A stretch of 64,000 nt of DNA. It comes from Stappia sp. 28M-7. Lineage in GTDB: Bacteria > Pseudomonadota > Alphaproteobacteria > Rhizobiales > Stappiaceae. This document shows positions 1-64,000 of this stretch, one piece after another (position 1 is the stretch's first letter; every line of letters starts with the position of its first letter). The DNA lies in NCBI RefSeq assembly GCF_014252955.1, contig NZ_JACMIA010000001.1:2936258-3000257 (forward strand). The letters are read 5' to 3'. The position numbers were made by a program, and so were the translations under genes. The notes beneath the pieces were generated by a model, which was given only the letters and a program-made list of their open reading frames with translations, was not told the origin of the DNA and did no database searches.

Positions 1-387
1 GAGCAGAACCGAGGCCAGATCGCCATTGGCCAGAAGATGGGCTAAGGCCCAGATCTTCACCGCCAGCACCATGGGATGCTTGACCGCCTTCTTGATCCGC
101 CCGGTCGGCGCGCCGGAGGCGACCAGAAAGACGAAGACCGGCAGCATCAAGAGCATGGTGACATGCCGCATCCACACCGGCGGATCGTAGAGAAGCGGCG
201 AGCCTTCCGCCCGCGCCGCGCCATAGCCGTAGACCAGCAGCGCGAAGCCGGCGAGCGAGGCGATGGTGAAGGCAATGCGATAGCCGCCGGCGCCGAGCCG
301 GGCCCTCAGGCTGTCGCGCAGATCGGTCATCATCGGAACGGCATGCACGCCGATAAAGACGATGAGTCCCAGGACGAGCAATGTCAT
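1..387 (-). CDS. NnrU family membrane protein (3' part beyond window)
   Basis: The minus strand is open from an ATG at 387 to the window edge, giving the first 129 residues; the C-terminus lies outside. Hydrophobic segments alternate with short loops, beginning with MTLLVLGLIVFIGVHA. The late stretch around residues 105-125 (KHPMVLAVKIWALAHLLANG) matches the pattern of the NnrU family, integral membrane proteins named for a locus needed for nitrite/nitric oxide reductase expression. Family members are usually about 190 residues, so roughly a third is missing. The biochemical role is poorly known. No denitrification gene is visible in the window to support a link. Confidence 0.8.
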   Translation of the reverse strand, partial: MTLLVLGLIVFIGVHAVPMMTDLRDSLRARLGAGGYRIAFTIASLAGFALLVYGYGAARAEGSPLLYDPPVWMRHVTMLLMLPVFVFLVASGAPTGRIKKAVKHPMVLAVKIWALAHLLANGDLASVLL

Positions 388-642
388 GGCGATGAAGTCT
401 CCCTCTGTGTGCGGTCAGGGTTGACCTGCCGTAGCGCCAGGGTCAAGCCGCAGGGACGACCAAGGCCGGCAAGTTTCGCGCAAGGGACCTCACTGTTGCA
501 AGAAAACGACGGGCGCCGCCGTTATTCCGTTGCCCCGGTCAATCCGCAAAAAACCCGATTATCGGCCTAATCCAGCCGCAACCAGCTTGGAGAATCACTG
601 CAAGAGGGGCCATAGTTCGCCCGATTTGGGAGGCCGGATGAG
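388..642. other. intergenic region between nnrU-like and PilZ genes
   Basis: This stretch of about 255 bases separates two divergent genes and must hold both promoters. No convincing gene, repeat or terminator was seen; the open frame running through 76-570 on the plus strand is a low-complexity shadow of the nnrU-like gene. Confidence 0.5.
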
Positions 643-918
643 ATGACGATTCGCGACAGGCGGAGCAGTCCGCGTCACCGCACGCTGAAAAGCGGACGGA
701 TCGTCGTGGATGGCGGGGCGAAAATCCACGAATGCCGCGTCCGCAACCTGTCCGAAGACGGTGCCCTGCTGAAGCTTCCGAGCACCGCCGAGATCCCCGA
801 CCGCTTCGAGCTGCGCATCGTCAACGAAGATATCGTCGTCACCGCCATCGTGCGCTGGCGCACCGCAACCGAACTCGGCATCCAGTTCGAGAGCGAGGAC
901 GACGAGACGGCGGGCTGA
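643..918 (+). CDS. PilZ domain protein
   Basis: A 91-residue protein made almost entirely of one PilZ domain. The N-terminal basic cluster (RRSSPRHR, residues 6-13) corresponds to the RxxxR motif and NLSEDGA (residues 35-41) to the (D/N)xSxxG motif, the two signatures that bind cyclic di-GMP. It is therefore probably a small cytoplasmic c-di-GMP receptor acting on a partner protein. No output domain and no linked cyclase are present in the window. Start chosen at the ATG directly before the basic motif. Confidence 0.85.
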   Translation: MTIRDRRSSPRHRTLKSGRIVVDGGAKIHECRVRNLSEDGALLKLPSTAEIPDRFELRIVNEDIVVTAIVRWRTATELGIQFESEDDETAG

Positions 919-955
919 GCCGCCGTCCCGCAAGGTTCGTCCCGACACGTTTTCC

Positions 956-1828
956 TCAAGGCTGGGGCGCAGCCGGCACGGCCCCGCGCCGCACCGCGAC
1001 CTGCGCGGCCCAGACGCCTGCCAGCACCAGCGCGACACCGGCGATCTGCGCCGGGGCGAGCGCCTGGCCGAGCAGTCCCCAGCCGAGCAGAACCGCGGTG
1101 GTGGGGCTGAGGAAGCCGAGCGAGGCGACAGCCGAGGGCTCCAGCCGCGAGATGCCGCGGAACCACAGCACATAGGTCAGCGCGCTGGACAGGCTCATGT
1201 AGAGGAAGCCGACCATGTTGCGCGCGCTCGGCGCGGGCGGCAGCGGCTCCAGCACGGCAGCCATCGCCACCAGCAGCACCCCGCCGGCGAGAAGCTGCCA
1301 GGCCGCGAAGACGAGCGGGGAGACCGGCGGCTGCCAGCGACGGGTGAGCACCGTGCCCAGCGCCATCGACACCGCACCGCCCAGCGCCGCCGCGATGCCC
1401 ACCGCATCGAGCGCCGCCTCGTTGCGCAGCACCAGCAAGGCGACCCCGCACAGGCCGGCAAGGGCGGCGAGAACCGCAAGGGGCCGGATCGCGCTGCCGA
1501 GAACAACGGCGGCCACGAAGATGACGATGAGCGGCTGGACCGCGCCGACCGTCGCGGCGATGCCGCCGGGCAGCCGGTAGGCGGCAATGAACAGCAGCAC
1601 CATGAAGATGGCAAAGTTCAACGCGCCCAGCACGAAGGACCGCCAGATCCACTCCCCGCGCGGCAACTGGCGCACCAGCAGCAGCAGGAGCAGACCGGCA
1701 GGCAGGACGCGGGCGGCGGACACGAAAACCGGATGGCCGGGAGGCAGCAGCTCGGTCGTGACGATGTAGGTGCTGCCCCAGACCACCGGCGCGAGCGCGG
1801 TGGTCAGAAGATCGGAAGCGCGGAACAT
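956..1828 (-). CDS. DMT superfamily (EamA) transporter
   Basis: A 290-residue integral membrane protein with two tandem EamA repeats, about ten predicted hydrophobic helices, and the opening signature PVVWGSTYIVTTELLP typical of the drug/metabolite exporters related to RhaT and PecM. It probably exports a metabolite or amino acid; the substrate is not predictable. The frame extends upstream to 1930, but the added residues are proline/arginine-rich and unlike the family, so the ATG at 1828 is preferred. It is followed on the same strand side by a nitroreductase gene with a different start, and no operon is certain. Confidence 0.85.
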   Translation of the reverse strand: MFRASDLLTTALAPVVWGSTYIVTTELLPPGHPVFVSAARVLPAGLLLLLLVRQLPRGEWIWRSFVLGALNFAIFMVLLFIAAYRLPGGIAATVGAVQPLIVIFVAAVVLGSAIRPLAVLAALAGLCGVALLVLRNEAALDAVGIAAALGGAVSMALGTVLTRRWQPPVSPLVFAAWQLLAGGVLLVAMAAVLEPLPPAPSARNMVGFLYMSLSSALTYVLWFRGISRLEPSAVASLGFLSPTTAVLLGWGLLGQALAPAQIAGVALVLAGVWAAQVAVRRGAVPAAPQP

Positions 1829-1938
1829 GACGGGCCTCGTTTGAGGAAGGGCGGGAACGGGCCGGACGGCAGGAACGCCGCCCGGCGATCTTGGCGGGCG
1901 CGAGAGGGGCAGACAAGCCCCCTCGCCCAACTGGCAGA

Positions 1939-2559
1939 TCAGGCGTGCGACAGCACCTCGCGGAGCGGACGACGCGGCTTTTGCGGCCAGTTGCCGGGCG
2001 CGGCGCGGCCGACGGCGAGCAGCATCACCGGCACTTCGCCCTCGGCGAGATCGAACTCGGCCGTGACGCGGGCCGGATCGAAGCCGACCATCGCACCGCT
2101 GGCGAGCCCCCTGGCCGCGGCGGCCACCATCATGAAGGAGGCGGCAAGCGTCGCCGAGCGCACCGCCTCGTCGCGGGCGGCAACCGGGTCCGCGCCATAG
2201 GCATCGGCAACGGCGCGGGTCCAGTCGGCGACCATGCCAGCCGGCATGAACCCGGCCTCGACAGACGGGCGCAGCCGCTCGCCGAGACCCTCTGCATCCG
2301 GATGGCTGCCGACGATGATGAAGGTGACGGCAGCCTCCGACACCTTGGCCTGACCATAGGCCGCCTCGCGCAGCCGCGCCTTGGCCTCCGGCGAGGCAAC
2401 GGCGATGAAACGCCAGTTCTGCAGGTTGTAGGCGCTGGGCGCGCGCGTCGCGAGATGGACGAGCTCCTCGACCTCGGCGACGGCAAGGCCGACGGCGGGA
2501 TCGAACAGGTTGGCCGAGACGCGGCCTTCCAGAAGGGTGGCGATATCGGTGGCGGTCAT
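1939..2559 (-). CDS. nitroreductase family protein
   Basis: A 206-residue FMN-dependent nitroreductase-fold protein. The N-terminal RAPSAYNLQNWRFIAV (about residues 39-54) is the typical FMN phosphate/ribityl binding stretch of the NfsA/NfsB/RutE superfamily, and the C-terminal region RPLREVLS is also family-like. It should reduce nitro or quinone substrates, or an enone, using NAD(P)H in the cytoplasm. The ATG at 2559 is chosen because upstream residues do not resemble the family. It is divergent from the LysR gene at 2686, which probably regulates it. Confidence 0.85.
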   Translation of the reverse strand: MTATDIATLLEGRVSANLFDPAVGLAVAEVEELVHLATRAPSAYNLQNWRFIAVASPEAKARLREAAYGQAKVSEAAVTFIIVGSHPDAEGLGERLRPSVEAGFMPAGMVADWTRAVADAYGADPVAARDEAVRSATLAASFMMVAAAARGLASGAMVGFDPARVTAEFDLAEGEVPVMLLAVGRAAPGNWPQKPRRPLREVLSHA

Positions 2560-2648
2560 GGTGCGATTTCTCCGTGAACAGTACCGGGAGCCCGTGCTCC
2601 CTGCGTTGCCCAAGAGATATTCCCGTTCCCTATCTGCGATAATCCGGC

Positions 2649-2682
2649 TATTCATCCAATCACTCGCAACGGATAGTGAATA
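2649..2682. promoter_or_regulatory. inverted repeat in nitroreductase/LysR divergent promoter
   Basis: TATTCA at 2649-2654 is mirrored by TGAATA at 2677-2682, just upstream of the LysR start. It lies in the only shared control region, so it may be the LysR autoregulatory site. The arms are short and this is a suggestion only. Confidence 0.3.
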
Positions 2683-2685
2683 ATC

Positions 2686-3579
2686 ATGGAACAGCTCACC
2701 GCACTTCGCATCTTCCGCCGGGTGGTGGACGACGGCTCCTTCGCCGGAGCCGCGCGCAGCCTGTCGCTATCGCCGGCGGCGATCAGCAAGAATGTCGGCG
2801 AGTTGGAAGCCCATCTCGGCGTGCGCCTGCTCAACCGCACGACCCGGCGGATGAGCCTGACCGAGCCGGGCCGGCTCTACTATGAGCAGGTGGCCCGCAT
2901 TCTCGACGATCTCGCCGAGGCGGACGGGTCGATGCAGCCGCTGCGTCACCGGCCGAGCGGCCTGCTGCGGGTTGCGGCGCCGATCAGCCTGACGGTGACC
3001 CGCCTGTCGCGCACGTTCACCGCCTTCATGCAGGCCTATCCGGAGGTGGAGATCGACCTGCACCTGGACGACCGGCGGGTCGACCTGGTCAAGGACGGCT
3101 TCGACATCGCCATTCGCGGCACGCCGAAGCTGGAGGATTCCAGTCTCGTTGCCCGGCGGCTGATGGTGATGCGCCACGTGATCTGCGGGGCGCCCGGTTA
3201 TTTCGACAAGGCCGGACGGCCGCGCCACCCGGAGGAGCTGGCGAGCCACCGGATCGTGCAGTTCTCGCTGTCCGGCAATGCCACGGAATGGATGCTGGAG
3301 CGCGCGGGCGAGCGCGTGACGATGCCGGTCGCAAGCCGCTACCGGGTGTCGACCAGCCTTGCCGTGCGCGAGGCGCTGCTGGACGGCTACGGCCTGTCGC
3401 TGATCCCCGCCCCTTACGTGCGCGAGGAGATCGCCTCCGGGCGGCTGGAGACGGTGCTGGACGGCTGGGCTGCGGCGGATACGCAGGTCTATGCGGTCTA
3501 TCCCTCGCGCCGCTACCTGCTGCCGAAGGTGCGCGCGCTGATCGACTTCCTGGCCGAGGACCTGCAGGACGAGGCGTGA
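2686..3579 (+). CDS. LysR family transcriptional regulator
   Basis: A 297-residue regulator with an N-terminal winged HTH (residues 1-60, including DDGSFAGAARSLSLSPAAIS and LLNRTTRRMSLTEPG) and a C-terminal effector-binding domain of the periplasmic-binding-protein type. The sequence style (RTTRRMSLTEPGRLYYEQ) places it with the AaeR/DmlR-like group of LysR proteins. It diverges from the nitroreductase gene, the most likely target, and converges on the MFS gene ending at 3586. The effector is unknown. Confidence 0.92.
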   Translation: MEQLTALRIFRRVVDDGSFAGAARSLSLSPAAISKNVGELEAHLGVRLLNRTTRRMSLTEPGRLYYEQVARILDDLAEADGSMQPLRHRPSGLLRVAAPISLTVTRLSRTFTAFMQAYPEVEIDLHLDDRRVDLVKDGFDIAIRGTPKLEDSSLVARRLMVMRHVICGAPGYFDKAGRPRHPEELASHRIVQFSLSGNATEWMLERAGERVTMPVASRYRVSTSLAVREALLDGYGLSLIPAPYVREEIASGRLETVLDGWAAADTQVYAVYPSRRYLLPKVRALIDFLAEDLQDEA

Positions 3580-3585
3580 AAGGCC

Positions 3586-4812
3586 TTAGCGCGGAGCCTT
3601 AAGCGCCGCGAACCAGAAGCCGAGGCACAGCGACAGCGCGCCGACGAAGATCGCCGCCAGCACCGCGCCATAGCCGCCTGAGGCCTGCCACAGCAGCGCG
3701 GCGGCGAGCGGGGCGAGCGCCTGCATCAGGTTCATCGGCCCGGTGAGTGAGCCGCTGACCGCGCCATAGGCCTCGCGGCTGACCATCTCCGGCACGGCGA
3801 GGCCGCGCACGATGGTGATCATGCCGTTGGCCGCACCGTAGACGGCGGCGACGGCGCCGATCACCAGCACCGAGGGCGGAGCGAAGGCGAGCGCCGCAGC
3901 GGCGAGCGGAAAGACGATGACGACCGCCGAGCCGATGACCCGCACGGGTGCCGCCGGTGCCAGCATGCGGATGGCGATGCGCCCGGCGACCTGGGCCGGG
4001 CCGATCACCGCCATCACCGCAACGACGCCGGCCGCATCCAGCCCCCGCTCCAGCAGCAGCGGATAGAGATGATAGGTCAGCGAGGAAAACGCCGCCGCAT
4101 AGGAGACCCAGGCAAGCATCAGGCCCCAATAGGACGGCCGGCGCATCGCCGCCGCCACCGCACGGCGCCCCGAGAGCGGCGCGCTGCCGTCCTCGTACAC
4201 CGGAGCGGGCGCATCGCGCGCCGGATTGATCGCCAGGAAATAGAGCGAGGCGCACAGCAGGCCGTTGACGCCAGCCATCACCACCAGCGCGCCGCGCCAG
4301 CCCTGCGTCTCGATCAGGAGCTGGATGACCGGAATGAAGACGGTGCTGGCGAACCCGCCCCACAGGGTGAGCGCGGTGATGCCGCCGCGCGCCCGCAAGG
4401 GGCCGACACGGCGGGCGATGACGGCAAAGGCCGGCTCGTAGAGCGTTGCCGCCTGCAGCATGCCGAGCCCGGCCAGCACCACATAGAAGGCGGTGACCTC
4501 TTCCACCTGCGACCAGGCGAGAAGCAGCAGGCCGGCAAGCACGGAGGCGCCCGCCATGATGTAGCGCCCGCGCCCCCGGTCGATGGCCGCGCCGACCGGA
4601 TAGGCGGCCATGCTGGCGAGCACCACGCCGAGGGTTGCGGCCCCGTAGAGAACCGGCTTGGACCAGCCGAGATCGCCGCGCATCGCCTCGGCGATCAGCG
4701 GGAAGCCGTAGAACAGCGTGCCCCAGGAACAGATCTGCGCGATGCCGAGCGCCGTGATGAACCAGCCGGTTCCGGCTGCTTGCGCATCAACGCCAAGGGG
4801 GCGCTGCGACAT
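3586..4812 (-). CDS. MFS transporter
   Basis: A 408-residue major facilitator superfamily permease with about twelve hydrophobic segments. GWFITALGIAQICSWGTLFYGFPLI opens the first helix region, and AAIDRGRGRYIM (about residues 80-91) is the loop 2-3 motif in an OFA/monocarboxylate-like form. The substrate is unknown. The open frame reaches 5001, but the ATG at 4812 immediately precedes the conserved part and the upstream residues are Cys/Arg/Pro-rich and unlikely to be translated. It ends six bases past the LysR stop, in a convergent arrangement. Confidence 0.87.
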   Translation of the reverse strand: MSQRPLGVDAQAAGTGWFITALGIAQICSWGTLFYGFPLIAEAMRGDLGWSKPVLYGAATLGVVLASMAAYPVGAAIDRGRGRYIMAGASVLAGLLLLAWSQVEEVTAFYVVLAGLGMLQAATLYEPAFAVIARRVGPLRARGGITALTLWGGFASTVFIPVIQLLIETQGWRGALVVMAGVNGLLCASLYFLAINPARDAPAPVYEDGSAPLSGRRAVAAAMRRPSYWGLMLAWVSYAAAFSSLTYHLYPLLLERGLDAAGVVAVMAVIGPAQVAGRIAIRMLAPAAPVRVIGSAVVIVFPLAAAALAFAPPSVLVIGAVAAVYGAANGMITIVRGLAVPEMVSREAYGAVSGSLTGPMNLMQALAPLAAALLWQASGGYGAVLAAIFVGALSLCLGFWFAALKAPR

Positions 4813-5063
4813 CTCACATGGTCCTTGTGAAACCGGGCCGGAGCGGCGCCGGGCATTGGCGGGTCGAACGTTCGAAACGGGCAGCCGCAGGCAAGAACGG
4901 CAAGGGAAAGGCAGGATCGGCGGGGCGGGTACGGTCGGCGCAGTCCTCCCCTGACAGGAACACCGGGCCGCGCCGCACGCCTTCTTCGAAAACCAGAACA
5001 AGGGTTACGGCGCAGCTTGCCGCCCGGCAAGAGCTTTCCTTCGCGCGAAACGGCAGGCCGGCG

Positions 5064-6155
5064 TCAGTCCGCCCTGCCCGCCACCCGCGATCCGCGCTCG
5101 TACCAGCCGCGCGACCGGTTGACGATCCACACCACCGACAGCATCACCGGCACCTCGACCAGCACGCCGACGACGGTGGCGAGCGCGGCCCCCGAATTCA
5201 GCCCGAACAGGGCGATGGCCGCCGCGACCGCGAGCTCGAAGAAGTTGGAGGCGCCGATCAGGGCGGACGGGCCGGCGACGCAATGCTGCTCGCCAGAGAT
5301 CCGGTTAAGCAGGTAGGCGAGGCCCGAGTTGAAATAGACCTGGATCAGGATCGGCACGGCGATCAGCGCGATGATCAGCGGCTGGGCGATGATGCGCTCG
5401 CCCTGGAAGCCGAAGAGCAGAACCAGGGTCGCCAGAAGCGACACCAGCGAGAGCGGCTGCAGCAGCCCGACCAGCCGGTCGAGCGCCCGCTGTCCGCCGC
5501 TCGCCAGCAGTCGGCGGCGCACCAGCTGCGCAACGATCACCGGCAGCACGATATAGAGCACCACCGAGATCAGCAGCGTATCCCAGGGCACCGTGATCGC
5601 GGACAGGCCCAGCAGCAGACCGACGATGGGCGCGAAGGCGACGATCATGATCGCATCGTTCAGCGCCACCTGCGACAGGGTGAAATTGGGCTCGCCGCGC
5701 GTCAGGCTGGACCACACGAACACCATCGCCGTGCAGGGCGCGGCCGCCAGGATGATCAGGCCGGCGATATAGGAATCGATCTCGCCCTCCGGCAGCCAGG
5801 GCCGGAACAGGAAGCCGATGAACAGCCAGCCGAGCAGCGCCATCGAAAATGGCTTCACCGCCCAGTTGATGAACAACGTGACGCCGATACCCCGCCAGAA
5901 CGTGCCGACCTGGGCCAGCGAGGCGAAATCCACGCGCAGCAGCATCGGCACGATCATCAGCCAGATCAGCACGGCGACCGGCAGGTTGACCTGCGCGACC
6001 TCGGCGGAGGCGATTGCGCCGAACACGCCGGGCAGCAGATGCCCGAGGCCGATGCCGGCAACGATGCACAGCGCAACCCAGACCGTGAGGTATTTCTCGA
6101 AGAAACCGATGGCCGGGGCATCCTGCGCCTCCGCCACGAGAGCGTGATCCGTCAT
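5064..6155 (-). CDS. acr3: ACR3 family arsenite efflux permease
   Basis: A 363-residue, ten-helix arsenite exporter of the ACR3 (BART superfamily) type. The family's essential membrane cysteine is present in AAPCTAMVFVW (C141), and the conserved glutamate lies in GASNFFELAVAA. It extrudes As(III), and often Sb(III), across the inner membrane using the proton motive force. It is the last gene of an arsR-arsC-acr3 operon, 20 bases behind arsC. The frame runs upstream through arsC in another register, but the ATG at 6155 fits the family length. Confidence 0.93.
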   Translation of the reverse strand: MTDHALVAEAQDAPAIGFFEKYLTVWVALCIVAGIGLGHLLPGVFGAIASAEVAQVNLPVAVLIWLMIVPMLLRVDFASLAQVGTFWRGIGVTLFINWAVKPFSMALLGWLFIGFLFRPWLPEGEIDSYIAGLIILAAAPCTAMVFVWSSLTRGEPNFTLSQVALNDAIMIVAFAPIVGLLLGLSAITVPWDTLLISVVLYIVLPVIVAQLVRRRLLASGGQRALDRLVGLLQPLSLVSLLATLVLLFGFQGERIIAQPLIIALIAVPILIQVYFNSGLAYLLNRISGEQHCVAGPSALIGASNFFELAVAAAIALFGLNSGAALATVVGVLVEVPVMLSVVWIVNRSRGWYERGSRVAGRAD

Positions 6156-6175
6156 GTGACTGTCCCTGAATGCGG

Positions 6176-6697
6176 TCAGCCTGCGCGAGGCAGGTCGCGG
6201 CCGATCTCCCCGAGCCGCGCCTGAAGCGTCATGCGGTCGAGCGAGGCCAGCGGAAGAGCGGTGAAGATGGAGATGCGGGTGGAAAGCATGCGCCAGGTGT
6301 CGGCAAAGGCAAGCGCCTGCGCGGTTTCCGTCCCCTCGACGGCCGCAGGATCGGGCACGCCCCAATGGGCGGTCATCGGCTGGCCCGGCCAGACGGGGCA
6401 GGCCTCGCCGGCCGCGTTGTCGCAGACGGTGAAGACGAAATCCATCACCGGGGCGTCCGGGGCGGCGAACTCCTCCCAGCTCTTGGAGCGGGCAAAGACT
6501 GTCTCGATCCCGAGCTTGCCGAGCAGGGCCAGCGCCTGCGGATGGACCTCGCCCTTGGGCTGCGAGCCGGCGGAAAATGCACGGAACCGTCCCTTGCCGT
6601 CCCGGTTGAGGATCGCCTCGGCCAGGATCGAGCGGGCGGAATTTCCGGTGCACAGAAACAGCACGTTGTAGATGCGATCGCTCATGTTGCTCTCCAT
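6176..6697 (-). CDS. arsC: arsenate reductase, thioredoxin-coupled LMW-phosphatase type
   Basis: A 173-residue cytoplasmic arsenate reductase with the low-molecular-weight phosphatase fold. The P-loop CTGNSARS starts at C16. Two further cysteines, C92 and C100 (VCDNAAGEAC), lie where the redox relay of thioredoxin-linked ArsC enzymes lies, so it probably uses the three-cysteine mechanism to reduce As(V) to As(III). The ATG at 6697 has a strong GGAGG four bases away; an in-frame ATG at 6685 is also possible. The product feeds Acr3, encoded just downstream. Confidence 0.92.
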   Translation of the reverse strand: MESNMSDRIYNVLFLCTGNSARSILAEAILNRDGKGRFRAFSAGSQPKGEVHPQALALLGKLGIETVFARSKSWEEFAAPDAPVMDFVFTVCDNAAGEACPVWPGQPMTAHWGVPDPAAVEGTETAQALAFADTWRMLSTRISIFTALPLASLDRMTLQARLGEIGRDLPRAG

Positions 6698-6728
6698 GTT
6701 TCCTCCGGCGCGGACGACCGGCCGAGGG

Positions 6729-7061
6729 TCAGCACTTGCAGGTCACCGCGTCGATCACCGGGCGGCAGAGCTCGGGCGCGCCGTTGCAGCAGTCCTCCAT
6801 CAGGAAGGCCAGCAGATCGCGGAAGCCCGTCATGTCGGCGGTGTAGCGCACGCTGCGCCCCTCCCGCTCGGCGCGGATGAGACCGGCCTGGGTCAGCGTC
6901 TTGAGATGGGCGGAGACGGTGTTCTGGACCGCGCCGAGGCGAGCCGAGACATCGCCGGCGGCAATGCCGTCCGGCCCGGCCTGCACCAGCAGGCGGAAGA
7001 TGTCGAGCCGGGTCTCCTGCCCGAGAGCTGCAAGGGCGGCGAGTGCGGATATCTTATCCAT
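6729..7061 (-). CDS. arsR: ArsR/SmtB family arsenic-responsive repressor
   Basis: A 110-residue winged-helix repressor, first gene of the ars operon. The HTH covers about residues 35-60 (SARLGAVQNTVSAHLKTL). It lacks the classic ELCVCDL metal site in the recognition helix. Instead it has a cysteine-rich C-terminus (C91, C92, C99, C108, C110), as in ArsR proteins that bind As(III) with C-terminal thiols. It should repress its own operon until arsenite binds. A palindromic site overlaps the promoter region just upstream. Confidence 0.92.
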   Translation of the reverse strand: MDKISALAALAALGQETRLDIFRLLVQAGPDGIAAGDVSARLGAVQNTVSAHLKTLTQAGLIRAEREGRSVRYTADMTGFRDLLAFLMEDCCNGAPELCRPVIDAVTCKC

Positions 7062-7075
7062 TTATCTCTCCTTCT

Positions 7076-7094
7076 GGATATATCGATACATTGA
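7076..7094. promoter_or_regulatory. candidate ArsR operator
   Basis: An AT-rich dyad centred on TATCGATA (7081-7088) lies 15-30 bases upstream of the arsR start, on the promoter side. ArsR-family operators are AT-rich imperfect palindromes in this position. No competing dyad was noticed in the arsR upstream region. Confidence 0.45.
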
Positions 7095-7182
7095 GAAGAC
7101 ACCCTCCGCAAGCGGCTTGACGCGCGCATCCGCATTCGCCAATCTTGAAACGTTATTACATAACAAATCAGGATCCCGAAGC

Positions 7183-7533
7183 ATGCGCCTTTTTGTCAAT
7201 CCGTTCGCCCCGCGCGACCGGCGCCCCTCCCGCCCCGAGACGGCCGCAAACGGCGCCGAGGCGGAGGCGGAACGGCACGCCCAGCGCCAGCGCATCAAGG
7301 AGGCGGTGCGCAAGGTGCTGGCGCCCGGCGAGGACGCGGTGATTTCCATCAGCGAGCTTGCCTGCGGCGAGGATGGCTGCCCGGACGTGGAAACTGTGAT
7401 CGGCATCCACGAGGCCGGCGCGCCCACGCGCCGGCTGCGCCTGCACCTGCCGCTGGCCGAGGTGGGCCTTGCGGATATCGCGGCTGCCGCAGAGGATGCC
7501 CGCCGAACCGCAGACAAGGACGCTTCCGCATGA
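7183..7533 (+). CDS. small protein with paired cysteines, function unknown
   Basis: A 116-residue cytoplasmic protein with no recognised family. It has a proline/arginine-rich start, a charged helix (about residues 25-48) and a central ISELACGEDGCPDVET segment holding C61 and C66 in a CxxxxC pair, followed by a short beta/alpha-like tail. The pair could bind a metal or form a disulfide. It diverges from the ars operon, and its stop overlaps the start of the methyltransferase gene (ATGA at 7530), so the two are probably translated together. The upstream in-frame extension lies within arsR and is not credible. Confidence 0.65.
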   Translation: MRLFVNPFAPRDRRPSRPETAANGAEAEAERHAQRQRIKEAVRKVLAPGEDAVISISELACGEDGCPDVETVIGIHEAGAPTRRLRLHLPLAEVGLADIAAAAEDARRTADKDASA

Positions 7534-8285
7534 GCACGAACCCCGTCGACCTGATGACCGAACGTCTGCTGGACGAGGCGGGAATCGCCCCCGGCTGGAC
7601 GGTGGTCGATATCGGCTGCGGGCCCGGCGCGGTGACGCGGATGATCGCCCGCCGCGTCGGCCCTGGGGGCCGGGTGCTGGCCGTCGACCGCGATCCCGCC
7701 ATGCTGGACATCACCCGGCGCATGGCGGCGGACGAAGGCCTTGCCAATGTGAGCGTCATCGAGGGCGGCTTCGATGCGGAGATTCCCGGTCACGGAATGA
7801 TCGACGCCGTCGTCGGCCGCAGGGTGCTGATGTACCAGGCGGACCCGGTCGCGGCGGTCGAAGCGCTTGCCCACGCGCTCAGGCCCGGCGGGGTCGTCGC
7901 CTTTCATGAGCACGACGCCTCACGGCTGGCGACCGGGCGCCATCCCCTGCCCCTGCATGACGAGGTGCGTGACTGGCTGGCAAGGATGCTGAGCCGAGAA
8001 GGCGCGCGGCTCGACATGGGACTGACGCTGCACGAGGTGATGAGCGCGGCGGGCCTTGCCGTCGAGAGCGTGCGGGCGGAGGCGAACCTCCTGACCCCCG
8101 ACAGCAGCTATCCCGTCGGCATGATCGTGCGGGCGGTGATGCCCCGGCTGGAGCGCTTCGGCATCACCGACATGGCCAGCGCCGATCCGGACACGCTGGA
8201 CGAGCGGCTGCGAGAGGAGCGGCAGGCGAACGGTGCCACCTGCCTGTGGGAGCTGGTGTTCCGCGCCGTTGCCCGGAAGGTGTGA
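7530..8285 (+). CDS. class I SAM-dependent methyltransferase
   Basis: A 251-residue methyltransferase. Motif I is VVDIGCGPG (about residues 25-33), followed by the acidic ribose-binding VLAVDRDPAML and a post-motif region ALRPGGVVAFHEHD. The N-terminal half is Rossmann-like; the C-terminal half probably caps the substrate site. It is translationally coupled to the small CxxxxC protein. Although it sits next to arsenic genes it lacks the conserved cysteines of ArsM arsenite methyltransferases, so the substrate is more likely a small organic molecule. Confidence 0.85.
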   Translation: MSTNPVDLMTERLLDEAGIAPGWTVVDIGCGPGAVTRMIARRVGPGGRVLAVDRDPAMLDITRRMAADEGLANVSVIEGGFDAEIPGHGMIDAVVGRRVLMYQADPVAAVEALAHALRPGGVVAFHEHDASRLATGRHPLPLHDEVRDWLARMLSREGARLDMGLTLHEVMSAAGLAVESVRAEANLLTPDSSYPVGMIVRAVMPRLERFGITDMASADPDTLDERLREERQANGATCLWELVFRAVARKV

Positions 8286-8367
8286 GCGCTTCTCTGCCCG
8301 TCCGGTTGACCGACACAATCGTTCGATATAATGAACAATTGTGCGAAACGATGGATGGAGCGCGGAA

Positions 8368-9063
8368 ATGGTACGGCATGTCGGCATCATCGCCTGTTCG
8401 GCGGAAGGGGCGGCGGAGTGCTACCGCGCCCTTTGCGCGCAAGCCGAGCCCCTGCTCGGGGCCCACGGAAATCCGCCGGTCAGCCTGCACATGCAGCCGC
8501 TTGCCGAGTATGTCAGCCATCTGGAGGCCGGGCGCGCCGATCTCGTCGGCGAGCTGATGCTGGACAGTGCCAAGCGGCTGCAAGCCTGCGGCGCGAACGT
8601 GCTGATCTGCCCCGACAACACCATCCATCAGGGCCTGCCGCATGTGGCGGACCGCATGCCCCTGCCCTTCCTGCACATCGCCGAGGTGGTAGCGCAGGAG
8701 GCGGCGCGCCGCGGCTTCCGGCGGCTGGCGCTGACCGGCACGGTGTGGCTGACCGAAAGCGACGTCTATCCGCAGGCGCTCGGCAAGCAGGGCATCGAGA
8801 CCGTGCTGCCGACGAAGGCGGAGCGGGCCGAGATCGGCCGCATCATCATGGACGAGTTGGTGCGCGGGAAGCTGGAGGCCCCAGCGGAGGCCTTTTTCCA
8901 GCACGTCATCGGCCGCATGGCGCGCGAGGACGGATGCGACGCCGTGGTGCTCGGCTGCACGGAAATCCCGCTCCTGATGAACGACGGCAACTCGCCGCTG
9001 CCGACGCTCGATTCGACGCGGCTGCTGGCGCTCGCCGCCCTGCGGCACGCGGTGGAGTCGTAA
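8368..9063 (+). CDS. aspartate/glutamate racemase family protein
   Basis: A 231-residue protein of the Asp/Glu/hydantoin racemase superfamily. The second catalytic cysteine is present (C197 in VVLGCTEIPLL), but at the first site the usual CNT is replaced by DNT (D83-N84-T85 in LICPDNTIH), with a cysteine two residues before. The family normally uses two cysteines for racemisation, so activity may differ or the C81 thiol may substitute. The ATG at 8368 has GGAG seven bases upstream and is preferred to the GTG at 8341. It stands alone, converging on the XRE gene. Confidence 0.8.
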   Translation: MVRHVGIIACSAEGAAECYRALCAQAEPLLGAHGNPPVSLHMQPLAEYVSHLEAGRADLVGELMLDSAKRLQACGANVLICPDNTIHQGLPHVADRMPLPFLHIAEVVAQEAARRGFRRLALTGTVWLTESDVYPQALGKQGIETVLPTKAERAEIGRIIMDELVRGKLEAPAEAFFQHVIGRMAREDGCDAVVLGCTEIPLLMNDGNSPLPTLDSTRLLALAALRHAVES

Positions 9064-9069
9064 GCGCTT

Positions 9070-9723
9070 TCAGCCGTGCTCGATGATCAGCACGGCCCGG
9101 GTGTCCGGCTCCAAGGCCTCGAAAGCGTGGGGGACATCCGCCGGATAGGCGGCATAGTCGCCGGCGGCTAGCTCCACCTCGCGCCCCTGCGGGCCGAGAC
9201 GGGCGTGGCCGCGCGTCACCACCACATGCTCGCGCGAGCCAGGCCCATGACCGGGCGAGAGATGCGGCGTGCCGGGCTCGGCCTCGATCACGTAGAGATC
9301 GCGCCTTGTGCCGGGTCCGGCCGCGGACAGCAGGCGGGCGAGATAGTCGGCATGGTCCGAGCGGGTCGACGGCCCCTCCCCGGCGCGGATCACCTCGACC
9401 TCGGCGCGCGGCGCCTCCAGCAACGCGGCGACGCTGACGCCCAGCGCATTGGCGAGCAGCCAAAGCGTCTCGATGGCCGGGTTGCCGCTCCCGGCCTCCA
9501 GCTGCGACAGGGTCGACTTGGCAAGGCCCGCGGCGCGCGCAAGCTCGCTTGCCGAGAGGCCCGCTCGCTGGCGCTCGCGGCGCACCGCAGCGCCGACCAC
9601 GGCACCGATGCCGGTTGCTCCCTTGATGCCCTCGCTGCCGTCCACCTCTTCGCCTTTCGCAAATGCCGACCCTGCGCCGGCGCCCATGCGACGACTATAA
9701 AAGCGCGCGTCCCGTGGAGCCAT
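9070..9723 (-). CDS. XRE-family regulator with C-terminal cupin domain
   Basis: A protein of up to 217 residues with an XRE HTH (about residues 45-100, with ELARAAGLAKSTLSQLEAG) and a C-terminal cupin (about 140-215, with HGPGSREHVVVTRG and AGDYAAYPADVPHAFE). Such HTH-cupin regulators often control amino-acid or polyamine metabolism and bind the effector in the cupin. Start uncertain: ATG 9723 has GGAG close by, while the ATG at 9687 gives a length nearer the family norm. The gene upstream at 9782 is divergent and might be its target. Confidence 0.83.
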   Translation of the reverse strand: MAPRDARFYSRRMGAGAGSAFAKGEEVDGSEGIKGATGIGAVVGAAVRRERQRAGLSASELARAAGLAKSTLSQLEAGSGNPAIETLWLLANALGVSVAALLEAPRAEVEVIRAGEGPSTRSDHADYLARLLSAAGPGTRRDLYVIEAEPGTPHLSPGHGPGSREHVVVTRGHARLGPQGREVELAAGDYAAYPADVPHAFEALEPDTRAVLIIEHG

Positions 9724-9781
9724 CGGCTCCGCGACGATTTCCCCTCGTGACAGACGCGCCCGGGGCCGCTAGAGAGCGGCA

Positions 9782-10180
9782 ATGCACAGCATGAGGGAAC
9801 TCCTGAAGGACCGGTTGCTGACGTGGTCGATGGCCGCGACGATCGTCCTTGCCATGCTGCTGCAAGGCCTTGTCGCCGCCAATGCGCGCACGGTCATGGC
9901 CGCCGACGGCACCAGCCCGGCCTATGTGCTGTGCTCGCCGACGGCAATCGCCGATCCGGGCGACGACCATCCGCTGAAGGATCTTGCCCGCGACTGCTGC
10001 TCGACGCTGTGCAAGCTCGCCTGCGCCGGCGGCACGCTGGCGGCCCCTGCCGCGATCGTCCTGCCCGCGCCCGAGACCTCCGTCACGCCCGCCTGGGTGC
10101 CGGCTCCCGCACCGACCGCGCCTGAGCACGCGGAAGGACCGCCGCCACCGGCCCGCGCACCGCCGCACATCTCCATCTGA
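9782..10180 (+). CDS. small anchored Cys-containing protein (DUF2946-like), copper cluster
   Basis: A 132-residue protein with one N-terminal hydrophobic segment (about residues 14-34). A periplasmic part with a CC-x3-C-x3-C group (DCCSTLCKLAC, about residues 76-86) and a long Pro/Ala-rich tail follow. It resembles the short DUF2946-type proteins found beside copper chaperones in Proteobacteria, but this assignment is by pattern only. It lies 76 bases upstream of the PCu(A)C gene on the same strand, and thiol-rich segments suit a copper-related role. Confidence 0.6.
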   Translation: MHSMRELLKDRLLTWSMAATIVLAMLLQGLVAANARTVMAADGTSPAYVLCSPTAIADPGDDHPLKDLARDCCSTLCKLACAGGTLAAPAAIVLPAPETSVTPAWVPAPAPTAPEHAEGPPPPARAPPHISI

Positions 10181-10256
10181 CGCAAACCAACACTCAAGGA
10201 CCGGCCGCGCCCGAGGGCCGCCGGTCAGCCTATTTGCGACTTATGGAGCCTATCCC

Positions 10257-10775
10257 ATGCGTATTCTTCAGTTTGTCTTCGCGGCAGCCCTGACGCTCGT
10301 CGCTTTCGTCGGTGCCCAGGCCCACAGCTACCGGGTCGGCGAGATCCAGATCGGTCATCCCTGGACCCGCGCCACCCCGCCTGCCGCCAAGGTGGCCGGC
10401 GCCTTCATGAGCTTCACCAACGAGGGTGGCGCGACCGACCGTCTGGTCGGCGGCACCTCGCCGATTGCCGAAAGGGTCGAGATCCACACGATGGAAATGG
10501 CCGGCGGCGTCATGAAGATGCGTCCGCTTGCCGATGGCCTCGAGGTGGCGGCCGGCGCCAAGGTGGAGCTCGCGCCCGGCGGCATCCACATCATGCTGAT
10601 CGGCCTCAAGCAGCCCATCGCCGAAGGCGACAAGGTGCCGCTGACCCTCACCTTCGAGAAGGGCGGCGACATCGAGGTCGAACTGGCGGCCGACAAGATG
10701 GGCGCCGGCGGCAAGGCGCAGGACCATGGAGCCCATGGTCACGGCGACATGAAACAGGACCACAGCACCCACTGA
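10257..10775 (+). CDS. periplasmic copper chaperone PCu(A)C
   Basis: A 172-residue exported protein with a 22-residue signal peptide (cleavage after GAQA). The PCu(A)C copper(I) site is present: H77 and M79 (HTM), M88, then H111 and M113 (HIM). A histidine/aspartate-rich tail (HGAHGHGDMKQDHSTH) may give a second copper site, as in many family members. The family delivers copper to cytochrome oxidase CuA centres or stores periplasmic copper. It lies between the DUF2946-like gene and a PepSY membrane protein, a common copper-handling arrangement. Confidence 0.93.
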   Translation: MRILQFVFAAALTLVAFVGAQAHSYRVGEIQIGHPWTRATPPAAKVAGAFMSFTNEGGATDRLVGGTSPIAERVEIHTMEMAGGVMKMRPLADGLEVAAGAKVELAPGGIHIMLIGLKQPIAEGDKVPLTLTFEKGGDIEVELAADKMGAGGKAQDHGAHGHGDMKQDHSTH

Positions 10776-10880
10776 GCAGGGCTGCCCCGGCTTCAGTCAC
10801 CCAGAAGAACGGCAACGAGGCCGTCCCGCCGCCGCAGCGAAGCGCGCGGCGAAGGACGCCCTGTGCCCGGAGATCCATCG

Positions 10881-12266
10881 ATGACCGATACCACCGCGCA
10901 GGGCGCCGGAACGGGGGCGCTCGCCTCCCCCGCTTCCAGCTCCGACCTCTATCGCGCTGTCTGGCGCTGGCACTTCTATGCGGGCCTTCTGGTCCTGCCC
11001 TTCATGATCACGCTCGCCGTCACCGGCGCGCTCTATCTCTTCCGCGACGAGCTGGACGCGCTCCTGCACGCGGACCTGAAGCGGGTGGAGGTCCGCGAAA
11101 ATGTCGCCAGAGCCGCCCCGTCCGCCATCGTCGCGGCGGCGCTCGACGCCTATCCCGGCCGGGCAGCGAAGTACATCTCACCGGCAGGAGACAGAGACTC
11201 TGCCGAGATCACCGTCAGCGCCGACACGGGCGAGCGGCTGGCCGTCTATGTCGATCCCTATGATGCCAAGGTGCTGGGCGCCCTGCCCGACCGCGGCACA
11301 GTGATGTGGACCGTGCGCTACCTGCACAGCCTGCGCTATTTCGGACCCACCGTGCGTAGCGTGATCGAGATCGTCGGCGGCTGGTCGATCCTGCTGGTCG
11401 GCACCGGCATCTACATGTGGTGGCCGCGCAAACGCGAGCGCGGCGGCGTCACCAGCGTGCGCGGCACGCCGAAGACCCGGATGTTCTGGCGCGACACCCA
11501 CGCGGTGACCGGCATCTTCGTCGGCTTCTTCATCGTGTTCCTGGCGATCACCGGCATGCCGTGGTCCGGCAACTGGGGCGCCAAGGTCAACGAATGGGCG
11601 AACGGCAACAACTTCGGCTATCCGTCCGGCGTGCGCGTCGAGGTGCCGATGTCGGACGCAAAGCTCGCCGAGATCGCACCGACCACATGGTCGCTGGAAC
11701 AGGCTCGGATCCCGCAGTCCACCGATGCGGCACCGCAGGCGCGCGATATCGGCCTCGACCGGGCGGTGGAGATCGTCGACGGGCTGGGCCTGCACCGGGG
11801 CTACACCATCGGCCTGCCCTCCTCGCCGACCGGCGTCTATTCGGCCTCGGTCTATCCGGACGACCTGGCGCAGCAGCGCGTGGTGCATCTCGACCAGTAC
11901 AGCGGCAAGCCGCTGGTCGACATGAGCTATGCCGATTACGGCCCGCTCGGCAGATGGCTGGAATTCGGCATCAACACGCATATGGGCCAGCAGTTCGGCC
12001 TGGCGAACCAGGTTCTGCTGGTCGTCGTGTGCCTGGCCATCGTGATGCTGGCCGTCTCCGCCGGCGTGATGTGGTGGAAGCGGCGGCCGGCGGGAAGCCT
12101 CGGCGTGCCGCCGATGCCGACGGACAAACGGGTGTTCCGCGGGCTGCTGGCGATCCTCGCTATCGGCGGCATCATTTTCCCGCTGGTCGGCCTGTCGCTA
12201 ATCGCGATGCTGGCCGTCGACCTCCTGGTGATCCGCCCGCTCGGCACGCGCCTGTCGGCGCGCTGA
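10881..12266 (+). CDS. PepSY-associated TM (PiuB-like) membrane protein
   Basis: A 461-residue inner-membrane protein with four main hydrophobic helices: the first near residue 30, a pair around 160-180 and 205-230, and a last pair near 385-460. PepSY-type periplasmic segments with the family pattern YPG...Y and DPYDAKVLG lie between them. The conserved RWHFYAGLLVLPF and WRDTHAVTGIFVGFF are typical of PepSY_TM/PiuB proteins, often linked to iron or copper uptake and reduction. Start at ATG 10881; a GTG 18 bases upstream is less likely. It is probably the third gene of the copper cluster. Confidence 0.88.
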   Translation: MTDTTAQGAGTGALASPASSSDLYRAVWRWHFYAGLLVLPFMITLAVTGALYLFRDELDALLHADLKRVEVRENVARAAPSAIVAAALDAYPGRAAKYISPAGDRDSAEITVSADTGERLAVYVDPYDAKVLGALPDRGTVMWTVRYLHSLRYFGPTVRSVIEIVGGWSILLVGTGIYMWWPRKRERGGVTSVRGTPKTRMFWRDTHAVTGIFVGFFIVFLAITGMPWSGNWGAKVNEWANGNNFGYPSGVRVEVPMSDAKLAEIAPTTWSLEQARIPQSTDAAPQARDIGLDRAVEIVDGLGLHRGYTIGLPSSPTGVYSASVYPDDLAQQRVVHLDQYSGKPLVDMSYADYGPLGRWLEFGINTHMGQQFGLANQVLLVVVCLAIVMLAVSAGVMWWKRRPAGSLGVPPMPTDKRVFRGLLAILAIGGIIFPLVGLSLIAMLAVDLLVIRPLGTRLSAR

Positions 12267-12281
12267 CGGCAGATCGGAAAC

Positions 12282-12311
12282 GGCTCGCGGCGGCACCGGC
12301 TGCCGCGAGCC
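12282..12311. terminator. stem-loop between convergent genes
   Basis: A perfect 10-bp inverted repeat (GGCTCGCGGC / GCCGCGAGCC) with a 10-base loop lies 16 bases after the PepSY stop and 29 bases beyond the Gate protein stop. There is no strong T run, so it may act as a bidirectional, partly Rho-dependent terminator. Confidence 0.5.
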
Positions 12312-12339
12312 TCAAGCGTAAAGTGTCAGGCGGCAAGGC

Positions 12340-13326
12340 TCAGGCGGCATCCGCCCCGGCTTCGCGCGCGGCGCGGGCCTGTGCCGGTTCGGCGAACAGG
12401 ATCCAGTCCGGGATCAGCGAGACGACCTTGGCCAGCAGCGCGGTCGCAACGACGGCGAAGAGCAGCCGGCCGAAGAAGACGCTGGTGAAATCCGCGCCCA
12501 CCGCGACGACGATCAGCGTGTCCTCGATCAGGCTGTGGGCAAAGCCCATGAAGGCGCTGGCGAGAAACACCTGGCGCGGGTCGACGCGCGATTCCCGCGC
12601 CTCGCGGATCAGCAAGCCGCCGCCATAGGAAATGCCGAGCAGCAGGCCGACGGACGCAAACGGCACGGCCGGCGGGGCAATGCCCGCCAGGCGGAACAGC
12701 GGTACCAGCGCGCGGATCAGCCGGTCCATGATGCCGGTGACCTTGAGGATGTCCATCAGCCAGCACAGGCCGAACAGGATCACCAGCATCATCAGCAGGG
12801 TCTTGCCGAGGCCGATGGCAAAGCCGGTCCAGGTCGAGGTCTCCTCCATCGGCATCCACACGGGCGACAGCGGCGTGGAGAGCCAGCCGGTGGCCTCGTA
12901 AAGCTGGTGGAGAAGCGCCGCGCAGGCGAGACCGCCGGCGATCCGCAGCACCGTGGTGATCCAGAAGCCCGGCCCGGCGCGCTGGATGATGCGCTGCTCG
13001 ATGGGCAGCGCATGCGCGAAGAGCAGCAGGGTCGAGAAGACGGTGATGTCGGCCACGGTCAGCTCGGACACCGGCACCAGGGCGAAGACGATGACGATGG
13101 CGCCCCACAGGCCGATCAGCAGGCCGGTGAGCCAGGCGAGCGCGATCTCCGGCGGCAGGCCGTACAGCTGCATCACCGGCTCGAAATAGGGCGACATGGC
13201 GCGGATGGCACCCAGACGCGCCAGGATCTCCACGATCACCATGACCGGCACGATGATACGCACCAGTTCCCAATAGATTCCAAAGGTATCGCGGGTCCGC
13301 TGGATCAGCTGCGCACGCACAGACAT
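12340..13326 (-). CDS. nucleoside-recognition (Gate) domain membrane protein
   Basis: A 328-residue integral membrane protein with about eight helices, similar to Gate/nucleoside-recognition domain proteins (SpmA/SpmB and YjiH-like). Visible features are [15 protein letters not shown] and [17 protein letters not shown] in the C-terminal half, characteristic of this family. The transported molecule is unknown. The ATG at 13326 follows an intergenic region that also serves the divergent Lrp-type regulator at 13443, which is the likely controller. Confidence 0.8.
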
Positions 13327-13402
13327 TCGAGTCACTCCGACATTTTCGTGCGCTACCGATACCGCAGCCGCGCGGCATTTTTGGTCAAACTTTGCAGCTT
13401 CG

Positions 13403-13417
13403 TGCAATTTTATTGCA
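13403..13417. promoter_or_regulatory. palindrome, candidate Lrp/AsnC operator
   Basis: TGCAAT-TTT-ATTGCA is a perfect 15-bp palindrome with an AT core, ending 25 bases before the Lrp-type start and inside the region shared with the divergent Gate gene. Lrp-family operators are short, AT-centred dyads of this size, so autoregulation and control of the neighbour are plausible. Confidence 0.6.
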
Positions 13418-13442
13418 TAGTGATCCGAACGCTGGAGACGCC

Positions 13443-13901
13443 ATGGATCGCATCGACAGGAAGCTGCTGAACCTGCTGCAGGCGGACGCCGCGCGCACCA
13501 ATGCCGACCTTGCCGAGGAGGTCGGCCTGTCGCCGTCGAGCTGCCTGCGCCGCATCCGCAGGCTGAAGGCGGCCGGCGTCATCGACCGCACGGTCGCCAT
13601 CCTCAACCCGACACGCGCCGGCAAGGGCCTGAAGGCCGTGGTGACGGTGGAGCTGGAGCGCCACGGCGAGCAGCAGACCCGCCGCTTCCTGGCGCTGGTG
13701 GAGAACGAGCCGGCGGTGGTGCAGGCCTACAGCGTCAGCGGCGAGACGGATGTCGTCCTGATGCTCCGGCTGTCGGGCATGGAGGAATTCGACGGGCTGT
13801 GCGAACGTCTGTTCCGCAACGAGACCAATGTGGCACGCTTCTACACGATGTTCGTGATCCGCACCGGCAAGGAGACCACGGCGATCAGGCTGGCGCCGTG
13901 A
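13443..13901 (+). CDS. Lrp/AsnC family transcriptional regulator
   Basis: A 152-residue regulator with an N-terminal HTH (residues 1-55: LDRxxLxxLQ-like opening, [19 protein letters not shown]) and a C-terminal RAM/ligand-binding alpha-beta domain (about 65-145, with [13 protein letters not shown] and [13 protein letters not shown]). It forms oligomers and usually senses an amino acid. A perfect palindrome lies immediately upstream. The ATG at 13443 gives the usual Lrp length. The neighbouring Gate membrane protein is the obvious candidate target. Confidence 0.93.
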
Positions 13902-13929
13902 AACAAGCGAGACTGGAGAACGCGACACG

Positions 13930-14520
13930 ATGGAGACGATCGTCCCCAATGCCGGCGCCTTCATGCATGTACGGGTGTTCATCGGCATCATCACGGGCCT
14001 GTGCGTGGCGCGCCTGCTGAACGGGCTCGCCAACCTGGTGCAGAACCCGAGCCGCGAACATCTCTACAGCGTCCATATCGGCTGGGCGCTGTTCCTGCTG
14101 CTTTCCGTGATGCATTTCTGGTGGTTCGAGATCGGCCTGGCCCGGATCGAACGCTGGACGTTCGACCTCTACTTCCTGGTGGTGGCCTACGCCTCGTGCT
14201 TCTTCTTCACTTGCGCCATCCTGTTTCCGGACAAGGTCGGCGAGAATGCGAGCTACCGGGACTATTTCCACACCCGCCAGAAGTGGTTCTACGGGCTGCT
14301 GGCGACGCTGTTCTGCATCGACATGCTGGATACGGCGATGAAGGGAGCCGAGCACTTCCGCTCGTTCGGGGCGTTCTACCCGCTGCGACAGACGGTGCTT
14401 GCCGCCCTGTCCGTCGCGGCGATGTGGATACGCTCATCGCGCTTCCACATCGCCTTCATGGTGGTGGCGCTGGCCGCGGAGGTCTTCTGGATCCTCGACC
14501 AGTTCGCCGTGCTGGACTGA
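13930..14520 (+). CDS. conserved-looking membrane protein, function unknown
   Basis: A 196-residue protein with about five hydrophobic helices: residues 12-38, 47-66, 80-100, 122-138 and 150-190. It has charged loops between them, and a histidine/tryptophan-rich stretch MHFWWFEIGLARIERW in the second region. No family is recognised. It follows the Lrp gene by 28 bases on the same strand and may be cotranscribed. It ends 10 bases before the convergent DUF3830 gene. Confidence 0.65.
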   Translation: METIVPNAGAFMHVRVFIGIITGLCVARLLNGLANLVQNPSREHLYSVHIGWALFLLLSVMHFWWFEIGLARIERWTFDLYFLVVAYASCFFFTCAILFPDKVGENASYRDYFHTRQKWFYGLLATLFCIDMLDTAMKGAEHFRSFGAFYPLRQTVLAALSVAAMWIRSSRFHIAFMVVALAAEVFWILDQFAVLD

Positions 14521-14530
14521 GCCTGAACGG

Positions 14531-14941
14531 TCAGGCCGCCTCGAAGCGGATGTCCTGCGCGCCTTCCCACAGGACCTTGCGGCCGAGCTCCGGCAGCTTG
14601 TCGAGGTTGGAGGTCAGCGTGATGAAGTGGTTGCCGGCGAGCTGGCCCATCTTCGAGGAAAAGTCGACGCCGCCATAGGCGAGCAGGATCTCCGTCTCGC
14701 TGATGCCGCCGGGATAGAGCAGGATGTGGCCCGGCGCCGGATGGCTGGTGTGGTTCTCGTAGCCGACGCCGAAGGACAGGTCGCCGAGCGGGATCCACAC
14801 GCCCTCGCCGGACCAGCGCACATGCACGATCTGCCCGGCAAAGGGCATGCGCGCCAGGAAGGCCTTGCAGGTCTCCGGCGCCTTTTCCGTCTCCAGCACC
14901 GCATCGAAGGTGAAGGGGCCGGCGGTGATCTTGATCTTCAT
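14531..14941 (-). CDS. DUF3830 family protein
   Basis: A 136-residue protein of the DUF3830 (cyclophilin-like fold) family, opening with MKIKITAGPFTFDAVLET and containing EKAPETCKAFLARMPF and HVRWSGEGVWIPL. It is the last gene of a six-gene operon that begins at the ABC permease (21645), 20 bases behind the hydantoinase. Family members often sit beside hydantoinases and amino-acid transport genes, suggesting an enzyme or binding role in that metabolism, but no activity is established. Confidence 0.8.
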   Translation of the reverse strand: MKIKITAGPFTFDAVLETEKAPETCKAFLARMPFAGQIVHVRWSGEGVWIPLGDLSFGVGYENHTSHPAPGHILLYPGGISETEILLAYGGVDFSSKMGQLAGNHFITLTSNLDKLPELGRKVLWEGAQDIRFEAA

Positions 14942-14961
14942 GGTGTTTCCTCCTTTGGACG

Positions 14962-16371
14962 TCAAAGCGGTGCGGCGCCGCGGGTGCGGGCCGAACGATA
15001 GGTGCCGTCGCCCTTGGCGCCGACGAGCGTGTTGTCTCGGACCATCACCCGGCCGCCGAGAATGACGGTGGTCGGCCAGCCGGTGACCTCCAGCCCCTCG
15101 TAGGGCGAGTAGTCGGCCCCGTCGTGCAGGTCCGCATGGCGGATGGTGCGCTTTTCCGTCGGGTCCCAGATCGCAAGGTCGGCATCGGAGCCGATGGCGA
15201 TGGTGCCCTTTTCCGGATAGAGGCCGTAGGTGCGCGCATGCGCGGTCGCCGCCAGCGAGACGAAGCGCGGCAGGTCGATCCGCCCCTTCATCACGCCTTC
15301 GGAAAAGAGGATCGGCAGCCGCGTCTCGACGCCGGGAATGCCGTTGGGGATGTGCCGGAAGCTGGTGAGACCCTTCGGATTGCGCTTGCCGCGCTCGTCG
15401 TCGTAGCGGAACGGACAATGGTCGGACGAGAACAGGTCGAACACGCCCGTCTCGATGCCGCGCCAGCACTCGGCCTGGGCCGCCTTGTCGCGCGGCGGCG
15501 GTGAGCAGACGAACTTCGCCCCCTCCCAGTCCATGCCGTCGAGATCCTCGGCCGTCAGCACCAGGTATTGCGGGCAGGTCTCGCCGACCACCTTCAGCCC
15601 GCGCGCGCGGGCCCGCGCGATCTCCTCCATCGCCTCGCCGTTGGAGACATGGACGATGACAATGGGCACATCGGCGATCTCGGCGAGTGACAGCGCCCGG
15701 TGCGTCGCCTCGCGCTCCACCGCCACGGGACGGGTGGAGGCATGGGCGCGCGGGGCGACGTCACCGGCCGCCTCGTGCCGGGCGATCAGGAAGCGGATCG
15801 CGTCCTCGTTCTCGCAATGGACCATGACGGTGGCGCCGGTCGAACGGGCGACGTCCAGCGTCTTGAGGATTTCCGCATCGCTGAGCCGCAGGTCCTCATA
15901 GGTCATGAAGACCTTGAACGAGGAATAGCCGTCGGCGGCGAGCGCCGGCAGCTCCTGGCCGAGCAGACTGTCCGTCGGGTCCGAGACGATCAGATGAAAG
16001 CTGACATCGGTGTAGCAGTTGCCCTCGGCCAGCTTGTGATAGGCGGTCAGCGCCTCGCGCATCGGCCGCCCCTTCTCCTGCAGGCAGAAGGGCATGATGG
16101 TGGTGTTGCCGCCGAACAGGGCCGAGAGCGTGCCGCTCTCGAAGTCGTCGGCCATGACGATGCCCTCGCCCGAGGGCTGCGAGACGTGGACATGGCTGTC
16201 GATGCCGCCGGGCAGCACATATTTGCCGCTCGCGTCGATCACCTCGCAATCGCCCGTCAGCGCCTCGCCGATCTGGGCGATGCGCCCGTTGCGAATGCCG
16301 ATATCGGCACGGAACACGTCCGAGGCGGTGGCGATGGTGCCGCCGCGCACGATCAGGTCGAAACGGTCCAT
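14962..16371 (-). CDS. dihydropyrimidinase/hydantoinase-type cyclic amidohydrolase
   Basis: A 469-residue binuclear-metal amidohydrolase that opens cyclic amide rings (hydantoins, dihydropyrimidines or related imides). Metal ligands are all visible: H60 and H62 (DSHVHV), the lysine to be carboxylated K153 (SSFKVFMTY), H185 (MVHCENED), H241 (VIVHVSN) and D317 (SSDHCPF). Length is normal for the family. It sits 10 bases downstream of the ABC ATPase gene, so the transporter and enzyme are probably coexpressed. The true ring substrate cannot be assigned, and an allantoinase-like role cannot be excluded. Confidence 0.9.
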   Translation of the reverse strand: MDRFDLIVRGGTIATASDVFRADIGIRNGRIAQIGEALTGDCEVIDASGKYVLPGGIDSHVHVSQPSGEGIVMADDFESGTLSALFGGNTTIMPFCLQEKGRPMREALTAYHKLAEGNCYTDVSFHLIVSDPTDSLLGQELPALAADGYSSFKVFMTYEDLRLSDAEILKTLDVARSTGATVMVHCENEDAIRFLIARHEAAGDVAPRAHASTRPVAVEREATHRALSLAEIADVPIVIVHVSNGEAMEEIARARARGLKVVGETCPQYLVLTAEDLDGMDWEGAKFVCSPPPRDKAAQAECWRGIETGVFDLFSSDHCPFRYDDERGKRNPKGLTSFRHIPNGIPGVETRLPILFSEGVMKGRIDLPRFVSLAATAHARTYGLYPEKGTIAIGSDADLAIWDPTEKRTIRHADLHDGADYSPYEGLEVTGWPTTVILGGRVMVRDNTLVGAKGDGTYRSARTRGAAPL

Positions 16372-16381
16372 GTCCGCCCCC

Positions 16382-17110
16382 TCAGTGATGCAGGATCTTG
16401 CCGAGGAAGGCCTCGGTGCGCGGGTTGTGGCGGGCGGTGAAGAACTCCTCGGTCGGGCGGTCCTCGACGATCTCGCCCTGGTCGATGAAGACCATGCGGG
16501 TGGCGACGCGGCGGGCAAAGCCCATCTCGTGGGTGACGACCATCATCGTCATGCCCTCGCTTGCCAGGGAGGTCATCACGTCCAGCACCTCGGAGATCAT
16601 CTCCGGGTCGAGCGCGGAGGTCGGCTCGTCGAACAGCATCGCCTTGGGGTTCATGGCGAGCGCACGGGCGATTGCCACACGCTGCTGCTGGCCGCCGGAC
16701 AGCTGGCCCGGATACTTGTGCGCGTGTCCGCTCATGCCGACGCGCTCCAGAAGCTCCATCGTCCTGGTGCGGGCGACCTGCTGGTTGCGGTTCAGCACGA
16801 TGCGCTGGGCCAGCATGATGTTGTTCTCGATGGTGAGATGCGGGAACAGCTCGAAATTCTGGAACACCATGCCGACCAGCGAGCGCAGCTCGGGAAGGTT
16901 GGTCTGCGGGTCGTTGACCTCGACCCCGTCGACCCGGATCGAGCCTTCCTGGATCGGCTCCAGCGCGTTGACGCACTTGATCAGGGTGGACTTGCCCGAA
17001 CCGGACGGGCCGCAGACGACGACGACCTCGCCCTTGGCAACGCTGGTCGAACAGTTCTTCAGGACGGGGAACTTGCCGTAGTACTTCGTAACTCCGGTGA
17101 TCTCGATCAT
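16382..17110 (-). CDS. polar amino acid ABC transporter ATP-binding protein
   Basis: A 242-residue GlnQ/HisP-type ATPase. Walker A is GPSGSGKS (residues 34-41), the signature LSGGQQQR (137-144) and Walker B with [12 protein letters not shown] (157-168); the H-loop histidine is in VVTHEMGFA. It powers the permease encoded at 20953-21645 in the same operon and the binding protein encoded at 24602 on the opposite strand. It begins 2 bases after the stop of the 969-residue fusion gene, so its translation is probably coupled to it. Confidence 0.94.
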
Positions 17111-17112
17111 GG

Positions 17113-20022
17113 TCACCCTCCTTGGAACCGGGAAATGGAAAAGGCCGTGAGGTCGCGGCCGGGATCGCGGCCGCGCACGAGCGCCGCCGTCAGCTGCCCG
17201 ACGATGGGGCCGAGCGTGTAGCCGTTGGATGTCACGGCATTGAAGAAGCCGGGCATGACCGGGTGCTGCCCCAGGATCGGCGCGCCGTCGATGTTGATGT
17301 TCATCGCCGCCCAGCTGCGGATCACATGCAGCTTGCGCAGGCCCGGCACCACGTGCTGGGCGACCCAGAGATTGCCCTCCAGGCTGGAAAACAGCGGGCG
17401 CGGATGGCTGTGCACGGGATCGAGGCCGGCAGTCCAGCCGCCGCCGATCAGGAAATTGCCGTTGGCCGCCTGCTTCAAGGTCAGGTGCCGGTCGGCATGG
17501 GCAACGAGATGGGAGACCGCGGGCGCGGCGGCCTCGGTCACCACCATCTGCAGCGGCGCGCCGAAGACGGGAACGTCGAGCCCGAGCATGGCGCCGATCC
17601 GCGCGGCGAAGGCACCGGCGGCATTGACGAGACGCCCGGCGCGCAAGGTGCCCCGCGAGGTCTCCACGACGAAGCCAGAGCCCTCGCGCCGGATCGCCAG
17701 AACCTCGGTGCGGTCGAACACGCGGGCGCCGGCCGCGACAGCGGCCTCCAGCACATGGCGGGTGGCGACCAGCGGATTGATCTTGCCCTCCTGCGGGCAA
17801 TAGGCCGCGCCGATCATCGCCGGCGACAGGGCCGGCTCGAGCCGGGCGAGATCCTCGCGGCCGATCACCTGGCAGTCGATGCCGTGGCTGCGCTCGACGC
17901 GGGTCTTTTCCTCCAGGAAGCGCAGATGCGCCTCGGTCTCGGCAACCATCAGCCCGCCGGTGATCTTCATCTCGAAGTCGCGGCCGAGCCGGACCTCGAG
18001 CTCCCGCCAAAGGTCGATGGAATCGCGCTGCAGCGGCAGGGTGCGGGCGGCGGCACCGCCGTCGCCTTCCGCCTTGGCGCCATGGTCGAAGGACAGCAGC
18101 TGGGCATGCAGGCTGCCGGCATTGCCGCCCGAGGCGAGCCCGCCGGGGAAGCCGCGCTCGACCACCGCAACCTCCTCCCCCGCCTCGGCGAGGAAGAGCG
18201 CGGTCGACAGGCCGGCAATGCCGGCGCCGATGACGAGCGTCGCGACCTCACGGATCGGCAGCGGTCCCGGAGCCTCCAGCGGTGGACGCTCCGGCAGCAA
18301 GGCCCGCCTGTGGCCGCCCCATTCGGGCTTCTCGAGCGCAAGCGCGGCAAGCGGCACCGGGCGCAGCGGCATCTGCGGAGCGAGCAGGCCGTTCGTCTCG
18401 TTGGCCGGACGGCCGGCAAGCGCGGTCAGCGTGCGCCCGCAATAGCGCCCCTGGCAGCGGCCCATGCCAGCGCGCGTCAGGCGCTTCAAGGTGGCGATGT
18501 CCGGCGGACCGCCGGCGGCCGTCTCGCGCAACACGCTCAAGCCGACGCTCTCGCAGCGACAGGACAGCGTGGCGCCAGCGTCGGCCTGCGCGTCCTCCGC
18601 CGGGCGGAACAGCTGCCACAGCGCCTGCTGGAAGCGGCGGGCGCGGGCAAGCCGGCGCTGCGCGGCCGGATCGGGCTCGACGCCGAGCCCGAGCTTGCGC
18701 GCAATGGCAAGGCCGGCCAGACGCCCAGCCGCCATGGCGACATGGGCGCCGCCGAAGCGCGCGGCCTCGCCGACGATATGGACGTGCGGATCGGAGCTTT
18801 CGCCGGCCTCGTCGCAATGCGCGACCAGCGTGCCGTCGCCGGCAACCACATGGGCAAGGCCCAGCAGGCGCGACAGCTCGTTGGACGGGACGAAGTCGCC
18901 GCCGACCAATACCGTATCGACCTCGAGCACCTCTTCGCCGGACGGGCCTTCGAGGCGCACCGCCTGCGCACGAGCCTCGCCCAGTACCTCCACGGCGCAG
19001 GTCTGCCAGCGGATGGAAACGCCGGCGCGCTGCAGGGCGGCGATCTCGCCCATGCCCTTCAGCGCAAGCGCCGGATCGGCCTGCAGGATGGCGATGGCAT
19101 CGCGCGGGCTCGACCAGGGCGCGCGGGCCCGGTCGGCCAGGCACACGACCTTGCCGCCATGGCGCAGGATCTCGCCGGCCACCTGGATGTTGAGCGGGCC
19201 ATTGCCGGTGATGGCGAACCGGCGCCCGGGAAGGCTGGCATAGCTGCGCAGGAGGGTCTGCGCCGCGCCCGTGGTCATGACGCCCGGCAGGGTCCAGCCG
19301 GGAAGCGCGGCCGGCCGCTCGAACGCGCCGGTGGCGATAACGAGCATGCGCGGGCGCATGTAGAAGGCGCCGTCGGGGCCGAGGCAACCGAGCACGGAAG
19401 CTCCGTCCGCCTGGCGCTCGGCGCCCCAGACCGTGACGCCGGAGAGAAGCTCCACGCCGCAGGCGCGGGCCTCGGAGACAAGGCCGGCACCGTCCTGCGC
19501 CTGCCGGTCGCGGGCGAGCGCTGCCCGCGCTTCCCCGGTTGCCGGCTGCTTGTAGAACTGGCCGCCGGCGGCGGGCCGCTCGTCGACGAGGGTGACGCTG
19601 GCACCGGCACGGGCCGCGGCGATGGCGGCGGAAAGTCCGCCCGGCCCCGCACCGACGACGAGAACGTCGACGGTGCGCGCGGGAAGCTCCGCAGGCACAG
19701 GTGCAAGATCGGAGAGCGAAGACGAGAGAATGTCGGGACGCGCAGCCTGCCGCTCGACCCGCATGCCGTCCTGCACCTTGGTCATGCAGGCGCGCTGGCT
19801 GGTGCGCCCGTCGATGGTGACGAGACAGTCGTGGCACACGCCCATGCCGCAGAAGAGCCCGCGCGAACGGCCCGCCGCATCGCGCGAGAAGGCGGAGCGC
19901 CCGCCGGCCGCAAGGGCTGCGGCGACGGACGTGCCCGGATCGACACGGTGCACCTCGCCGTCCAGATGGACGGTCACGAGGTCTGGGGCCGGCCTGGCGT
20001 TGTGCGGGGCCGCAGCGGACAT
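17113..20022 (-). CDS. single-chain fusion of all HcnABC-type amine dehydrogenase subunits
   Basis: A 969-residue protein that joins what are normally three subunits. Residues about 15-100 are a ferredoxin-like [2Fe-2S] domain (C58, C63, C66, C79: CX4CX2CX12C; HcnA-like). Residues about 115-540 are a pyridine-nucleotide-type FAD domain (GAGPGG at 124-129) ending in a BFD-like [2Fe-2S] site (C488, C490, C523, C528; HcnB/OoxA-like). Residues about 592-965 are a DAO/glycine-oxidase-like FAD domain (GAGIAG near 599; HcnC/OoxB-like). Relatives oxidise glycine, opines or D-hydroxyproline. Here it should oxidise an imported amino compound, passing electrons to the membrane chain. No internal stop or frameshift was noticed. 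Confidence 0.9.
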
Positions 20023-20038
20023 GGGCGTCTGCCTCCGG

Positions 20039-20929
20039 TCAGTTCTCGAAGCGCAGGCCGAACTGCTCGACCAGCGCCTTCATCTGCGCATCCTGCGCCG
20101 GCGGCAGCGGCAGGCGCGGCGGCAGCGGCGCGCCGGTCGCAAAGCCCATATGCGAGAGCAGCGACTTCGTGCCGGCAACATAGGCCTGGCCGCCGACCGC
20201 CTGGATGATCGGCAACCACTCCAGATAGAGCGCGCGGGCCGCATCGTAATCCTTGTCGTCGGCCGCGAGCGTGAAGATGCGCGACATCGGCCCCGGCGCG
20301 ACGTTGGAGGCGACCGCCACCCAGCCCTGCGCGCCCATCACGAAGGATTCGAACCCGAGGATGCCGCCGAACGGCACCATGCGGTCGCCGGCAAGGCGCA
20401 CGATGTCGCGGATACGCGTCACCTCGAGAGTGGATTCCTTGACGTAGTCGCAGCCGTCGATCTCGGCGATGCGGGCCAGCAGCTCCGGCTTCATGTCGAC
20501 ATTCGACGTCGCCGGGTTGTTGTAGACCATGATCGGGATCGAGATCGCCGCGGCGATGGTGCGGTAATGCTCGACCAGCTCGTCGTCGGTGGGGGTGGAG
20601 TAGAACGGCGGGATGATCATCACGCCGTCGGCGCCCATCTCCTGCGCCTTGCGGGCGAGCCGGACGCATTCGCGCGTGTCCTCCGCGCCGGTGCCGATCA
20701 GCACCGGCACCCGGCCGGCGGCGGTGTCGATCACCGTGCGCGCCACCGCGTCCTTGTCCTCTTCGGACAGAGACAGGAACTCGCCGGTGGAGCCGAGCGG
20801 GATGAGGCCGTGCACGCCTTCGCGGATCTGCCAGTCGGTGAAGGCCGCGAGTGCTGAAAGGTCGGGCCTGCCGTTGCCGTCGACCGGCGTGATCATCACG
20901 GTGAAGACACCGCGAAATTTCGTAGACAT
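20039..20929 (-). CDS. DHDPS/NAL family lyase or deaminase
   Basis: A 296-residue TIM-barrel class I aldolase of the dihydrodipicolinate synthase/N-acetylneuraminate lyase family. The Schiff-base lysine is K164 (DYVKEST), the barrel tyrosine Y136 (VYNNP), and GSTGE (46-50) is the pyruvate-binding motif. True DapA is unlikely because the gene lies in a catabolic operon between a permease and an oxidoreductase. Relatives in such settings are 2-keto acid aldolases or deaminating dehydratases. The gap to the fusion gene is only 16 bases. Substrate unknown. Confidence 0.88.
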   Translation of the reverse strand: MSTKFRGVFTVMITPVDGNGRPDLSALAAFTDWQIREGVHGLIPLGSTGEFLSLSEEDKDAVARTVIDTAAGRVPVLIGTGAEDTRECVRLARKAQEMGADGVMIIPPFYSTPTDDELVEHYRTIAAAISIPIMVYNNPATSNVDMKPELLARIAEIDGCDYVKESTLEVTRIRDIVRLAGDRMVPFGGILGFESFVMGAQGWVAVASNVAPGPMSRIFTLAADDKDYDAARALYLEWLPIIQAVGGQAYVAGTKSLLSHMGFATGAPLPPRLPLPPAQDAQMKALVEQFGLRFEN

Positions 20930-20952
20930 CTTGAAGTTACCCTTATGAAAGT

Positions 20953-21645
20953 TCAGCGCTTTTCCGTGAGACCCACGGCGGCGGTCGACTGGCCGAACCG
21001 GCGTTCGATGCGTCGCTGGACGAAGTCCCAGAGCGTTGTCAGGATGAGGTAGTAGAGGGCCGCGACCGCGAAGAGCTCCAGCACCATGAACTTCTCCTGG
21101 ATGAGCACCTGCGTGCGGCGCAGCAGCTCTTCCATGGAGATGACGGAGGTGACGGAGGTGGTCTTGAGCAGGCCGTTCACCGAGTTGCCGAGCGGCGGGA
21201 TGATGACCTTGAAGGCCTGCGGCATGATGATGTAGCGCATGATCTGGCGCTCGGTCATGCCCAGCGCCCGGGCGGCCCGGGACTGGCCTTCCGGCACGGC
21301 CTCGATGCCCGCGCGGATGATCTCGGCGAGATAGGCCGCCTCGTTGAGCGCAAGGCCGATCAGGGCCGCCTCCACCACCGAGAAGCGGATGCCGAGCTGC
21401 GGCAACGCGGTGTAGATGACGATGAGCTGCACCAGGAGCGGCGTGCCGCGGAACAGCCAGATGTAAAACCAGGCGATGCCGCGCACCACCTGCAGCTTCG
21501 ACCGGCGCATCAGGGCGATGAGGAAGCCGAGGAACAGGCCGCACAACAACGAGACGCAGGTCAGCCAGATTGTCGTGAAGACGCCTTCGAGAATGTAGGC
21601 GTTGGTGAGATAGTTGAAGAAACCTGACCAGTTCCAGACTGACAT
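20953..21645 (-). CDS. polar amino acid ABC transporter permease
   Basis: A 230-residue HisM/GlnP-type permease with about five helices and the cytoplasmic EAA loop (EIIRAGIEAVPEGQSRAARALGM, about residues 107-129) that docks the ATPase. It is the first gene of the operon running to 14531. Only one permease gene is present where most amino-acid systems have two, so it probably works as a homodimer. The ATG at 21645 matches the family start; the longer upstream frame is not credible. The shared GGTATACC element lies about 205 bases upstream. Confidence 0.92.
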   Translation of the reverse strand: MSVWNWSGFFNYLTNAYILEGVFTTIWLTCVSLLCGLFLGFLIALMRRSKLQVVRGIAWFYIWLFRGTPLLVQLIVIYTALPQLGIRFSVVEAALIGLALNEAAYLAEIIRAGIEAVPEGQSRAARALGMTERQIMRYIIMPQAFKVIIPPLGNSVNGLLKTTSVTSVISMEELLRRTQVLIQEKFMVLELFAVAALYYLILTTLWDFVQRRIERRFGQSTAAVGLTEKR

Positions 21646-21989
21646 GGCGGGCCTTTCTATCGGGTGCGGCAGGAGGCGAGCGGCACCGCCGCCCCGAAGG
21701 AAGCAGGCCGGAGACCGGCTGCAGGCTTTCGGGGACGGAACGGGTCGAACGACATGCAAGCGCCAGCGACAGGGTCGCGCCCTTCCAAGAAGGAAGAGAC
21801 AACGAGGTGAGATGGGGCCACGGGTTGGTTTGCTTTTCCCGCATTCATTTGGTATACCGATTTAATACACAGCAGCAAGGCCTGCGCAAGTCCCTTTGTC
21901 GGACCTGTGCACGCCTCTCCCTCACAGCCCTGCTAAGGCAGCTTCGAAAGGCACCGATGTCGCCCGTCTCGTCCCGCCCGGCGGGGATC
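21646..21989. other. long leader region upstream of operon A
   Basis: A stretch of 344 bases between the permease start and the end of the GntR gene at 21990. It contains the TGGTATACCG/TAATACA element (21850-21869) and, probably, the promoter of the minus-strand operon. No gene, repeat or RNA gene is supported here. Confidence 0.5.
21850..21869. promoter_or_regulatory. candidate GntR operator, copy 1 (operon A)
   Basis: TGGTATACCG, three bases, then TAATACA. The core GGTATACC is a perfect palindrome of the kind bound by FCD-type GntR repressors. The same element with identical spacing occurs at 24535-24554, before the genes for the matching binding protein. It lies about 205 bases upstream of the permease start. 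Confidence 0.65.
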
Positions 21990-22634
21990 TCAATAGGTGG
22001 AAAGAACCCGCTGGCGCACCTTTTCAAGGTGCTGGGTCATGCACTGGCGCGCAGCCTCAGGATCGCGCGCGGCAAGCGCGGCCAGGATCTCTCGATGGTC
22101 CTCGAGGCCCGGCTTGCGCTGTGCCAGCCGCCGCTGCCGTTCGAAGATCGTCGTGTAGCGGCGCATCTGGACGATGGTCTCGGCCATGAACGGATTGCCG
22201 CTCGCCTCGCCCAGCCCCTGGTGCAGCGCATCGTCGAAGCGCCAGATCATCGCCGGATCGGGATCGGGATCCTCGTCAATGGCGTGCAGCATGGCGGCAA
22301 GCTCGGCGAGCTTGCTCTCGGTGATCTCGGGACAGGCGAGCGCGGCCGCCGTCGGCTCAACAAGCAGGCGCATGGTGAGGCTGTTGAGATAGTCCTTCAA
22401 GGTGATGACGCGCACGGTGAGCATGCTCTTGCCGTTGCGCACCAGGAGCCCCTGCCCTTCCAGCCGGCCGAGCGCATCGCGCATCGGCGAACGCGACACG
22501 CCGAGGCGAGCGGCCAGCCGCCGCTCCTGGACGACAACGCCTCCGGCCAGCTGCGCCGACAGGATCTCCTCCAGCAGGGCGCGATAGGTCTCGTCCGCGA
22601 GACTCGTCTCCGTGCCGGTTTCCTGTTCGGCCAT
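21990..22634 (-). CDS. GntR family regulator, FCD (FadR) subfamily
   Basis: A 214-residue regulator with an N-terminal GntR winged HTH (about residues 12-75: RLAARLGVSRSPMRDALGRLEGQGLLV) and a C-terminal all-helical FCD effector domain (about 85-205) with metal-site candidates in RFDDALHQ and the later DHREIL. Start ATG 22634 has GGAG seven bases upstream. It is divergent from another GntR gene at 22756 and lies upstream of operon A. It, or its neighbour, probably reads the GGTATACC sites. Confidence 0.9.
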   Translation of the reverse strand: MAEQETGTETSLADETYRALLEEILSAQLAGGVVVQERRLAARLGVSRSPMRDALGRLEGQGLLVRNGKSMLTVRVITLKDYLNSLTMRLLVEPTAAALACPEITESKLAELAAMLHAIDEDPDPDPAMIWRFDDALHQGLGEASGNPFMAETIVQMRRYTTIFERQRRLAQRKPGLEDHREILAALAARDPEAARQCMTQHLEKVRQRVLSTY

Positions 22635-22755
22635 GTGCCGTCTCCACTTCACTATTTGACGATCATGACTGCTATGACGCATGCCTCTTGCCAAGGAAAG
22701 CATTTCGCATGAGGTCGAGCCCGCGCAATACCACGCCTTCGGAGGGGCAAGCCAA

Positions 22756-23433
22756 GTGAGCGTTACGGAGGAAAACAGCGGCGGCGCGTCCGCCCGCGGA
22801 AGCCACAGCCTCGCGGCGCTGGCCTACAACGCCGTGTCGGACATGATTCGCCACCGCAAGCTCGGCGGAGGCCATGTCATCGTCGAGGCGCGGCTCGCCG
22901 AGACGCTGGGCGTCTCGCGCACCCCCTTGCGCGAAGCCCTGCAGCGGCTGGAAGGCGAAGGCCTCGTCCACAAGGGCGACGGGCGCAACTACGTGGTGCG
23001 CCATGTCGATATCGGCGAGTACATCCAGAGCCTGAAGCTGCGCCTGCTGATCGAGCCGGAAGCGGCCGTGCAGGCCATGGGGAGCATTCCCAGCCGCAAG
23101 CTGATCGAGGTGCGCCGCGAGATCGACGACCTGATGGGCACGACCAGCTACCACACGGATGCGCACTGGTTCTCGGACGACCATCTGCACGGGCTGATCA
23201 TCGACCATTGCGGCAACGACGTGATGGCCCAGGTGCTGCGCAACCTGCGCGCCACGACGCGGCTGTTCGAGATCGGCCAGCTGAAGGATCGCCTGACACC
23301 GGATTCGACCGAGCACCTGATGATCATCGACGCGCTTCAGCGGCAGGACGCCGACGACGTGCGCCGGACGGTGGCCAACCACATCGTCAGCCTGATCGAC
23401 TTCGCCCGCAAGCACCTCAACATGACCGACTGA
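22756..23433 (+). CDS. GntR family regulator, FCD (FadR) subfamily
   Basis: A 225-residue FCD-type GntR regulator. The HTH covers about residues 20-85 (RLAETLGVSRTPLREALQRLEGEGLV), with the FCD domain after it (SDDHLHGLIIDHCGN and STEHLMIIDAL supply likely metal or ligand contacts). The start is uncertain: GTG at 22756 follows GGAGGGG with an 8-base spacer and is preferred to the ATG at 22681, which lacks a ribosome site. It is paralogous in architecture to the divergent gene at 21990. Two regulators back to back suggest two inducers or a cascade. Confidence 0.87.
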   Translation: MSVTEENSGGASARGSHSLAALAYNAVSDMIRHRKLGGGHVIVEARLAETLGVSRTPLREALQRLEGEGLVHKGDGRNYVVRHVDIGEYIQSLKLRLLIEPEAAVQAMGSIPSRKLIEVRREIDDLMGTTSYHTDAHWFSDDHLHGLIIDHCGNDVMAQVLRNLRATTRLFEIGQLKDRLTPDSTEHLMIIDALQRQDADDVRRTVANHIVSLIDFARKHLNMTD

Positions 23434-23453
23434 AGTACGGCCCCTCGCCCGCC

Positions 23454-24482
23454 TCACACCAGCATCAGCAGCCGCGCCGGCGTTTCCTTCAGCAGCAGAT
23501 CGATCTCGGATTGCACAAAGCCCCGGTCGCGCATCAGGGGAATGACGTTGCGCAGCATGTGCGCATAGCCGTGGCCGCCATGGCACTGCAGGCGCGAACG
23601 GGTGCAGATGTCATGCGAAAGAACGACATTGCCGCCGAGCCCTTCCTCGAACAGCCGCCGCACCGCATGGATGCGCATGTAGTCGGTCGGCAGGTCGGCG
23701 ACCGCCATCCAGTATTGCGACTGCTCGATGCCGAAGAAGTCGTATTCCACGACGCAGCCGCGCCGCGCCAGCGCGACGACCTGCTCCACGCTGTCATAGG
23801 TGCGGTCCATGTGGTCGATGATGACGCGGGAAAGGTCGGCGCCTGCGGCATGGAGGACGTCGAGGATCTCGTGCGGGGCATCGGGATGGCGGCCGGGATG
23901 GACGGTGATCGCCGCGCCGGTGCGCTGCTGGGCAATGGCCCCGGCCGCAAGCGAGCGCCGCTCGAACGGTGTCAGAGGCCAGGAGCAGCCGATCTCGCCG
24001 ATGATCCCGCAGCGGATATCCGTGCCCCAGGCGCCTTCCTCGACCTGCGCCGTGACGATATCGGCCAGCGCCTCCTGAGGCAGCGCCAGCGTCGCCTCGT
24101 CCTGATAGCCCTCGGTGTAGAAGCCGGCGCCGAGCACCACATGCACGCCGGTCTCGGCCGAGATCGCCGCAAGCCCCTCGGGATCCGGGCAAAGCCCGCC
24201 GGTGGTCATCTCGACGATGGCGCCGCCGCCCGCCTGCGCGAAGCGGCGGGTCTCGGAGGTCGCGATGGCAAGGTCCTGGAGCCGGTGATTGCCGTGATAG
24301 TCGTTCGGCCGGTAGGTGACGTCGAAGACGTTCTCCAGCGTGATCTCGACCTCCGGCAGGCCTGCGTTTCGCCGCGCCGGCGGGGTCAGGTCGCACAGCA
24401 GGTGCTCGTGCATCAACGTGTAGCCGAGCGCCTCCGGCGCGACCGGTCCGCACACTGTCTGAACCGTCCCCGCACGCGCCAT
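23454..24482 (-). CDS. phosphotriesterase family (PHP-like) metal hydrolase
   Basis: A 342-residue amidohydrolase-superfamily protein. Metal ligands are H25 and H27 (LMHEHL), H195, H224 and D291 (LSHDICTR). The bridging residue is glutamate E163 (GEIGCS) rather than the carboxylated lysine of true phosphotriesterases, as in the E. coli PHP subgroup. Natural substrates of such proteins are more likely lactones or esters than phosphotriesters. It diverges from the binding-protein operon at 24602, sharing its control region and the GGTATACC element, so it probably belongs to the same pathway. Confidence 0.88.
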   Translation of the reverse strand: MARAGTVQTVCGPVAPEALGYTLMHEHLLCDLTPPARRNAGLPEVEITLENVFDVTYRPNDYHGNHRLQDLAIATSETRRFAQAGGGAIVEMTTGGLCPDPEGLAAISAETGVHVVLGAGFYTEGYQDEATLALPQEALADIVTAQVEEGAWGTDIRCGIIGEIGCSWPLTPFERRSLAAGAIAQQRTGAAITVHPGRHPDAPHEILDVLHAAGADLSRVIIDHMDRTYDSVEQVVALARRGCVVEYDFFGIEQSQYWMAVADLPTDYMRIHAVRRLFEEGLGGNVVLSHDICTRSRLQCHGGHGYAHMLRNVIPLMRDRGFVQSEIDLLLKETPARLLMLV

Positions 24483-24534
24483 GCCACTCTCTCCGAGTTC
24501 CGTTGATTTTGACCGCTTGCAGACCGCATATAAA

Positions 24535-24554
24535 TGGTATACCGTCCTAATACA
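24535..24554. promoter_or_regulatory. candidate GntR operator, copy 2 (operon B / PTE-like gene)
   Basis: TGGTATACCG, three bases, then TAATACA, identical in both blocks and spacing to the site at 21850-21869. It lies 53 bases upstream of the phosphotriesterase-like start and 47 bases upstream of the binding-protein start, so one regulator could control both directions. Confidence 0.68.
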
Positions 24555-24601
24555 ATATAAAAACAGGCCTCATCAAACCAACCAGAGCGGAAGATAACCT
24601 C

Positions 24602-25477
24602 ATGAAAAACAATGGATTCGATCGCATCCTGAGCGCCGGAATTTCGCGTCGCAGCGTGCTTCTGGGCGCCGCGGCCACTGGCGCCGGTCTCGCCCTCGGC
24701 AGCCGGGCGGCCTTTGCCCAGCCGGCTCTCGCCCCGCCGCACATCATCAAGCCGGGCACGCTCGTGATGAGCACCAACCCGACGCTGCCCCCGCTCCAGT
24801 TCGTCGACGACAAGGGCGAAGTGCAGGGCATGCGCATCGAGCTCGGTAAGGAGATCGCCTCCAAGCTCGGCCTGACGCCGGAATACATCAAGGTCGAGTT
24901 CGCGGCGATGGTGCCGGGCCTGGCCGCCGGCCGCTGGGACATGATCAACACCGGCATCTTCTGGACCGAAGAGCGCTCGAAGCTGATGTACATGGTGCCC
25001 TACGAGCGCGCCGCCGTGAGCTTCCTCGTTCCCAAGGGCAACCCGAAGAACATCACCAAGTGGGAAGAGCTGGCCGGCCTGTCCGTCGGCGTGGAGCTCG
25101 GCGGCATCGAGGAGCGCCGCACCCGCGAAGTCGACACCATGCTCAAGAATGCCGGTCTCGAGGGCATCACCGTCCGCGTGTTCAACAACTTCTCGGAAGC
25201 CTTCCAGGCCCTGCGCGCCGGCCAGGTCGACGCGGCGACCTCGATCGACGCGACCGCGAAGTTCCTCGAGGACCGCGACGACTTCACCCGCGCCATCGCC
25301 GGCCTGTTCCCGCAGACCGCGACCTTCGCCTTCGCCGACAAGACGCTGGCGGAATCGGTCGTCGGCGTGCTGAACGACCTGCGCGCCAGCGGCTTCTACG
25401 ACGAGCTGTTCACCCGCTACGGCGTGCTGACCATCGAGGAAGAGAAGTTCGCGATCAGCGGCCCCGGACCGGCTTAA
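24602..25477 (+). CDS. polar amino acid ABC transporter solute-binding protein (Tat signal)
   Basis: A 291-residue periplasmic binding protein of the SBP_bac_3 family. The N-terminus carries a twin-arginine signal (SRRSVL, R16-R17) and a likely cleavage site at AFA-Q (39/40). The mature protein shows the usual TLPPLQFVDDKGEVQG opening and two alpha/beta lobes. It serves the permease (20953-21645) and ATPase (16382-17110) of operon A, with which it shares an upstream element. It is the first gene of an operon with an aspartate-dehydrogenase-like gene and an M20-like gene. Confidence 0.93.
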   Translation: MKNNGFDRILSAGISRRSVLLGAAATGAGLALGSRAAFAQPALAPPHIIKPGTLVMSTNPTLPPLQFVDDKGEVQGMRIELGKEIASKLGLTPEYIKVEFAAMVPGLAAGRWDMINTGIFWTEERSKLMYMVPYERAAVSFLVPKGNPKNITKWEELAGLSVGVELGGIEERRTREVDTMLKNAGLEGITVRVFNNFSEAFQALRAGQVDAATSIDATAKFLEDRDDFTRAIAGLFPQTATFAFADKTLAESVVGVLNDLRASGFYDELFTRYGVLTIEEEKFAISGPGPA

Positions 25478-25528
25478 CCCCGGACCGGCGCGCGGCCAGA
25501 CAGACGCTCTGACGCGCAACACTCTCCC

Positions 25529-25561
25529 GGACCTGCCAGGTGCCCTGCGCCCGGCAGGTCC
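25529..25561 (+). terminator. stem-loop after the binding-protein gene
   Basis: GGACCTGCC at 25529-25537 pairs perfectly with GGCAGGTCC at 25553-25561, with a 15-base loop and no T run. Such hairpins behind the first, binding-protein gene of transport operons commonly stabilise that part of the mRNA or partly stop transcription, allowing more binding protein than downstream enzyme. Confidence 0.5.
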
Positions 25562-25625
25562 TGCGGCAGGCGGTGCCCCATCACCGCCGCCGCCCCCCTT
25601 TCCCTGATACGGTCTGGACATCGTG

Positions 25626-26441
25626 ATGAGCACCCGCCCCCGGGACAGGCTCGGGGTCATCGGCTTCGGGCCCATCGGCAGACGACTTGCCGCCCGCTTC
25701 CGCGATGCGGACGACGGACCGCAGCTTGCAGCCCTTCTCGTGCGCGAGCGCCAGGCGAGCGATGCGGCCGCCCTCGCCCCCGATGCTGCGATCTGCACCG
25801 ACATCGACAGTTTCCTGAAAGCCCGGCCGACCGTCGCGGTGGAATGCGCCTCGGCCGCAACGCTGGTCGAGGCGGCGCCCGCCCTGCTCGCCTCCGGCTG
25901 CGATATCCTGCCGCTGTCGCTCGGCGCCTTCGCCGACCGCGATGCGGAAACCCTTCTGAAGCAAGCCGCCGCCAAGGGCCCGGGACGCATCGAGGTGCCT
26001 GCGGGAGCACTGGGCTCCATCGGCTTCCTGACCGCCGCCCGCGAGAACGGGCTTGCCCGCGTCGAGATGCGCATCGGCTATCCGCTGGAGCGCTGGCAGA
26101 TGATGGGGGCGGACCGCTTCGTCACTCTCAAGGGCCTGCGCGAACCGACCGTCTTTCTGGAGGCGAGCGCCCGCGAGATCGCCGCGCAGTTTCCCGGCCA
26201 TCTCAATGTCACCATCGGCGTCGCGCTGGCCGGTCTCGGCCTCGACGACACCCAGGTAACGCTGCTCGCCGATCCAACCGTTACCCAGGCCTGGTTCGAG
26301 CTGGAGGCCCACTCCGCCTCCGGGCCCGTGCATCTTCGCGTCGACGGACGGGACGCCCCCGTTCACCAGGATCCGCTCGACTACACAACGTTCAGCGTCA
26401 TCCGCCTCTTGCAGCGCCGCTCGGCGGCCATTGCAACGTGA
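25626..26441 (+). CDS. aspartate dehydrogenase-like (NadX/DUF108) oxidoreductase
   Basis: A 271-residue protein with an N-terminal Rossmann fold (GVIGFGPIG, about residues 11-19) and a C-terminal DUF108 domain, the layout of L-aspartate dehydrogenase. Conserved family features include VPAGALGSIGFLTAARENGL and the late LNVTIGVALAGLGLDDT. It would interconvert an L-amino acid and its imino/oxo acid with NAD(P). No nadA or nadC is nearby, so a catabolic role on the imported compound is more likely than NAD biosynthesis. Start at ATG 25626, two codons after a possible GTG. Confidence 0.85.
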   Translation: MSTRPRDRLGVIGFGPIGRRLAARFRDADDGPQLAALLVRERQASDAAALAPDAAICTDIDSFLKARPTVAVECASAATLVEAAPALLASGCDILPLSLGAFADRDAETLLKQAAAKGPGRIEVPAGALGSIGFLTAARENGLARVEMRIGYPLERWQMMGADRFVTLKGLREPTVFLEASAREIAAQFPGHLNVTIGVALAGLGLDDTQVTLLADPTVTQAWFELEAHSASGPVHLRVDGRDAPVHQDPLDYTTFSVIRLLQRRSAAIAT

Positions 26442-26473
26442 CGGCGGACAAAAAGACCGACAGGGAGACCACC

Positions 26474-27790
26474 GTGACATCGATCCTGCAGGACATCGCC
26501 GACGCTTCGGCGCGCGAACGTGCGCGCATTCTCGACGGGCTGCGGACCTATGTCCGCGCCGGCAAGGATGGCGAGGCCGCGGTGCAGAGCCTGTTCGCCG
26601 AGACCGCCGAGGCGCGCGGCTGCAGCGTCGAGGCCAGCTCCTATAATCCCGCGGATGTGCGCATGATCGAGGAGTTCGCCGGCGAGGCGGCCATCGATCC
26701 GCAGGCCCGCACCAGCATCATCGCGCGTTGCAAGGGCACCGGAAACGGACGCAGCCTGATCCTTTTCGCCCATCCCGACGGCGAGCCGGTCACGGGCACC
26801 GACCGCTGGCGGCACGATCCGTTCGCCGGCGAGGTCGACAACGGCCGGCTCTACGGCTGGGGCGTTGCCGACGATCTCTCCGGCGTTGCCGCCGGCCTGC
26901 AGGCGCTGGAGTTGCTCGCCTCGCTCGGCCTGCGCCCGGACGGCGATGTGCTCATCGCCAGCACGCCAAGCAAGCGACATGCGCGCGGCGTGTCGCGGCT
27001 GATGCAGGAGGGAATGACGGCGGACGCGGCGCTCTACCTGCACCCGGCCGAGTCCGGCGTCGGGCTGCGCGAGATCAAGGCGCTGGCCTCCGGTCAGGTC
27101 GAGTTTCGGGTGATCGTCGAGGGACAGCATCCGCCGACGACCGAGCCGCTCCAGACCGCCTTCGGGCATCTGGGCGTCAACGCCATCGACAAGGCGTTCG
27201 TCGTCTGGGAGGCGCTGAAGAAGCTCGACGCGCGGCGCGGCGAAGAGGTGCACCACCCCGCGCTGCATGGCGAGGTCGGCCGCTCGACCAACATCATGAT
27301 GTCCTACATCTCGGCCGGCGATCCGAAGCGGCTCGCCCGTCTTGCGACCAGCTGCACGCTCGGCGCTGCTCTCGCCTTCCCGCCGCCGGAGAAGCTTTCG
27401 GACGTCTGCGCGCAGATCGAGGCGGCGGTGGCCGAGGCGGCCGCAAGCGATCCCTGGCTTTCGGAAAACCCGCCACGCATCGTCTGGGACAGCGGCACGA
27501 CAGGCGCCGAAGTACCGGGCGACCATCCGCTGCTGCTCGCCGCCCATGAGGCGATCCGCGGCGTCTGCGGTCTGGAAGCGCATGTGAACCCGATGCACAC
27601 GGGCAGCGACATCCGCAACCCGATGATCCAGAAGAACATTCCGACCATCGGCATCGGCCCGCTGTGCGGCGATCTCAGCCAGAATGACGGCGTCGACGAA
27701 TGGGTCGACACTGAGGATCACGTGCGCTTCGTCGGCGCGGTTGCCGGCATCATCGCGCAGTGGTGCGGAGTTTCGAAACTGCAGGCCTGA
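26474..27790 (+). CDS. M20-like peptidase-family protein with altered active site
   Basis: A 438-residue protein with the M20/ArgE-DapE fold. Metal ligands H100 and D102 (FAHPDGEP), D133 (GWGVADDLSG) and the final H375 (MHTGSD) are visible. At the place of the catalytic EE motif the sequence reads STPSKRHARG (about residues 163-172), with no glutamate. It may therefore not be an ordinary hydrolase, or may use E193 (LHPAES). The GTG at 26474 has GGGAG six bases upstream; an in-frame GTG at 26438 overlapping the previous stop is the alternative. It is the third gene of the binding-protein operon. Confidence 0.8.
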   Translation: MTSILQDIADASARERARILDGLRTYVRAGKDGEAAVQSLFAETAEARGCSVEASSYNPADVRMIEEFAGEAAIDPQARTSIIARCKGTGNGRSLILFAHPDGEPVTGTDRWRHDPFAGEVDNGRLYGWGVADDLSGVAAGLQALELLASLGLRPDGDVLIASTPSKRHARGVSRLMQEGMTADAALYLHPAESGVGLREIKALASGQVEFRVIVEGQHPPTTEPLQTAFGHLGVNAIDKAFVVWEALKKLDARRGEEVHHPALHGEVGRSTNIMMSYISAGDPKRLARLATSCTLGAALAFPPPEKLSDVCAQIEAAVAEAAASDPWLSENPPRIVWDSGTTGAEVPGDHPLLLAAHEAIRGVCGLEAHVNPMHTGSDIRNPMIQKNIPTIGIGPLCGDLSQNDGVDEWVDTEDHVRFVGAVAGIIAQWCGVSKLQA

Positions 27791-27810
27791 GGCCGCTTGT
27801 AGAAGATGAT

Positions 27811-27839
27811 TGCGGCGGCGAGACTTGCCCGCCGCCGCA
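27811..27839. terminator. GC-rich stem-loop between convergent operons
   Basis: TGCGGCGGCG (27811-27820) and CGCCGCCGCA (27830-27839) form a perfect 10-bp stem with a 9-base loop, between the M20-like stop (27790) and the RidA stop (27847). Probable shared terminator. Confidence 0.6.
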
Positions 27840-27846
27840 GAACCCG

Positions 27847-28188
27847 TCAGTCGCAGGCAGCGGTGACGATGATCTCGACCTTGAGGTCGGCGCGGGCGAG
27901 CTTGGCCTCGCCGCAGGCACGGGCGGGCGCGCAGCCGGCCGGCACCCAGGCATCCCAGACCGAGTTCATCTCGACGAAGTCGTTCATGTCCGCCAGCCAG
28001 ACGATGGCCTGCAGCATCTTCTCGCGCGAGGAGCCGGCGCGATCGAGCAGCGCCTCGACCCGGGCAAGGCACTCGCGGGTCTGGTCCGCGACGGTTTCGC
28101 CCTCGCCGACCTGGCCGCACAGATAGACAACGCCGTTGTGCTTGACGATCTTGCTCATGCGCGTCGCCACATCAATGCGTTCGATCAT
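27847..28188 (-). CDS. RidA family protein
   Basis: A 113-residue member of the RidA/YjgF family, which hydrolyses reactive imine or enamine intermediates. The conserved arginine lies in LARADLKVEIIVTAA. It is the last gene of the TRAP-dehydrogenase operon; its ATG overlaps the preceding oxidoreductase stop by 4 bases. Placement directly behind an amine dehydrogenase fits a role in clearing the imine that the dehydrogenase makes. It may belong to one of the non-archetypal Rid subgroups. Confidence 0.9.
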   Translation of the reverse strand: MIERIDVATRMSKIVKHNGVVYLCGQVGEGETVADQTRECLARVEALLDRAGSSREKMLQAIVWLADMNDFVEMNSVWDAWVPAGCAPARACGEAKLARADLKVEIIVTAACD

Positions 28189-29585
28189 TCCGTAGTCTCC
28201 TTGCTTTGCGAGGCGGCCAGTGCCGCCAGTTCGCCCAATGTCACCGGCTTCAACGGCGGCCGGATGCGGTAGTACCCGGTCTCGTCCTGGGTGCGCCCGT
28301 TCGCGTCGGCCAGCAGCTCCGTCACGGTCAATCCGCAATAGCGCCCCTGGCACGGTCCCATGCCGACGCGGCCGAAGGCCTTGGTCTGGTTGGGACCGAG
28401 GCACCCGATGGAGGCATAGCGCCTGATGTCGCCCGCCGTCACCTCCTCGCAGCGACACACCAGCGTGTCATCCCCCGGAAGCAGCGCGCCGGCAAAGGGC
28501 GGATAGGCACGATCGAGGAACGGACGCACCGCCAACTCGCGCGACAGTGCCGCCTGCAAGGGGCGCGCGGCGCGATCCCGCTCGCCAGGGCTCAGGCGGC
28601 CGAGGTCGCAGGCAATGGCCAGCGCAGCGAGCCGGCCGGAAAGCGCGGCTGCCCCGGCCCCGCCGATGCCGCCGCCATCGCCCGCGATGAAGACTGTCTC
28701 CAGTCCCGCCGCGCGGCCCCAGAGGTCGCGCTCGGGCAAGAAGGCACGCTGAGCATCGTCCCAGCGGTGCGGAACGCCGATGGAGCGGGCGACCTGGGTG
28801 TTGGGCACGACGCCGTGATGCAGCAGCACGGTCGAACAGTCGATGCAATGGGTGCGCCCGCCGGCGGTAAAGCGCAGTGCCTGTGCCCGCGAGGCCCCGT
28901 CCACGGCAAGTTCGCTCGCAGCGGTGTAGCGGCGCACGCCGGCGCGGCGCAACTCGGCCAGCAGGCCGAGCCCCTTGGCAAGGGCCCGCCAGCCGCGCAG
29001 CGCACCGCCGATGTGGCGCAGCGCGGCCAGCCCGTCGGAAAAGGTCTGCGTCTCGACCAGGGCGAGCGGCGGCGTGCCGGCCCGGCACATCTGCGCCGCC
29101 ACGAGATAGAGCAGCGGCCCACAGCCGGCGAGCACCGCCCCCTCGCAGACGATGCCCGATTGCTTGAGCAGGATCTGCGCGGCACCTGCCGTGATGACGC
29201 CGGGCAGCGTCCAGCCGGGGATCGGCATCGGCCGTTCCAGCGCGCCGGTCGCGATCAGCAGCCGGCGTCCCTCGAGCAGCTCCGCCTCGCCGTCGAGCGT
29301 GAAGGCAACGCGGCGCCCCTCCTCCACCTGCCAGGCGGTGGCGCCTGTCAGATGGCGGATATTCGGATGCGGCAGGTCGCGGACGAGCTCCGCACCCTTG
29401 AGATAGTCGGCCCCGAGGATCGCGGCGCGGCTCTCTCCCGCCCGCTCCACATCGCGGTAGATCTGGCCGCCGGCGCGCGGCTGCTCGTCGAGCAGCACCA
29501 CCGCAAGGCCGGCCTCCGCCGCCGTCCGGGCAGCGGCCATGCCCGCGGGTCCCGCGCCCAGGATGACAAGATCGGCCTCACGCAT
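28185..29585 (-). CDS. HcnB/OoxA-like FAD oxidoreductase subunit
   Basis: A 466-residue pyridine-nucleotide-type FAD protein. The FAD motif GAGPAG is at residues 10-15, a second dinucleotide motif (VLAGCGPLLY) near 161-170, and a C-terminal BFD-like [2Fe-2S] site uses C377, C379, C412 and C417 (CxC...CX4C). It corresponds to the central domain of the 969-residue fusion protein. With the genes at 29578 and 29858 it forms a complete three-subunit amine/opine dehydrogenase of the HcnABC type. It overlaps the [2Fe-2S] gene by 8 bases. Confidence 0.91.
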   Translation of the reverse strand: MREADLVILGAGPAGMAAARTAAEAGLAVVLLDEQPRAGGQIYRDVERAGESRAAILGADYLKGAELVRDLPHPNIRHLTGATAWQVEEGRRVAFTLDGEAELLEGRRLLIATGALERPMPIPGWTLPGVITAGAAQILLKQSGIVCEGAVLAGCGPLLYLVAAQMCRAGTPPLALVETQTFSDGLAALRHIGGALRGWRALAKGLGLLAELRRAGVRRYTAASELAVDGASRAQALRFTAGGRTHCIDCSTVLLHHGVVPNTQVARSIGVPHRWDDAQRAFLPERDLWGRAAGLETVFIAGDGGGIGGAGAAALSGRLAALAIACDLGRLSPGERDRAARPLQAALSRELAVRPFLDRAYPPFAGALLPGDDTLVCRCEEVTAGDIRRYASIGCLGPNQTKAFGRVGMGPCQGRYCGLTVTELLADANGRTQDETGYYRIRPPLKPVTLGELAALAASQSKETTE

Positions 29586-29883
29586 CCCCGTCCCTCCCCG
29601 CGGCCGGCATCGCGATCTCCATGCCCGCGCCGACCTCGCACATGCAGGCCTGGCGGGTGACGCCGTCGATCTCCACCAGGCAGTCGAAGCAGGCGCCCAT
29701 CATGCAGAACGGGGCGCGCGGCGCGCCGGAAACGGGCGTGCGGCGAAACGGGGTGACGCCGGCGGCCAGCAGCTCGGCGGCAAGATTTCCACCCTCGCGC
29801 AGCATCAGGTCCTGGCCGGAAAAGCGGACGCGGACCCTTGCCCCCTCCGGCTCCAGCTCACGAAAGGTCGAAGCGGTCTTCAC
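29578..29883 (-). CDS. HcnA-like (2Fe-2S)-binding subunit
   Basis: A 101-residue ferredoxin-like subunit with C60, C65, C68 and C80 (CX4CX2CX11C), matching the N-terminal domain of the fusion protein apart from one residue in the last spacing. It should carry electrons within the dehydrogenase complex. The start is a GTG at 29883 with GGAGG six bases upstream, inside the end of the DAO gene (26-base overlap); upstream in-frame residues do not fit the family. Confidence 0.88.
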   Translation of the reverse strand: MKTASTFRELEPEGARVRVRFSGQDLMLREGGNLAAELLAAGVTPFRRTPVSGAPRAPFCMMGACFDCLVEIDGVTRQACMCEVGAGMEIAMPAAGRDGDA

Positions 29884-30958
29884 TGAACACCTCCAGGTCG
29901 GGGGCCTGCGCCGTGCCTTCCAGCCAGTCGGGCAGGAAGCGGGCATGAGCGGCGGCAAGCGTCACTCCGCTGTGACAGGTCACGAGATAGGCGCCGGGCA
30001 TCTCGCGGCTTTGCTGGTAGATCGGCAGCCCATCGGGCGACAGCACCCGCAACGCGCCCCAGGAGCGCACCAGCTGGGCCTTCGCCAGAACCGGATAGGC
30101 GGTGATGGCCTGCGCGGCGATCCCCGCCATGCCGTCCACCGTCACCGTGTCGTTGTGGCCGACTTCCTCGTTGGTCACGCCGATCTGGACGCCGCCCTCG
30201 TCCACCTGGCGGGCGATCAGCGAGGGGCGGTTGAAGATCTTCGGCAGTTTCTCGGTGATCAGCACCTGGCCGCGCTGCGGCCGGATCGGCGCGCGAAAGC
30301 CCATCTGCGGCCCCAGCACCGCAGAGCCGAGGCCGGCGGAGAGCACCGTGCGCGCCGCCTCCACGATGGTGCCGTCTGTGCACTCGATGCGGAACACATC
30401 GTTGCGGGTGATGGACTGCACGCTCTTGCCGTTGAGCACCCGCCCGCCCCGGCGCCGGACATCAGCGGCCAGCGCCCGCAGCAGCTTCAGCGGATTGGCA
30501 TGGCCGTCTTGGTGATGCAGGATCGCGCCGACGACCTTCGGCCCGATTGCCGGCTCCTCCATCCGCAGCTCGTTGTGGCCGAGCACCTCGTAAGGATAAT
30601 TGCCGTCGAGCTTCGCCTTCAGCACCTCGTAGCGGGTGACGGTCTCGGCCAGCGTTTCCTCGGAAAAATGCAGATCGTAGCCGCCGTTCTGCTGAAGCGC
30701 GGGATCCTCGCCCGTGCCCTCGCGCAGCTCGTCGGCAAAGTCGCGCCAGGCGGCGGCCGAGCTTTGCGACCAACTGGCATAGCGCGGCTGGTTCATGCCC
30801 TTCGACTGCACCCAGACGAGACCGAAATTGCCGCGGCTGGCGCGAAAGCTGCCGTCGTCGCCGTCGATCACGGTGACCGAGCGCCCGCGCCCGAGCAGGC
30901 CCCAGGCAACGGAAAGGCCCACAACGCCCCCACCGATGATGGCGTAGTCAGAATCCAT
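29858..30958 (-). CDS. HcnC/OoxB-like FAD-dependent oxidoreductase subunit (DAO)
   Basis: A 366-residue DAO-family flavoprotein with the FAD motif GGGVVG (residues 9-14) and the typical RPQRGQVLITEKL and SWGALRVLSPDGLPI stretches of glycine/D-amino-acid oxidase relatives. It should be the catalytic amine-oxidising subunit. It lies 68 bases downstream of the TRAP binding protein gene, so import and oxidation of the substrate are probably coexpressed. Possible substrates include D-amino acids, sarcosine-like compounds or opines; the sequence does not decide between them. Confidence 0.9.
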   Translation of the reverse strand: MDSDYAIIGGGVVGLSVAWGLLGRGRSVTVIDGDDGSFRASRGNFGLVWVQSKGMNQPRYASWSQSSAAAWRDFADELREGTGEDPALQQNGGYDLHFSEETLAETVTRYEVLKAKLDGNYPYEVLGHNELRMEEPAIGPKVVGAILHHQDGHANPLKLLRALAADVRRRGGRVLNGKSVQSITRNDVFRIECTDGTIVEAARTVLSAGLGSAVLGPQMGFRAPIRPQRGQVLITEKLPKIFNRPSLIARQVDEGGVQIGVTNEEVGHNDTVTVDGMAGIAAQAITAYPVLAKAQLVRSWGALRVLSPDGLPIYQQSREMPGAYLVTCHSGVTLAAAHARFLPDWLEGTAQAPDLEVFSEDRFDLS

Positions 30959-31026
30959 GACGATGTCCGATCAGATTGAAAAGGATGCCGGGCAGCGCGG
31001 CGCCGCCCGGCAGGCAAGAGGCAAGG

Positions 31027-32016
31027 TCAGTTGCGGGCGCTGTCGAGAACGGAGCGCGCCCAGTCCTCGCCGATGTCCTTCAGCACCTCGGGCCAAACGG
31101 CCGCGCGCACCGTCTCGGCCATCGCCGACAGCTGCTCGTCGGAGAGCTCCACCACAGTGGTGCCGAGCTCGTCAGCGAGCCGCTTCTCGTTCTTCGCCTG
31201 GTCCTGCTCGGCAACGGTCCAGCGCAGGGTCTCGAACTCGGTCGCGACACGCTGCATCGCCGCCTGGACGTCGGGGTTCAGGCCCTCGAACACCTCGGTC
31301 GAGATGATCATGAACCAGACCTCGAAATGGGTGTTGGCGGGAATGTAGGTCTTGGTCACATCGCGGAAGGAGGAATAGTAGCCCTCCGCGCCCGAACCGA
31401 TCACCCCGTCGACCACGCCGGTCTGGATCGCGGTGAAGGCTTCCGAGAACGGGATCGGCGAGGGAATGTAGCCGAGCGCCTCGCCGGTGAGCTGGAAGCT
31501 CTTGATACCGGGGACGCGCACCTTGATGCCCTTGGCCTCGGTCGTGCCGGGCGTCACCGCGTCGCGGTTGAGGGCGATGCCGCCGAAATAGACCGGATAG
31601 GCCGCCAACATCGTGATGTCCTGCCCGGCAAAGAGCTCCGCCATGGTGGCGTGCATCGCGCCGCCCCGGCCGTAGACCTTGCGCGCTTCCTCCCAGTTGG
31701 AGGCGAGGAACGGCAGGGAAGCGATCTGCATCCGGCGGTCGGCAGCGGTCGCCGCCGGCTGGACGGACATGTCGATGGCCCCGACCGACACGCGCTCCTG
31801 CACGGTGGTGTAGTCGCCGAGCGCAGAGGCGGCGAAGATCTGGATATTGACCTCCCCGGCGCTCGCCTCGCGGATCGCATCGGCGAAGACCTTCAGCTCG
31901 GTGTCGATGGTCGTGCCCTGCGGACGGACATGGCTCATCTTCAGGTCTGCGGCCTGGGCAAGACCGGCGGTGGCGAGCCAGACTGCAGCGGCGGTGATGT
32001 GCAGAACGTGTTTCAT
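31027..32016 (-). CDS. dctP: TRAP transporter solute-binding protein DctP
   Basis: A 329-residue periplasmic binding protein of the DctP family with a signal peptide (MKHVLHITAAAVWLATAGLAQA, cut near residue 22). The conserved family region GIKVRVPGIKSFQLTGEALG (about residues 150-170) includes the arginine that usually holds the substrate carboxylate, so an organic acid or amino acid is the likely ligand. In the same operon, dctQ and dctM precede it. The gap to dctM is 55 bases. Confidence 0.93.
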   Translation of the reverse strand: MKHVLHITAAAVWLATAGLAQAADLKMSHVRPQGTTIDTELKVFADAIREASAGEVNIQIFAASALGDYTTVQERVSVGAIDMSVQPAATAADRRMQIASLPFLASNWEEARKVYGRGGAMHATMAELFAGQDITMLAAYPVYFGGIALNRDAVTPGTTEAKGIKVRVPGIKSFQLTGEALGYIPSPIPFSEAFTAIQTGVVDGVIGSGAEGYYSSFRDVTKTYIPANTHFEVWFMIISTEVFEGLNPDVQAAMQRVATEFETLRWTVAEQDQAKNEKRLADELGTTVVELSDEQLSAMAETVRAAVWPEVLKDIGEDWARSVLDSARN

Positions 32017-32071
32017 GGTACCTCCTCTTTGGGTTTCTAAAAGGTCGGGTTTCTTCTTGTTGTTGTCGGGG

Positions 32072-33370
32072 TCAGTAGCCGAAGAGCCTCGGCAGGTAGA
32101 GCGACAGGTCCGGCCAGAACGAGGTCAGGAAGACGACCGGCAGGTATCCCGTGACGATCAGCATCATCGCCGGCGGGATCACCTTGGTGACCTTCACCTT
32201 GCCGATGCGCGCACCGAGATAGAGGATCGAGGCATAGGGCGGCGTCACACCGCCCATGGCCGTGTTCACTCCCATGATCGCGGCGAACTGCACGGGCGAG
32301 ACGTCCATCGCCTGCATCAACGGCATCAGGAGCGGGGCGACGAGGAGAATGGCCGTCGTGTCGTTGACCACCATGCCGATCAGGAAGAGCAGCAGGTTGA
32401 TCAGGATCAGCAGCAGGACCTTGTTCTCGGTGATGCCGAAGATCGCCTGGACGATCTGCTGCGGGATGCCCTCGTAGACGAACATCTGGCCGACGATCAT
32501 CGAGAACAGGATCATCAGCATGATCGCGCCGACCGCGGTGGCCGCTTCCTTGCCGGCGAACAGGAAGTTCTCGAGCTTCAGCCCCTTGTAGACGAGGAAG
32601 CCGACCGGCACGGCGTAGATCACCGCGAGCGCCGCCGCCTCTGTCGGCGTGACGATGCCGCCATAGATGCCGCCGAGAATGATCACCGGCATCAGCATCG
32701 CCGGGAAAGCGTGGACACCGCGCCGCGCCACCTCGCCGGCAAGCTCCCCGAGCGCCGGCTTTTCATCCAGCACCAGGTTGAACTTGCGCGACATCCACAG
32801 GTTCACGACCGAGAAGTTGAACATGATCAAGAGGCCCGGCCCGAGCGTCGCCAGAAAGCAGGCGAGGATCGAGGTCTCGGTCACCCAGCCGAACAGGATC
32901 ATGCTGAGGGATGGCGGGATCAAGAGGCCGAGGATCGAGGAGTTGGCGATCAGCGCCGTTGCGTATTCGCGCGGGTAGCCGCGCTTTTCCATCTCCGGGA
33001 TCAGGAGCGGGCCGATCGCCGAGATGCCGGTGAGGCCAGAGCCGGAGATCGCACCGATCACGGCGCAGCTCACCGCCGCGACGATGCCGAGGCCGCCGCG
33101 CACATGGCCGACAAAGGCGTTGACGAAGCGCAGCAACGAGGCCGCGATGCCGCTTTCCGACATCACCGCGCCGGCAAGCACGAAGAGCGGAATGGCCAGC
33201 AGAACGGGATTTCCCAACTGCTGGAAACCCCAAAGCACCATGCCCTTCATGGTGACGTCGCCGAGATAGTACATCACCATCAGCGCGGCGCCGAAGCACC
33301 AGGGCAGCGGAACGCCGAAGGACAGCGTGACGACGAGGGCGGCAATGGCCAGCAACGCGATCTCGATCAT
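32072..33370 (-). CDS. dctM: TRAP transporter large permease DctM
   Basis: A 432-residue integral membrane protein with about twelve helices, of the DctM family. Typical signatures are GSGLTGISAIGPLLIPEMEKRGY, GIVTPTEAAALAVIYA and the late MGGVTPPYA. It forms the sodium-driven transport channel together with DctQ. Its ATG overlaps the dctQ stop by four bases (ATGA), indicating coupling. Confidence 0.94.
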   Translation of the reverse strand: MIEIALLAIAALVVTLSFGVPLPWCFGAALMVMYYLGDVTMKGMVLWGFQQLGNPVLLAIPLFVLAGAVMSESGIAASLLRFVNAFVGHVRGGLGIVAAVSCAVIGAISGSGLTGISAIGPLLIPEMEKRGYPREYATALIANSSILGLLIPPSLSMILFGWVTETSILACFLATLGPGLLIMFNFSVVNLWMSRKFNLVLDEKPALGELAGEVARRGVHAFPAMLMPVIILGGIYGGIVTPTEAAALAVIYAVPVGFLVYKGLKLENFLFAGKEAATAVGAIMLMILFSMIVGQMFVYEGIPQQIVQAIFGITENKVLLLILINLLLFLIGMVVNDTTAILLVAPLLMPLMQAMDVSPVQFAAIMGVNTAMGGVTPPYASILYLGARIGKVKVTKVIPPAMMLIVTGYLPVVFLTSFWPDLSLYLPRLFGY

Positions 33371-33855
33371 CGTGCCGCCTCCCCTGCCAGGGCGCGGACA
33401 TGGCCGACCATGTGGATCACCGTGTAGAACATCATCAACGCAAGGCCGATCACCAGCGCCACATCCGAATAGAAGGTCGGGATGTAGAGTGTCGGGCTCT
33501 CCTTCCACACGCGCCAGGCGTAGCGGGTGAAGTCCCAGGCCCAGTAAAGCAGCCAGAGGCCGATGATCAGACTGAGGATCTCGCCGATAATGGCGAGGAT
33601 CGTGTGCTGTCGCTTCGTCTTGAGGAAGATCTCGAGAACATTTGCCCTGATATGGCTGTTCTCCCGCGAAGCATTGACCGCGCCCAGGATGTAGAGCCAG
33701 AGCGTCGGATACATCATCGTCTCCTCGAGCCCCATCACAGGAACCTGGAAGACATAACGCGTGAGCGCCTGAGCAAACTGGCCAAGGGCCACGATGCATA
33801 TCAGCGTGGTCAGCAGGTATTTTGCAAACCTGTCCAAAACACTCCTCCCTCTCAT
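33367..33855 (-). CDS. dctQ: TRAP transporter small permease DctQ
   Basis: A 162-residue, four-helix membrane protein of the DctQ family, with the characteristic ALTRYVFQVPVMGLEETMMY (residues 30-49) and HIRANVLEI region. It partners DctM. The frame continues far upstream to 34569, but that part lies antisense to the LysR gene; the ATG at 33855 is the natural start. It is the first gene of the seven-gene operon that ends with ridA. Confidence 0.9.
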   Translation of the reverse strand: MRGRSVLDRFAKYLLTTLICIVALGQFAQALTRYVFQVPVMGLEETMMYPTLWLYILGAVNASRENSHIRANVLEIFLKTKRQHTILAIIGEILSLIIGLWLLYWAWDFTRYAWRVWKESPTLYIPTFYSDVALVIGLALMMFYTVIHMVGHVRALAGEAAR

Positions 33856-33940
33856 GACGGTCTTGCGAGCGCCACAGCAACCTCCATTGCAGTTGCCATT
33901 GTCGGATTTGCTATGGCATAAAATCAAATTAGAATTACTG

Positions 33941-33965
33941 CTATATCCATAGAGTGGGTCTATAG
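33941..33965. promoter_or_regulatory. dyad in dctQ/LysR divergent promoter
   Basis: CTATA (33941-33945) and TATAG (33961-33965) form a short inverted repeat ending 7 bases before the LysR start, in an AT-rich stretch unlike its surroundings. It is a possible LysR binding site; the arms are only five bases. Confidence 0.3.
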
Positions 33966-33972
33966 GTCGGGC

Positions 33973-34893
33973 ATGAACCTGTCGTTCCGCCAGTTGCAGA
34001 CATTCGTCGAGGTGATGCGCACCGGCTCGGTCTCCGAGGCGGGGCGCTCCCTCGGCCGGACGCAGCCGGCGGTCAGTGCCATGATCTCCGGCCTGGAACG
34101 GGAGATCGGCTTTCCGCTGTTCGAACGCGAGCGCGGCCGGCTGATCGCCCGGCCAGAGGCTCATTATTTCCTGGAAGAAGCGGAGTTCGTGCTGGAACGG
34201 CTGTCGCATTCGGCACGCACGCTCCAGGAAATCGGCAATCTGGAAAAGGGCAAGCTCCGGATCGCCTGCAATCCGGCGGCATCCGGCTTCTTCATGCCCA
34301 AGGTGGTGGCGGGCTTCCTGCGCGAGCGGCCGCAGGTCGAGGTGTCGCTGATGATGCAGTCCTCGGTGGTCATCACCGACTGGATCGCCTCGCAGCAATA
34401 CGACATCGGCCTTGCCGAAACGTCCGAGCCGAGACGCACGATCCGCGCGCAGAATTTCGCCTTTCCCGGGCTTTGCGCAATGCCCGTGGACGATCCGCTG
34501 ACCGCCCGCAAGGTGATCACTCCGGCGGATCTCGACGGGCGGCCGCTCGCGATGCTGTACGACGATCACGTCACCGCGGTGCAGACCTATCGTGCGTTTC
34601 GCGATGCGGGCGTCCGGCTCAACCGCCGCTTCGAGCTGCGCACCTTCCTGCCCGCGCTACAGCTCGTCTCGGAAGGGTTGTGCTGCGCGATCTGCGACAG
34701 CTTCACCGCCATCAGCCATGAGGAAACGTTCGGACGAGCCAGCAGCATCGTCTTCCGCCCGTTCGAACCGGAAGTGAAGCTCGACCTGTCGCTGATGACG
34801 CCCGCCAACCGTCCGCTCTCCATGCTGGTGCAGGAATTCGCCGCGGAGCTGGCCGGCCAGTTGGCCGAGCTCGCCGCAAGGCGGGACTGGTAA
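33973..34893 (+). CDS. LysR family transcriptional regulator
   Basis: A 306-residue LysR protein: HTH at residues 1-60 (MRTGSVSEAGRSLGRTQPAVSAMI, FERERGRLIARPEA) and a C-terminal effector domain. The style resembles the CysB/GcvA-distant group that controls organic acid uptake. It diverges from the TRAP/dehydrogenase operon (dctQ start 33855) across 117 bases and is its likely activator. It ends in a convergent arrangement with tctA. Confidence 0.92.
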   Translation: MNLSFRQLQTFVEVMRTGSVSEAGRSLGRTQPAVSAMISGLEREIGFPLFERERGRLIARPEAHYFLEEAEFVLERLSHSARTLQEIGNLEKGKLRIACNPAASGFFMPKVVAGFLRERPQVEVSLMMQSSVVITDWIASQQYDIGLAETSEPRRTIRAQNFAFPGLCAMPVDDPLTARKVITPADLDGRPLAMLYDDHVTAVQTYRAFRDAGVRLNRRFELRTFLPALQLVSEGLCCAICDSFTAISHEETFGRASSIVFRPFEPEVKLDLSLMTPANRPLSMLVQEFAAELAGQLAELAARRDW

Positions 34894-34971
34894 GCCGCCG
34901 GGCACGGGCGGTCGGCACGGCCTGGAGCCGCTGCGCGGTATGCAGGCGGCAGGGCGCTGCGGCAAGGAACT

Positions 34972-35007
34972 GTCCCCCGGCACATGGGGCCATCAAGGCC
35001 GGGGGAC
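34972..35007. terminator. stem-loop between LysR and tctA
   Basis: GTCCCCCGGC (34972-34981) and GCCGGGGGAC (34998-35007) form a perfect 10-bp stem with a 16-base loop in the 153-base gap between convergent genes. No T run follows, so termination is inferred from position. Confidence 0.45.
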
Positions 35008-35046
35008 GCCATGGCCAGGGGAAGCCACGGCCGGGAAAGCGGGCTG

Positions 35047-36570
35047 TTACGCCCCCTCCCCCTTTTGAGCTGCAGCAGCAAGGCGCGCTGGCCGGATCCG
35101 CAGGAACCAGACGAAGGCCGCCGTCATCAACAGCAGGATGACGCTCGCCGGGCTGCGCAGGAAGATCGTCGGATCGCCTTCGGAGACGATCAGCGAGCGG
35201 CGCAGGAACTCCTCGAAATAAGGCCCGAGGATCACGCCCATCAGCGCCGGGACGACCGGATAGCCGAAGCGGCGCAGGAAGTAGGCGAGCACGCCGATGG
35301 CCAGCGCCATCCACATCTGGAAGATCGAGAAGGACGAGGCATAGACGCCAACCATCGAGATCAGGCCGATAAAGGCATAGAGGAAACCCCGGTTGATCTG
35401 CGACAGGCGCAGATAGACCGGACCGAAGGCCAGCACCGACACGAAGACGAAGATCGAGGCGACGAAGAGTGCGGCGAACATCGGAGCGATCAGCGGGAAA
35501 TTCGCGCCCAGCAGCGCCGGCCCGGGAACCAGGCCGTGGATCAGCAGCACGCCGAAGATGATCGCGGTCACCGCATCGCCCGGAATGCCCATGGTCAGCA
35601 ACGGGATCACCGCACCGCCGCACATGGCGTTGTTGGCGCTTTCGGAAGCCGCCAGGCCCTCATAGGAGCCCTTGCCGTACTGTTCGGGATGCTTCGAGCC
35701 GCGCTTGGCATCGGCATAGGCGATGAAGGAGGCCATCGACGCGCCGCCGCCCGGCAACATGCCGATCACGACGCCGATGACCGAGCTCTTGACCGAGTTC
35801 CACACGCCGATCTGGCGCAGGTGCTCGCGACGGGGAATGAAGTCGCGCCGGCGCGGCCGCGCCACTTGCGCGGCAGATACGCCCTGCACCAGCTTCGCCG
35901 GCATGCCGGACTGCGCGATCATCTCGCAGATGGCGAACAGGCCGATCACCGCCGGCAGCAATCCGACGCCCTCGATCAGATGGTAGCTGCCGAAATCGAA
36001 GCGCCCGACCGGCGCCATCGGATCCATGCCGACGGTCGAGATCATCAGACCGATGGCCATGGCGACCATCGCCTTCAACAACGACCCTTGCGAGACGATG
36101 GTCACGGTGACGATGGCCAGCAGAACGAGCGAGAACTTGTCCGGCGTGCGGAACAGAAGGGCCAGACTGCTGACGGGCTGGGCCAGCGAGATCAGCACCA
36201 CGGTGCCGATCAGCCCGCCGATGGCGGAGGACAGCGCGCTGACGCCCAGCGCCTGTACCCCTTCGCCGCGCTTCATCAGGGCATTACCCTCGATCGTGGT
36301 GATCGCCCCGGACGGTGCGCCCGGGATGTTCAGCGTGATGCCGGTGATCGAGCCCGCATAAATGCCGGCCATGTAGATGCCCGCCACCATCACCAGCGCA
36401 TCGGCAACCTTCATCCCGAAGGTGAAGGGCAGCAGCAGGGCGATGGCGAGCGTCGCGGTGAGACCGGGAATGGCACCGAAGACGATGCCCAGCAGAAAAC
36501 CGCCGATGAGATAGAGGAAGGTTACGGGGTCGGTGAGCGCCAGGAAACCGTCGGCAAGCTGTCCAAACAT
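35047..36570 (-). CDS. tctA: tripartite tricarboxylate transporter large permease TctA
   Basis: A 507-residue membrane protein with about eleven helices of the TctA family. GAIPGLTATLAIALLLPFTFGM near the start and YAGSITGITLNIPGAPSGAITTIEG are the classic signatures, as is the central PGGGASMASFIAYADAKRGSKHPEQYG. With TctB and TctC it forms a TTT transporter for carboxylates or aromatic acids. It starts 1 base after the tctB stop. Confidence 0.94.
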   Translation of the reverse strand: MFGQLADGFLALTDPVTFLYLIGGFLLGIVFGAIPGLTATLAIALLLPFTFGMKVADALVMVAGIYMAGIYAGSITGITLNIPGAPSGAITTIEGNALMKRGEGVQALGVSALSSAIGGLIGTVVLISLAQPVSSLALLFRTPDKFSLVLLAIVTVTIVSQGSLLKAMVAMAIGLMISTVGMDPMAPVGRFDFGSYHLIEGVGLLPAVIGLFAICEMIAQSGMPAKLVQGVSAAQVARPRRRDFIPRREHLRQIGVWNSVKSSVIGVVIGMLPGGGASMASFIAYADAKRGSKHPEQYGKGSYEGLAASESANNAMCGGAVIPLLTMGIPGDAVTAIIFGVLLIHGLVPGPALLGANFPLIAPMFAALFVASIFVFVSVLAFGPVYLRLSQINRGFLYAFIGLISMVGVYASSFSIFQMWMALAIGVLAYFLRRFGYPVVPALMGVILGPYFEEFLRRSLIVSEGDPTIFLRSPASVILLLMTAAFVWFLRIRPARLAAAAQKGEGA

Positions 36571-36571
36571 C

Positions 36572-37066
36572 TCACAACTCCCACATCGGCAGGTAGAGCC
36601 CGAACAGCTTCACGAAGAACAGCCAGCCGAACACCGTGATCGCGGCGGAGGTCAGGACGGCAAAGATCACCGACCGGCCCCAACTGCCGCTTTGTTCGTA
36701 GTTGAAGAACAGGGAGATCGCGAAGGTGTAGAGCGCGGCGGCGACGATATAGCCGGCGTAGAAGAACACGATCACGAACAGGCTGATCAGGGTGATGGCC
36801 ACCAACGGGCCGACAATGCCGACCCGCGGGATCGCGCTCAGGGCGCGCTCGGCATCTGGCACCGGCTCGGGGCTGCGGAATTCGTCGACCAGGATCTTCA
36901 GAACCGCGACATAGACGAAGCCGCACAGCAGCATCGGCATGAAGGCCGGGCCCGGCTCGCCGGTCACAAAGGGGAACGGCATGATCAGCACCTGGCTGGC
37001 ATAAACCGTATTCAATCCGAGCAGGACAAATGCAAACAGCACCTGCCCCGTGACACGTCGCGTCAT
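36572..37066 (-). CDS. tctB: tripartite tricarboxylate transporter small permease TctB
   Basis: A 164-residue, four-helix TctB-family protein. PFVTGEPGPAFMPMLLC (about residues 32-48) is the typical periplasmic loop. Of three in-frame ATGs the one at 37066 has AGGAGG eight bases upstream and gives the best spacing. It lies between tctC and tctA. Confidence 0.87.
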   Translation of the reverse strand: MTRRVTGQVLFAFVLLGLNTVYASQVLIMPFPFVTGEPGPAFMPMLLCGFVYVAVLKILVDEFRSPEPVPDAERALSAIPRVGIVGPLVAITLISLFVIVFFYAGYIVAAALYTFAISLFFNYEQSGSWGRSVIFAVLTSAAITVFGWLFFVKLFGLYLPMWEL

Positions 37067-37123
37067 TGGCATACCCTCCTGCGCCGGCAAGACGCAGTCC
37101 CAAGGCGGATCAGGAACGCAAAT

Positions 37124-37149
37124 CGGGCGGGACCACTCGGCCCCGCCCG
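37124..37149 (-). terminator. stem-loop between tctC and tctB
   Basis: CGGGCGGGACC and the near-complementary GGCCCCGCCCG flank a short loop (37124-37149), just behind the tctC stop in the direction of transcription. It probably protects the tctC message or partly terminates, giving excess binding protein. Confidence 0.5.
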
Positions 37150-37157
37150 ACTAGGCC

Positions 37158-38144
37158 TTACTTCTGCAGCAGGCCGTCGGCGATCAGCTGGTCGATCAGC
37201 GCGAACGCCTTCTTCTGCGACTGCTCGACATAGGCCGCGGTCTCGTCCGCGTTCATCCACACCGCGCCCATGCCCGTCTCCTTGGCGGTCGCCTGGAACT
37301 CGGGCATCTCGAAGACAGCGGCAAAGCCTTCCTCGAGGGTCTTGCGGATGGCCGGATCGACCTCGGCCTGGGTGCCGACCAGGCGGAAGCCGCCCCACAC
37401 GACGTCATAGCCGGCTTCCTTGAAGGTCGGGACCTCGGGGAAGTTCGGATCGCGCTTGTCGGCCATCACGCCGAGCACACGGGCCTGGCCGCTGTCGATG
37501 GCCGCATAGGCGGCGGAGATGCTGATGGAGGCCGCCTCGGTCTCGCCGGAAAGCAGAGCCTCGCGCTGCGCGGCCGAACCGCCCGGATACGGGATGTGCT
37601 GCACCTCGATGCCCGCCTGGCTGGCGAAGTCGAGCGCCGGAAGGTGCCAGACACCGCCGGTGCCGACATTCGAGATCTTCAGCGTGCCCGGCGCGGCCTT
37701 GGCGGCCTCGACGAACTCCTGGAGCGTCTGCCAGGGCGAGTCGGCACGCACCACGATCGCCGTCGGGTGGACGGTGACCGAGCCGAGATAAGCGAGCTGC
37801 TTGGTATCGAAGCCCGGCACCAGATCGTAATACGGCACGGTGATCACGCTGTCCCAGGTCAGCGAGCCGATGGTGTAGCCGTCGGGACGCGACTTCATCA
37901 GGCGCAGCGTGCCGACGCCGCTCTGCGCACCGGTGATGTTCTGCGTGTTGATGCCGACGCCGAGCGACTTCTCGGCAAAGCTCATGAAGGTCCGCATGAC
38001 GGTGTCCGTGCCACCGCCAGCGCTCCACGGCATGATGTGAACGAAGTCTTTGCTGGGATAATCCTGGGCGCCGGCCGCCGGCGCGAACGGCAGCGACATC
38101 GCCGCGGCCACGATCAGGGCCTTGGACAGGTTAGCGAATTTCAT
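37158..38144 (-). CDS. tctC: TctC/Bug family solute-binding protein
   Basis: A 328-residue periplasmic binding protein with a signal peptide cut after GAQA or nearby (about residue 26). The Bug family mark MPWSAGGGTDTVMR (about residues 38-51) and the later VGTGGVWHLPALDF are clear. It would bind a carboxylated compound and deliver it to TctAB. The ThDP enzyme gene lies 79 bases upstream in the same direction, so the transported acid may be metabolically linked to a 2-oxo acid. Confidence 0.92.
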   Translation of the reverse strand: MKFANLSKALIVAAAMSLPFAPAAGAQDYPSKDFVHIMPWSAGGGTDTVMRTFMSFAEKSLGVGINTQNITGAQSGVGTLRLMKSRPDGYTIGSLTWDSVITVPYYDLVPGFDTKQLAYLGSVTVHPTAIVVRADSPWQTLQEFVEAAKAAPGTLKISNVGTGGVWHLPALDFASQAGIEVQHIPYPGGSAAQREALLSGETEAASISISAAYAAIDSGQARVLGVMADKRDPNFPEVPTFKEAGYDVVWGGFRLVGTQAEVDPAIRKTLEEGFAAVFEMPEFQATAKETGMGAVWMNADETAAYVEQSQKKAFALIDQLIADGLLQK

Positions 38145-38223
38145 GAGCTCATTCCCTCTGGTTTGCTGGTGTTGATTGAAAGCCCGGTGAAAAAGGGGAT
38201 GGCAGGCCCTGCCCGCCTCTGGG

Positions 38224-39945
38224 TCAGGCGAAATACGGCAGCTTCCGCTCCTTGGCCGAGCGAACCCAGGCCGGCACGAAGGGGACGATCTTGTCCTGCG
38301 AGGGCACCATCATCTCGATGAAGTTGGCGCCCGGATTGGCGATCGCCTCGCTGAGCACCGCCTCGATCTGGTCCTCCGAGGTGATCCGCGCCGCCTTGAA
38401 GCCGAAGCCTTCCGCCACCTTCACGTAGTCGACGGCGCCGAAATCGGTGGTCCAGGGCGCATCGACATTGTCGAGCAGGATCGCCTCGCCGCGGATCCAG
38501 CCATAGGTGTCGTTGCGGGTCAGGATGACGGTGATGTTCTTGCCGCTGCGGCGGATGGTCTCGAAGTCGCCGAGCACGAAGGCCAGCGAGCCGTCGCCGG
38601 TGAAGGAGATCACCGGCCCGTCCGAGGCGAAGGCCGCGCCGATGCCGGCCGGAACCGAATAGCCGAGCGAGCCCATCGAGTAGTTGGTGATGTAGCGGCG
38701 CCCCGCCTCGCGCACCGACATCAGCGCCGACGGATAGATGGCGCTCACGCCCGGCTCGGCGGTGACGATGGCATCGGCCGGCAGGATGCGGTCCAGCACC
38801 TGCGTCAGCTTGACCGGCGAGACGGTGCCTTCCGGCATCGGCATGTTGGAGTTGAACACCGCATCGAGCGCGGTGCGCTTCATGTCCGTAAGGTCGATCT
38901 TGTCGCGCTTGACGGCAGGATGCTCGGCGCGGATCAGCTCGACCATGTATTCGAGCGTGGCACGCGCATCACCCACCATGCCGACCTTCAGCGGGAAGTT
39001 GTTGCCCACATGCGCCTCGGCGATGTCGAGGTGCAGGAAGGTCTTGGTCTTCGGGTCGCCGTAGAGCTTCCAGTGATCGGTGCCGCTGGAATCGGTGTTC
39101 GAGCCGATGAAGAAGACCGTGTCGGCCTCGCGGACATAGGAGTTGGAATACTCCATGCCGCCGCGCGCACCGATCACCCGCAGCGACAGCGGGTGGGTCT
39201 CGGGGATCACGCCCTTGGCGGGCGTGGTGGTTCCGACGGGGATCTGCAGCAACTCGGCAAGGTCGAGCACGGCCTGCGTCGCCTTGGAGATGAGCGCGCC
39301 CTGTCCGCAGACGATGACCGGCTTCTTTGCGGCCAGCAGCACATCGATTGCGGCACGGATCCGGCTGTGATCGGCGACCGGACGGTGGGCGGGGAAGAAC
39401 TGGTACTCCGGCTCGGCATAAAGGTCGGTGATCTCCGCCTCCTCATGGAAGACGTTGATGGGCACGCGGATATGCACCGGCGCCGGACGGCCGGAGGTGG
39501 CGACGCGGAAGGCGCGGCGCAGCAGGAACGGGATCTCGGCGACCTTGGTGAGGACGAAGGATTCCTTGCAGATGGCGGCGTAGAGCGCCGTCTGGTCGAC
39601 GCCGGTCAGGCCGTGCTTCTTGTCCTGGTTGATGGGGATGTCGGAGCTGAAATAGATCACCGGAACCGAGCTGAGATAGGCCTCGGTGATACCCGGCGTG
39701 CAATGGGTGACGCCTGGGCTCGGGGCCTCCAGCACGCAAGGACGGCCGGTGATCTTGGCATAGGCCTCCGCGGCGAAGGAAGCGGTCCGCTCGTCGCGGG
39801 TGAGCACGTATTCGATGTTCGAGTGCTCCTGCCATTCCTTGTACCAACCGATGGTCGTCTCCCCCGGAAGGCCGAAGACATGCCGGACGCCATGCAGCTC
39901 CAGCATCTTCAGGATGACCTGAGCGCCATTCATCGTCTGTGTCAC
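38224..39945 (-). CDS. ThDP-dependent enzyme (acetolactate synthase-like large subunit)
   Basis: A 573-residue thiamine-diphosphate enzyme with three domains. The N-terminal Pyr domain has the catalytic glutamate E29 (GLPGETT). A central Rossmann-like domain follows, and the C-terminal PP domain has the metal site GDGSL (from residue 450) with N478 (RND). No small regulatory subunit gene is near, and it precedes a TTT transporter, so it is more likely a catabolic 2-oxo acid decarboxylase, lyase or acetyltransferase than biosynthetic acetolactate synthase. Start at GTG 39945, five bases after GAGAGG; ATG 39933 is the alternative. Confidence 0.87.
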   Translation of the reverse strand: MTQTMNGAQVILKMLELHGVRHVFGLPGETTIGWYKEWQEHSNIEYVLTRDERTASFAAEAYAKITGRPCVLEAPSPGVTHCTPGITEAYLSSVPVIYFSSDIPINQDKKHGLTGVDQTALYAAICKESFVLTKVAEIPFLLRRAFRVATSGRPAPVHIRVPINVFHEEAEITDLYAEPEYQFFPAHRPVADHSRIRAAIDVLLAAKKPVIVCGQGALISKATQAVLDLAELLQIPVGTTTPAKGVIPETHPLSLRVIGARGGMEYSNSYVREADTVFFIGSNTDSSGTDHWKLYGDPKTKTFLHLDIAEAHVGNNFPLKVGMVGDARATLEYMVELIRAEHPAVKRDKIDLTDMKRTALDAVFNSNMPMPEGTVSPVKLTQVLDRILPADAIVTAEPGVSAIYPSALMSVREAGRRYITNYSMGSLGYSVPAGIGAAFASDGPVISFTGDGSLAFVLGDFETIRRSGKNITVILTRNDTYGWIRGEAILLDNVDAPWTTDFGAVDYVKVAEGFGFKAARITSEDQIEAVLSEAIANPGANFIEMMVPSQDKIVPFVPAWVRSAKERKLPYFA

Positions 39946-39986
39946 GAAAGCCTCTCTCGTCGCCGCGCGCGATCTTGCATTCCATT

Positions 39987-40008
39987 CTGTATACAGGACG
40001 ATACACAG
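39987..40008. promoter_or_regulatory. candidate GntR operator in ThDP/GntR divergent promoter
   Basis: CTGTATACAG (39987-39996) is a perfect 10-bp palindrome, followed by ATACACAG (40001-40008). The GTATAC core plus a nearby ATACA block resembles the two elements in the 21.8 and 24.5 kb control regions, but spacing and flanks differ, so a different FCD-type regulator (the GntR at 40077) is the likely reader. Confidence 0.6.
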
Positions 40009-40076
40009 AACAAAACACAATTCAATTGTTTTTTCGGGACCGATGGCTAGAGTGATTTGCAGGGACGGCGCGGGAA

Positions 40077-40778
40077 GTGGAACTCATTGAAAAAATGACA
40101 AGAACCGAAGGAAGTGTTGAGCGGACGTACCGGGAGCTCAAGGAAATGGCGGCGAATTACCGGTTCAAGCCGGATTCACGCCTGAACGAGAGCGAGCTGG
40201 CCAAGAAGCTCGACACCAGCCGAACTCCCTTGCGCGAGGCGCTCAACCGTCTGGTCGCCGAAGGGTTCCTTACCTTCCGCAGCGGCCAGGGCTTCTTCTG
40301 TCGCTCGCTGACGCCAGCCGAGATCATGGACCTCTACGAGGCCCGCGCCGCCATCGAGTGCGAGGCGGCCAAGCTCGCGGCCCTGCGGGCCAAGCCCGAG
40401 GATGTCGCGGCACTGGAAACGTTCCTCAACGAGTCCCGTGTCGACTACCAGCCCGGCACGTCGCCCGTCGATCTCGTGCGGCTGGACGAGGAGTTCCACA
40501 CGCGGCTGACCGCGCTCTCCGGCAATGCCGAGATGGTGCGGATGCTGGAGAACATGAACGGACGCATTCACTACGTCCGTCTGATCGACCTCAAGACGCT
40601 GTGCGAGCGCGACGGGCCCGACAGCGTGACCACGGACCCGCACCAGCGGATCCTGGAAGCCGTGAAGCGCGGCGACGCTGACGCCGCGCGGGCCGAAATG
40701 GCCGCCCATATCGAACGGCGCCTGGAATCGATCACCGAGAACGTGCGCAACGCCTTCGCGCAGCTCTACGCACCCTGA
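40077..40778 (+). CDS. GntR family regulator, FCD (FadR) subfamily
   Basis: A regulator of up to 233 residues: GntR HTH (about residues 15-80, ELAKKLDTSRTPLREALNRLVAEGFL) and FCD domain (about 88-215; DEEFHTRL and DPHQRILEA match the metal/ligand region). GTG 40077 or ATG 40095 are possible starts. It diverges from the ThDP-tct operon across the CTGTATACAG palindrome and is its probable repressor. Confidence 0.9.
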   Translation: MELIEKMTRTEGSVERTYRELKEMAANYRFKPDSRLNESELAKKLDTSRTPLREALNRLVAEGFLTFRSGQGFFCRSLTPAEIMDLYEARAAIECEAAKLAALRAKPEDVAALETFLNESRVDYQPGTSPVDLVRLDEEFHTRLTALSGNAEMVRMLENMNGRIHYVRLIDLKTLCERDGPDSVTTDPHQRILEAVKRGDADAARAEMAAHIERRLESITENVRNAFAQLYAP

Positions 40779-40846
40779 CGCCATCGCTCGGCCGCAGCCG
40801 GCCTTGCCCGCGCGCCGAGATCGCTACCGGACGAACTCGAGAAGAA

Positions 40847-40875
40847 GGGCGGACGGGATCTCCCCCCATCCGCCC
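40847..40875. terminator. weak stem-loop between GntR and SDR genes
   Basis: GGGCGGA (40847-40853) and TCCGCCC (40869-40875) with a 15-base loop, in the 114-base gap between convergent genes. Assigned mainly by position. Confidence 0.35.
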
Positions 40876-40892
40876 GTCCTGCAGTGCAGCTC

Positions 40893-41729
40893 TCACACCG
40901 TCGGCACGGTGCCCCCGTCGATCACATATTCGGTGCCCGTGATGCTGCCGGCCCGCTCGGATGCGAGGAAGGCGACCAGATTGGCGACCTCCAGCGGCGT
41001 TGACGGCCGGCCGAGCGGGATGCCGCCGAGCGAGGCCATGATCAGCCTCTTGCCCTCCTCGATCCCGACACCCTGTTCCGCCGCCAGCCGCTCGGCCAGA
41101 TGCACGGAGGCCTCGGTCTCGATCCAGCCCGGCGACACCCGCACGACCCGCACCCCGCGCGGCGAGACGTCCTTCGAAAGAGCCTTGCTGTAGGTCGACA
41201 GGGCAGCCTTCGCCGCCGCATAGGCGGTCGTCGCCTCCGGCAGGGGCAGTACCCGTTGGATCGACGTCACGTGGATGACGACGCCGCTGCCGCGCGACAC
41301 CATGTCCGGCACCAGCTCCCGGTCGAGGCGGACCGCCGGCATCAGGTTGAGGTTCAGCTCCCGGCCCCACTCCTCATCGGTGAGAGCAAGAAAGCCGCCC
41401 GCGGGGGCAGAGGAGCCACCGAGCATATGCACGAGGAGATCCACCCCGCCCATCCGCTCGCGTGCTGCAGCAGCCAGGCTTGCGCATCCCTGCGCGGTGG
41501 TCAGGTCTGCCGCGAAGAACCCGTCGTCGGACTGCCCCTCGGTCCTGTTTCTGGCAGAGGTCAGGACTTGCGCACCAAGCTGGCGAAACAGCTCGACGGT
41601 TGCGGCCCCTGCCCCGCGCGTGCCGGAGGTTATCAACGCCCGCTTGCCCTCAAGGCTCAGGAACGGGGGCGCGTCCGAACGTGCTGATGCCTGCCTCTGG
41701 CCGGTGGCGACCGGCGGACGGCCGCTCAC
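40893..41729 (-). CDS. SDR family oxidoreductase
   Basis: A 278-residue classical short-chain dehydrogenase. The cofactor motif is TSGTRGAG (residues 34-41), the active site S156 (HVTSIQ), Y170 and K174 (YAAAK), and the C-terminal [14 protein letters not shown] is the usual end. The first 25 residues are a non-conserved extension. Its start overlaps the SnoaL gene stop (4 bases), so both form a small operon with the divergent LysR at 42215 as likely regulator. Substrate unknown. Confidence 0.9.
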
Positions 41730-42055
41730 GGGACGATCTCCAGCTCCGCGATCTTCCCTTCCCTGAGGAGAAAGAAATATCGCAGGTCGACGGGACTGCC
41801 CGGGAAGTCACCTTCCAGATGGCTGGTCACCACTGTCCGCTCGCCATCTCTGGCACAGGAGAACGGCACGCAGGTGTAGCTGTATTTCGCCGAGGCATCG
41901 GCCTTCCAGCGCCGGATTTCCTCAAGGCCCGAATGCGTCCTGCGCTCGTCCCTGACGACGGCGTCACGGGCAAAACAGCCCAGCATCGCGTCGACTTCAT
42001 TGTCCCTGTCGGCCGCGAAATATGTCGCGACAACAGAGGGAAGACCGATGGTCAT
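41726..42055 (-). CDS. SnoaL-like / NTF2-fold small protein
   Basis: A 109-residue protein with the NTF2-like cone fold pattern of the SnoaL family: an N-terminal helix with [26 protein letters not shown], then beta strands ending [18 protein letters not shown]. Relatives are isomerases, cyclases or ligand-binding proteins and often pair with SDRs. It is the first gene of the pair with the SDR. Confidence 0.83.
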
Positions 42056-42214
42056 AACCGTGTCCTTTCATTCGCCTGTTCCGGCGGCGGCAAGCACGGG
42101 GCCCAAGGGTGCGGACCCCGCCCGTCTGCCGGCGCTTGTCGCACCAACTTATGGATGGACCGGCGCCCCGATAAGCGGGATAAAGAGGGACGTTAAATCT
42201 CGAAAAACGGGACA

Positions 42215-43120
42215 ATGATCCGACACAGCCTGATCGAACTGGACGCCGTGCTCGCCATCGCCCGCCGCGCCTCGTTTCGCGCCGCGGCGCTGGACCTCGG
42301 CATGTCGACGACGGCGCTCAGCAACACGATCGCCAAGCTGGAGCGCGAACTCGGAGTGCGCCTGTTCAACCGCACGACGAGAAGCGTGTCGCTGACCGAC
42401 GCGGGGAGGAATTTCGTCGAACGGGTCGGACCGGCCCTCCAGGACATTCACGGCGCGATGGATGCTGTCCGCTCGCAGCAGGACACGCCTTCAGGAGTGC
42501 TGCGGATCAACACCTTCGCCACCGCCGCCCGCGCGATCCTGTCCCCGCTCATCCTCCGGTTCCTGCAGCGCTATCCGCAGGTGCAGGTCGATATCGTCAC
42601 CGAAGGCCGGCTGGTCGATATCGTCGCCGAAGGTTTCGACCTCGGGCTGCGCAGCGCCGATCTTGTTCCCAGCGACATGATCGCGGTCAGGCTGGGACCG
42701 GAACGCCGTTTCGCCGTCGTCGCATCGCCGGACTATCTGAAGGAGCGGGAAAGACCGCGCGTCCCGACGGACCTTCTGCGGCACGAATGCGTGCGCGTCC
42801 GGCTGCCCGACGGCAGCCTTTTCCGCTGGAAGTTCGAGAAGGACGAAAAGCCCGTCCAGATCGACGTGAAGGGCCGCCTGACGCTCGATGAAGCGAGCCT
42901 TGCGCGCATGGCTGTGCTGGAGGGAACCGGCATCGGCTTCTTCATGGAAGAGGACGTGCAGCAGGACCTCGCGGCCGGCCGGCTGGTGCGGTTGCTGGAG
43001 GACTGGACGCCCCGGCAACCGCCGCTTTGCCTGTACTATCCGGGCCGCAAAAACCCCTCCGCCGCGTTCAGGGCCCTTGTCGAGATGGCCAGAGGCCTGG
43101 CCGCCGAACCGGCGAGCTAG
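42215..43120 (+). CDS. LysR family transcriptional regulator
   Basis: A 301-residue LysR protein. HTH at residues 1-60 ([24 protein letters not shown] and [15 protein letters not shown]), effector domain after residue 90. Sequence style is that of the AaeR-like group. It diverges from the SnoaL-SDR pair across 159 bases and probably controls it. Confidence 0.92.
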
Positions 43121-43141
43121 GTCCGCGAAGATGGGCAGGCT

Positions 43142-43987
43142 CTAGACACGGCTGGCCTCGGCGCTTTCTCCGCGCATCGGCAGCGGCTGCTCGCTTTCGG
43201 CCTCCGCGTAGAACACGAGCCGCAGGTGCGTTTCCTCATCCACGATGAAGGACGAGTGATCGAAGACAACCGCGCCCCTGCCCTCGATCATGAAGCTCCG
43301 ACGGCCTTCGCAGCGCCCATGCACGTCGTGCTGGTTCCACAGCACCTTGAACGAGGGGGAGACCTCTTCCAGCGCCCCAACCAGCGCGACCATGCTTTCG
43401 TCCTCCGGAGCCCTGGCAAAGTCCCGCCTGAAACTCGCCAGAACCTGCGGGGCCTGGACCGCCCATTCCACGATCCGGCTGTTCAGCCGGTCATCGGCGA
43501 ACAGCATCCAGAGCATGTTCCGCTCACCGGGATCTCGCGGCTCGAACCCGAACAGCTGCTCGGCCGCAGCGTTCCACCCGATCACGTCCCAGCGCAGGTT
43601 CAGCACATAGGAAGGGCGCCGCGTGAGGTCGTCGAGCAACAGCCGCACCAGCGGGGGCAACTCGCACCAGGCCTGCCCCGCCACGGCGGGCGGGCGCTGG
43701 TGGGCGAGCAGGAACAGGTGCCTCCGCTCGATTTCATCCAGTTTGAGAACGCGGGACACATTGTCGAGAAAGGCGGCGGAGACCGTGATGGCCCGGCCCT
43801 GCTCCAGCCACGTGTACCAGGTGATGCCAACACCGGCGAGCGCGGCGACCTCCTCGCGGCGAAGCCCCGGCGTCCGCCGCCTTTTCCCGACCGGCAAACC
43901 GACGTCGAGCGGGGACAGGCTCTCCCGCCGCCGCCTCAGGAAATCCGCCAGTTTGGAGCGCGTACGATCCAGCCGGCTGTCCATCAT
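43142..43987 (-). CDS. MmyB-like HTH transcriptional regulator
   Basis: A 281-residue regulator with an XRE-type HTH (about residues 15-75, TPGLRREEVAALAGVGITWYTWLEQGR) and a C-terminal MmyB-like ligand-binding domain (about 95-265, with the family stretch DVIGWNAAAEQLFGF). This class, common in actinobacteria and alphaproteobacteria, represses neighbouring SDR or MFS genes and is thought to sense a fatty-acid-like ligand. It diverges from the MFS exporter at 44070. The ATG at 43987 or 43984 is preferred, behind GGGAG. Confidence 0.88.
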   Translation of the reverse strand: MMDSRLDRTRSKLADFLRRRRESLSPLDVGLPVGKRRRTPGLRREEVAALAGVGITWYTWLEQGRAITVSAAFLDNVSRVLKLDEIERRHLFLLAHQRPPAVAGQAWCELPPLVRLLLDDLTRRPSYVLNLRWDVIGWNAAAEQLFGFEPRDPGERNMLWMLFADDRLNSRIVEWAVQAPQVLASFRRDFARAPEDESMVALVGALEEVSPSFKVLWNQHDVHGRCEGRRSFMIEGRGAVVFDHSSFIVDEETHLRLVFYAEAESEQPLPMRGESAEASRV

Positions 43988-43996
43988 ATCGCTCCC

Positions 43997-44031
43997 AGTA
44001 ACACCATAACTTGTTCCATAGTAACATGTTA
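43997..44031. promoter_or_regulatory. AGTAACA repeats and TAACATGTTA palindrome
   Basis: AGTAACA occurs at 43997-44003 and 44020-44026, and the second copy merges into the perfect palindrome TAACATGTTA (44022-44031). All lie in the 82 bases between the MmyB-like regulator and the MFS gene, so they are candidate operators for that regulator. Confidence 0.5.
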
Positions 44032-44069
44032 GAGGCTGTGGCATGCGACTTCAAGAAACTGGAGTTGTC

Positions 44070-45530
44070 ATGACCATCGATACCCCCACCACCGCCCCCT
44101 GCCCCTCTCGAGCCGCACAGGAAACCCGCCCTTCGGCTCTGGCGCTGGCCATCCTGTTGCTCGGCGGGTTCATCACCGTTTTCGACCTGTTCGTCGTCAA
44201 TGTCGCCATACCGTCGATGCAGGCCGACCTTGGCGTGAGCTTCGCCGAAATCGGCTTCGTCATCGCCGGATACGAGCTGGCCTTCGGTGTGCTGCTGATC
44301 GCCGGCGGACGGCTTGGCGACCGCCATGGCCGGCGGCGCCTGTTCGCGCTCGGCATGGCTGGATTTGCCCTCACCTCCTTGCTCTGTGGCCTCGCCCCCG
44401 ACGCCACGAGCCTGATTGTGGCCCGCCTTCTGCAAGGCGCGACCGGAGCGATCCTGTTTCCGCAGGTCTATGCGCTGCTACGCGTCATGTATGACGAGGC
44501 AGGCCGTCGCCGGGCCTTCGGCCTTCTCGGCATGACGCTCGGAATGGCGGCAATCGCCGGACAGGTCCTCGGCGGTCTTATCGTCGAGAGCGATCTGTTC
44601 GGGCTCGGCTGGCGGATCATCTTCCTCATCAACCTGCCGATCGGCATCCTCGCCCTGCTGGTGGCACGCGTCATTCCGGAATCGCGGTCTTCCAGGGCCA
44701 TGAGCGTCGATTGGCCGGGGATCGGGCTTGCAACGGCCGGTCTGCTGCTCCTGCTCCTGCCGCTGCTCGAAGGCCCCAATATCGGCTGGCCGCTGTGGAC
44801 ATGGGCCAGCATGGCCGCCTCGCTGGTACTGCTGGCCGCGTTTCTCGCCTGGCAGCATCTGCTTGCACGACGCGGCGGCGATCCCGCCATCGACCTCGCC
44901 TTGTTCCGCAACGCCGGGTTTTCCGCAGGCTCCGTGGTTGTGCTTCTGGTCTACTCGACATCGACGTCGCTGTTCCTGTGCTTCGCCCTGCTGGTGCAGT
45001 CCGGCCTTGGCCTGACACCTTTCGCGGCCGGCACGCTGTTCGCACCGGCAAGCGTCGGCTTCGTCGTCGCCTCGCTGGTGGCCCCGAAGCTGGCGACGCG
45101 TTTCGGAAACAGGGCGATCGCGGGCGGCGCACTCGTTTACGCGGCAGGGATCGGCTGGCTGATCGTCACCGCATCCGGTCTGGAACGCAGCGCCGAAGCA
45201 CTCGCGCTCTTGCCGCCGCTGGTGCTGTTCGGCTTCGGCCAGGGCCTCTCGATGACCCCGCTGCTCAATCTGGTCATCGGCTATGTCGAGGAAAACCATG
45301 CCGGAATGGCCGCCAGCTTCATCTCCACCATGCAACAGGTCGGCGGAGCCTTCGGCGTTTCCGTTGTCGGCATCTTCTTCGTCGGCATTCTCGCCAGCGA
45401 TGCCGGCGAAGGCATAGGCCAAGCAGGTCGCTATGCCGGCGCCTTCTCCGGCGCGATGCTCTACAACCTCGCCGCCGTCCTTGTCGCGGTTGCCCTCATC
45501 GTCTGGATCACGAGAAAGAAAGCCGGATGA
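44070..45530 (+). CDS. MFS drug transporter, DHA2 (14-TMS) family
   Basis: A 486-residue exporter with about fourteen helices, of the EmrB/QacA group. The motif-A loop GGRLGDRHGRRRLF (about residues 80-93), motif C-like GQVLGGLIVES, and the long extent support the family. It probably expels a toxic compound by proton antiport under control of the divergent MmyB-like regulator. The ATG at 44070 has GGAG five bases upstream and is preferred to the ATG at 44043. Confidence 0.9.
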   Translation: MTIDTPTTAPCPSRAAQETRPSALALAILLLGGFITVFDLFVVNVAIPSMQADLGVSFAEIGFVIAGYELAFGVLLIAGGRLGDRHGRRRLFALGMAGFALTSLLCGLAPDATSLIVARLLQGATGAILFPQVYALLRVMYDEAGRRRAFGLLGMTLGMAAIAGQVLGGLIVESDLFGLGWRIIFLINLPIGILALLVARVIPESRSSRAMSVDWPGIGLATAGLLLLLLPLLEGPNIGWPLWTWASMAASLVLLAAFLAWQHLLARRGGDPAIDLALFRNAGFSAGSVVVLLVYSTSTSLFLCFALLVQSGLGLTPFAAGTLFAPASVGFVVASLVAPKLATRFGNRAIAGGALVYAAGIGWLIVTASGLERSAEALALLPPLVLFGFGQGLSMTPLLNLVIGYVEENHAGMAASFISTMQQVGGAFGVSVVGIFFVGILASDAGEGIGQAGRYAGAFSGAMLYNLAAVLVAVALIVWITRKKAG

Positions 45531-45635
45531 AGCAAGCGAACCACCATGCGCTTGCGCGGGGGCGGCTCTCAGGAGCCATCTTCGGCGGCGTGGATGAAAC
45601 CCGTTGCGAACCAAGAATGTATCGTCACGTTTTCG

Positions 45636-46040
45636 TCAGGTAGCGGTCGACCCAGCGTGATCCGACAGCAGTTTTCGCGCGATCGCCATGGCCTCGTCAC
45701 GTGACGGGGCAAGCATCATTGGGTAACCCCAGAACTTTGCGAAGGTGATGCCGAACGCCTTGAACGCGAGACGCTTGGCCGCGCTCGGCTCGACGATGAT
45801 CATCGCCAGCACGAGCTTGCGCAGGCCAGCCTTGTTCTTCTTCATCCACAACGCCGTACGCTTTCTGTCCTCCGGCGAATGCTCATGGTCTTCGCTCGGG
45901 ACGGAATCCGTCAGCACCACGAACGGCTCTCCCCGCTTCAGATTCTCTTCAAACGACGCGAAGTCTTCATCGTGGTCATGATCGGGGGCGTCTGCATAAC
46001 TCATCCAGACGAAGGGAAAATTTGAGTTGTCCATTGGCAT
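45636..46040 (-). CDS. hypothetical protein
   Basis: A 134-residue soluble protein with no recognised family. The N-terminal part is acidic with His/Asp clusters (ADAPDHDHDEDF, about residues 17-28) and a middle DSVPSEDHEHSPEDRKR. The C-terminal half is alpha/beta-like (KLVLAMIIVEPSAAKR, AFGITFAKFWGYPM) and faintly recalls SpoIIAA/STAS-like folds. Start at ATG 46040 behind AAAGGA; other ATGs lie upstream at 46067 and downstream at 46034. It may share a transcript with the membrane protein at 46073. Confidence 0.6.
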   Translation of the reverse strand: MPMDNSNFPFVWMSYADAPDHDHDEDFASFEENLKRGEPFVVLTDSVPSEDHEHSPEDRKRTALWMKKNKAGLRKLVLAMIIVEPSAAKRLAFKAFGITFAKFWGYPMMLAPSRDEAMAIARKLLSDHAGSTAT

Positions 46041-46072
46041 GGGTTGCGTCCTTTGTCGGTCATTCATGCAGA

Positions 46073-46393
46073 TCATGCGGTCCGAAGGCGCCGCCAAGAC
46101 AGCGTGGTCAAGACCACGAGAACCCCGCCGAAGATGAGAGACGCCCGATTGGCGGCCGGCCGATCGATCTGCGCCAGCAGAGCCGGGATCACCCAGGCAC
46201 AATAGAAGGCAGAGATCGCCCATACTTGCGCGACGTTGAAATTGAGCGAAGGCATCGCCCCTTGCGCCACGGCGGAGACGTTCAAGGAGGAGAAAATCTG
46301 GATCGTACCGTAGATTGTCACGCCAACCGCTGTGACAAGCCAAACGAGCGGAAGTCGGCTTTGTCTCTTTTCGTCCATCTCAGGTCCATCCAT
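46073..46393 (-). CDS. small membrane protein, function unknown
   Basis: A 106-residue protein with three hydrophobic segments (about residues 15-34, 50-72 and 84-100) separated by short loops, and a positively charged C-terminus (WRRLRT). No family is recognised. The start could be ATG 46393, ATG 46378 or a TTG at 46399. It lies 32 bases upstream of the hypothetical gene ending at 45636 and diverges from the AraC gene. Confidence 0.5.
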   Translation of the reverse strand: MDGPEMDEKRQSRLPLVWLVTAVGVTIYGTIQIFSSLNVSAVAQGAMPSLNFNVAQVWAISAFYCAWVIPALLAQIDRPAANRASLIFGGVLVVLTTLSWRRLRTA

Positions 46394-46487
46394 CCGCAAT
46401 CTCGTTCGCGGGCGGCGCCCACGCGGGCCGGAGCCTTGCCACCGACGATAGATGGATAGATAGATCTGCGAATGGCGTCATTGCGCA

Positions 46488-47390
46488 ATGCAGACATTAT
46501 ATGTTTCATTTCGGCCAAATGAGTGTCGCAGCGAGGCCCCCGTGCATCTGGATCTCCGTGGAGATTGGTCTTCGTATGTCGATGAGGTCCCCCGCGATCT
46601 CGTCGCGATCAATGGTGTCGGCAGCCTGGAGAGCATGGAGCGATCAAAGCGTCACCATCATGAAAAGGCGCAGCTGCTCTATTCCGCCCGCGGCGTCATC
46701 AACTGCGAGGTCGATGACGGCGTCTGGATCGTGCCGCCGCAGTGCGCCATCTGGATTCCCGGCAGTTTGCCGCATGCCGCATTCGGTTCGGGCGAGGTGG
46801 AGTGCATCTGCCTTTTCGTCGCGCCGGATGCGGCTGCGAACCTGCCGGTCAAATGTTGTACGATCGCGGTTTCGGGTTTGCTGCAACATCTGCTGGTCAG
46901 GGCCAGCGAGCTTCCGGAGCGCTACGAGATCGACGGCCCGGACGGTCGTGTCGTTTCTGTCCTTCTCGACGAACTGGCCAAGGCCCCAGTCGAGGAACTC
47001 TGCCTTCCGATCCCCTCTGACCCGCGCCTGAAACATCTTGCCGGGCTTCTGGTCTCATCGCCGGCGGATCATGCGACGGTTGCCGAGTGGGCCTGCCGGG
47101 TCGCGCTCAGCGAGCGCAGTCTCAGCCGCATGTTGATGGAGGAGATCGGCATGAGTTTCGGCCGCTGGCGTCGCCAGTTGCACGTCATCCTCGCGCTTCG
47201 GCGGCTGAGCGCCGGCCAGACGGTCCAGACCGTCGCACTCGACCTCGGCTACGAGAGCGCCAGCAGTTTCGTGACCATGTTTCGCAAGATGGTCGGCAAG
47301 CCGCCCGGCCGCTATCTCCTGGAACGGCAGGAGGCCGTTCCTATCCCGAGATCAGACCCGCCGCCGAAATCACGCTATTGCCGCCGTTAG
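46488..47390 (+). CDS. AraC family transcriptional regulator with N-terminal cupin
   Basis: A 300-residue regulator. The N-terminal part (about 45-110) is a cupin-like sensor with HHHEKAQLLYSARGV and VPPQCAIWIPGSLPH. The C-terminal AraC DNA-binding domain (about 185-280) has ALSERSLSRMLMEEIGMSFGRWRRQ and the second HTH AVALDLGYESASSFVTMFRK pattern. It ends 7 bases before the convergent guaA stop. The divergent small genes at 45.6-46.4 kb are the nearest possible targets. Start codon uncertain; ATG 46488 gives a normal length. Confidence 0.9.
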   Translation: MQTLYVSFRPNECRSEAPVHLDLRGDWSSYVDEVPRDLVAINGVGSLESMERSKRHHHEKAQLLYSARGVINCEVDDGVWIVPPQCAIWIPGSLPHAAFGSGEVECICLFVAPDAAANLPVKCCTIAVSGLLQHLLVRASELPERYEIDGPDGRVVSVLLDELAKAPVEELCLPIPSDPRLKHLAGLLVSSPADHATVAEWACRVALSERSLSRMLMEEIGMSFGRWRRQLHVILALRRLSAGQTVQTVALDLGYESASSFVTMFRKMVGKPPGRYLLERQEAVPIPRSDPPPKSRYCRR

Positions 47391-47396
47391 TATCCC

Positions 47397-48962
<1,566 letters not shown>

Positions 48963-49207
48963 GGGCAGCTAATAGCCAAAGCGTGGCGGGTTTTGAACAG
49001 GAATCTTGTGCCCTCAGCCCTGCATTTGTCGCAATGCCGCAATCTTGCCGGACGGCTGCGGATAACTGCGGGAACGGGCGCAGGAACTTTGACCATCTGG
49101 ACGAAGCACCCTACGCTCCCGCAATGACCTGCCTTGAAGACCGCGCGGCCGAATCGCCGCTGTCGGACCGCAATGGCACTAGCGCGGCTCAGGAGCCCAC
49201 CCGATCC
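48963..49207. other. region between guaA and the TPR gene
   Basis: About 245 bases holding the two divergent promoters. An in-frame extension of the TPR protein (from ATG 49124) covers part of it. No separate gene or structure was seen. Confidence 0.4.
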
Positions 49208-50422
49208 ATGGCCTCATTCCTTTCGCCGCCCGAAGCCTCAGATGCTCTCATCGCGGCCGCCGCACGCGAATCCGCCGGCGACTTCAACGGCGCCCTCGAC
49301 ATCTACCGTGCGCTGATGACCCGCGATCCGGAGGATTTCGAGGCCCGCTACCGCGCCGGCACCGCGATGATGCGCAAGGGCGACCTTGAAGAGGCGGTGA
49401 CCTTGCTGCGCCAGGTGGTGTTCACCCGCCCCGAGCATGGCCCTGCCCGCGCCAATCTGGGCAATGCCCTGCTGCTGCTGGGGCGCTACGACCAGGCCCG
49501 CGAGGCGTTCCTGGCCGTGCTCGACTTCGACCGCGACAACCGCAATGCTCTTTACGGCCTGTCGACGATCCTGATCCGCTCCGGACGCCATGCCGAGGCC
49601 GCTCCCCATGCCCGCCGCCTGCTCAAGGCCATGCCGGAAAGCGCCGCGGCGCTGACGCTGGATGCCGATGCCCAGGCGCCGCTCGGCAATGTCGCGGCCG
49701 CCATCGCCCAGTATCGCCATGCCCTGCGCCTCGACGAGACCTATGTGCCGGCCCTGAAGGGGCTGGCCCGGACCCTGTTCCGCCAGGCCAGGCACGATGA
49801 GGCGCTGGACGCGGCCACCCACGCGGTGGCGCGTGGCGCCGCCGATGCCGAGATCATGGCCCTGCTCGGCTCCATCCACCTTGCCGGCGAGCGCTGGAGC
49901 GAGGCAATCGAGGCCTTTGCCGATGCCCAGGAACTGGAGCCCGACAATCCGGAGCACCCGATCCAGCTCAGCCATGCCTGCCGCAAGGCCGGCGATCTCG
50001 CCGGCGCCCTGTCCAACGCGCGCGCCGCCTGGGAACTGGATGCCGACAACCGCGCCGCCGGCAACGCGCTCGGCACCGCCTTGGCCGCGGCCGGGGCCGG
50101 CTTGCAGGCCCGCAGCGTGCTGATGGCCTCCGGCCAGCGCGACCGCGTCCCGACCGGGGTCTGGCGCGATCTCGACGTGCTGGTGCCCCAGCTCGAACAG
50201 CAGGCGGTGGTGCGGGCGCAGGAAGCCGCAGAACGTGCCGAACGGCTGCTGGCCGAACGCCAGCATCACGCCGAGGAACAGCCCGCGGCGGACGACACGT
50301 TCCCCGAGGCCGTTGCGGAAGCAGGCGAAGGCGGCGAGATCAGCCACGCGGACAGCGAAGCTGCAGAGCAGGACGAGCCCGCGCGCGAGCCGGAGAACCT
50401 GCCGCTCTTTCCCGGCATCTGA
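49208..50422 (+). CDS. tetratricopeptide repeat protein
   Basis: A 404-residue protein made of about eight to nine TPR units from residue 10 to 310 (typical segments RALMTRDPEDFEARYRAG, VVFTRPEHGPARANLGNALL, QELEPDNPEHPIQLSHAC). It ends in an acidic, glutamate/alanine-rich tail (about 340-400). No signal peptide is evident, so it is probably a cytoplasmic scaffold. The ATG at 49208 precedes the repeats; a start at 49124 would add 28 residues. No partner is indicated by neighbours, which are guaA and an rRNA methyltransferase. Confidence 0.82.
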   Translation: MASFLSPPEASDALIAAAARESAGDFNGALDIYRALMTRDPEDFEARYRAGTAMMRKGDLEEAVTLLRQVVFTRPEHGPARANLGNALLLLGRYDQAREAFLAVLDFDRDNRNALYGLSTILIRSGRHAEAAPHARRLLKAMPESAAALTLDADAQAPLGNVAAAIAQYRHALRLDETYVPALKGLARTLFRQARHDEALDAATHAVARGAADAEIMALLGSIHLAGERWSEAIEAFADAQELEPDNPEHPIQLSHACRKAGDLAGALSNARAAWELDADNRAAGNALGTALAAAGAGLQARSVLMASGQRDRVPTGVWRDLDVLVPQLEQQAVVRAQEAAERAERLLAERQHHAEEQPAADDTFPEAVAEAGEGGEISHADSEAAEQDEPAREPENLPLFPGI

Positions 50423-50448
50423 CGGCGCACAGCCTTCCCGAAACGAAA

Positions 50449-50470
50449 GAGGCTGCCCGCAGGCGGCCTC
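50449..50470. terminator. stem-loop after TPR gene
   Basis: GAGGCTGCC and GGCGGCCTC (one T-G wobble) around the loop CGCA, in the 77-base gap between the TPR gene and the convergent RNA methyltransferase gene. Likely shared terminator. Confidence 0.55.
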
Positions 50471-50499
50471 TCGCATCAGATATCGCTCACACTTTCGGC

Positions 50500-51798
50500 T
50501 CAGCCCTCTTCGCGCCGCCGCAGCAGAGCGATGAAGAAGCCGTCCGTCGCGGTGCGCGCAGGGCTCAGCGTCGCAAAGCCCGGCTCCTCGAAGCGCGGAC
50601 GCGGCGCGGCATCGCCGAACAACTCCGTCCAGCGCGGCTCCAGCGAAACCGTCTCGAATTCACCCGCCTCGGCCAGGAACGCCCGCACCTGCTCGCCATT
50701 TTCGCAAGGCAGCAGCGAGCAGGTCGCATAGAGAAGGTGCCCGCCCGGACGCACATGCCGGCTTGCGGCAGCCAGCACCTCGCGCTGTTCGCGCACGCGC
50801 GCGGCCAGCGCATTGGGCGTGATGCGCCACTTGGAATCGGGCCGCCTGCGCCAAACGCCAGTACCCGAGCACGGCACGTCGACGAAGACGAGATCCATCC
50901 GCCCTTCCAGATCGGCAAGCGATGTGGCGTCCGGATCGCGAACCTGAACGTTGCGCGCGCCCGCCCGCTGCAGCCGCTCGAAAATCGGCGCAAGGCGCAG
51001 CTTGCTGGCATCATGGGCATAGATCTGCCCGCGATTGCCCATGGCACCGGCCAGCGCCAGCGTCTTGCCGCCACCGCCCGCGCAGTAGTCCAGCACCTGC
51101 GCCGGCTCGACCGATGCGGCAACGAGCGCAGCCACCTGGCTCGCCTCGTCCTGCAACTCGAACCAGCCCTTGCGGAATCCCTCCTCCGCCTGGACATGCG
51201 GCGCGCGCTCCTTTCCCAGCGGCGGCTCGATCCTCAGCCCCACCGGCGAGATCACCGTCTCGTGCAAGGACAGGTGCGAAAGCTTGCGCAGCATGCGCTC
51301 GCGGTCGCCCTTCAGCAGGTTGACGCGCAGATCGATGGGCGCGCGAGCGGCAAGCGCCCTGCCCTCCTCGATCGCGGCATCGCCGAAAGCCTCGTGGAAT
51401 TGCGGCCAGAGCCATTCGGGAATATCGGCCGCCACATGCGGAGCCATGTCCGCAGGAGCCTCGGCTCCGAGCCGCAGGACCTCGTCCTCACTCAGCGGTT
51501 CGGGAGCAAAACGGTCGCCGTCGAGGACCGCAAGAAGGCCCTCCACGCCAAAGCCCCAGATCCGCGCATAGGTGGCGAACACCAGCGCGCGCGGGCTGTC
51601 GTCCTGCATCGTCGCGGCCAGCGACAGCCGCCGCCGCAGAGCGTCGAACACGAGATTGGCGATGACCAGTCGATCACCCGATCCCGCGAAGCGATGCTGC
51701 CGTCCCCAGTCGCGCAGCGCATCCTGCACCGGGCGCCGCGCGTGCTCGACATCGCCGAGAATCTCGATTGCCGCCGCAAGGCGGCCTCCGTCCTTCAT
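50500..51798 (-). CDS. RsmB-like RNA (cytosine-5)-methyltransferase
   Basis: A 432-residue NOL1/NOP2/Sun-family enzyme that methylates cytosine C5 in RNA with SAM. The SAM motif is VLDYCAGGGGKTLALAGAMG (near residue 250). The two working cysteines lie in VDVPCSGTGVWRRRPD and YATCSLLPCENGEQV. The N-terminal 130 residues are NusB-like. Start ATG 51798 fits the family. It may act as RsmB on 16S rRNA C967, but alphaproteobacteria have several paralogues. Confidence 0.9.
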   Translation of the reverse strand: MKDGGRLAAAIEILGDVEHARRPVQDALRDWGRQHRFAGSGDRLVIANLVFDALRRRLSLAATMQDDSPRALVFATYARIWGFGVEGLLAVLDGDRFAPEPLSEDEVLRLGAEAPADMAPHVAADIPEWLWPQFHEAFGDAAIEEGRALAARAPIDLRVNLLKGDRERMLRKLSHLSLHETVISPVGLRIEPPLGKERAPHVQAEEGFRKGWFELQDEASQVAALVAASVEPAQVLDYCAGGGGKTLALAGAMGNRGQIYAHDASKLRLAPIFERLQRAGARNVQVRDPDATSLADLEGRMDLVFVDVPCSGTGVWRRRPDSKWRITPNALAARVREQREVLAAASRHVRPGGHLLYATCSLLPCENGEQVRAFLAEAGEFETVSLEPRWTELFGDAAPRPRFEEPGFATLSPARTATDGFFIALLRRREEG

Positions 51799-52187
51799 CT
51801 TCCGTGCCCTCGAAATCCATCCATGCGCGCCGGCCTGTCGCGAATTTGCCCGCGACGCGCAGCCGCTGCCCTGTGGCGCGACGCACAAAATCTGCCGGCA
51901 AGCCCGTCACCGCCCCATCGGTCGGCACTGCGCCCTTTCGGCTGCTTTAGCCGATCCATCTCGGATTGCCAATCTCTGGGCGCCTTTCCGGGTTGGCGTG
52001 TGCCCTGCTGATTTCCCGGTCATCTTCCCGCAGGGATTGTATTAATGATCAACCTGAGGTAGGAATGACTTGTTATTATTTACAGAGAACACCTTTAACT
52101 CAACCAATACGTGTCAATCAGTAGAATAGAAATAACGCTTCCATAACGTCCTCCAGCGCCAAATCTTGCCGACCGAGGGAGGATGCC
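51799..52187. other. intergenic region with an AT-rich stretch
   Basis: This 389-base gap lies between the divergent RNA methyltransferase and the small basic protein gene. From about 52035 to 52140 it is AT-rich, strikingly unlike the surrounding sequence, and should contain the promoter of the small gene. No repeat or RNA gene was recognised. Confidence 0.5.
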
Positions 52188-52424
52188 ATGCGCAAAGACA
52201 TCAACCAGCCATCAGCAAACCCCACAACGGATCCCGAAAAGGAAATTCGCGCCTGGAAGGCGTATTTCGCATATGCCGCGCAGGACGTGACCGCGGAGGC
52301 CCCAGAGCTCCTCGTCGCCTGCGCCCATCGCCTTCTGGAGATGTCGCGGGAACCGCGCGCGCCCCGTCGCGGAGGCCGGCGCCGTGCCGCGCCTGTCGCG
52401 GCCGCGGAAGCTGGCGCGAGCTGA
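52188..52424 (+). CDS. small basic protein, function unknown
   Basis: A 78-residue protein. The first half is polar and helical (ISO-like DPEKEIRAWKAYFAYAAQDV then ELLVACAHRLLEMSRE) and the second half is Arg/Pro/Ala-rich (RAPRRGGRRRAAP). No family is recognised. The ATG has GGGAGG five bases upstream, and a perfect 14-bp terminator follows, so it is probably a real monocistronic gene despite its size. Confidence 0.6.
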   Translation: MRKDINQPSANPTTDPEKEIRAWKAYFAYAAQDVTAEAPELLVACAHRLLEMSREPRAPRRGGRRRAAPVAAAEAGAS

Positions 52425-52460
52425 TCGACCGGCGTTCAAGGCAAGAGATGCCGGAAACGG

Positions 52461-52496
52461 CAGCGGGCGGGAGATGTCTCCCGCCCGCTGCTTTTT
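52461..52496 (+). terminator. strong Rho-independent terminator
   Basis: CAGCGGGCGGGAGA and its exact complement TCTCCCGCCCGCTG form a 14-bp stem with almost no loop (52461-52490), followed by CTTTTT on the plus strand. It ends the transcript of the 78-residue gene and separates it from convergent guaB. Confidence 0.9.
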
Positions 52497-52522
52497 ACTG
52501 TCAGCTGTCAGCCGCCCCGCGC

Positions 52523-54040
<1,518 letters not shown>

Positions 54041-54212
54041 TCAGGAAAAACGAACCTCGTCCGGTCGGGAGGCGTCCGGAAGAGCGATCGCAGATGGGAG
54101 AAGTTGGCGCGGGTCATTAACACGCGTGCGACGGGAAGGGAAGCGGGATCGCGGAAGGAGCGGTCCTTCCGCGAGCTTTTCTTCCAGGAGCCGATACGGC
54201 CGGCGCCTCGTC

Positions 54213-54911
54213 TCAGTCCTTGCGGCCGCGAAAACCCTTCGCAAGCACATAGAGTTCCGGGCTTTCCTTGCGGCTCGCCGGAGGCTTGATGTGATGCACC
54301 GTCTGGTAGTCGCGCTTCAGCTCCGAGAGCTGGTCGTTCTCCGCACCGCCGCGAAACACCTTCGACAGGAAGGCACCGCCCGGCGCCAGATTCTCGCGGG
54401 CAAAGAGAGCGGCGACCTCGAACAGGTGAGTCGTGCGCAGGTGATCCGTCTGACGGTGCCCGGTGGTCGGCGCCGCCATGTCGGAGATCACAAGGTCCGG
54501 CGCATGCCCGCCGAGCGCCTGCAACAGGGCCTCGGGTGCATCGTCGTCGAGAAAATCCTTCAGCAGCAGCACGACGCCGGGAAGCGGCTCGACCTCAAGA
54601 TAGTCGATACCGACGATCAGCGGGTCAGCGTCGGTCGAGCCGGTCTTGGCCGCCGCCACCTGGCACCAGCCGCCAGGCGCTGCGCCCAGGTCGACAATCC
54701 GCTGCCCCGGCTTCAGCAGCTTGTGCTTCTCGTCGATCTCCAACAGCTTGTAGGCCGCACGCGAGCGATAGCCGTCGATCTTCGACCGGCGGACATAAGG
54801 ATCGTTGAGCTGGCGCTGCAGCCAGCGGGTGGAGGAGTTCGACCGCTTGCGCGCGGTCTTCACCCGCTCGAACATGCCGCGGTCGCCGCGTCCGCGGCTC
54901 GAAGTGGTCAT
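54213..54911 (-). CDS. rlmE: 23S rRNA (uridine-2'-O)-methyltransferase RlmE
   Basis: A 232-residue FtsJ/RrmJ enzyme that methylates U2552 of 23S rRNA. The SAM site [15 protein letters not shown] (about residues 73-87) and the catalytic K-D-K set ([28 protein letters not shown]) are visible. A basic N-terminal extension of about 25 residues precedes the fold. It sits 9 bases downstream of the Ppx/GppA gene, so they are probably cotranscribed, an arrangement frequent in alphaproteobacteria. Confidence 0.95.
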
Positions 54912-54920
54912 TGCCTTGTC

Positions 54921-56582
54921 CTATCTCGTGCGCCCGCGCGGGCGCTGTCGGTGCGGCGGCTTGCGGCGCCAGACATTGTCGGCGGCCATCAGCTCCATCA
55001 GGATGCCTTCGCGCAAGCCCCGATCGGCGACACGCAGCCGCTGACAGGGCCAGCGCCGCCGGATCGCCTCGAGGATCGCACAGCCGGCCAGCACCAGATC
55101 GGCCCGGTCGGCGCCGATGCACGGGTTGTCGACGCGCTCCTCATAGGGCATCGCGCGCAGCCGCTCAATCATCGCGGTGACGTCTTCGTTGTCCATCCAC
55201 GCGCCGTCGACCCGGCGCCGGTCGTAGCGCTTCAGGCCGAAATGCACGCCGGCCAGCGTGGTGACGGTGCCGGAGGTGCCGAGCATGTGCACCTTGCCGT
55301 CGCAGATGGCGGCGCTCAGCTCGCGCCCCAGCGTGAAGGCCTCCAGATGCGCGCGCGCGTCGTTGACCATAGCCTCGAACGTATCGGCGGTGACATGGCG
55401 TCCGCCGTGACGCTCTGCAAGGTTGACGACACCGACAGGCAGCGAGATCCACGCCCGGATGAAGCGGGTGAGCGCCACGCCGCGCGCACCGCAGCGGTTG
55501 CGCAGGTCCAGCCAGACGATCTCCGAGGACCCGCCGCCGATGTCGAACAGCACAACGCCATTGGCATCCGGGCACACGAGCGAGGCGCAGCCCGCCACAG
55601 CCAGACGCGCCTCGGTTTCGCGCGAGGCGATCTCCAGCGCAAGCCCGGTCTCCTGCCGCACGCGCTCGATGAATTGCGGGCCGTTTTCGGCCGCCCGGCA
55701 CGCCTCGGTCGCAATCAGGCGGAACCGCTCGACGCCGCGATCCTCCAGCTTGTCGCGGCAACAGGCCAACGCCTCCATCGCCCGCTCCATCGCCGCATCG
55801 CTCAGGCGGTTGGTATGGCCGAGCCCCTCGCCCAGCCGGACGATGCGCGAATAGGCATCGACGACCCGAAAGCCGCGCTGCTCTGGGCGCGCCACCAGCA
55901 GGCGGCAATTGTTGGTGCCGAGGTCGAGTGCCGCGTAGAGGCGTCCCTGCGCCTCGTCGGAGACGTCCGGTACATCGCGGGAGACATGTCGCGGCGAACC
56001 GGAAGCGCAAGGTGATTCGTGCCCGCTCGCCGCCACCTCCCGGCGATCGCGACCGACAGGTTCCGTTCCCGGCGCTCGCGCTGCAGCTGGCCTGACGGCC
56101 TTCTCGCAATCGGAAATGGGGCGCGAACGACGCTCCTTTGTATCGCCCGCCTGCGCTCTTGCTGCGCGCACCACCTCCCCAAGGCGGCCGGCGGTTGGCT
56201 GCGGCCCGCTTGCAGGCGGCTGTGCTTCCGCCGTCGAATGTCCGTCGGTACGAGCAGCGCCCGCACGGCGCTCGGCCCGGTTGGGGCGGTGGCGCTTGCG
56301 GCTCCGCTTCCGGCTGCCGGCGGACGCAGTCTTGCTGTCCGCGCCGCCCTTGATGGGCACGTCGGCTGCCTGTCCATCCGCATCCCGATCTCCGGCGGCG
56401 CGTCCCGCACCCTGTCCGGAGACCCCGGCCTGAATGCTCCCGGCATTCTTCGGCCTGCGTCTCTTCCGGGACCGCTTGCGCTTGGCGGGCTCTGTGCCGG
56501 CGCCTCTCGCGTCGTCCTGTCCCGGTGTCGAGCCGGGATGCAGCCGGTCGTTGCCCGGCCTCATCTGTCCCGATTCGCTCAC
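54921..56582 (-). CDS. Ppx/GppA family phosphatase with long basic N-terminal tail
   Basis: A 553-residue protein. Residues about 215-540 are an exopolyphosphatase/guanosine pentaphosphatase domain (ALDLGTNNCRLLVA, phosphate-binding; FDIGGGSSEIVW; LGTSGTVTTLAG). Residues 1-210 are low-complexity and strongly basic, with two copies of an RSRKRxRP element (KRSRKRRRPKNA near 36-47, KRSRKRHRPNRA near 92-103). The tail could bind RNA, DNA or polyphosphate. A start nearer residue 205 would give a standard enzyme, but the open frame is continuous and rlmE follows immediately. Confidence 0.85.
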   Translation of the reverse strand: MSESGQMRPGNDRLHPGSTPGQDDARGAGTEPAKRKRSRKRRRPKNAGSIQAGVSGQGAGRAAGDRDADGQAADVPIKGGADSKTASAGSRKRSRKRHRPNRAERRAGAARTDGHSTAEAQPPASGPQPTAGRLGEVVRAARAQAGDTKERRSRPISDCEKAVRPAAARAPGTEPVGRDRREVAASGHESPCASGSPRHVSRDVPDVSDEAQGRLYAALDLGTNNCRLLVARPEQRGFRVVDAYSRIVRLGEGLGHTNRLSDAAMERAMEALACCRDKLEDRGVERFRLIATEACRAAENGPQFIERVRQETGLALEIASRETEARLAVAGCASLVCPDANGVVLFDIGGGSSEIVWLDLRNRCGARGVALTRFIRAWISLPVGVVNLAERHGGRHVTADTFEAMVNDARAHLEAFTLGRELSAAICDGKVHMLGTSGTVTTLAGVHFGLKRYDRRRVDGAWMDNEDVTAMIERLRAMPYEERVDNPCIGADRADLVLAGCAILEAIRRRWPCQRLRVADRGLREGILMELMAADNVWRRKPPHRQRPRGRTR

Positions 56583-57019
56583 AGTCTGTCCTTGCCGGCA
56601 CCCTCAGGTGCCTCTGCTTTCCCTGCGGCAGCCTGCTTGCAGCCGCCGCCCGGAAACGCATTGTCGTTAGGTAGAGTTTACCACCATATCCGCAGCCCGC
56701 AACTTGCGAGCCCCCGCATTCCTCGACGAGAGCCAGTGACCCGCCAACGGCGGCGTTACCTGCGATATGGGAATGAAGCGAGCGGATATACACAGGCACG
56801 CGCGATCAAATTTTCGCTGAGCCGGCATCCATGCTTGACAGCGCAGGCACGCATTCATAAAAAGCCGCCCATGGATGCGCTGCCGCTTCGCGGTGGGCGC
56901 CGGACGGTTTTTACCGAAAACCTTCCGGCAGGATCTCAGGGACAAAGCGGCCCAAAAGGCCTCGGCACCTTGAAAATCCTCGATTTCCGGCCATATCCGG
57001 ATAAGGCATCCAACGGCAT
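56583..57019. other. intergenic region upstream of tRNA-Gln
   Basis: About 437 bases between the Ppx/GppA start and the tRNA. It holds a possible tRNA promoter (TTGACA at 56835-56840 with an A/T-rich -10-like stretch about 16 bases on). No gene is supported; open frames here are shadows or run antisense. Confidence 0.4.
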
Positions 57020-57093
57020 TGGGGAATAGGTTAACGGTAGACCCGCGGACTCTGACTCCGTTAGTCCTGGTTCGAATCCAGGTTCCCCAGCCA
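57020..57093 (+). tRNA. tRNA-Gln (CTG anticodon)
   Basis: A 74-base tRNA with an encoded CCA end. The acceptor TGGGGAA pairs with TTCCCCA before GCCA; the unusual U1-A72 end is typical of glutamine tRNA. The anticodon loop is CTCTGAC (anticodon CTG) on a GCGGA/TCCGT-like stem, and the T arm carries GGTTCGAATCC. It lies alone on the plus strand. Confidence 0.95.
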
Positions 57094-57264
57094 ACTTCTC
57101 TCCCGGATATCACCACAGCGCCTGCCCTGAGGGTCATTTCCCTGCACTTGCAGCAATGCACGCATGCGTCCGTGCGTTGACGCTTGAGAGAAGCCCTTTG
57201 CCCGGTTAGGCTGCAAGCGGGTCTGTTGCTCTACGTGACATTGTCCGCTCCGGAGGATGCGCCG

Positions 57265-58554
57265 GTGAAACGCGAAGTCCTGGGCATTCTCGCCGGCGCC
57301 CTGCTGGCATTTGCGGCGGCTCCCGCATCGGCGGACTATCTGTCGCCGCGCAGCAGCTCTGATTGCAACCTCTACACCCCCGCCTATCCCTTCAAGGCAA
57401 GGCTGGACGCGATCGACGCCCGCGCCAGCCAATGCGAGCAGTCGCACAGCCAGTTGGGCTGGACGAGCGCATGCGGACATTATGGCCCGAATGCATGCCT
57501 GCCGATCTACCAGCAGACCTGCGCCTTGAGGGGCCAGATGGCCCGTATCGAGGCGCAATGCCGGCAGACCCTCGAGAACTGGAAGATTCGGGAGGCCGCC
57601 GAAGCGCGTCGCCGCGAAGCCGAAGAACAGGCCCGCAAGGACGCCCAGCGCTTTCTGAACGAGACAGGCGCCAGAGCCGGCCACAAGCAGGAGCCCTATG
57701 CCGCGCTGCGCGACGGGCAGGCCTTGCCGCTGGAGGTGTCCGACCGGCTGCGCCACGCGCGCGGATTGCCCGGCCCGGGCGGCGCCGAAAAGCTCTCGCG
57801 CGCCTTCGTCAAGCACGGCACGGCTCGGATGCAGGACATCCAGGCCGCAGCCCTCGCCTATCTGGAAGGAGCGACCTCCAGCTTCCAGCTCCACAGCCCG
57901 CCGAACACGCGAGGCTACAGCGCCGCCAATCCTCGCCGCTCCGCCTCGCAGCTGGACCGTGCGCTCCACAGCCGCACGACCCAGTTGCAGCGGATCGAGG
58001 CCATGCAGGACCTGCAAGCGGCCGGCGGCACGCCCCCGATGGACAGCGCGTACTCGGTGCTGATGACGCAGATCGTCGAAGCGCAGGCCAATGGCACCCT
58101 GCCCGCCGATAGCGTCGATGCAGTGACCCGCTGGATCGCCAGCGAAGTGGAGCGGGCGGAAACGGAGTGGGGAAACGCCGAGCGCGCAAGGGTGTCGCGA
58201 GAACTCGAGGCGCTTTTGCCGCAGCAGCGAGCGCTTGCGAACGCCGCGTTCCAGGTGCTGGACGAGCGCCGACGGCAGGACGAAGCACGCCGGAGGGCCG
58301 CAGAACAGGAGGCCGCGCGCCAACGCGGCAACGGCGCGGGCGGAACGCGGTCCGGCACGGCTTCGGGCGGCGGGAGCAGCGGGCACCCCGGCGGATCCCG
58401 CTACGAGTACTGCCAGGCAAATCCGCATCTGAGCTGGACCAACTGCCTGCAGGGGCGCGATACCCCAACGAGCAGCAGCAGGCCGGACAGGCGGAATTCC
58501 GGCTCCAACGGCAGCAGGAACAATTGCGGCAGCCGGACATGCGGCGTCTTCTGA
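57265..58554 (+). CDS. exported Cys-containing protein, function unknown
   Basis: A 429-residue protein with a Sec signal peptide (KREVLGILAGALLAFAAAPASA, cut near residue 23). The early mature part has seven cysteines over about 65 residues (DCNLYT, SQCEQS, SACGHYG, NACLP, QTCALRG, AQCRQ). A long charged coiled-coil-like helix (about 110-145), a Ser/Gly-rich linker and a second Cys group at the C-terminus follow (YEYCQANP, NNCGSRTCGVF). No family recognised. GTG 57265 follows GGAGG by 8 bases; the upstream frame to 57184 has no ribosome site. It precedes the ankyrin gene by 22 bases. Confidence 0.72.
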   Translation: MKREVLGILAGALLAFAAAPASADYLSPRSSSDCNLYTPAYPFKARLDAIDARASQCEQSHSQLGWTSACGHYGPNACLPIYQQTCALRGQMARIEAQCRQTLENWKIREAAEARRREAEEQARKDAQRFLNETGARAGHKQEPYAALRDGQALPLEVSDRLRHARGLPGPGGAEKLSRAFVKHGTARMQDIQAAALAYLEGATSSFQLHSPPNTRGYSAANPRRSASQLDRALHSRTTQLQRIEAMQDLQAAGGTPPMDSAYSVLMTQIVEAQANGTLPADSVDAVTRWIASEVERAETEWGNAERARVSRELEALLPQQRALANAAFQVLDERRRQDEARRRAAEQEAARQRGNGAGGTRSGTASGGGSSGHPGGSRYEYCQANPHLSWTNCLQGRDTPTSSSRPDRRNSGSNGSRNNCGSRTCGVF

Positions 58555-58576
58555 GGCGGTGGACAGGGGGAGCGGC

Positions 58577-60304
58577 ATGCGAAGGATGACCAATGCCCTG
58601 CGGACGGTTTCCCTGTCCGTGTTGTTGATGACCTGCCCGCAGGTCGGAACCGGTATCCTCACCGCCCAGGAAAGCATCTCCAGAACCGATGCGGCGGTGA
58701 TGGCTGCCGCCCGTGCCGACGACCTCGACACCCTGAAACAGCTCGCCGAGGCCGGACTGGATCTCGCCGCGGTGGAGCATGACGGCGCCAACCTCGCAAC
58801 CATCGCCGCCATGCGCGGCTCGCCGGACACGCTGGCTTTCCTTGCAGCTCAAGGCGTCGACCTGAACCTGAAGGACGCCGAAGGCTACACGCCGGTCATG
58901 CGGGCACTGCAGCAGGCCCGCACCGACAATGCGCTGAAGCTCCGGGAACTCGGCGCCAGTCTCGAAGGGATCACCGAGGACGGCTACTCCGTCAGGGTCC
59001 TTGCCGAGGTCGCCGGACTGGAGGATTTCGGCCCTGAGCCTCCCCCGCCCTCCCTGCAGCTCTCCCCGGATGCCGCCGACACGATCCTGCTCAAGGCAGC
59101 GGAATTCGGCGACCTCGACAGCGTCCGCTTCGCGCTCGATCACGGCGCAAATGTTTCCGCGCGGGCCGCCAACGGCTGGACGCCGCTGATGATCGCGGCT
59201 CTCGGCGGCCACGCGGACATCGTCCGCCATCTTGTGACTGCAGGAGCGGCAGGCGAGGAGGACGGCCCTCTGCCGACCGTGGATGGCAAGCTCGATGCGG
59301 TCGTCGCGGCTCTGGTGGGCGGCGCCAAACGGGAGGAGAGCCGCGCCGACGAACTTGTATGCGCCCTCTCGCATGCCAGGAACCTTGCCCGCGACATGCC
59401 GCGATATCGCGCGGTGGCAAGCAGGCTCGGCTACAGCGATGTCTTCCAGGACAAGCATTTCCCGGCCAACGACCTGCCTCCGCTGGAAATCGACCTCCCC
59501 TATCCGCGGAGGGGAGATGCTGCGGCCTGGCGTGCCCTGCAGTCGGCGCTGCGCGACAAGGGGCTTTACCAGGGCACAATCGACGGGGTTCTCGGCGACC
59601 AGAGCCTGATTGCGTTGCACTATTACTTCCAGCCGCTCTTCGAACGGCTCGTCCAGCGCTCCGCGACCGCAGCCGCGCGGGCGCAAGAGGCCTTGGCGGG
59701 CGGAGACCGATCCTCTCCTTACGGTGAGGTCGGTCGAGGCATCTCGGGAGAGACCGCCTATGGCCAGAAACTCGGGTCCACGCCGAAGCCCGTCTACTTC
59801 GCCGAAGGTATCGACGACCGCGGCCGTGCAGCCGGCGACAAGATCACCGTCACCTATCAGGATGCCAGCGAGGGCCATCAGCGGCGGCTGCAGCTGAGCC
59901 AGCAGCCGGACGGTTCCGGATTTTACCAGTATTTCCATACCTATATAGCCGGCGGCTTTTTCTTGGCCCATGTGCGCGGCAACTCGCTCACTCTGAGTTT
60001 CAACGGCGAGCGGCCTCGGATCCAGCACGAGGTCAGGCTGAACCTGTCCGCCGGGTCGCGGATCGAGGTGCGCCCCGTTGCCGGCGCCAGTCTCAGCCCG
60101 TCTCGACCTCTCCCGTGCCTGCCGCAGGATCCTGCGCCGATCATTCTCGATTCGGCTTCCAGCTCCGTCATTCTCGACGCGTCGGACGATGCCCCGGCCG
60201 AGCCGCGCTCCCGGCTCCTCCGCATCGACGAGAACGCGCCTGCACCGCAGGAGCCGGCGGCGAGCGCACCCGTCCAGGATGCCAGCGAGGCCTGGGAGCG
60301 CTGA
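58577..60304 (+). CDS. exported ankyrin-repeat protein
   Basis: A 575-residue protein with an N-terminal hydrophobic export segment (about residues 8-28). Two ankyrin groups follow (about 35-125, with LDLAAVEHDGANLATIAA and DLNLKDAEGYTPVMRAL; and about 170-225, GWTPLMIAALGGHADIVRHLV). A peptidoglycan-binding-like unit lies about 315-350 (ALQSALRDKGLYQGTIDGVLGDQS), then a unique C-terminal half. It forms a pair with the exported gene just upstream, and the start has GGGGGAG four bases before. Possibly an envelope or secreted interaction protein; no family match is claimed for the whole. Confidence 0.75.
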   Translation: MRRMTNALRTVSLSVLLMTCPQVGTGILTAQESISRTDAAVMAAARADDLDTLKQLAEAGLDLAAVEHDGANLATIAAMRGSPDTLAFLAAQGVDLNLKDAEGYTPVMRALQQARTDNALKLRELGASLEGITEDGYSVRVLAEVAGLEDFGPEPPPPSLQLSPDAADTILLKAAEFGDLDSVRFALDHGANVSARAANGWTPLMIAALGGHADIVRHLVTAGAAGEEDGPLPTVDGKLDAVVAALVGGAKREESRADELVCALSHARNLARDMPRYRAVASRLGYSDVFQDKHFPANDLPPLEIDLPYPRRGDAAAWRALQSALRDKGLYQGTIDGVLGDQSLIALHYYFQPLFERLVQRSATAAARAQEALAGGDRSSPYGEVGRGISGETAYGQKLGSTPKPVYFAEGIDDRGRAAGDKITVTYQDASEGHQRRLQLSQQPDGSGFYQYFHTYIAGGFFLAHVRGNSLTLSFNGERPRIQHEVRLNLSAGSRIEVRPVAGASLSPSRPLPCLPQDPAPIILDSASSSVILDASDDAPAEPRSRLLRIDENAPAPQEPAASAPVQDASEAWER

Positions 60305-60396
60305 TCGCAGCCGACGCTGCGTCTCCTTCGGATTTTCCCCTGCCTTCGAGCGTGCGACGCGGCCGGACCATGGCCGCGCGACGCAGCTAGATTGTG

Positions 60397-60529
60397 TTTG
60401 TCCGACAAACCGGCAAAGCGCGAAATCGTCACCGAGCAGCAGCTCATTGGCGGAAATTCGGAGGCGAAAGAGGCGAGAAATATCCGCTTGACGGTCAAAA
60501 CCTGCTTGTGCCAACCTTTGTCCGACAAA
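60397..60529. promoter_or_regulatory. duplicated palindrome TTTGTCCGACAAA, candidate GntR operators
   Basis: The perfect 13-bp palindrome TTTGTC-C-GACAAA occurs twice, at 60397-60409 and 60517-60529, exactly 120 bases apart, in the gap upstream of the GntR gene at 60596. The repeat distance is close to eleven or twelve helical turns, compatible with looping by a dimeric repressor. Confidence 0.7.
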
Positions 60530-60595
60530 GGGACTAACTGACAAGGCGCGCCGCCAAGATGCGTGCCGCAGCCGTCCGGGAGGAGACGTTCAGCA

Positions 60596-61375
60596 ATGTC
60601 GATGGCGGAGCCGGGTCGCTTCGAAAAGATCAAGGTGCCCTCCGCCTACCAGATGGTCGCGGAGGCGATCGAGCGCGAGATCATGGCCGGGCGCCTGCGC
60701 CCGGGCGACGAGATCGGCACCGAGGCAGAGCTGGTGCGCCAGTTCGGCGTCAACCGCTCGACGGTGCGCGAGGGCATCCGCCTGCTGGAGCAGGCGGGAC
60801 TGGTCCAGCGCGAGGCCGGCCGCAAGCTCTATGTCTGCCTTCCCCACTACCGCAAACTGTCCGACCGCATGAGCCGCGCCCTGGTCCTGCACCAGGTGAC
60901 CTTTCGCGAGCTGTTCGAGGCGGCCGTGATCCTCGAGCTCGGGGTGATCGAAAGCGCCGTCGACGAGGCAACGGAAGAGGACCTTGCCGCGCTGGAGGCC
61001 AACCAGGCGATGGCCGAGGCGGCGCTGGACGATCCGGTGCGCCTTGCCGGTCTCGACACGGAATTTCATGCGCTGATGGCCAAGGCCTCGCGCAACCGGG
61101 TGCTGGAACTGGCGCGCGAGCCGGCCGCACTCCTGTTCTTTCCCACCTCGGAGCTGATCTGCCGCCGGGTGCCGCAAGGCGCCGGCCGCATGGTCGCTGC
61201 CCACCGACGGCTGATCGATGCCGTCGCCGCGCGCGACAAGGAGGAAGCGTGCCTGTGGATGCGGCGGCATGTGGTCGACTGGAAGCGCGGCTTCGAGCGG
61301 GCCGGTCGCGACATCGACGAGCCGGTGGAGAGCATCTTCGAGCGTCTGTCGGGGGTGAGACAATACGCATCGTGA
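60596..61375 (+). CDS. GntR family regulator, FCD (FadR) subfamily
   Basis: A 259-residue FCD-type GntR regulator. HTH about residues 15-80 (ELVRQFGVNRSTVREGIRLLEQAGLV), FCD domain after about 100 (LDTEFHALM and AHRRLIDAV carry likely ligand contacts). It lies directly upstream of the branched-chain-type ABC transporter on the same strand and has two identical palindromes in front, so autoregulation and control of the transporter are likely. ATG 60596 or the next ATG at 60602 could start it. Confidence 0.9.
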   Translation: MSMAEPGRFEKIKVPSAYQMVAEAIEREIMAGRLRPGDEIGTEAELVRQFGVNRSTVREGIRLLEQAGLVQREAGRKLYVCLPHYRKLSDRMSRALVLHQVTFRELFEAAVILELGVIESAVDEATEEDLAALEANQAMAEAALDDPVRLAGLDTEFHALMAKASRNRVLELAREPAALLFFPTSELICRRVPQGAGRMVAAHRRLIDAVAARDKEEACLWMRRHVVDWKRGFERAGRDIDEPVESIFERLSGVRQYAS

Positions 61376-61442
61376 ATTGAGGTTTTCCGGCTCTGGAGGG
61401 GGCCGCCGGTCGCGACCGGAAAGACAAAGGACTGGGAGGAAC

Positions 61443-61541
61443 ATGTCGCAGGTTCTGCATGACCGGCCGCTGGCGGCCGGCTCCATCGCGCCCGTGCGCC
61501 GCCAGGTTGCCGTTGCAGGCACCAGGAAGGGGCACCGATGA
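61443..61541 (+). CDS. 32-codon ORF translationally coupled to livG
   Basis: A short ORF with GGGAGG placed 3-4 bases before its ATG, encoding a 32-residue basic peptide (starts MSQVLHDRPLAAG, ends GTRKGHR). Its TGA overlaps the livG ATG (ATGA at 61538-61541). No family is recognised. It may be a leader that couples or controls livG translation rather than a functional protein. The livG start has no equally strong site of its own. Confidence 0.5.
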   Translation: MSQVLHDRPLAAGSIAPVRRQVAVAGTRKGHR

Positions 61542-62419
61542 CCGCGCCCCACGAGACCGGCGCCGCGCGCCTGGAGGTCGAGGGACTGTCGCTGTCCTTC
61601 GGCGGCCTCAAGGCGCTGCGCGGCGTGTCCTTCTCGGCCGAGCCCGGCTCAATCACGGCGCTGATCGGCCCGAACGGCGCCGGCAAGACCTCCATGTTCA
61701 ACTGCATCTCGGGCTTCTACAAGCCGCAGCAGGGGAGCGTGCGCTTCGACGGTCGCGACGTGACGCGGATGCATCCGCCCGAGCGCGCCGCCCTCGGCTT
61801 CGCCCGCACCTTCCAGAACATCGCGCTCTTCCGCGGCATGACCGTGCTCGACAACATCAAGCTCGGCCGCCACGCCCACATGAAGACCGGCCTGTTGCAG
61901 GCCCTCGCCTATTGGGGTCCGGCCCAGCGCGAGGAGGTGGAGCTGCGCGCCGAGATCGAGCGCCGCATCATCGACTTCCTCGAGATCGACCACATCCGCA
62001 ACATGCCGGTCGCCTCGCTGTCCTACGGCCTGCAGAAGCGGGTCGAGCTTGCCCGCGCGTTGGCCATGCGCCCGCGCATCCTGCTGCTCGACGAGCCGGT
62101 CGCCGGCATGAACCGCGAGGAAACCGAGGACATGGCCCGCTTCATCCTCGACGTGAAGGAGGAATGGGGCACCACGATCCTGATGGTCGAGCACGACATG
62201 GGCATGGTCATGGACATCTCCGACCATGTGGTCGTGCTGAATTTCGGCGAGGTCATCGCCAGCGGCCTGCCGCACGAAGTGCAGGCGGATCCGCATGTGA
62301 CGGAAGCCTATCTCGGCAGCGGCGATCCCGCCGCACTGATGGCCCGCCTCAAGGGCGAGGCCGGCGCATCTGGCGGCACTGCCGCTGCAGAGCGCGAAAC
62401 GCGCGAGGACGTGGCATGA
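61538..62419 (+). CDS. livG: branched-chain-type ABC transporter ATP-binding protein LivG
   Basis: A 293-residue ATPase of the LivG family. Walker A is GPNGAGKT (residues 44-51), and the family has the long insert FCRTFQNIALF-like region and the signature LSYGLQKRVELARAL. Walker B with LLLDEPVAGMNREE and the VEHDMGMVMDISDHVVVLN switch region follow. Its stop overlaps the livH start (ATGA at 62416). The binding protein and LivF are not in the window; LivF probably lies to the right. Confidence 0.94.
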   Translation: MTAPHETGAARLEVEGLSLSFGGLKALRGVSFSAEPGSITALIGPNGAGKTSMFNCISGFYKPQQGSVRFDGRDVTRMHPPERAALGFARTFQNIALFRGMTVLDNIKLGRHAHMKTGLLQALAYWGPAQREEVELRAEIERRIIDFLEIDHIRNMPVASLSYGLQKRVELARALAMRPRILLLDEPVAGMNREETEDMARFILDVKEEWGTTILMVEHDMGMVMDISDHVVVLNFGEVIASGLPHEVQADPHVTEAYLGSGDPAALMARLKGEAGASGGTAAAERETREDVA

Positions 62420-63297
62420 GCGACCTTCTCTTCTTCACCGAGGTGACGCTGGCCGGTCTCGGCTCCGGCGCCCTGCTGTCGCTGACGGCGCTTGCCTTCG
62501 TGCTGATCTACAAGGCGACGCGGGTGATCAACCTTGCCGTCGGCGAGCTGTTGATGCTCGGCGGCTACCTCTTCTTCGCCTTCGCCGCCGGTCTCGGCCT
62601 TCCGGCCTGGGCGGCGATCCCGCTCGCCATCGCCGGCGGCGGTCTCGTCGGCGCGGTGGTCGAGCGCGGGTTGATCCGTCCGATGCTCGGCGAGAGCCCG
62701 ATCGCCGTCTTCATGGTGACGATCGGCCTCGGCTCGGTCCTGGTCGGCCTCGTCGAACTCGTCTGGGGCACCGATCCGCGCGCCCTGCCCGCCTTCATGG
62801 GCAATGCGCCGATCTTCATCGGCGAGGCCTATGTCTCGCGCAAGATCGCCATCGCCTTCGCGGTTGCCGCCGTGGTGATCGCGGTCTTTCTCGCCCTTTT
62901 CCGCTTCTGGCGCGGCGGCGTCGCGCTGCGGGCGACGGCAACCGACCAGGCCGCGGCGTATTCCTGTGGCATCAACGTGCCGGGCGTCTTCTCGCTCGCC
63001 TGGGTGATCGGCTGCGGCACTGCCGCCGGCGCCGGCGTCCTGCTCGGTTCCATCGGCGGCATCTCGCCGGCCATGGGCGTCTTCGGCCTGTCCGCGCTGG
63101 TCGTGGTCATCGTCGGCGGTCTCGACTCCGTCGCCGGAGCCCTTGTCGGCGGCCTCGTCATCGGCCTCATCGAGGCCTGGGCCGGGACCTATCTCGGCGG
63201 CGAATACAAGCTCGTCACCACATTCGGCCTCCTCCTCGTCGCCTTGATGATCCGTCCCTACGGCTTGTTCGGCACGACAGAAATCGAGCGTCTCTGA
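62416..63297 (+). CDS. livH: branched-chain-type ABC transporter permease LivH
   Basis: A 293-residue permease with about eight helices. The LivH signature VLIYKATRVINLAVGELLMLGGY (about residues 29-51) and the late GFxSVAGALVGGL-type repeat (IVGGLDSVAGALVGGLVIGL) are clear. It makes one half of the membrane channel for amino acids, amides or aromatic acids. It overlaps livG by four bases and is followed after one base by livM. Confidence 0.94.
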   Translation: MSDLLFFTEVTLAGLGSGALLSLTALAFVLIYKATRVINLAVGELLMLGGYLFFAFAAGLGLPAWAAIPLAIAGGGLVGAVVERGLIRPMLGESPIAVFMVTIGLGSVLVGLVELVWGTDPRALPAFMGNAPIFIGEAYVSRKIAIAFAVAAVVIAVFLALFRFWRGGVALRATATDQAAAYSCGINVPGVFSLAWVIGCGTAAGAGVLLGSIGGISPAMGVFGLSALVVVIVGGLDSVAGALVGGLVIGLIEAWAGTYLGGEYKLVTTFGLLLVALMIRPYGLFGTTEIERL

Positions 63298-63298
63298 C

Positions 63299-64000
63299 AT
63301 GCAGATCGGAACCGCCAAGCACAGCTACCAGGCCGACGAGGCGCTGCTGACCACCCGGCCGCAGCGCGTGTGGATGGCCCTGTTCGCCCTGAGCCTTTGC
63401 ATCGCGCCCTTCGTGCTCGACAATTACTGGCTCTATCTCGCCTGCCTCGTGGCCATCAACGTGGCGAGCGCCACCGGCCTCAACATCCTTACCGGCTATA
63501 CAGGCCTCGTCAGCCTCGGCCAGGCCGCCTTCATGGCGGTCGGCGCCTACACGGTCGGCTGGATGCAGCTGAACCTCGGCACGCCCTTCCTGCTGAACCT
63601 CGTCGCCGGCGGCATCATTGCCGCGGCGGTCGGCATCCTGGTCGGCATCCCGAGCCTTCGGGTCAAGGGCCTCTACCTGGCCATCGCCACCATCGCCGCC
63701 TCGTTCATCCTGCATTTCATCTTCGTCAACTGGGAGAGCGTGACCAACGGCAACAGCGGCCTGACGCTGACACCGGCGAGCTTCTTCGGCACGCCGCTGA
63801 CGGACTACTCCCAGCTCTATTTCGTCTTCGTGCCGATCACCGCGCTGATGGTGCTGGGCGCGGCCAATCTCTTCCGCACCCGCGTCGGGCGCGCCTTCAT
63901 CGCCATCCGCGATCGCGACATCTCGGCCGAGGTGCTGGGCATCTCGCTGCTGCGCTACAAGCTGATGAGCTTTGCGATCTCGTCCTTCTATGCGGGCGTT
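63299..64000 (+). CDS. livM: branched-chain-type ABC transporter permease LivM (3' part beyond window)
   Basis: The first 234 residues of a LivM-family permease, open to the window edge. The typical GLNILTGYTGLVSLGQAAFMAVGAY (about residues 60-84), IPSLRVKGLYLAIATIAASFI and the final IRDRDISAEVLGISLLRYKLMSFAISSFYAGV-like stretch identify it. The ATG at 63299 starts one base after the livH stop. The transported compound is unknown. Confidence 0.93.
   Translation, partial: MQIGTAKHSYQADEALLTTRPQRVWMALFALSLCIAPFVLDNYWLYLACLVAINVASATGLNILTGYTGLVSLGQAAFMAVGAYTVGWMQLNLGTPFLLNLVAGGIIAAAVGILVGIPSLRVKGLYLAIATIAASFILHFIFVNWESVTNGNSGLTLTPASFFGTPLTDYSQLYFVFVPITALMVLGAANLFRTRVGRAFIAIRDRDISAEVLGISLLRYKLMSFAISSFYAGV

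Follow-up and report, generated by a model that had tools for sequence, protein, structure and literature searches.

Gene content of the locus

The locus lies within a 64-kb stretch of Stappia DNA that was analysed as a whole (the window), and all of its genes, as called in an earlier note on this DNA, were confirmed by domain or family profile matches. Operon A, on the minus strand, encodes a DUF3830 protein (14531..14941; PF12903, 2.8e-32), a predicted member of the dihydropyrimidinase/D-hydantoinase family (14962..16371; PRK13404, 716.3 bits against a cut-off of 647; TIGR02033, 526.2 against 393.25), an amino-acid-type ABC transporter ATPase (16382..17110), a fused Fer2_4, Pyr_redox_2 and DAO dehydrogenase (FUS, 17113..20022), a DHDPS-family lyase (20039..20929) and an ABC transporter permease (20953..21645) that is not preceded by a binding-protein gene. 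Operon B, on the plus strand, encodes the amino-acid-type binding protein SBP_B (24602..25477), an aspartate-dehydrogenase-like protein with an Asp_DH_C domain (25623..26441) and an M20-family hydrolase (26474..27790, with an alternative start at 26438). A gene for a PTE-like protein of the amidohydrolase superfamily (23454..24482, minus strand) is divergent from operon B. Between the operons stand two divergent genes that had been described as FCD-type GntR regulators, and both products indeed possess an N-terminal winged helix and a C-terminal FCD domain above cut-off: GntR1 (21990..22634, minus strand) scores 44.6 bits with PF00392 (cut-off 27) and 91.4 bits with PF07729 (24.3), and GntR2 (22681..23433, plus strand) 46.2 and 56.4 bits, respectively.

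A palindromic element in front of both operons

The 20-bp element TGGTATACCG-N3-TAATACA, noticed earlier in front of both operons, is present at 21850-21869 and 24535-24554, on the plus strand in both cases, without mismatches and with identical spacing. It forms part of a 30-bp dyad, YGYAT-N5-TGGTATACCR-N5-ATRCR, found as site A (21840..21869, minus strand) upstream of operon A, where the minus strand reads TGTAT-N5-CGGTATACCA-N5-ATGCG, and as site B (24525..24554, minus strand) between the PTE-like gene and operon B. A left arm, CGCAT (starting at 21840 and 24525), is conserved as well and had been overlooked in the earlier note. The two sites are 2.7 kb apart; the distance from the end of the element to the permease start is 194 bp at site A, and at site B it is 47 bp to the SBP_B start and 42 bp to that of the PTE-like gene. 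Since the element is oriented alike with respect to operon A and the PTE-like gene, site B belongs to the divergent promoter region of the PTE-like and SBP_B genes. A consensus scan around both sites found no sigma-70-like promoter, and terminator-like matches numbered 3 against 2.1 expected.

The 20-bp pattern has exactly two copies in the window and none in 100 dinucleotide-preserving shuffles; with up to three mismatches allowed, the whole 5.13-Mb genome contains it at these two places only, and the reversed-pattern control has one match. The 30-bp version likewise occurs at two places with no mismatches (control, 1+1 at up to three mismatches). A chance repeat or a recent duplication of no regulatory role is hardly credible: having only two genomic copies, and about one control match at three mismatches, would agree with it, but the shuffles gave no match and the element is conserved before operon A genes in seven genera, from Stappia to Azospirillum. 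Its shape is that of a FadR-subfamily operator, an AT-rich palindrome with TKGT/ACMA boxes, and in the core, TGGTATACCA, GT and AC are 2 nt apart, a spacing which the consulted part of the survey that defines these operators gives for some groups (PMC4494728). Among the matches listed for the string TGGTATACCA in the open-access literature, none concerned bacterial regulation by its title.

A candidate autoregulatory element between the two GntR genes was also sought, and no core-like match was found there in Stappia. Among 47 such divergent regions, six (four from Aureimonas, L044 and L045) contain TGGTATGCCA/G and four (L011, L012, L017 and L049) weaker matches with two mismatches.

Conservation of the element in related loci

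Relatives of the gene set were found in Rhizobiales and Burkholderiales. For comparison we used 80 of 175 loci found with FUS as the query, so that FUS is present in 80/80 by construction. Of these, 60 (54 + 6) were scanned with the alphaproteobacterial pattern, with a match in L076 only among the six; in the remaining 20, all from Burkholderiales, the divergent FUS|DHDPS regions were inspected by eye instead. Of the 54, the 50 loci with matches to both GntR1 and GntR2 all have the element upstream of operon A genes, and the other four do not. In L041, GntR1 is matched at 34% identity only, and the arms are weak. Counting every scanned locus with matches to both regulators the figure is 50/51, the exception, L076, having weaker matches to both and merely a four-mismatch match to the element. 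The position before the operon A genes is the same in Stappia, Nitratireductor, Agrobacterium, Rhizobium, Martelella, Aureimonas and Azospirillum.

Site B is similarly retained in 7/7 loci where AspDH/M20 genes adjoin the PTE-like gene and the GntR pair (L003, L004, L005, L011, L013, L014 and L030), including three that lack SBP_B (L013, L014 and L030). Where operon B stands beside a third GntR-like gene (L032, L035 and L054), the site is recognisable at three to four mismatches only; L043 and L048 have the B genes and no recognisable full element; and no second site was found in L050, where the PTE-like gene alone accompanies the GntR pair and 3,277 bases of the locus are N. In L048, with a GntR2-like match and no GntR1, arm-like TGTAT and ATGCG are kept and the core is not.

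A matrix built from 15 unique non-Stappia sites gave its two highest scores in the window to sites A and B (48.2 and 23.2 bits), the next independent site scoring -5.3 bits. Regulon prediction across related genomes had been proposed as a check on the idea that the shared element marks one regulon, and both the recurrence before operon A and this ranking of exactly the two sites bear that idea out. A conserved two-site FCD-GntR regulon is thus a well supported prediction from sequence.

Stable and optional parts of the catabolic route

The genes of operon B type are missing beside most of the 80 clusters (ASPDH in 13/80, PTE in 13/80 and M20 in 20/80). Among 43 operon A loci that could be compared, 25 have an intact hydantoinase gene, short chance-like 'remnant' matches in L005, L034 and L052 being counted as absence. 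All these genes therefore seem to code for optional enzymes at the front end of a core that is itself stable. The Fitch count for the hydantoinase is 8, with all non-intact states pooled and gain and loss taken together; the variable presence of this gene, in an operon that is stable in other respects, helps to tell the pathway core from its optional parts. In a Devosia MAG (L048) the transporter genes, DHDPS, the fused dehydrogenase and the M20, AspDH-like and PTE-like genes all lie in a single run with the same direction, which favours one pathway. Of the earlier proposal that the whole set serves one substrate, the single pathway is favoured, and 'all genes, one substrate' is too strong, given the optional operon B and hydantoinase. 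Together, operons A and B probably encode one importer and a breakdown route for an amino-acid-like compound.

The families of the proteins agree with a polar-amino-acid ABC importer: SBP_B scores 98.2 bits with SBP_bac_3 (cut-off 26.4) and the permease 101.2 with the HEQRo-type TIGR01726 (42.2), and the ATPase is closest to GlnQ, at 310.7 against a cut-off of 379. The ectoine importer EhuABCD was considered and rejected, all four components being below cut-off (EhuA 266.2 against 345.4, EhuB 66.0 against 190.9, EhuC 147.4 against 196.95, EhuD 145.6 against 205.2). The AspDH-like protein has the Asp_DH_C fold domain and does not reach the aspartate dehydrogenase cut-offs with its best score (168.2 against 177, NF009828), nor does the fused dehydrogenase fit heterotetrameric sarcosine oxidase (SoxA and SoxB families, 113.4 against 1164 and 111.2 against 529.45). 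With its 969 residues, the latter protein is below the cut-off of each of 25 NCBIfam families (the best 25 of 69 matched), so no substrate can be named from families. The structure model of SBP_B (pLDDT 86.6) matches arginine/glutamine-type binding proteins; what we take to be the carboxylate-binding Arg of the fold aligns with R125, and the presumed amino-group Asp aligns ambiguously, for which reason we name no ligand. Searches of the open-access literature found no paper on DUF3830 with hydantoinase or on Stappia with hydantoinase. Gene set and regulon together offer a cleanly testable entry to an uncharacterised amino-acid-type catabolic route.

A transporter with a probably replaced binding protein

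The earlier note placed the only binding protein in operon B, and SBP_B is the sole protein close to this type found in the genome, the next matches being 29%, 30% and 23% identical. In related loci a binding-protein gene (SBP_A) commonly stands just upstream of the permease gene (75 of the 78 loci with a permease), and the exceptions are the three Stappia loci, where the operon B paralogue alone is kept; no SBP match was found between the GntR1 and permease genes in genomes G002, G006 and G012. The Stappia genome has no copy of SBP_A, the best match there being SBP_B itself, 55% identical to a relative's SBP_A. The two proteins have 69 of 242 positions invariant in common (alignment of 27 of 83 SBP sequences), among them the stretches NPTLPP.Q, INTGI and GVE.GG.EE; the SBP comparisons covered 37 and 27 of the 83 sequences, the window's own included. 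Both are present in L011, L035 and L054.

A search by tblastn with relatives' SBP_A reading frames, for any trace of this gene that Stappia might retain between the permease and site A, gave nothing convincing: the best matches (E 1.5e-4 and weaker) fell in the element region, within stretches that precede the SBP start, and those to parts of the SBP had E 0.025 or worse. SBP_A is absent from Stappia and present in its relatives, which we would read as loss in Stappia. The lone SBP_B makes one ABC transporter divided over the two operons, as first proposed, the likeliest reading, and the presence of SBP_A in relatives suggests that the split is secondary; SBP_B would now pair with the operon A permease.

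Alternatively, the operons could have a common regulator and separate substrates, SBP_B using a permease elsewhere and the operon A permease being idle or otherwise served. SBP_B-type proteins do adjoin their own permease in L043 and G188 (59-60% identical to the Stappia permease), and the rarity of operon B beside operon A clusters points the same way. We consider this unlikely, as SBP_B is the only close binding protein found in Stappia, occurs without a permease of its own in L011, L035 and L054, where operon A is present, and site B persists in the three loci where operon B has no SBP; the co-directional run in L048 unites both gene sets. The locus would show an importer operon that lacks a binding protein of its own beside a co-regulated paralogue of the missing one.

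Which GntR protein reads the core

GntR1 is the better candidate and probably reads the core of the element. In loci with a GGATCC or GGATAC core (broken L054 apart), its residues E37/D53 are replaced by Q/H, and the recognition helix of GntR2, SRTPLREAL, is unchanged in the same loci. Columns that separate the two core classes number 5 of 65 in the DNA-binding domain of GntR1 and 2 of 65 in that of GntR2 (A46/S and H97/R); the classes were assigned by hand from matches at up to four mismatches, 45 of 50 having the exact core of one main class. L054, the odd N/Q entry in the residue counts, has an apparently broken reading frame for GntR1 and was not included in the tree of this protein. In our alignment the GntR1 residues changing with the core correspond to FadR Glu34 and Glu50, which, in Table 1 of the survey excerpt, form electrostatic bonds with Arg35, Arg45 and Arg49 (PMC4494728). 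L132, where GntR1 is present and no GntR2 match occurs in 6.6 kb upstream, keeps a perfect TGGTATACCA.

The change of residues and core is confined to one clade and so represents one evolutionary event. Searches for further independent changes gave matches in 2 of 385 genomes each for SBP_B and FUS (class-wide, strict limits), 5 of 397 genomes of the order for GntR1 and 1 of 15 in a one-family search; they added one GntR1 lineage (G714, with L131, L132 and L135), G188 loci without GntR1 matches and three same-genus loci. That the covariation is one event, with two class-separating columns in GntR2 as well, leaves room for another reader, which could be GntR2, the two proteins on equal terms or a regulator from another part of the genome. 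L053 retains the GGTATACC core with a GntR2 match and no GntR1, so GntR2 may also read it, and the TKGT/ACMA boxes are, in the part of the survey consulted, used by FCD proteins as a group (PMC4494728). We nevertheless regard a main reader other than GntR1 as rather improbable, in view of L132 and of the residues that change with the core while the GntR2 helix stays constant.

More speculative, and in our opinion doubtful, is a composite operator, with GntR1 on the central palindrome and GntR2 on the flanking half-sites; if true, an importer that changed its receptor through gene loss would be gated by both members of a divergently encoded FCD pair together. The arms without the core in L048, which has a GntR2-like match alone, would agree with this arrangement, and L053 speaks against it. 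The two natural operator classes, GGTATACC and GGGATCCC, with matching GntR1 residues, constitute a ready specificity experiment.

Proposed regulon

We infer binding by the regulator, the sign of regulation and the kind of substrate as follows, and give the reading as a whole a probability of about 0.7. GntR1, perhaps with GntR2, would bind the palindromic core GGTATACC with the aid of half-sites that lie farther out by one turn of the helix. It would do so in the promoter region of operon A and in that of the divergon formed by the PTE-like gene and operon B, probably as a repressor released by a carboxylate inducer. This local two-site regulon would comprise one amino-acid-type ABC importer, a catabolic core made up of the flavin dehydrogenase and the DHDPS-type lyase, and, as optional front ends, amide-cleaving enzymes or dehydrogenases (hydantoinase, M20, PTE-like and AspDH-like proteins), by which one amino-acid-like compound is probably set free or channelled from different precursors. 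The binding-protein gene of operon A would have been lost in Stappia, and its co-regulated paralogue SBP_B would now serve the operon A permease.

Comparison with known systems

The fused dehydrogenase is presumably comparable to opine- and hydroxyproline-type flavin dehydrogenases in its Fer2, Pyr_redox and DAO modules, which it also has in common with sarcosine-type enzymes (SoxA/SoxB-like matches); unlike in all three types, every module is in one 969-residue chain. As for regulation, the excerpted FadR/FCD survey (Suvorova et al. 2015, PMC4494728) describes FCD-GntR genes, TKGT/ACMA palindromes, sites in divergent promoter regions and, at 7-12 nt from the centre of the site, weaker half-sites, all as in Stappia, whereas two adjacent FCD genes per element and strong conservation of both outer arms set Stappia apart; that excerpt describes no regulon with this gene set. 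The tetrameric Atu1419 is, in the part of its description consulted (PMC7797058), also of FCD type, with a 10-bp palindrome, and represses several genes of one catabolic cluster, looping between two sites having been proposed; it differs in genes and effector. The transporter resembles E. coli arginine uptake, where, according to the portion of the source used here (PMC6640053), ArtJ and ArtI act with ArtQMP2 and HisJ and ArgT with HisQMP2: two paralogous binding proteins per permease/ATPase complex (supposed for ArtQMP2), encoded in transcription units of their own with one regulator in common (ArgR, acting on artJ and artPIQM). In contrast to the Art system (PMC6640053, same portion), Stappia lacks a binding protein in the permease operon and keeps only that of the other operon. 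The FCD-GntR switch would be of a normal bacterial kind, and it is the apparent loss of the importer's original binding protein that adds interest to the Stappia system.

Gene content of the two operons

Gene calling and domain searches of the window agreed with the gene calls and domain assignments made earlier. Operon A (minus strand) encodes, in this order, a permease (PERM), a DHDPS-family lyase, a Fer2_4-Pyr_redox_2-DAO fusion dehydrogenase (FUS; 969 residues), an ATPase, a dihydropyrimidinase-family protein (hydantoinase) and DUF3830; operon B (plus strand) encodes a family-3 binding protein (SBP_B), an Asp_DH_C protein (AspDH-like) and an M20 hydrolase. The two operons are separated by GntR1 (minus), GntR2 (plus) and a PTE-family gene (minus; 23454-24482), for whose product the nearest solved structures were 9efa/9efb, ‘phosphotriesterase-related protein’ (4.8e-77), not organophosphate hydrolases. 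In a protein search, FUS matched three Stappia records with 96, 95 and 92% identity. A second system (27847-34893) adjoins operon B and is convergent with it. It has the dehydrogenase architecture of FUS split into separate genes, namely Pyr_redox with SO_alpha_A3 (28185-29585), Fer2 (29578-29958) and DAO (29858-30958), also carries a RidA-family gene, a DctP/DctM TRAP transporter and a LysR gene, and is probably a separate amino-acid system.

The shared element and its conservation

The earlier note described one control element, TGGTATACCG-N3-TAATACA, in front of both operons, and this was confirmed with exact copies at 21850 and 24535 and none in 100 shuffles. With up to 3 mismatches no third place was found in the 5.13-Mb genome, the reversed-pattern control giving one loose match. 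The 20-bp element is real, but the alignment of related loci showed it to be two thirds of a longer, 30-bp dyad, YGYAT-N5-TGGTATACCR-N5-ATRCR; the arm CGCAT, overlooked earlier, is present in both copies. The 30-bp pattern occurs only at the two window sites, site A (21840..21869) and site B (24525..24554), with 0 mismatches each (control, 1+1 at ≤3 mismatches). The observation of a shared element holds and is stronger than first stated. As read from the sequence, the GTAT-like arms lie 11 bp from the inner half-sites; this layout has precedent, since PMC4494728 describes GntR-family sites with further half-sites 7-12 nt away from the centre.

Regulon prediction across relatives, proposed in the earlier note, extended the finding. 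A single search with FUS yielded 80 loci, retained from 175 relatives, and the element was found upstream of operon A genes in 50 of 54 scanned; these 50 are exactly the scanned loci in which a GntR1-like and a GntR2-like match occur together, and L043, L048, L051 and L053 gave no good match. The core is TGGTATACCA or CGGTATACCA in 24 of the 50, TGGGATCCCA in 21, TGGGATACC[A/G] in L029, L031 and L049, and TGGTATTCCA in L040; L041 has CGGTATACCA with weak arms. Six further loci were scanned, with a match only in L076, where the GntR matches are weaker (40% and 44%); as L076 is the sole further locus with both regulators and its match has 4 mismatches, the element is present in 50 of 51 such loci scanned. 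Site B was found in all seven loci (L003, L004, L005, L011, L013, L014, L030) with AspDH/M20 genes adjoining the PTE gene and GntR pair; in L050, with the PTE-like gene alone beside the pair and 3,277 bases given as N, no second site was found. A matrix trained on 15 unique GTATAC-class sites from operon A of non-Stappia loci scored highest in the window at 21840 (48.2 bits) and 24525 (23.2 bits), followed by their own reverse readings and an overlapping match (-1.2); the best-scoring independent site after these reached -5.3.

In betaproteobacterial loci (among L055-L082) the divergent region between DHDPS and FUS instead contains, in most cases, GTATAC repeats in tandem at a spacing of about 11 bp, and these loci mostly have one FCD-GntR match each. 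All of operon A, including a binding-protein gene of its own, is found together with both GntR genes on plasmid pAt of Agrobacterium vitis (L122), which is typed as conjugative; this location fits a scattered distribution.

Which regulator reads the core

Covariation between residues and core favours GntR1 as the predicted reader of the core, because its residues 37 and 53 change with the core while the GntR2 helix is near-constant. These residues are E/D in the window and in all 24 GTATAC loci, and Q/H in 3/3 GGATAC loci and 20 of 21 GGATCC loci, the sole GGATCC exception being L054, in which the GntR1 reading frame looks broken (two matches, with the N-terminal part garbled in the alignment). 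In our alignment they correspond to FadR Glu34 and Glu50, for which Table 1 of PMC4494728 gives electrostatic bonds with Arg35, Arg45 and Arg49. The GntR2 recognition helix, SRTPLREAL, is common to both core groups, with L replaced by M or I in five GTATAC-class loci. Two points limit the argument: GntR2 too has DNA-binding-domain columns separating the core classes, 2 of 65 against 5 of 65 in GntR1, and the Q/H state forms one clade in the GntR1 tree, so that the switch counts as one event. L040 (E/A, core GTATTC) may be a second. L132 has a GntR1 with E/D residues, a perfect core and one good arm, with no GntR2 match in 6.6 kb upstream. Against GntR1 as core reader count L053, which has a GntR2 match without GntR1 and still the core GGTATACC, and L048, which has only a GntR2-like match and in which the TGTAT and ATGCG arms are retained around a changed core.

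The split transporter

One transporter divided between two operons is the likeliest reading, but the split appears secondary, as 75 of the 78 loci with a permease have a binding-protein gene just upstream of it (≤900 bp, same strand). Only the three Stappia loci depart from this pattern; L049 and L071 fall outside the 78, with no permease match in the locus sequence examined. No binding-protein match was found between GntR1 and the permease in the window or in G002, G006 and G012 of the same genus. The Stappia genome lacks the upstream protein, SBP_A (top match SBP_B at 55%, then 29%, 30% and 23%), and a search between site A and the permease gave no convincing remnant of it. SBP_A and SBP_B form separate clades, and L011, L035 and L054 have both. 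The simplest reading of these sequences is that SBP_A was lost in Stappia, because, in a midpoint-rooted tree, the GntR1 of Stappia branches among lineages in which SBP_A is retained. Across both clades 69 of 242 positions are invariant (27 sequences compared), consistent with a similar ligand; the SBP_B structure model resembles arginine/glutamine-type binding proteins. L043 and G188 count against so simple an account, as their SBP_B-type proteins are encoded next to permeases of their own, 59-60% identical to PERM.

Optional genes and the overall reading

The earlier note assigned the whole gene set to one substrate. A single pathway is favoured by L048 (a Devosia MAG), where SBP, permease, DHDPS, FUS, ATPase, M20, AspDH-like and PTE-like genes stand in a row on one strand; we read an extra open frame there, between DHDPS and FUS, as M20-like, as in L045. 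Against one substrate for the whole set, several of the genes are often absent: at the thresholds used, AspDH-like and PTE genes were each found in 13 and M20 in 20 of the 80 loci, and the hydantoinase was found in 55 of 80. Where ATPase and DUF3830 lie close together on the same strand (43 loci), the hydantoinase is intact in 25; in the remaining 18 (L005, L016, L017, L019, L020, L022, L023, L024, L025, L032, L034, L035, L037, L038, L039, L052, L054, L061), the ATPase-DUF3830 gap is 45-409 bp with at most hydantoinase pieces inside, and the rest of the operon is kept. Deletion is favoured in L020, L022, L023 and L024, because end pieces of the gene are still at its position, those in L020 and L022 being short. 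Absence occurs even within Stappia (L005), and a parsimony count over the FUS tree puts the number of switches between an intact and a non-intact state at 8. We infer a core of importer, lyase and dehydrogenase (plus DUF3830), to which the hydrolases and AspDH-like protein would be optional additions, each feeding in a different precursor of a single amino-acid-like compound.

The literature searched held neither a description of this gene set nor a substrate for it. The probable loss of the receptor in Stappia is secondary, and the hydantoinase is optional. Two binding proteins for one permease are known or supposed for HisJ/ArgT with HisQMP2 and ArtJ/ArtI with ArtQMP2, according to PMC6640053. 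Judged from sequence, the system belongs to a known kind of FCD-GntR regulon and has predicted operators.
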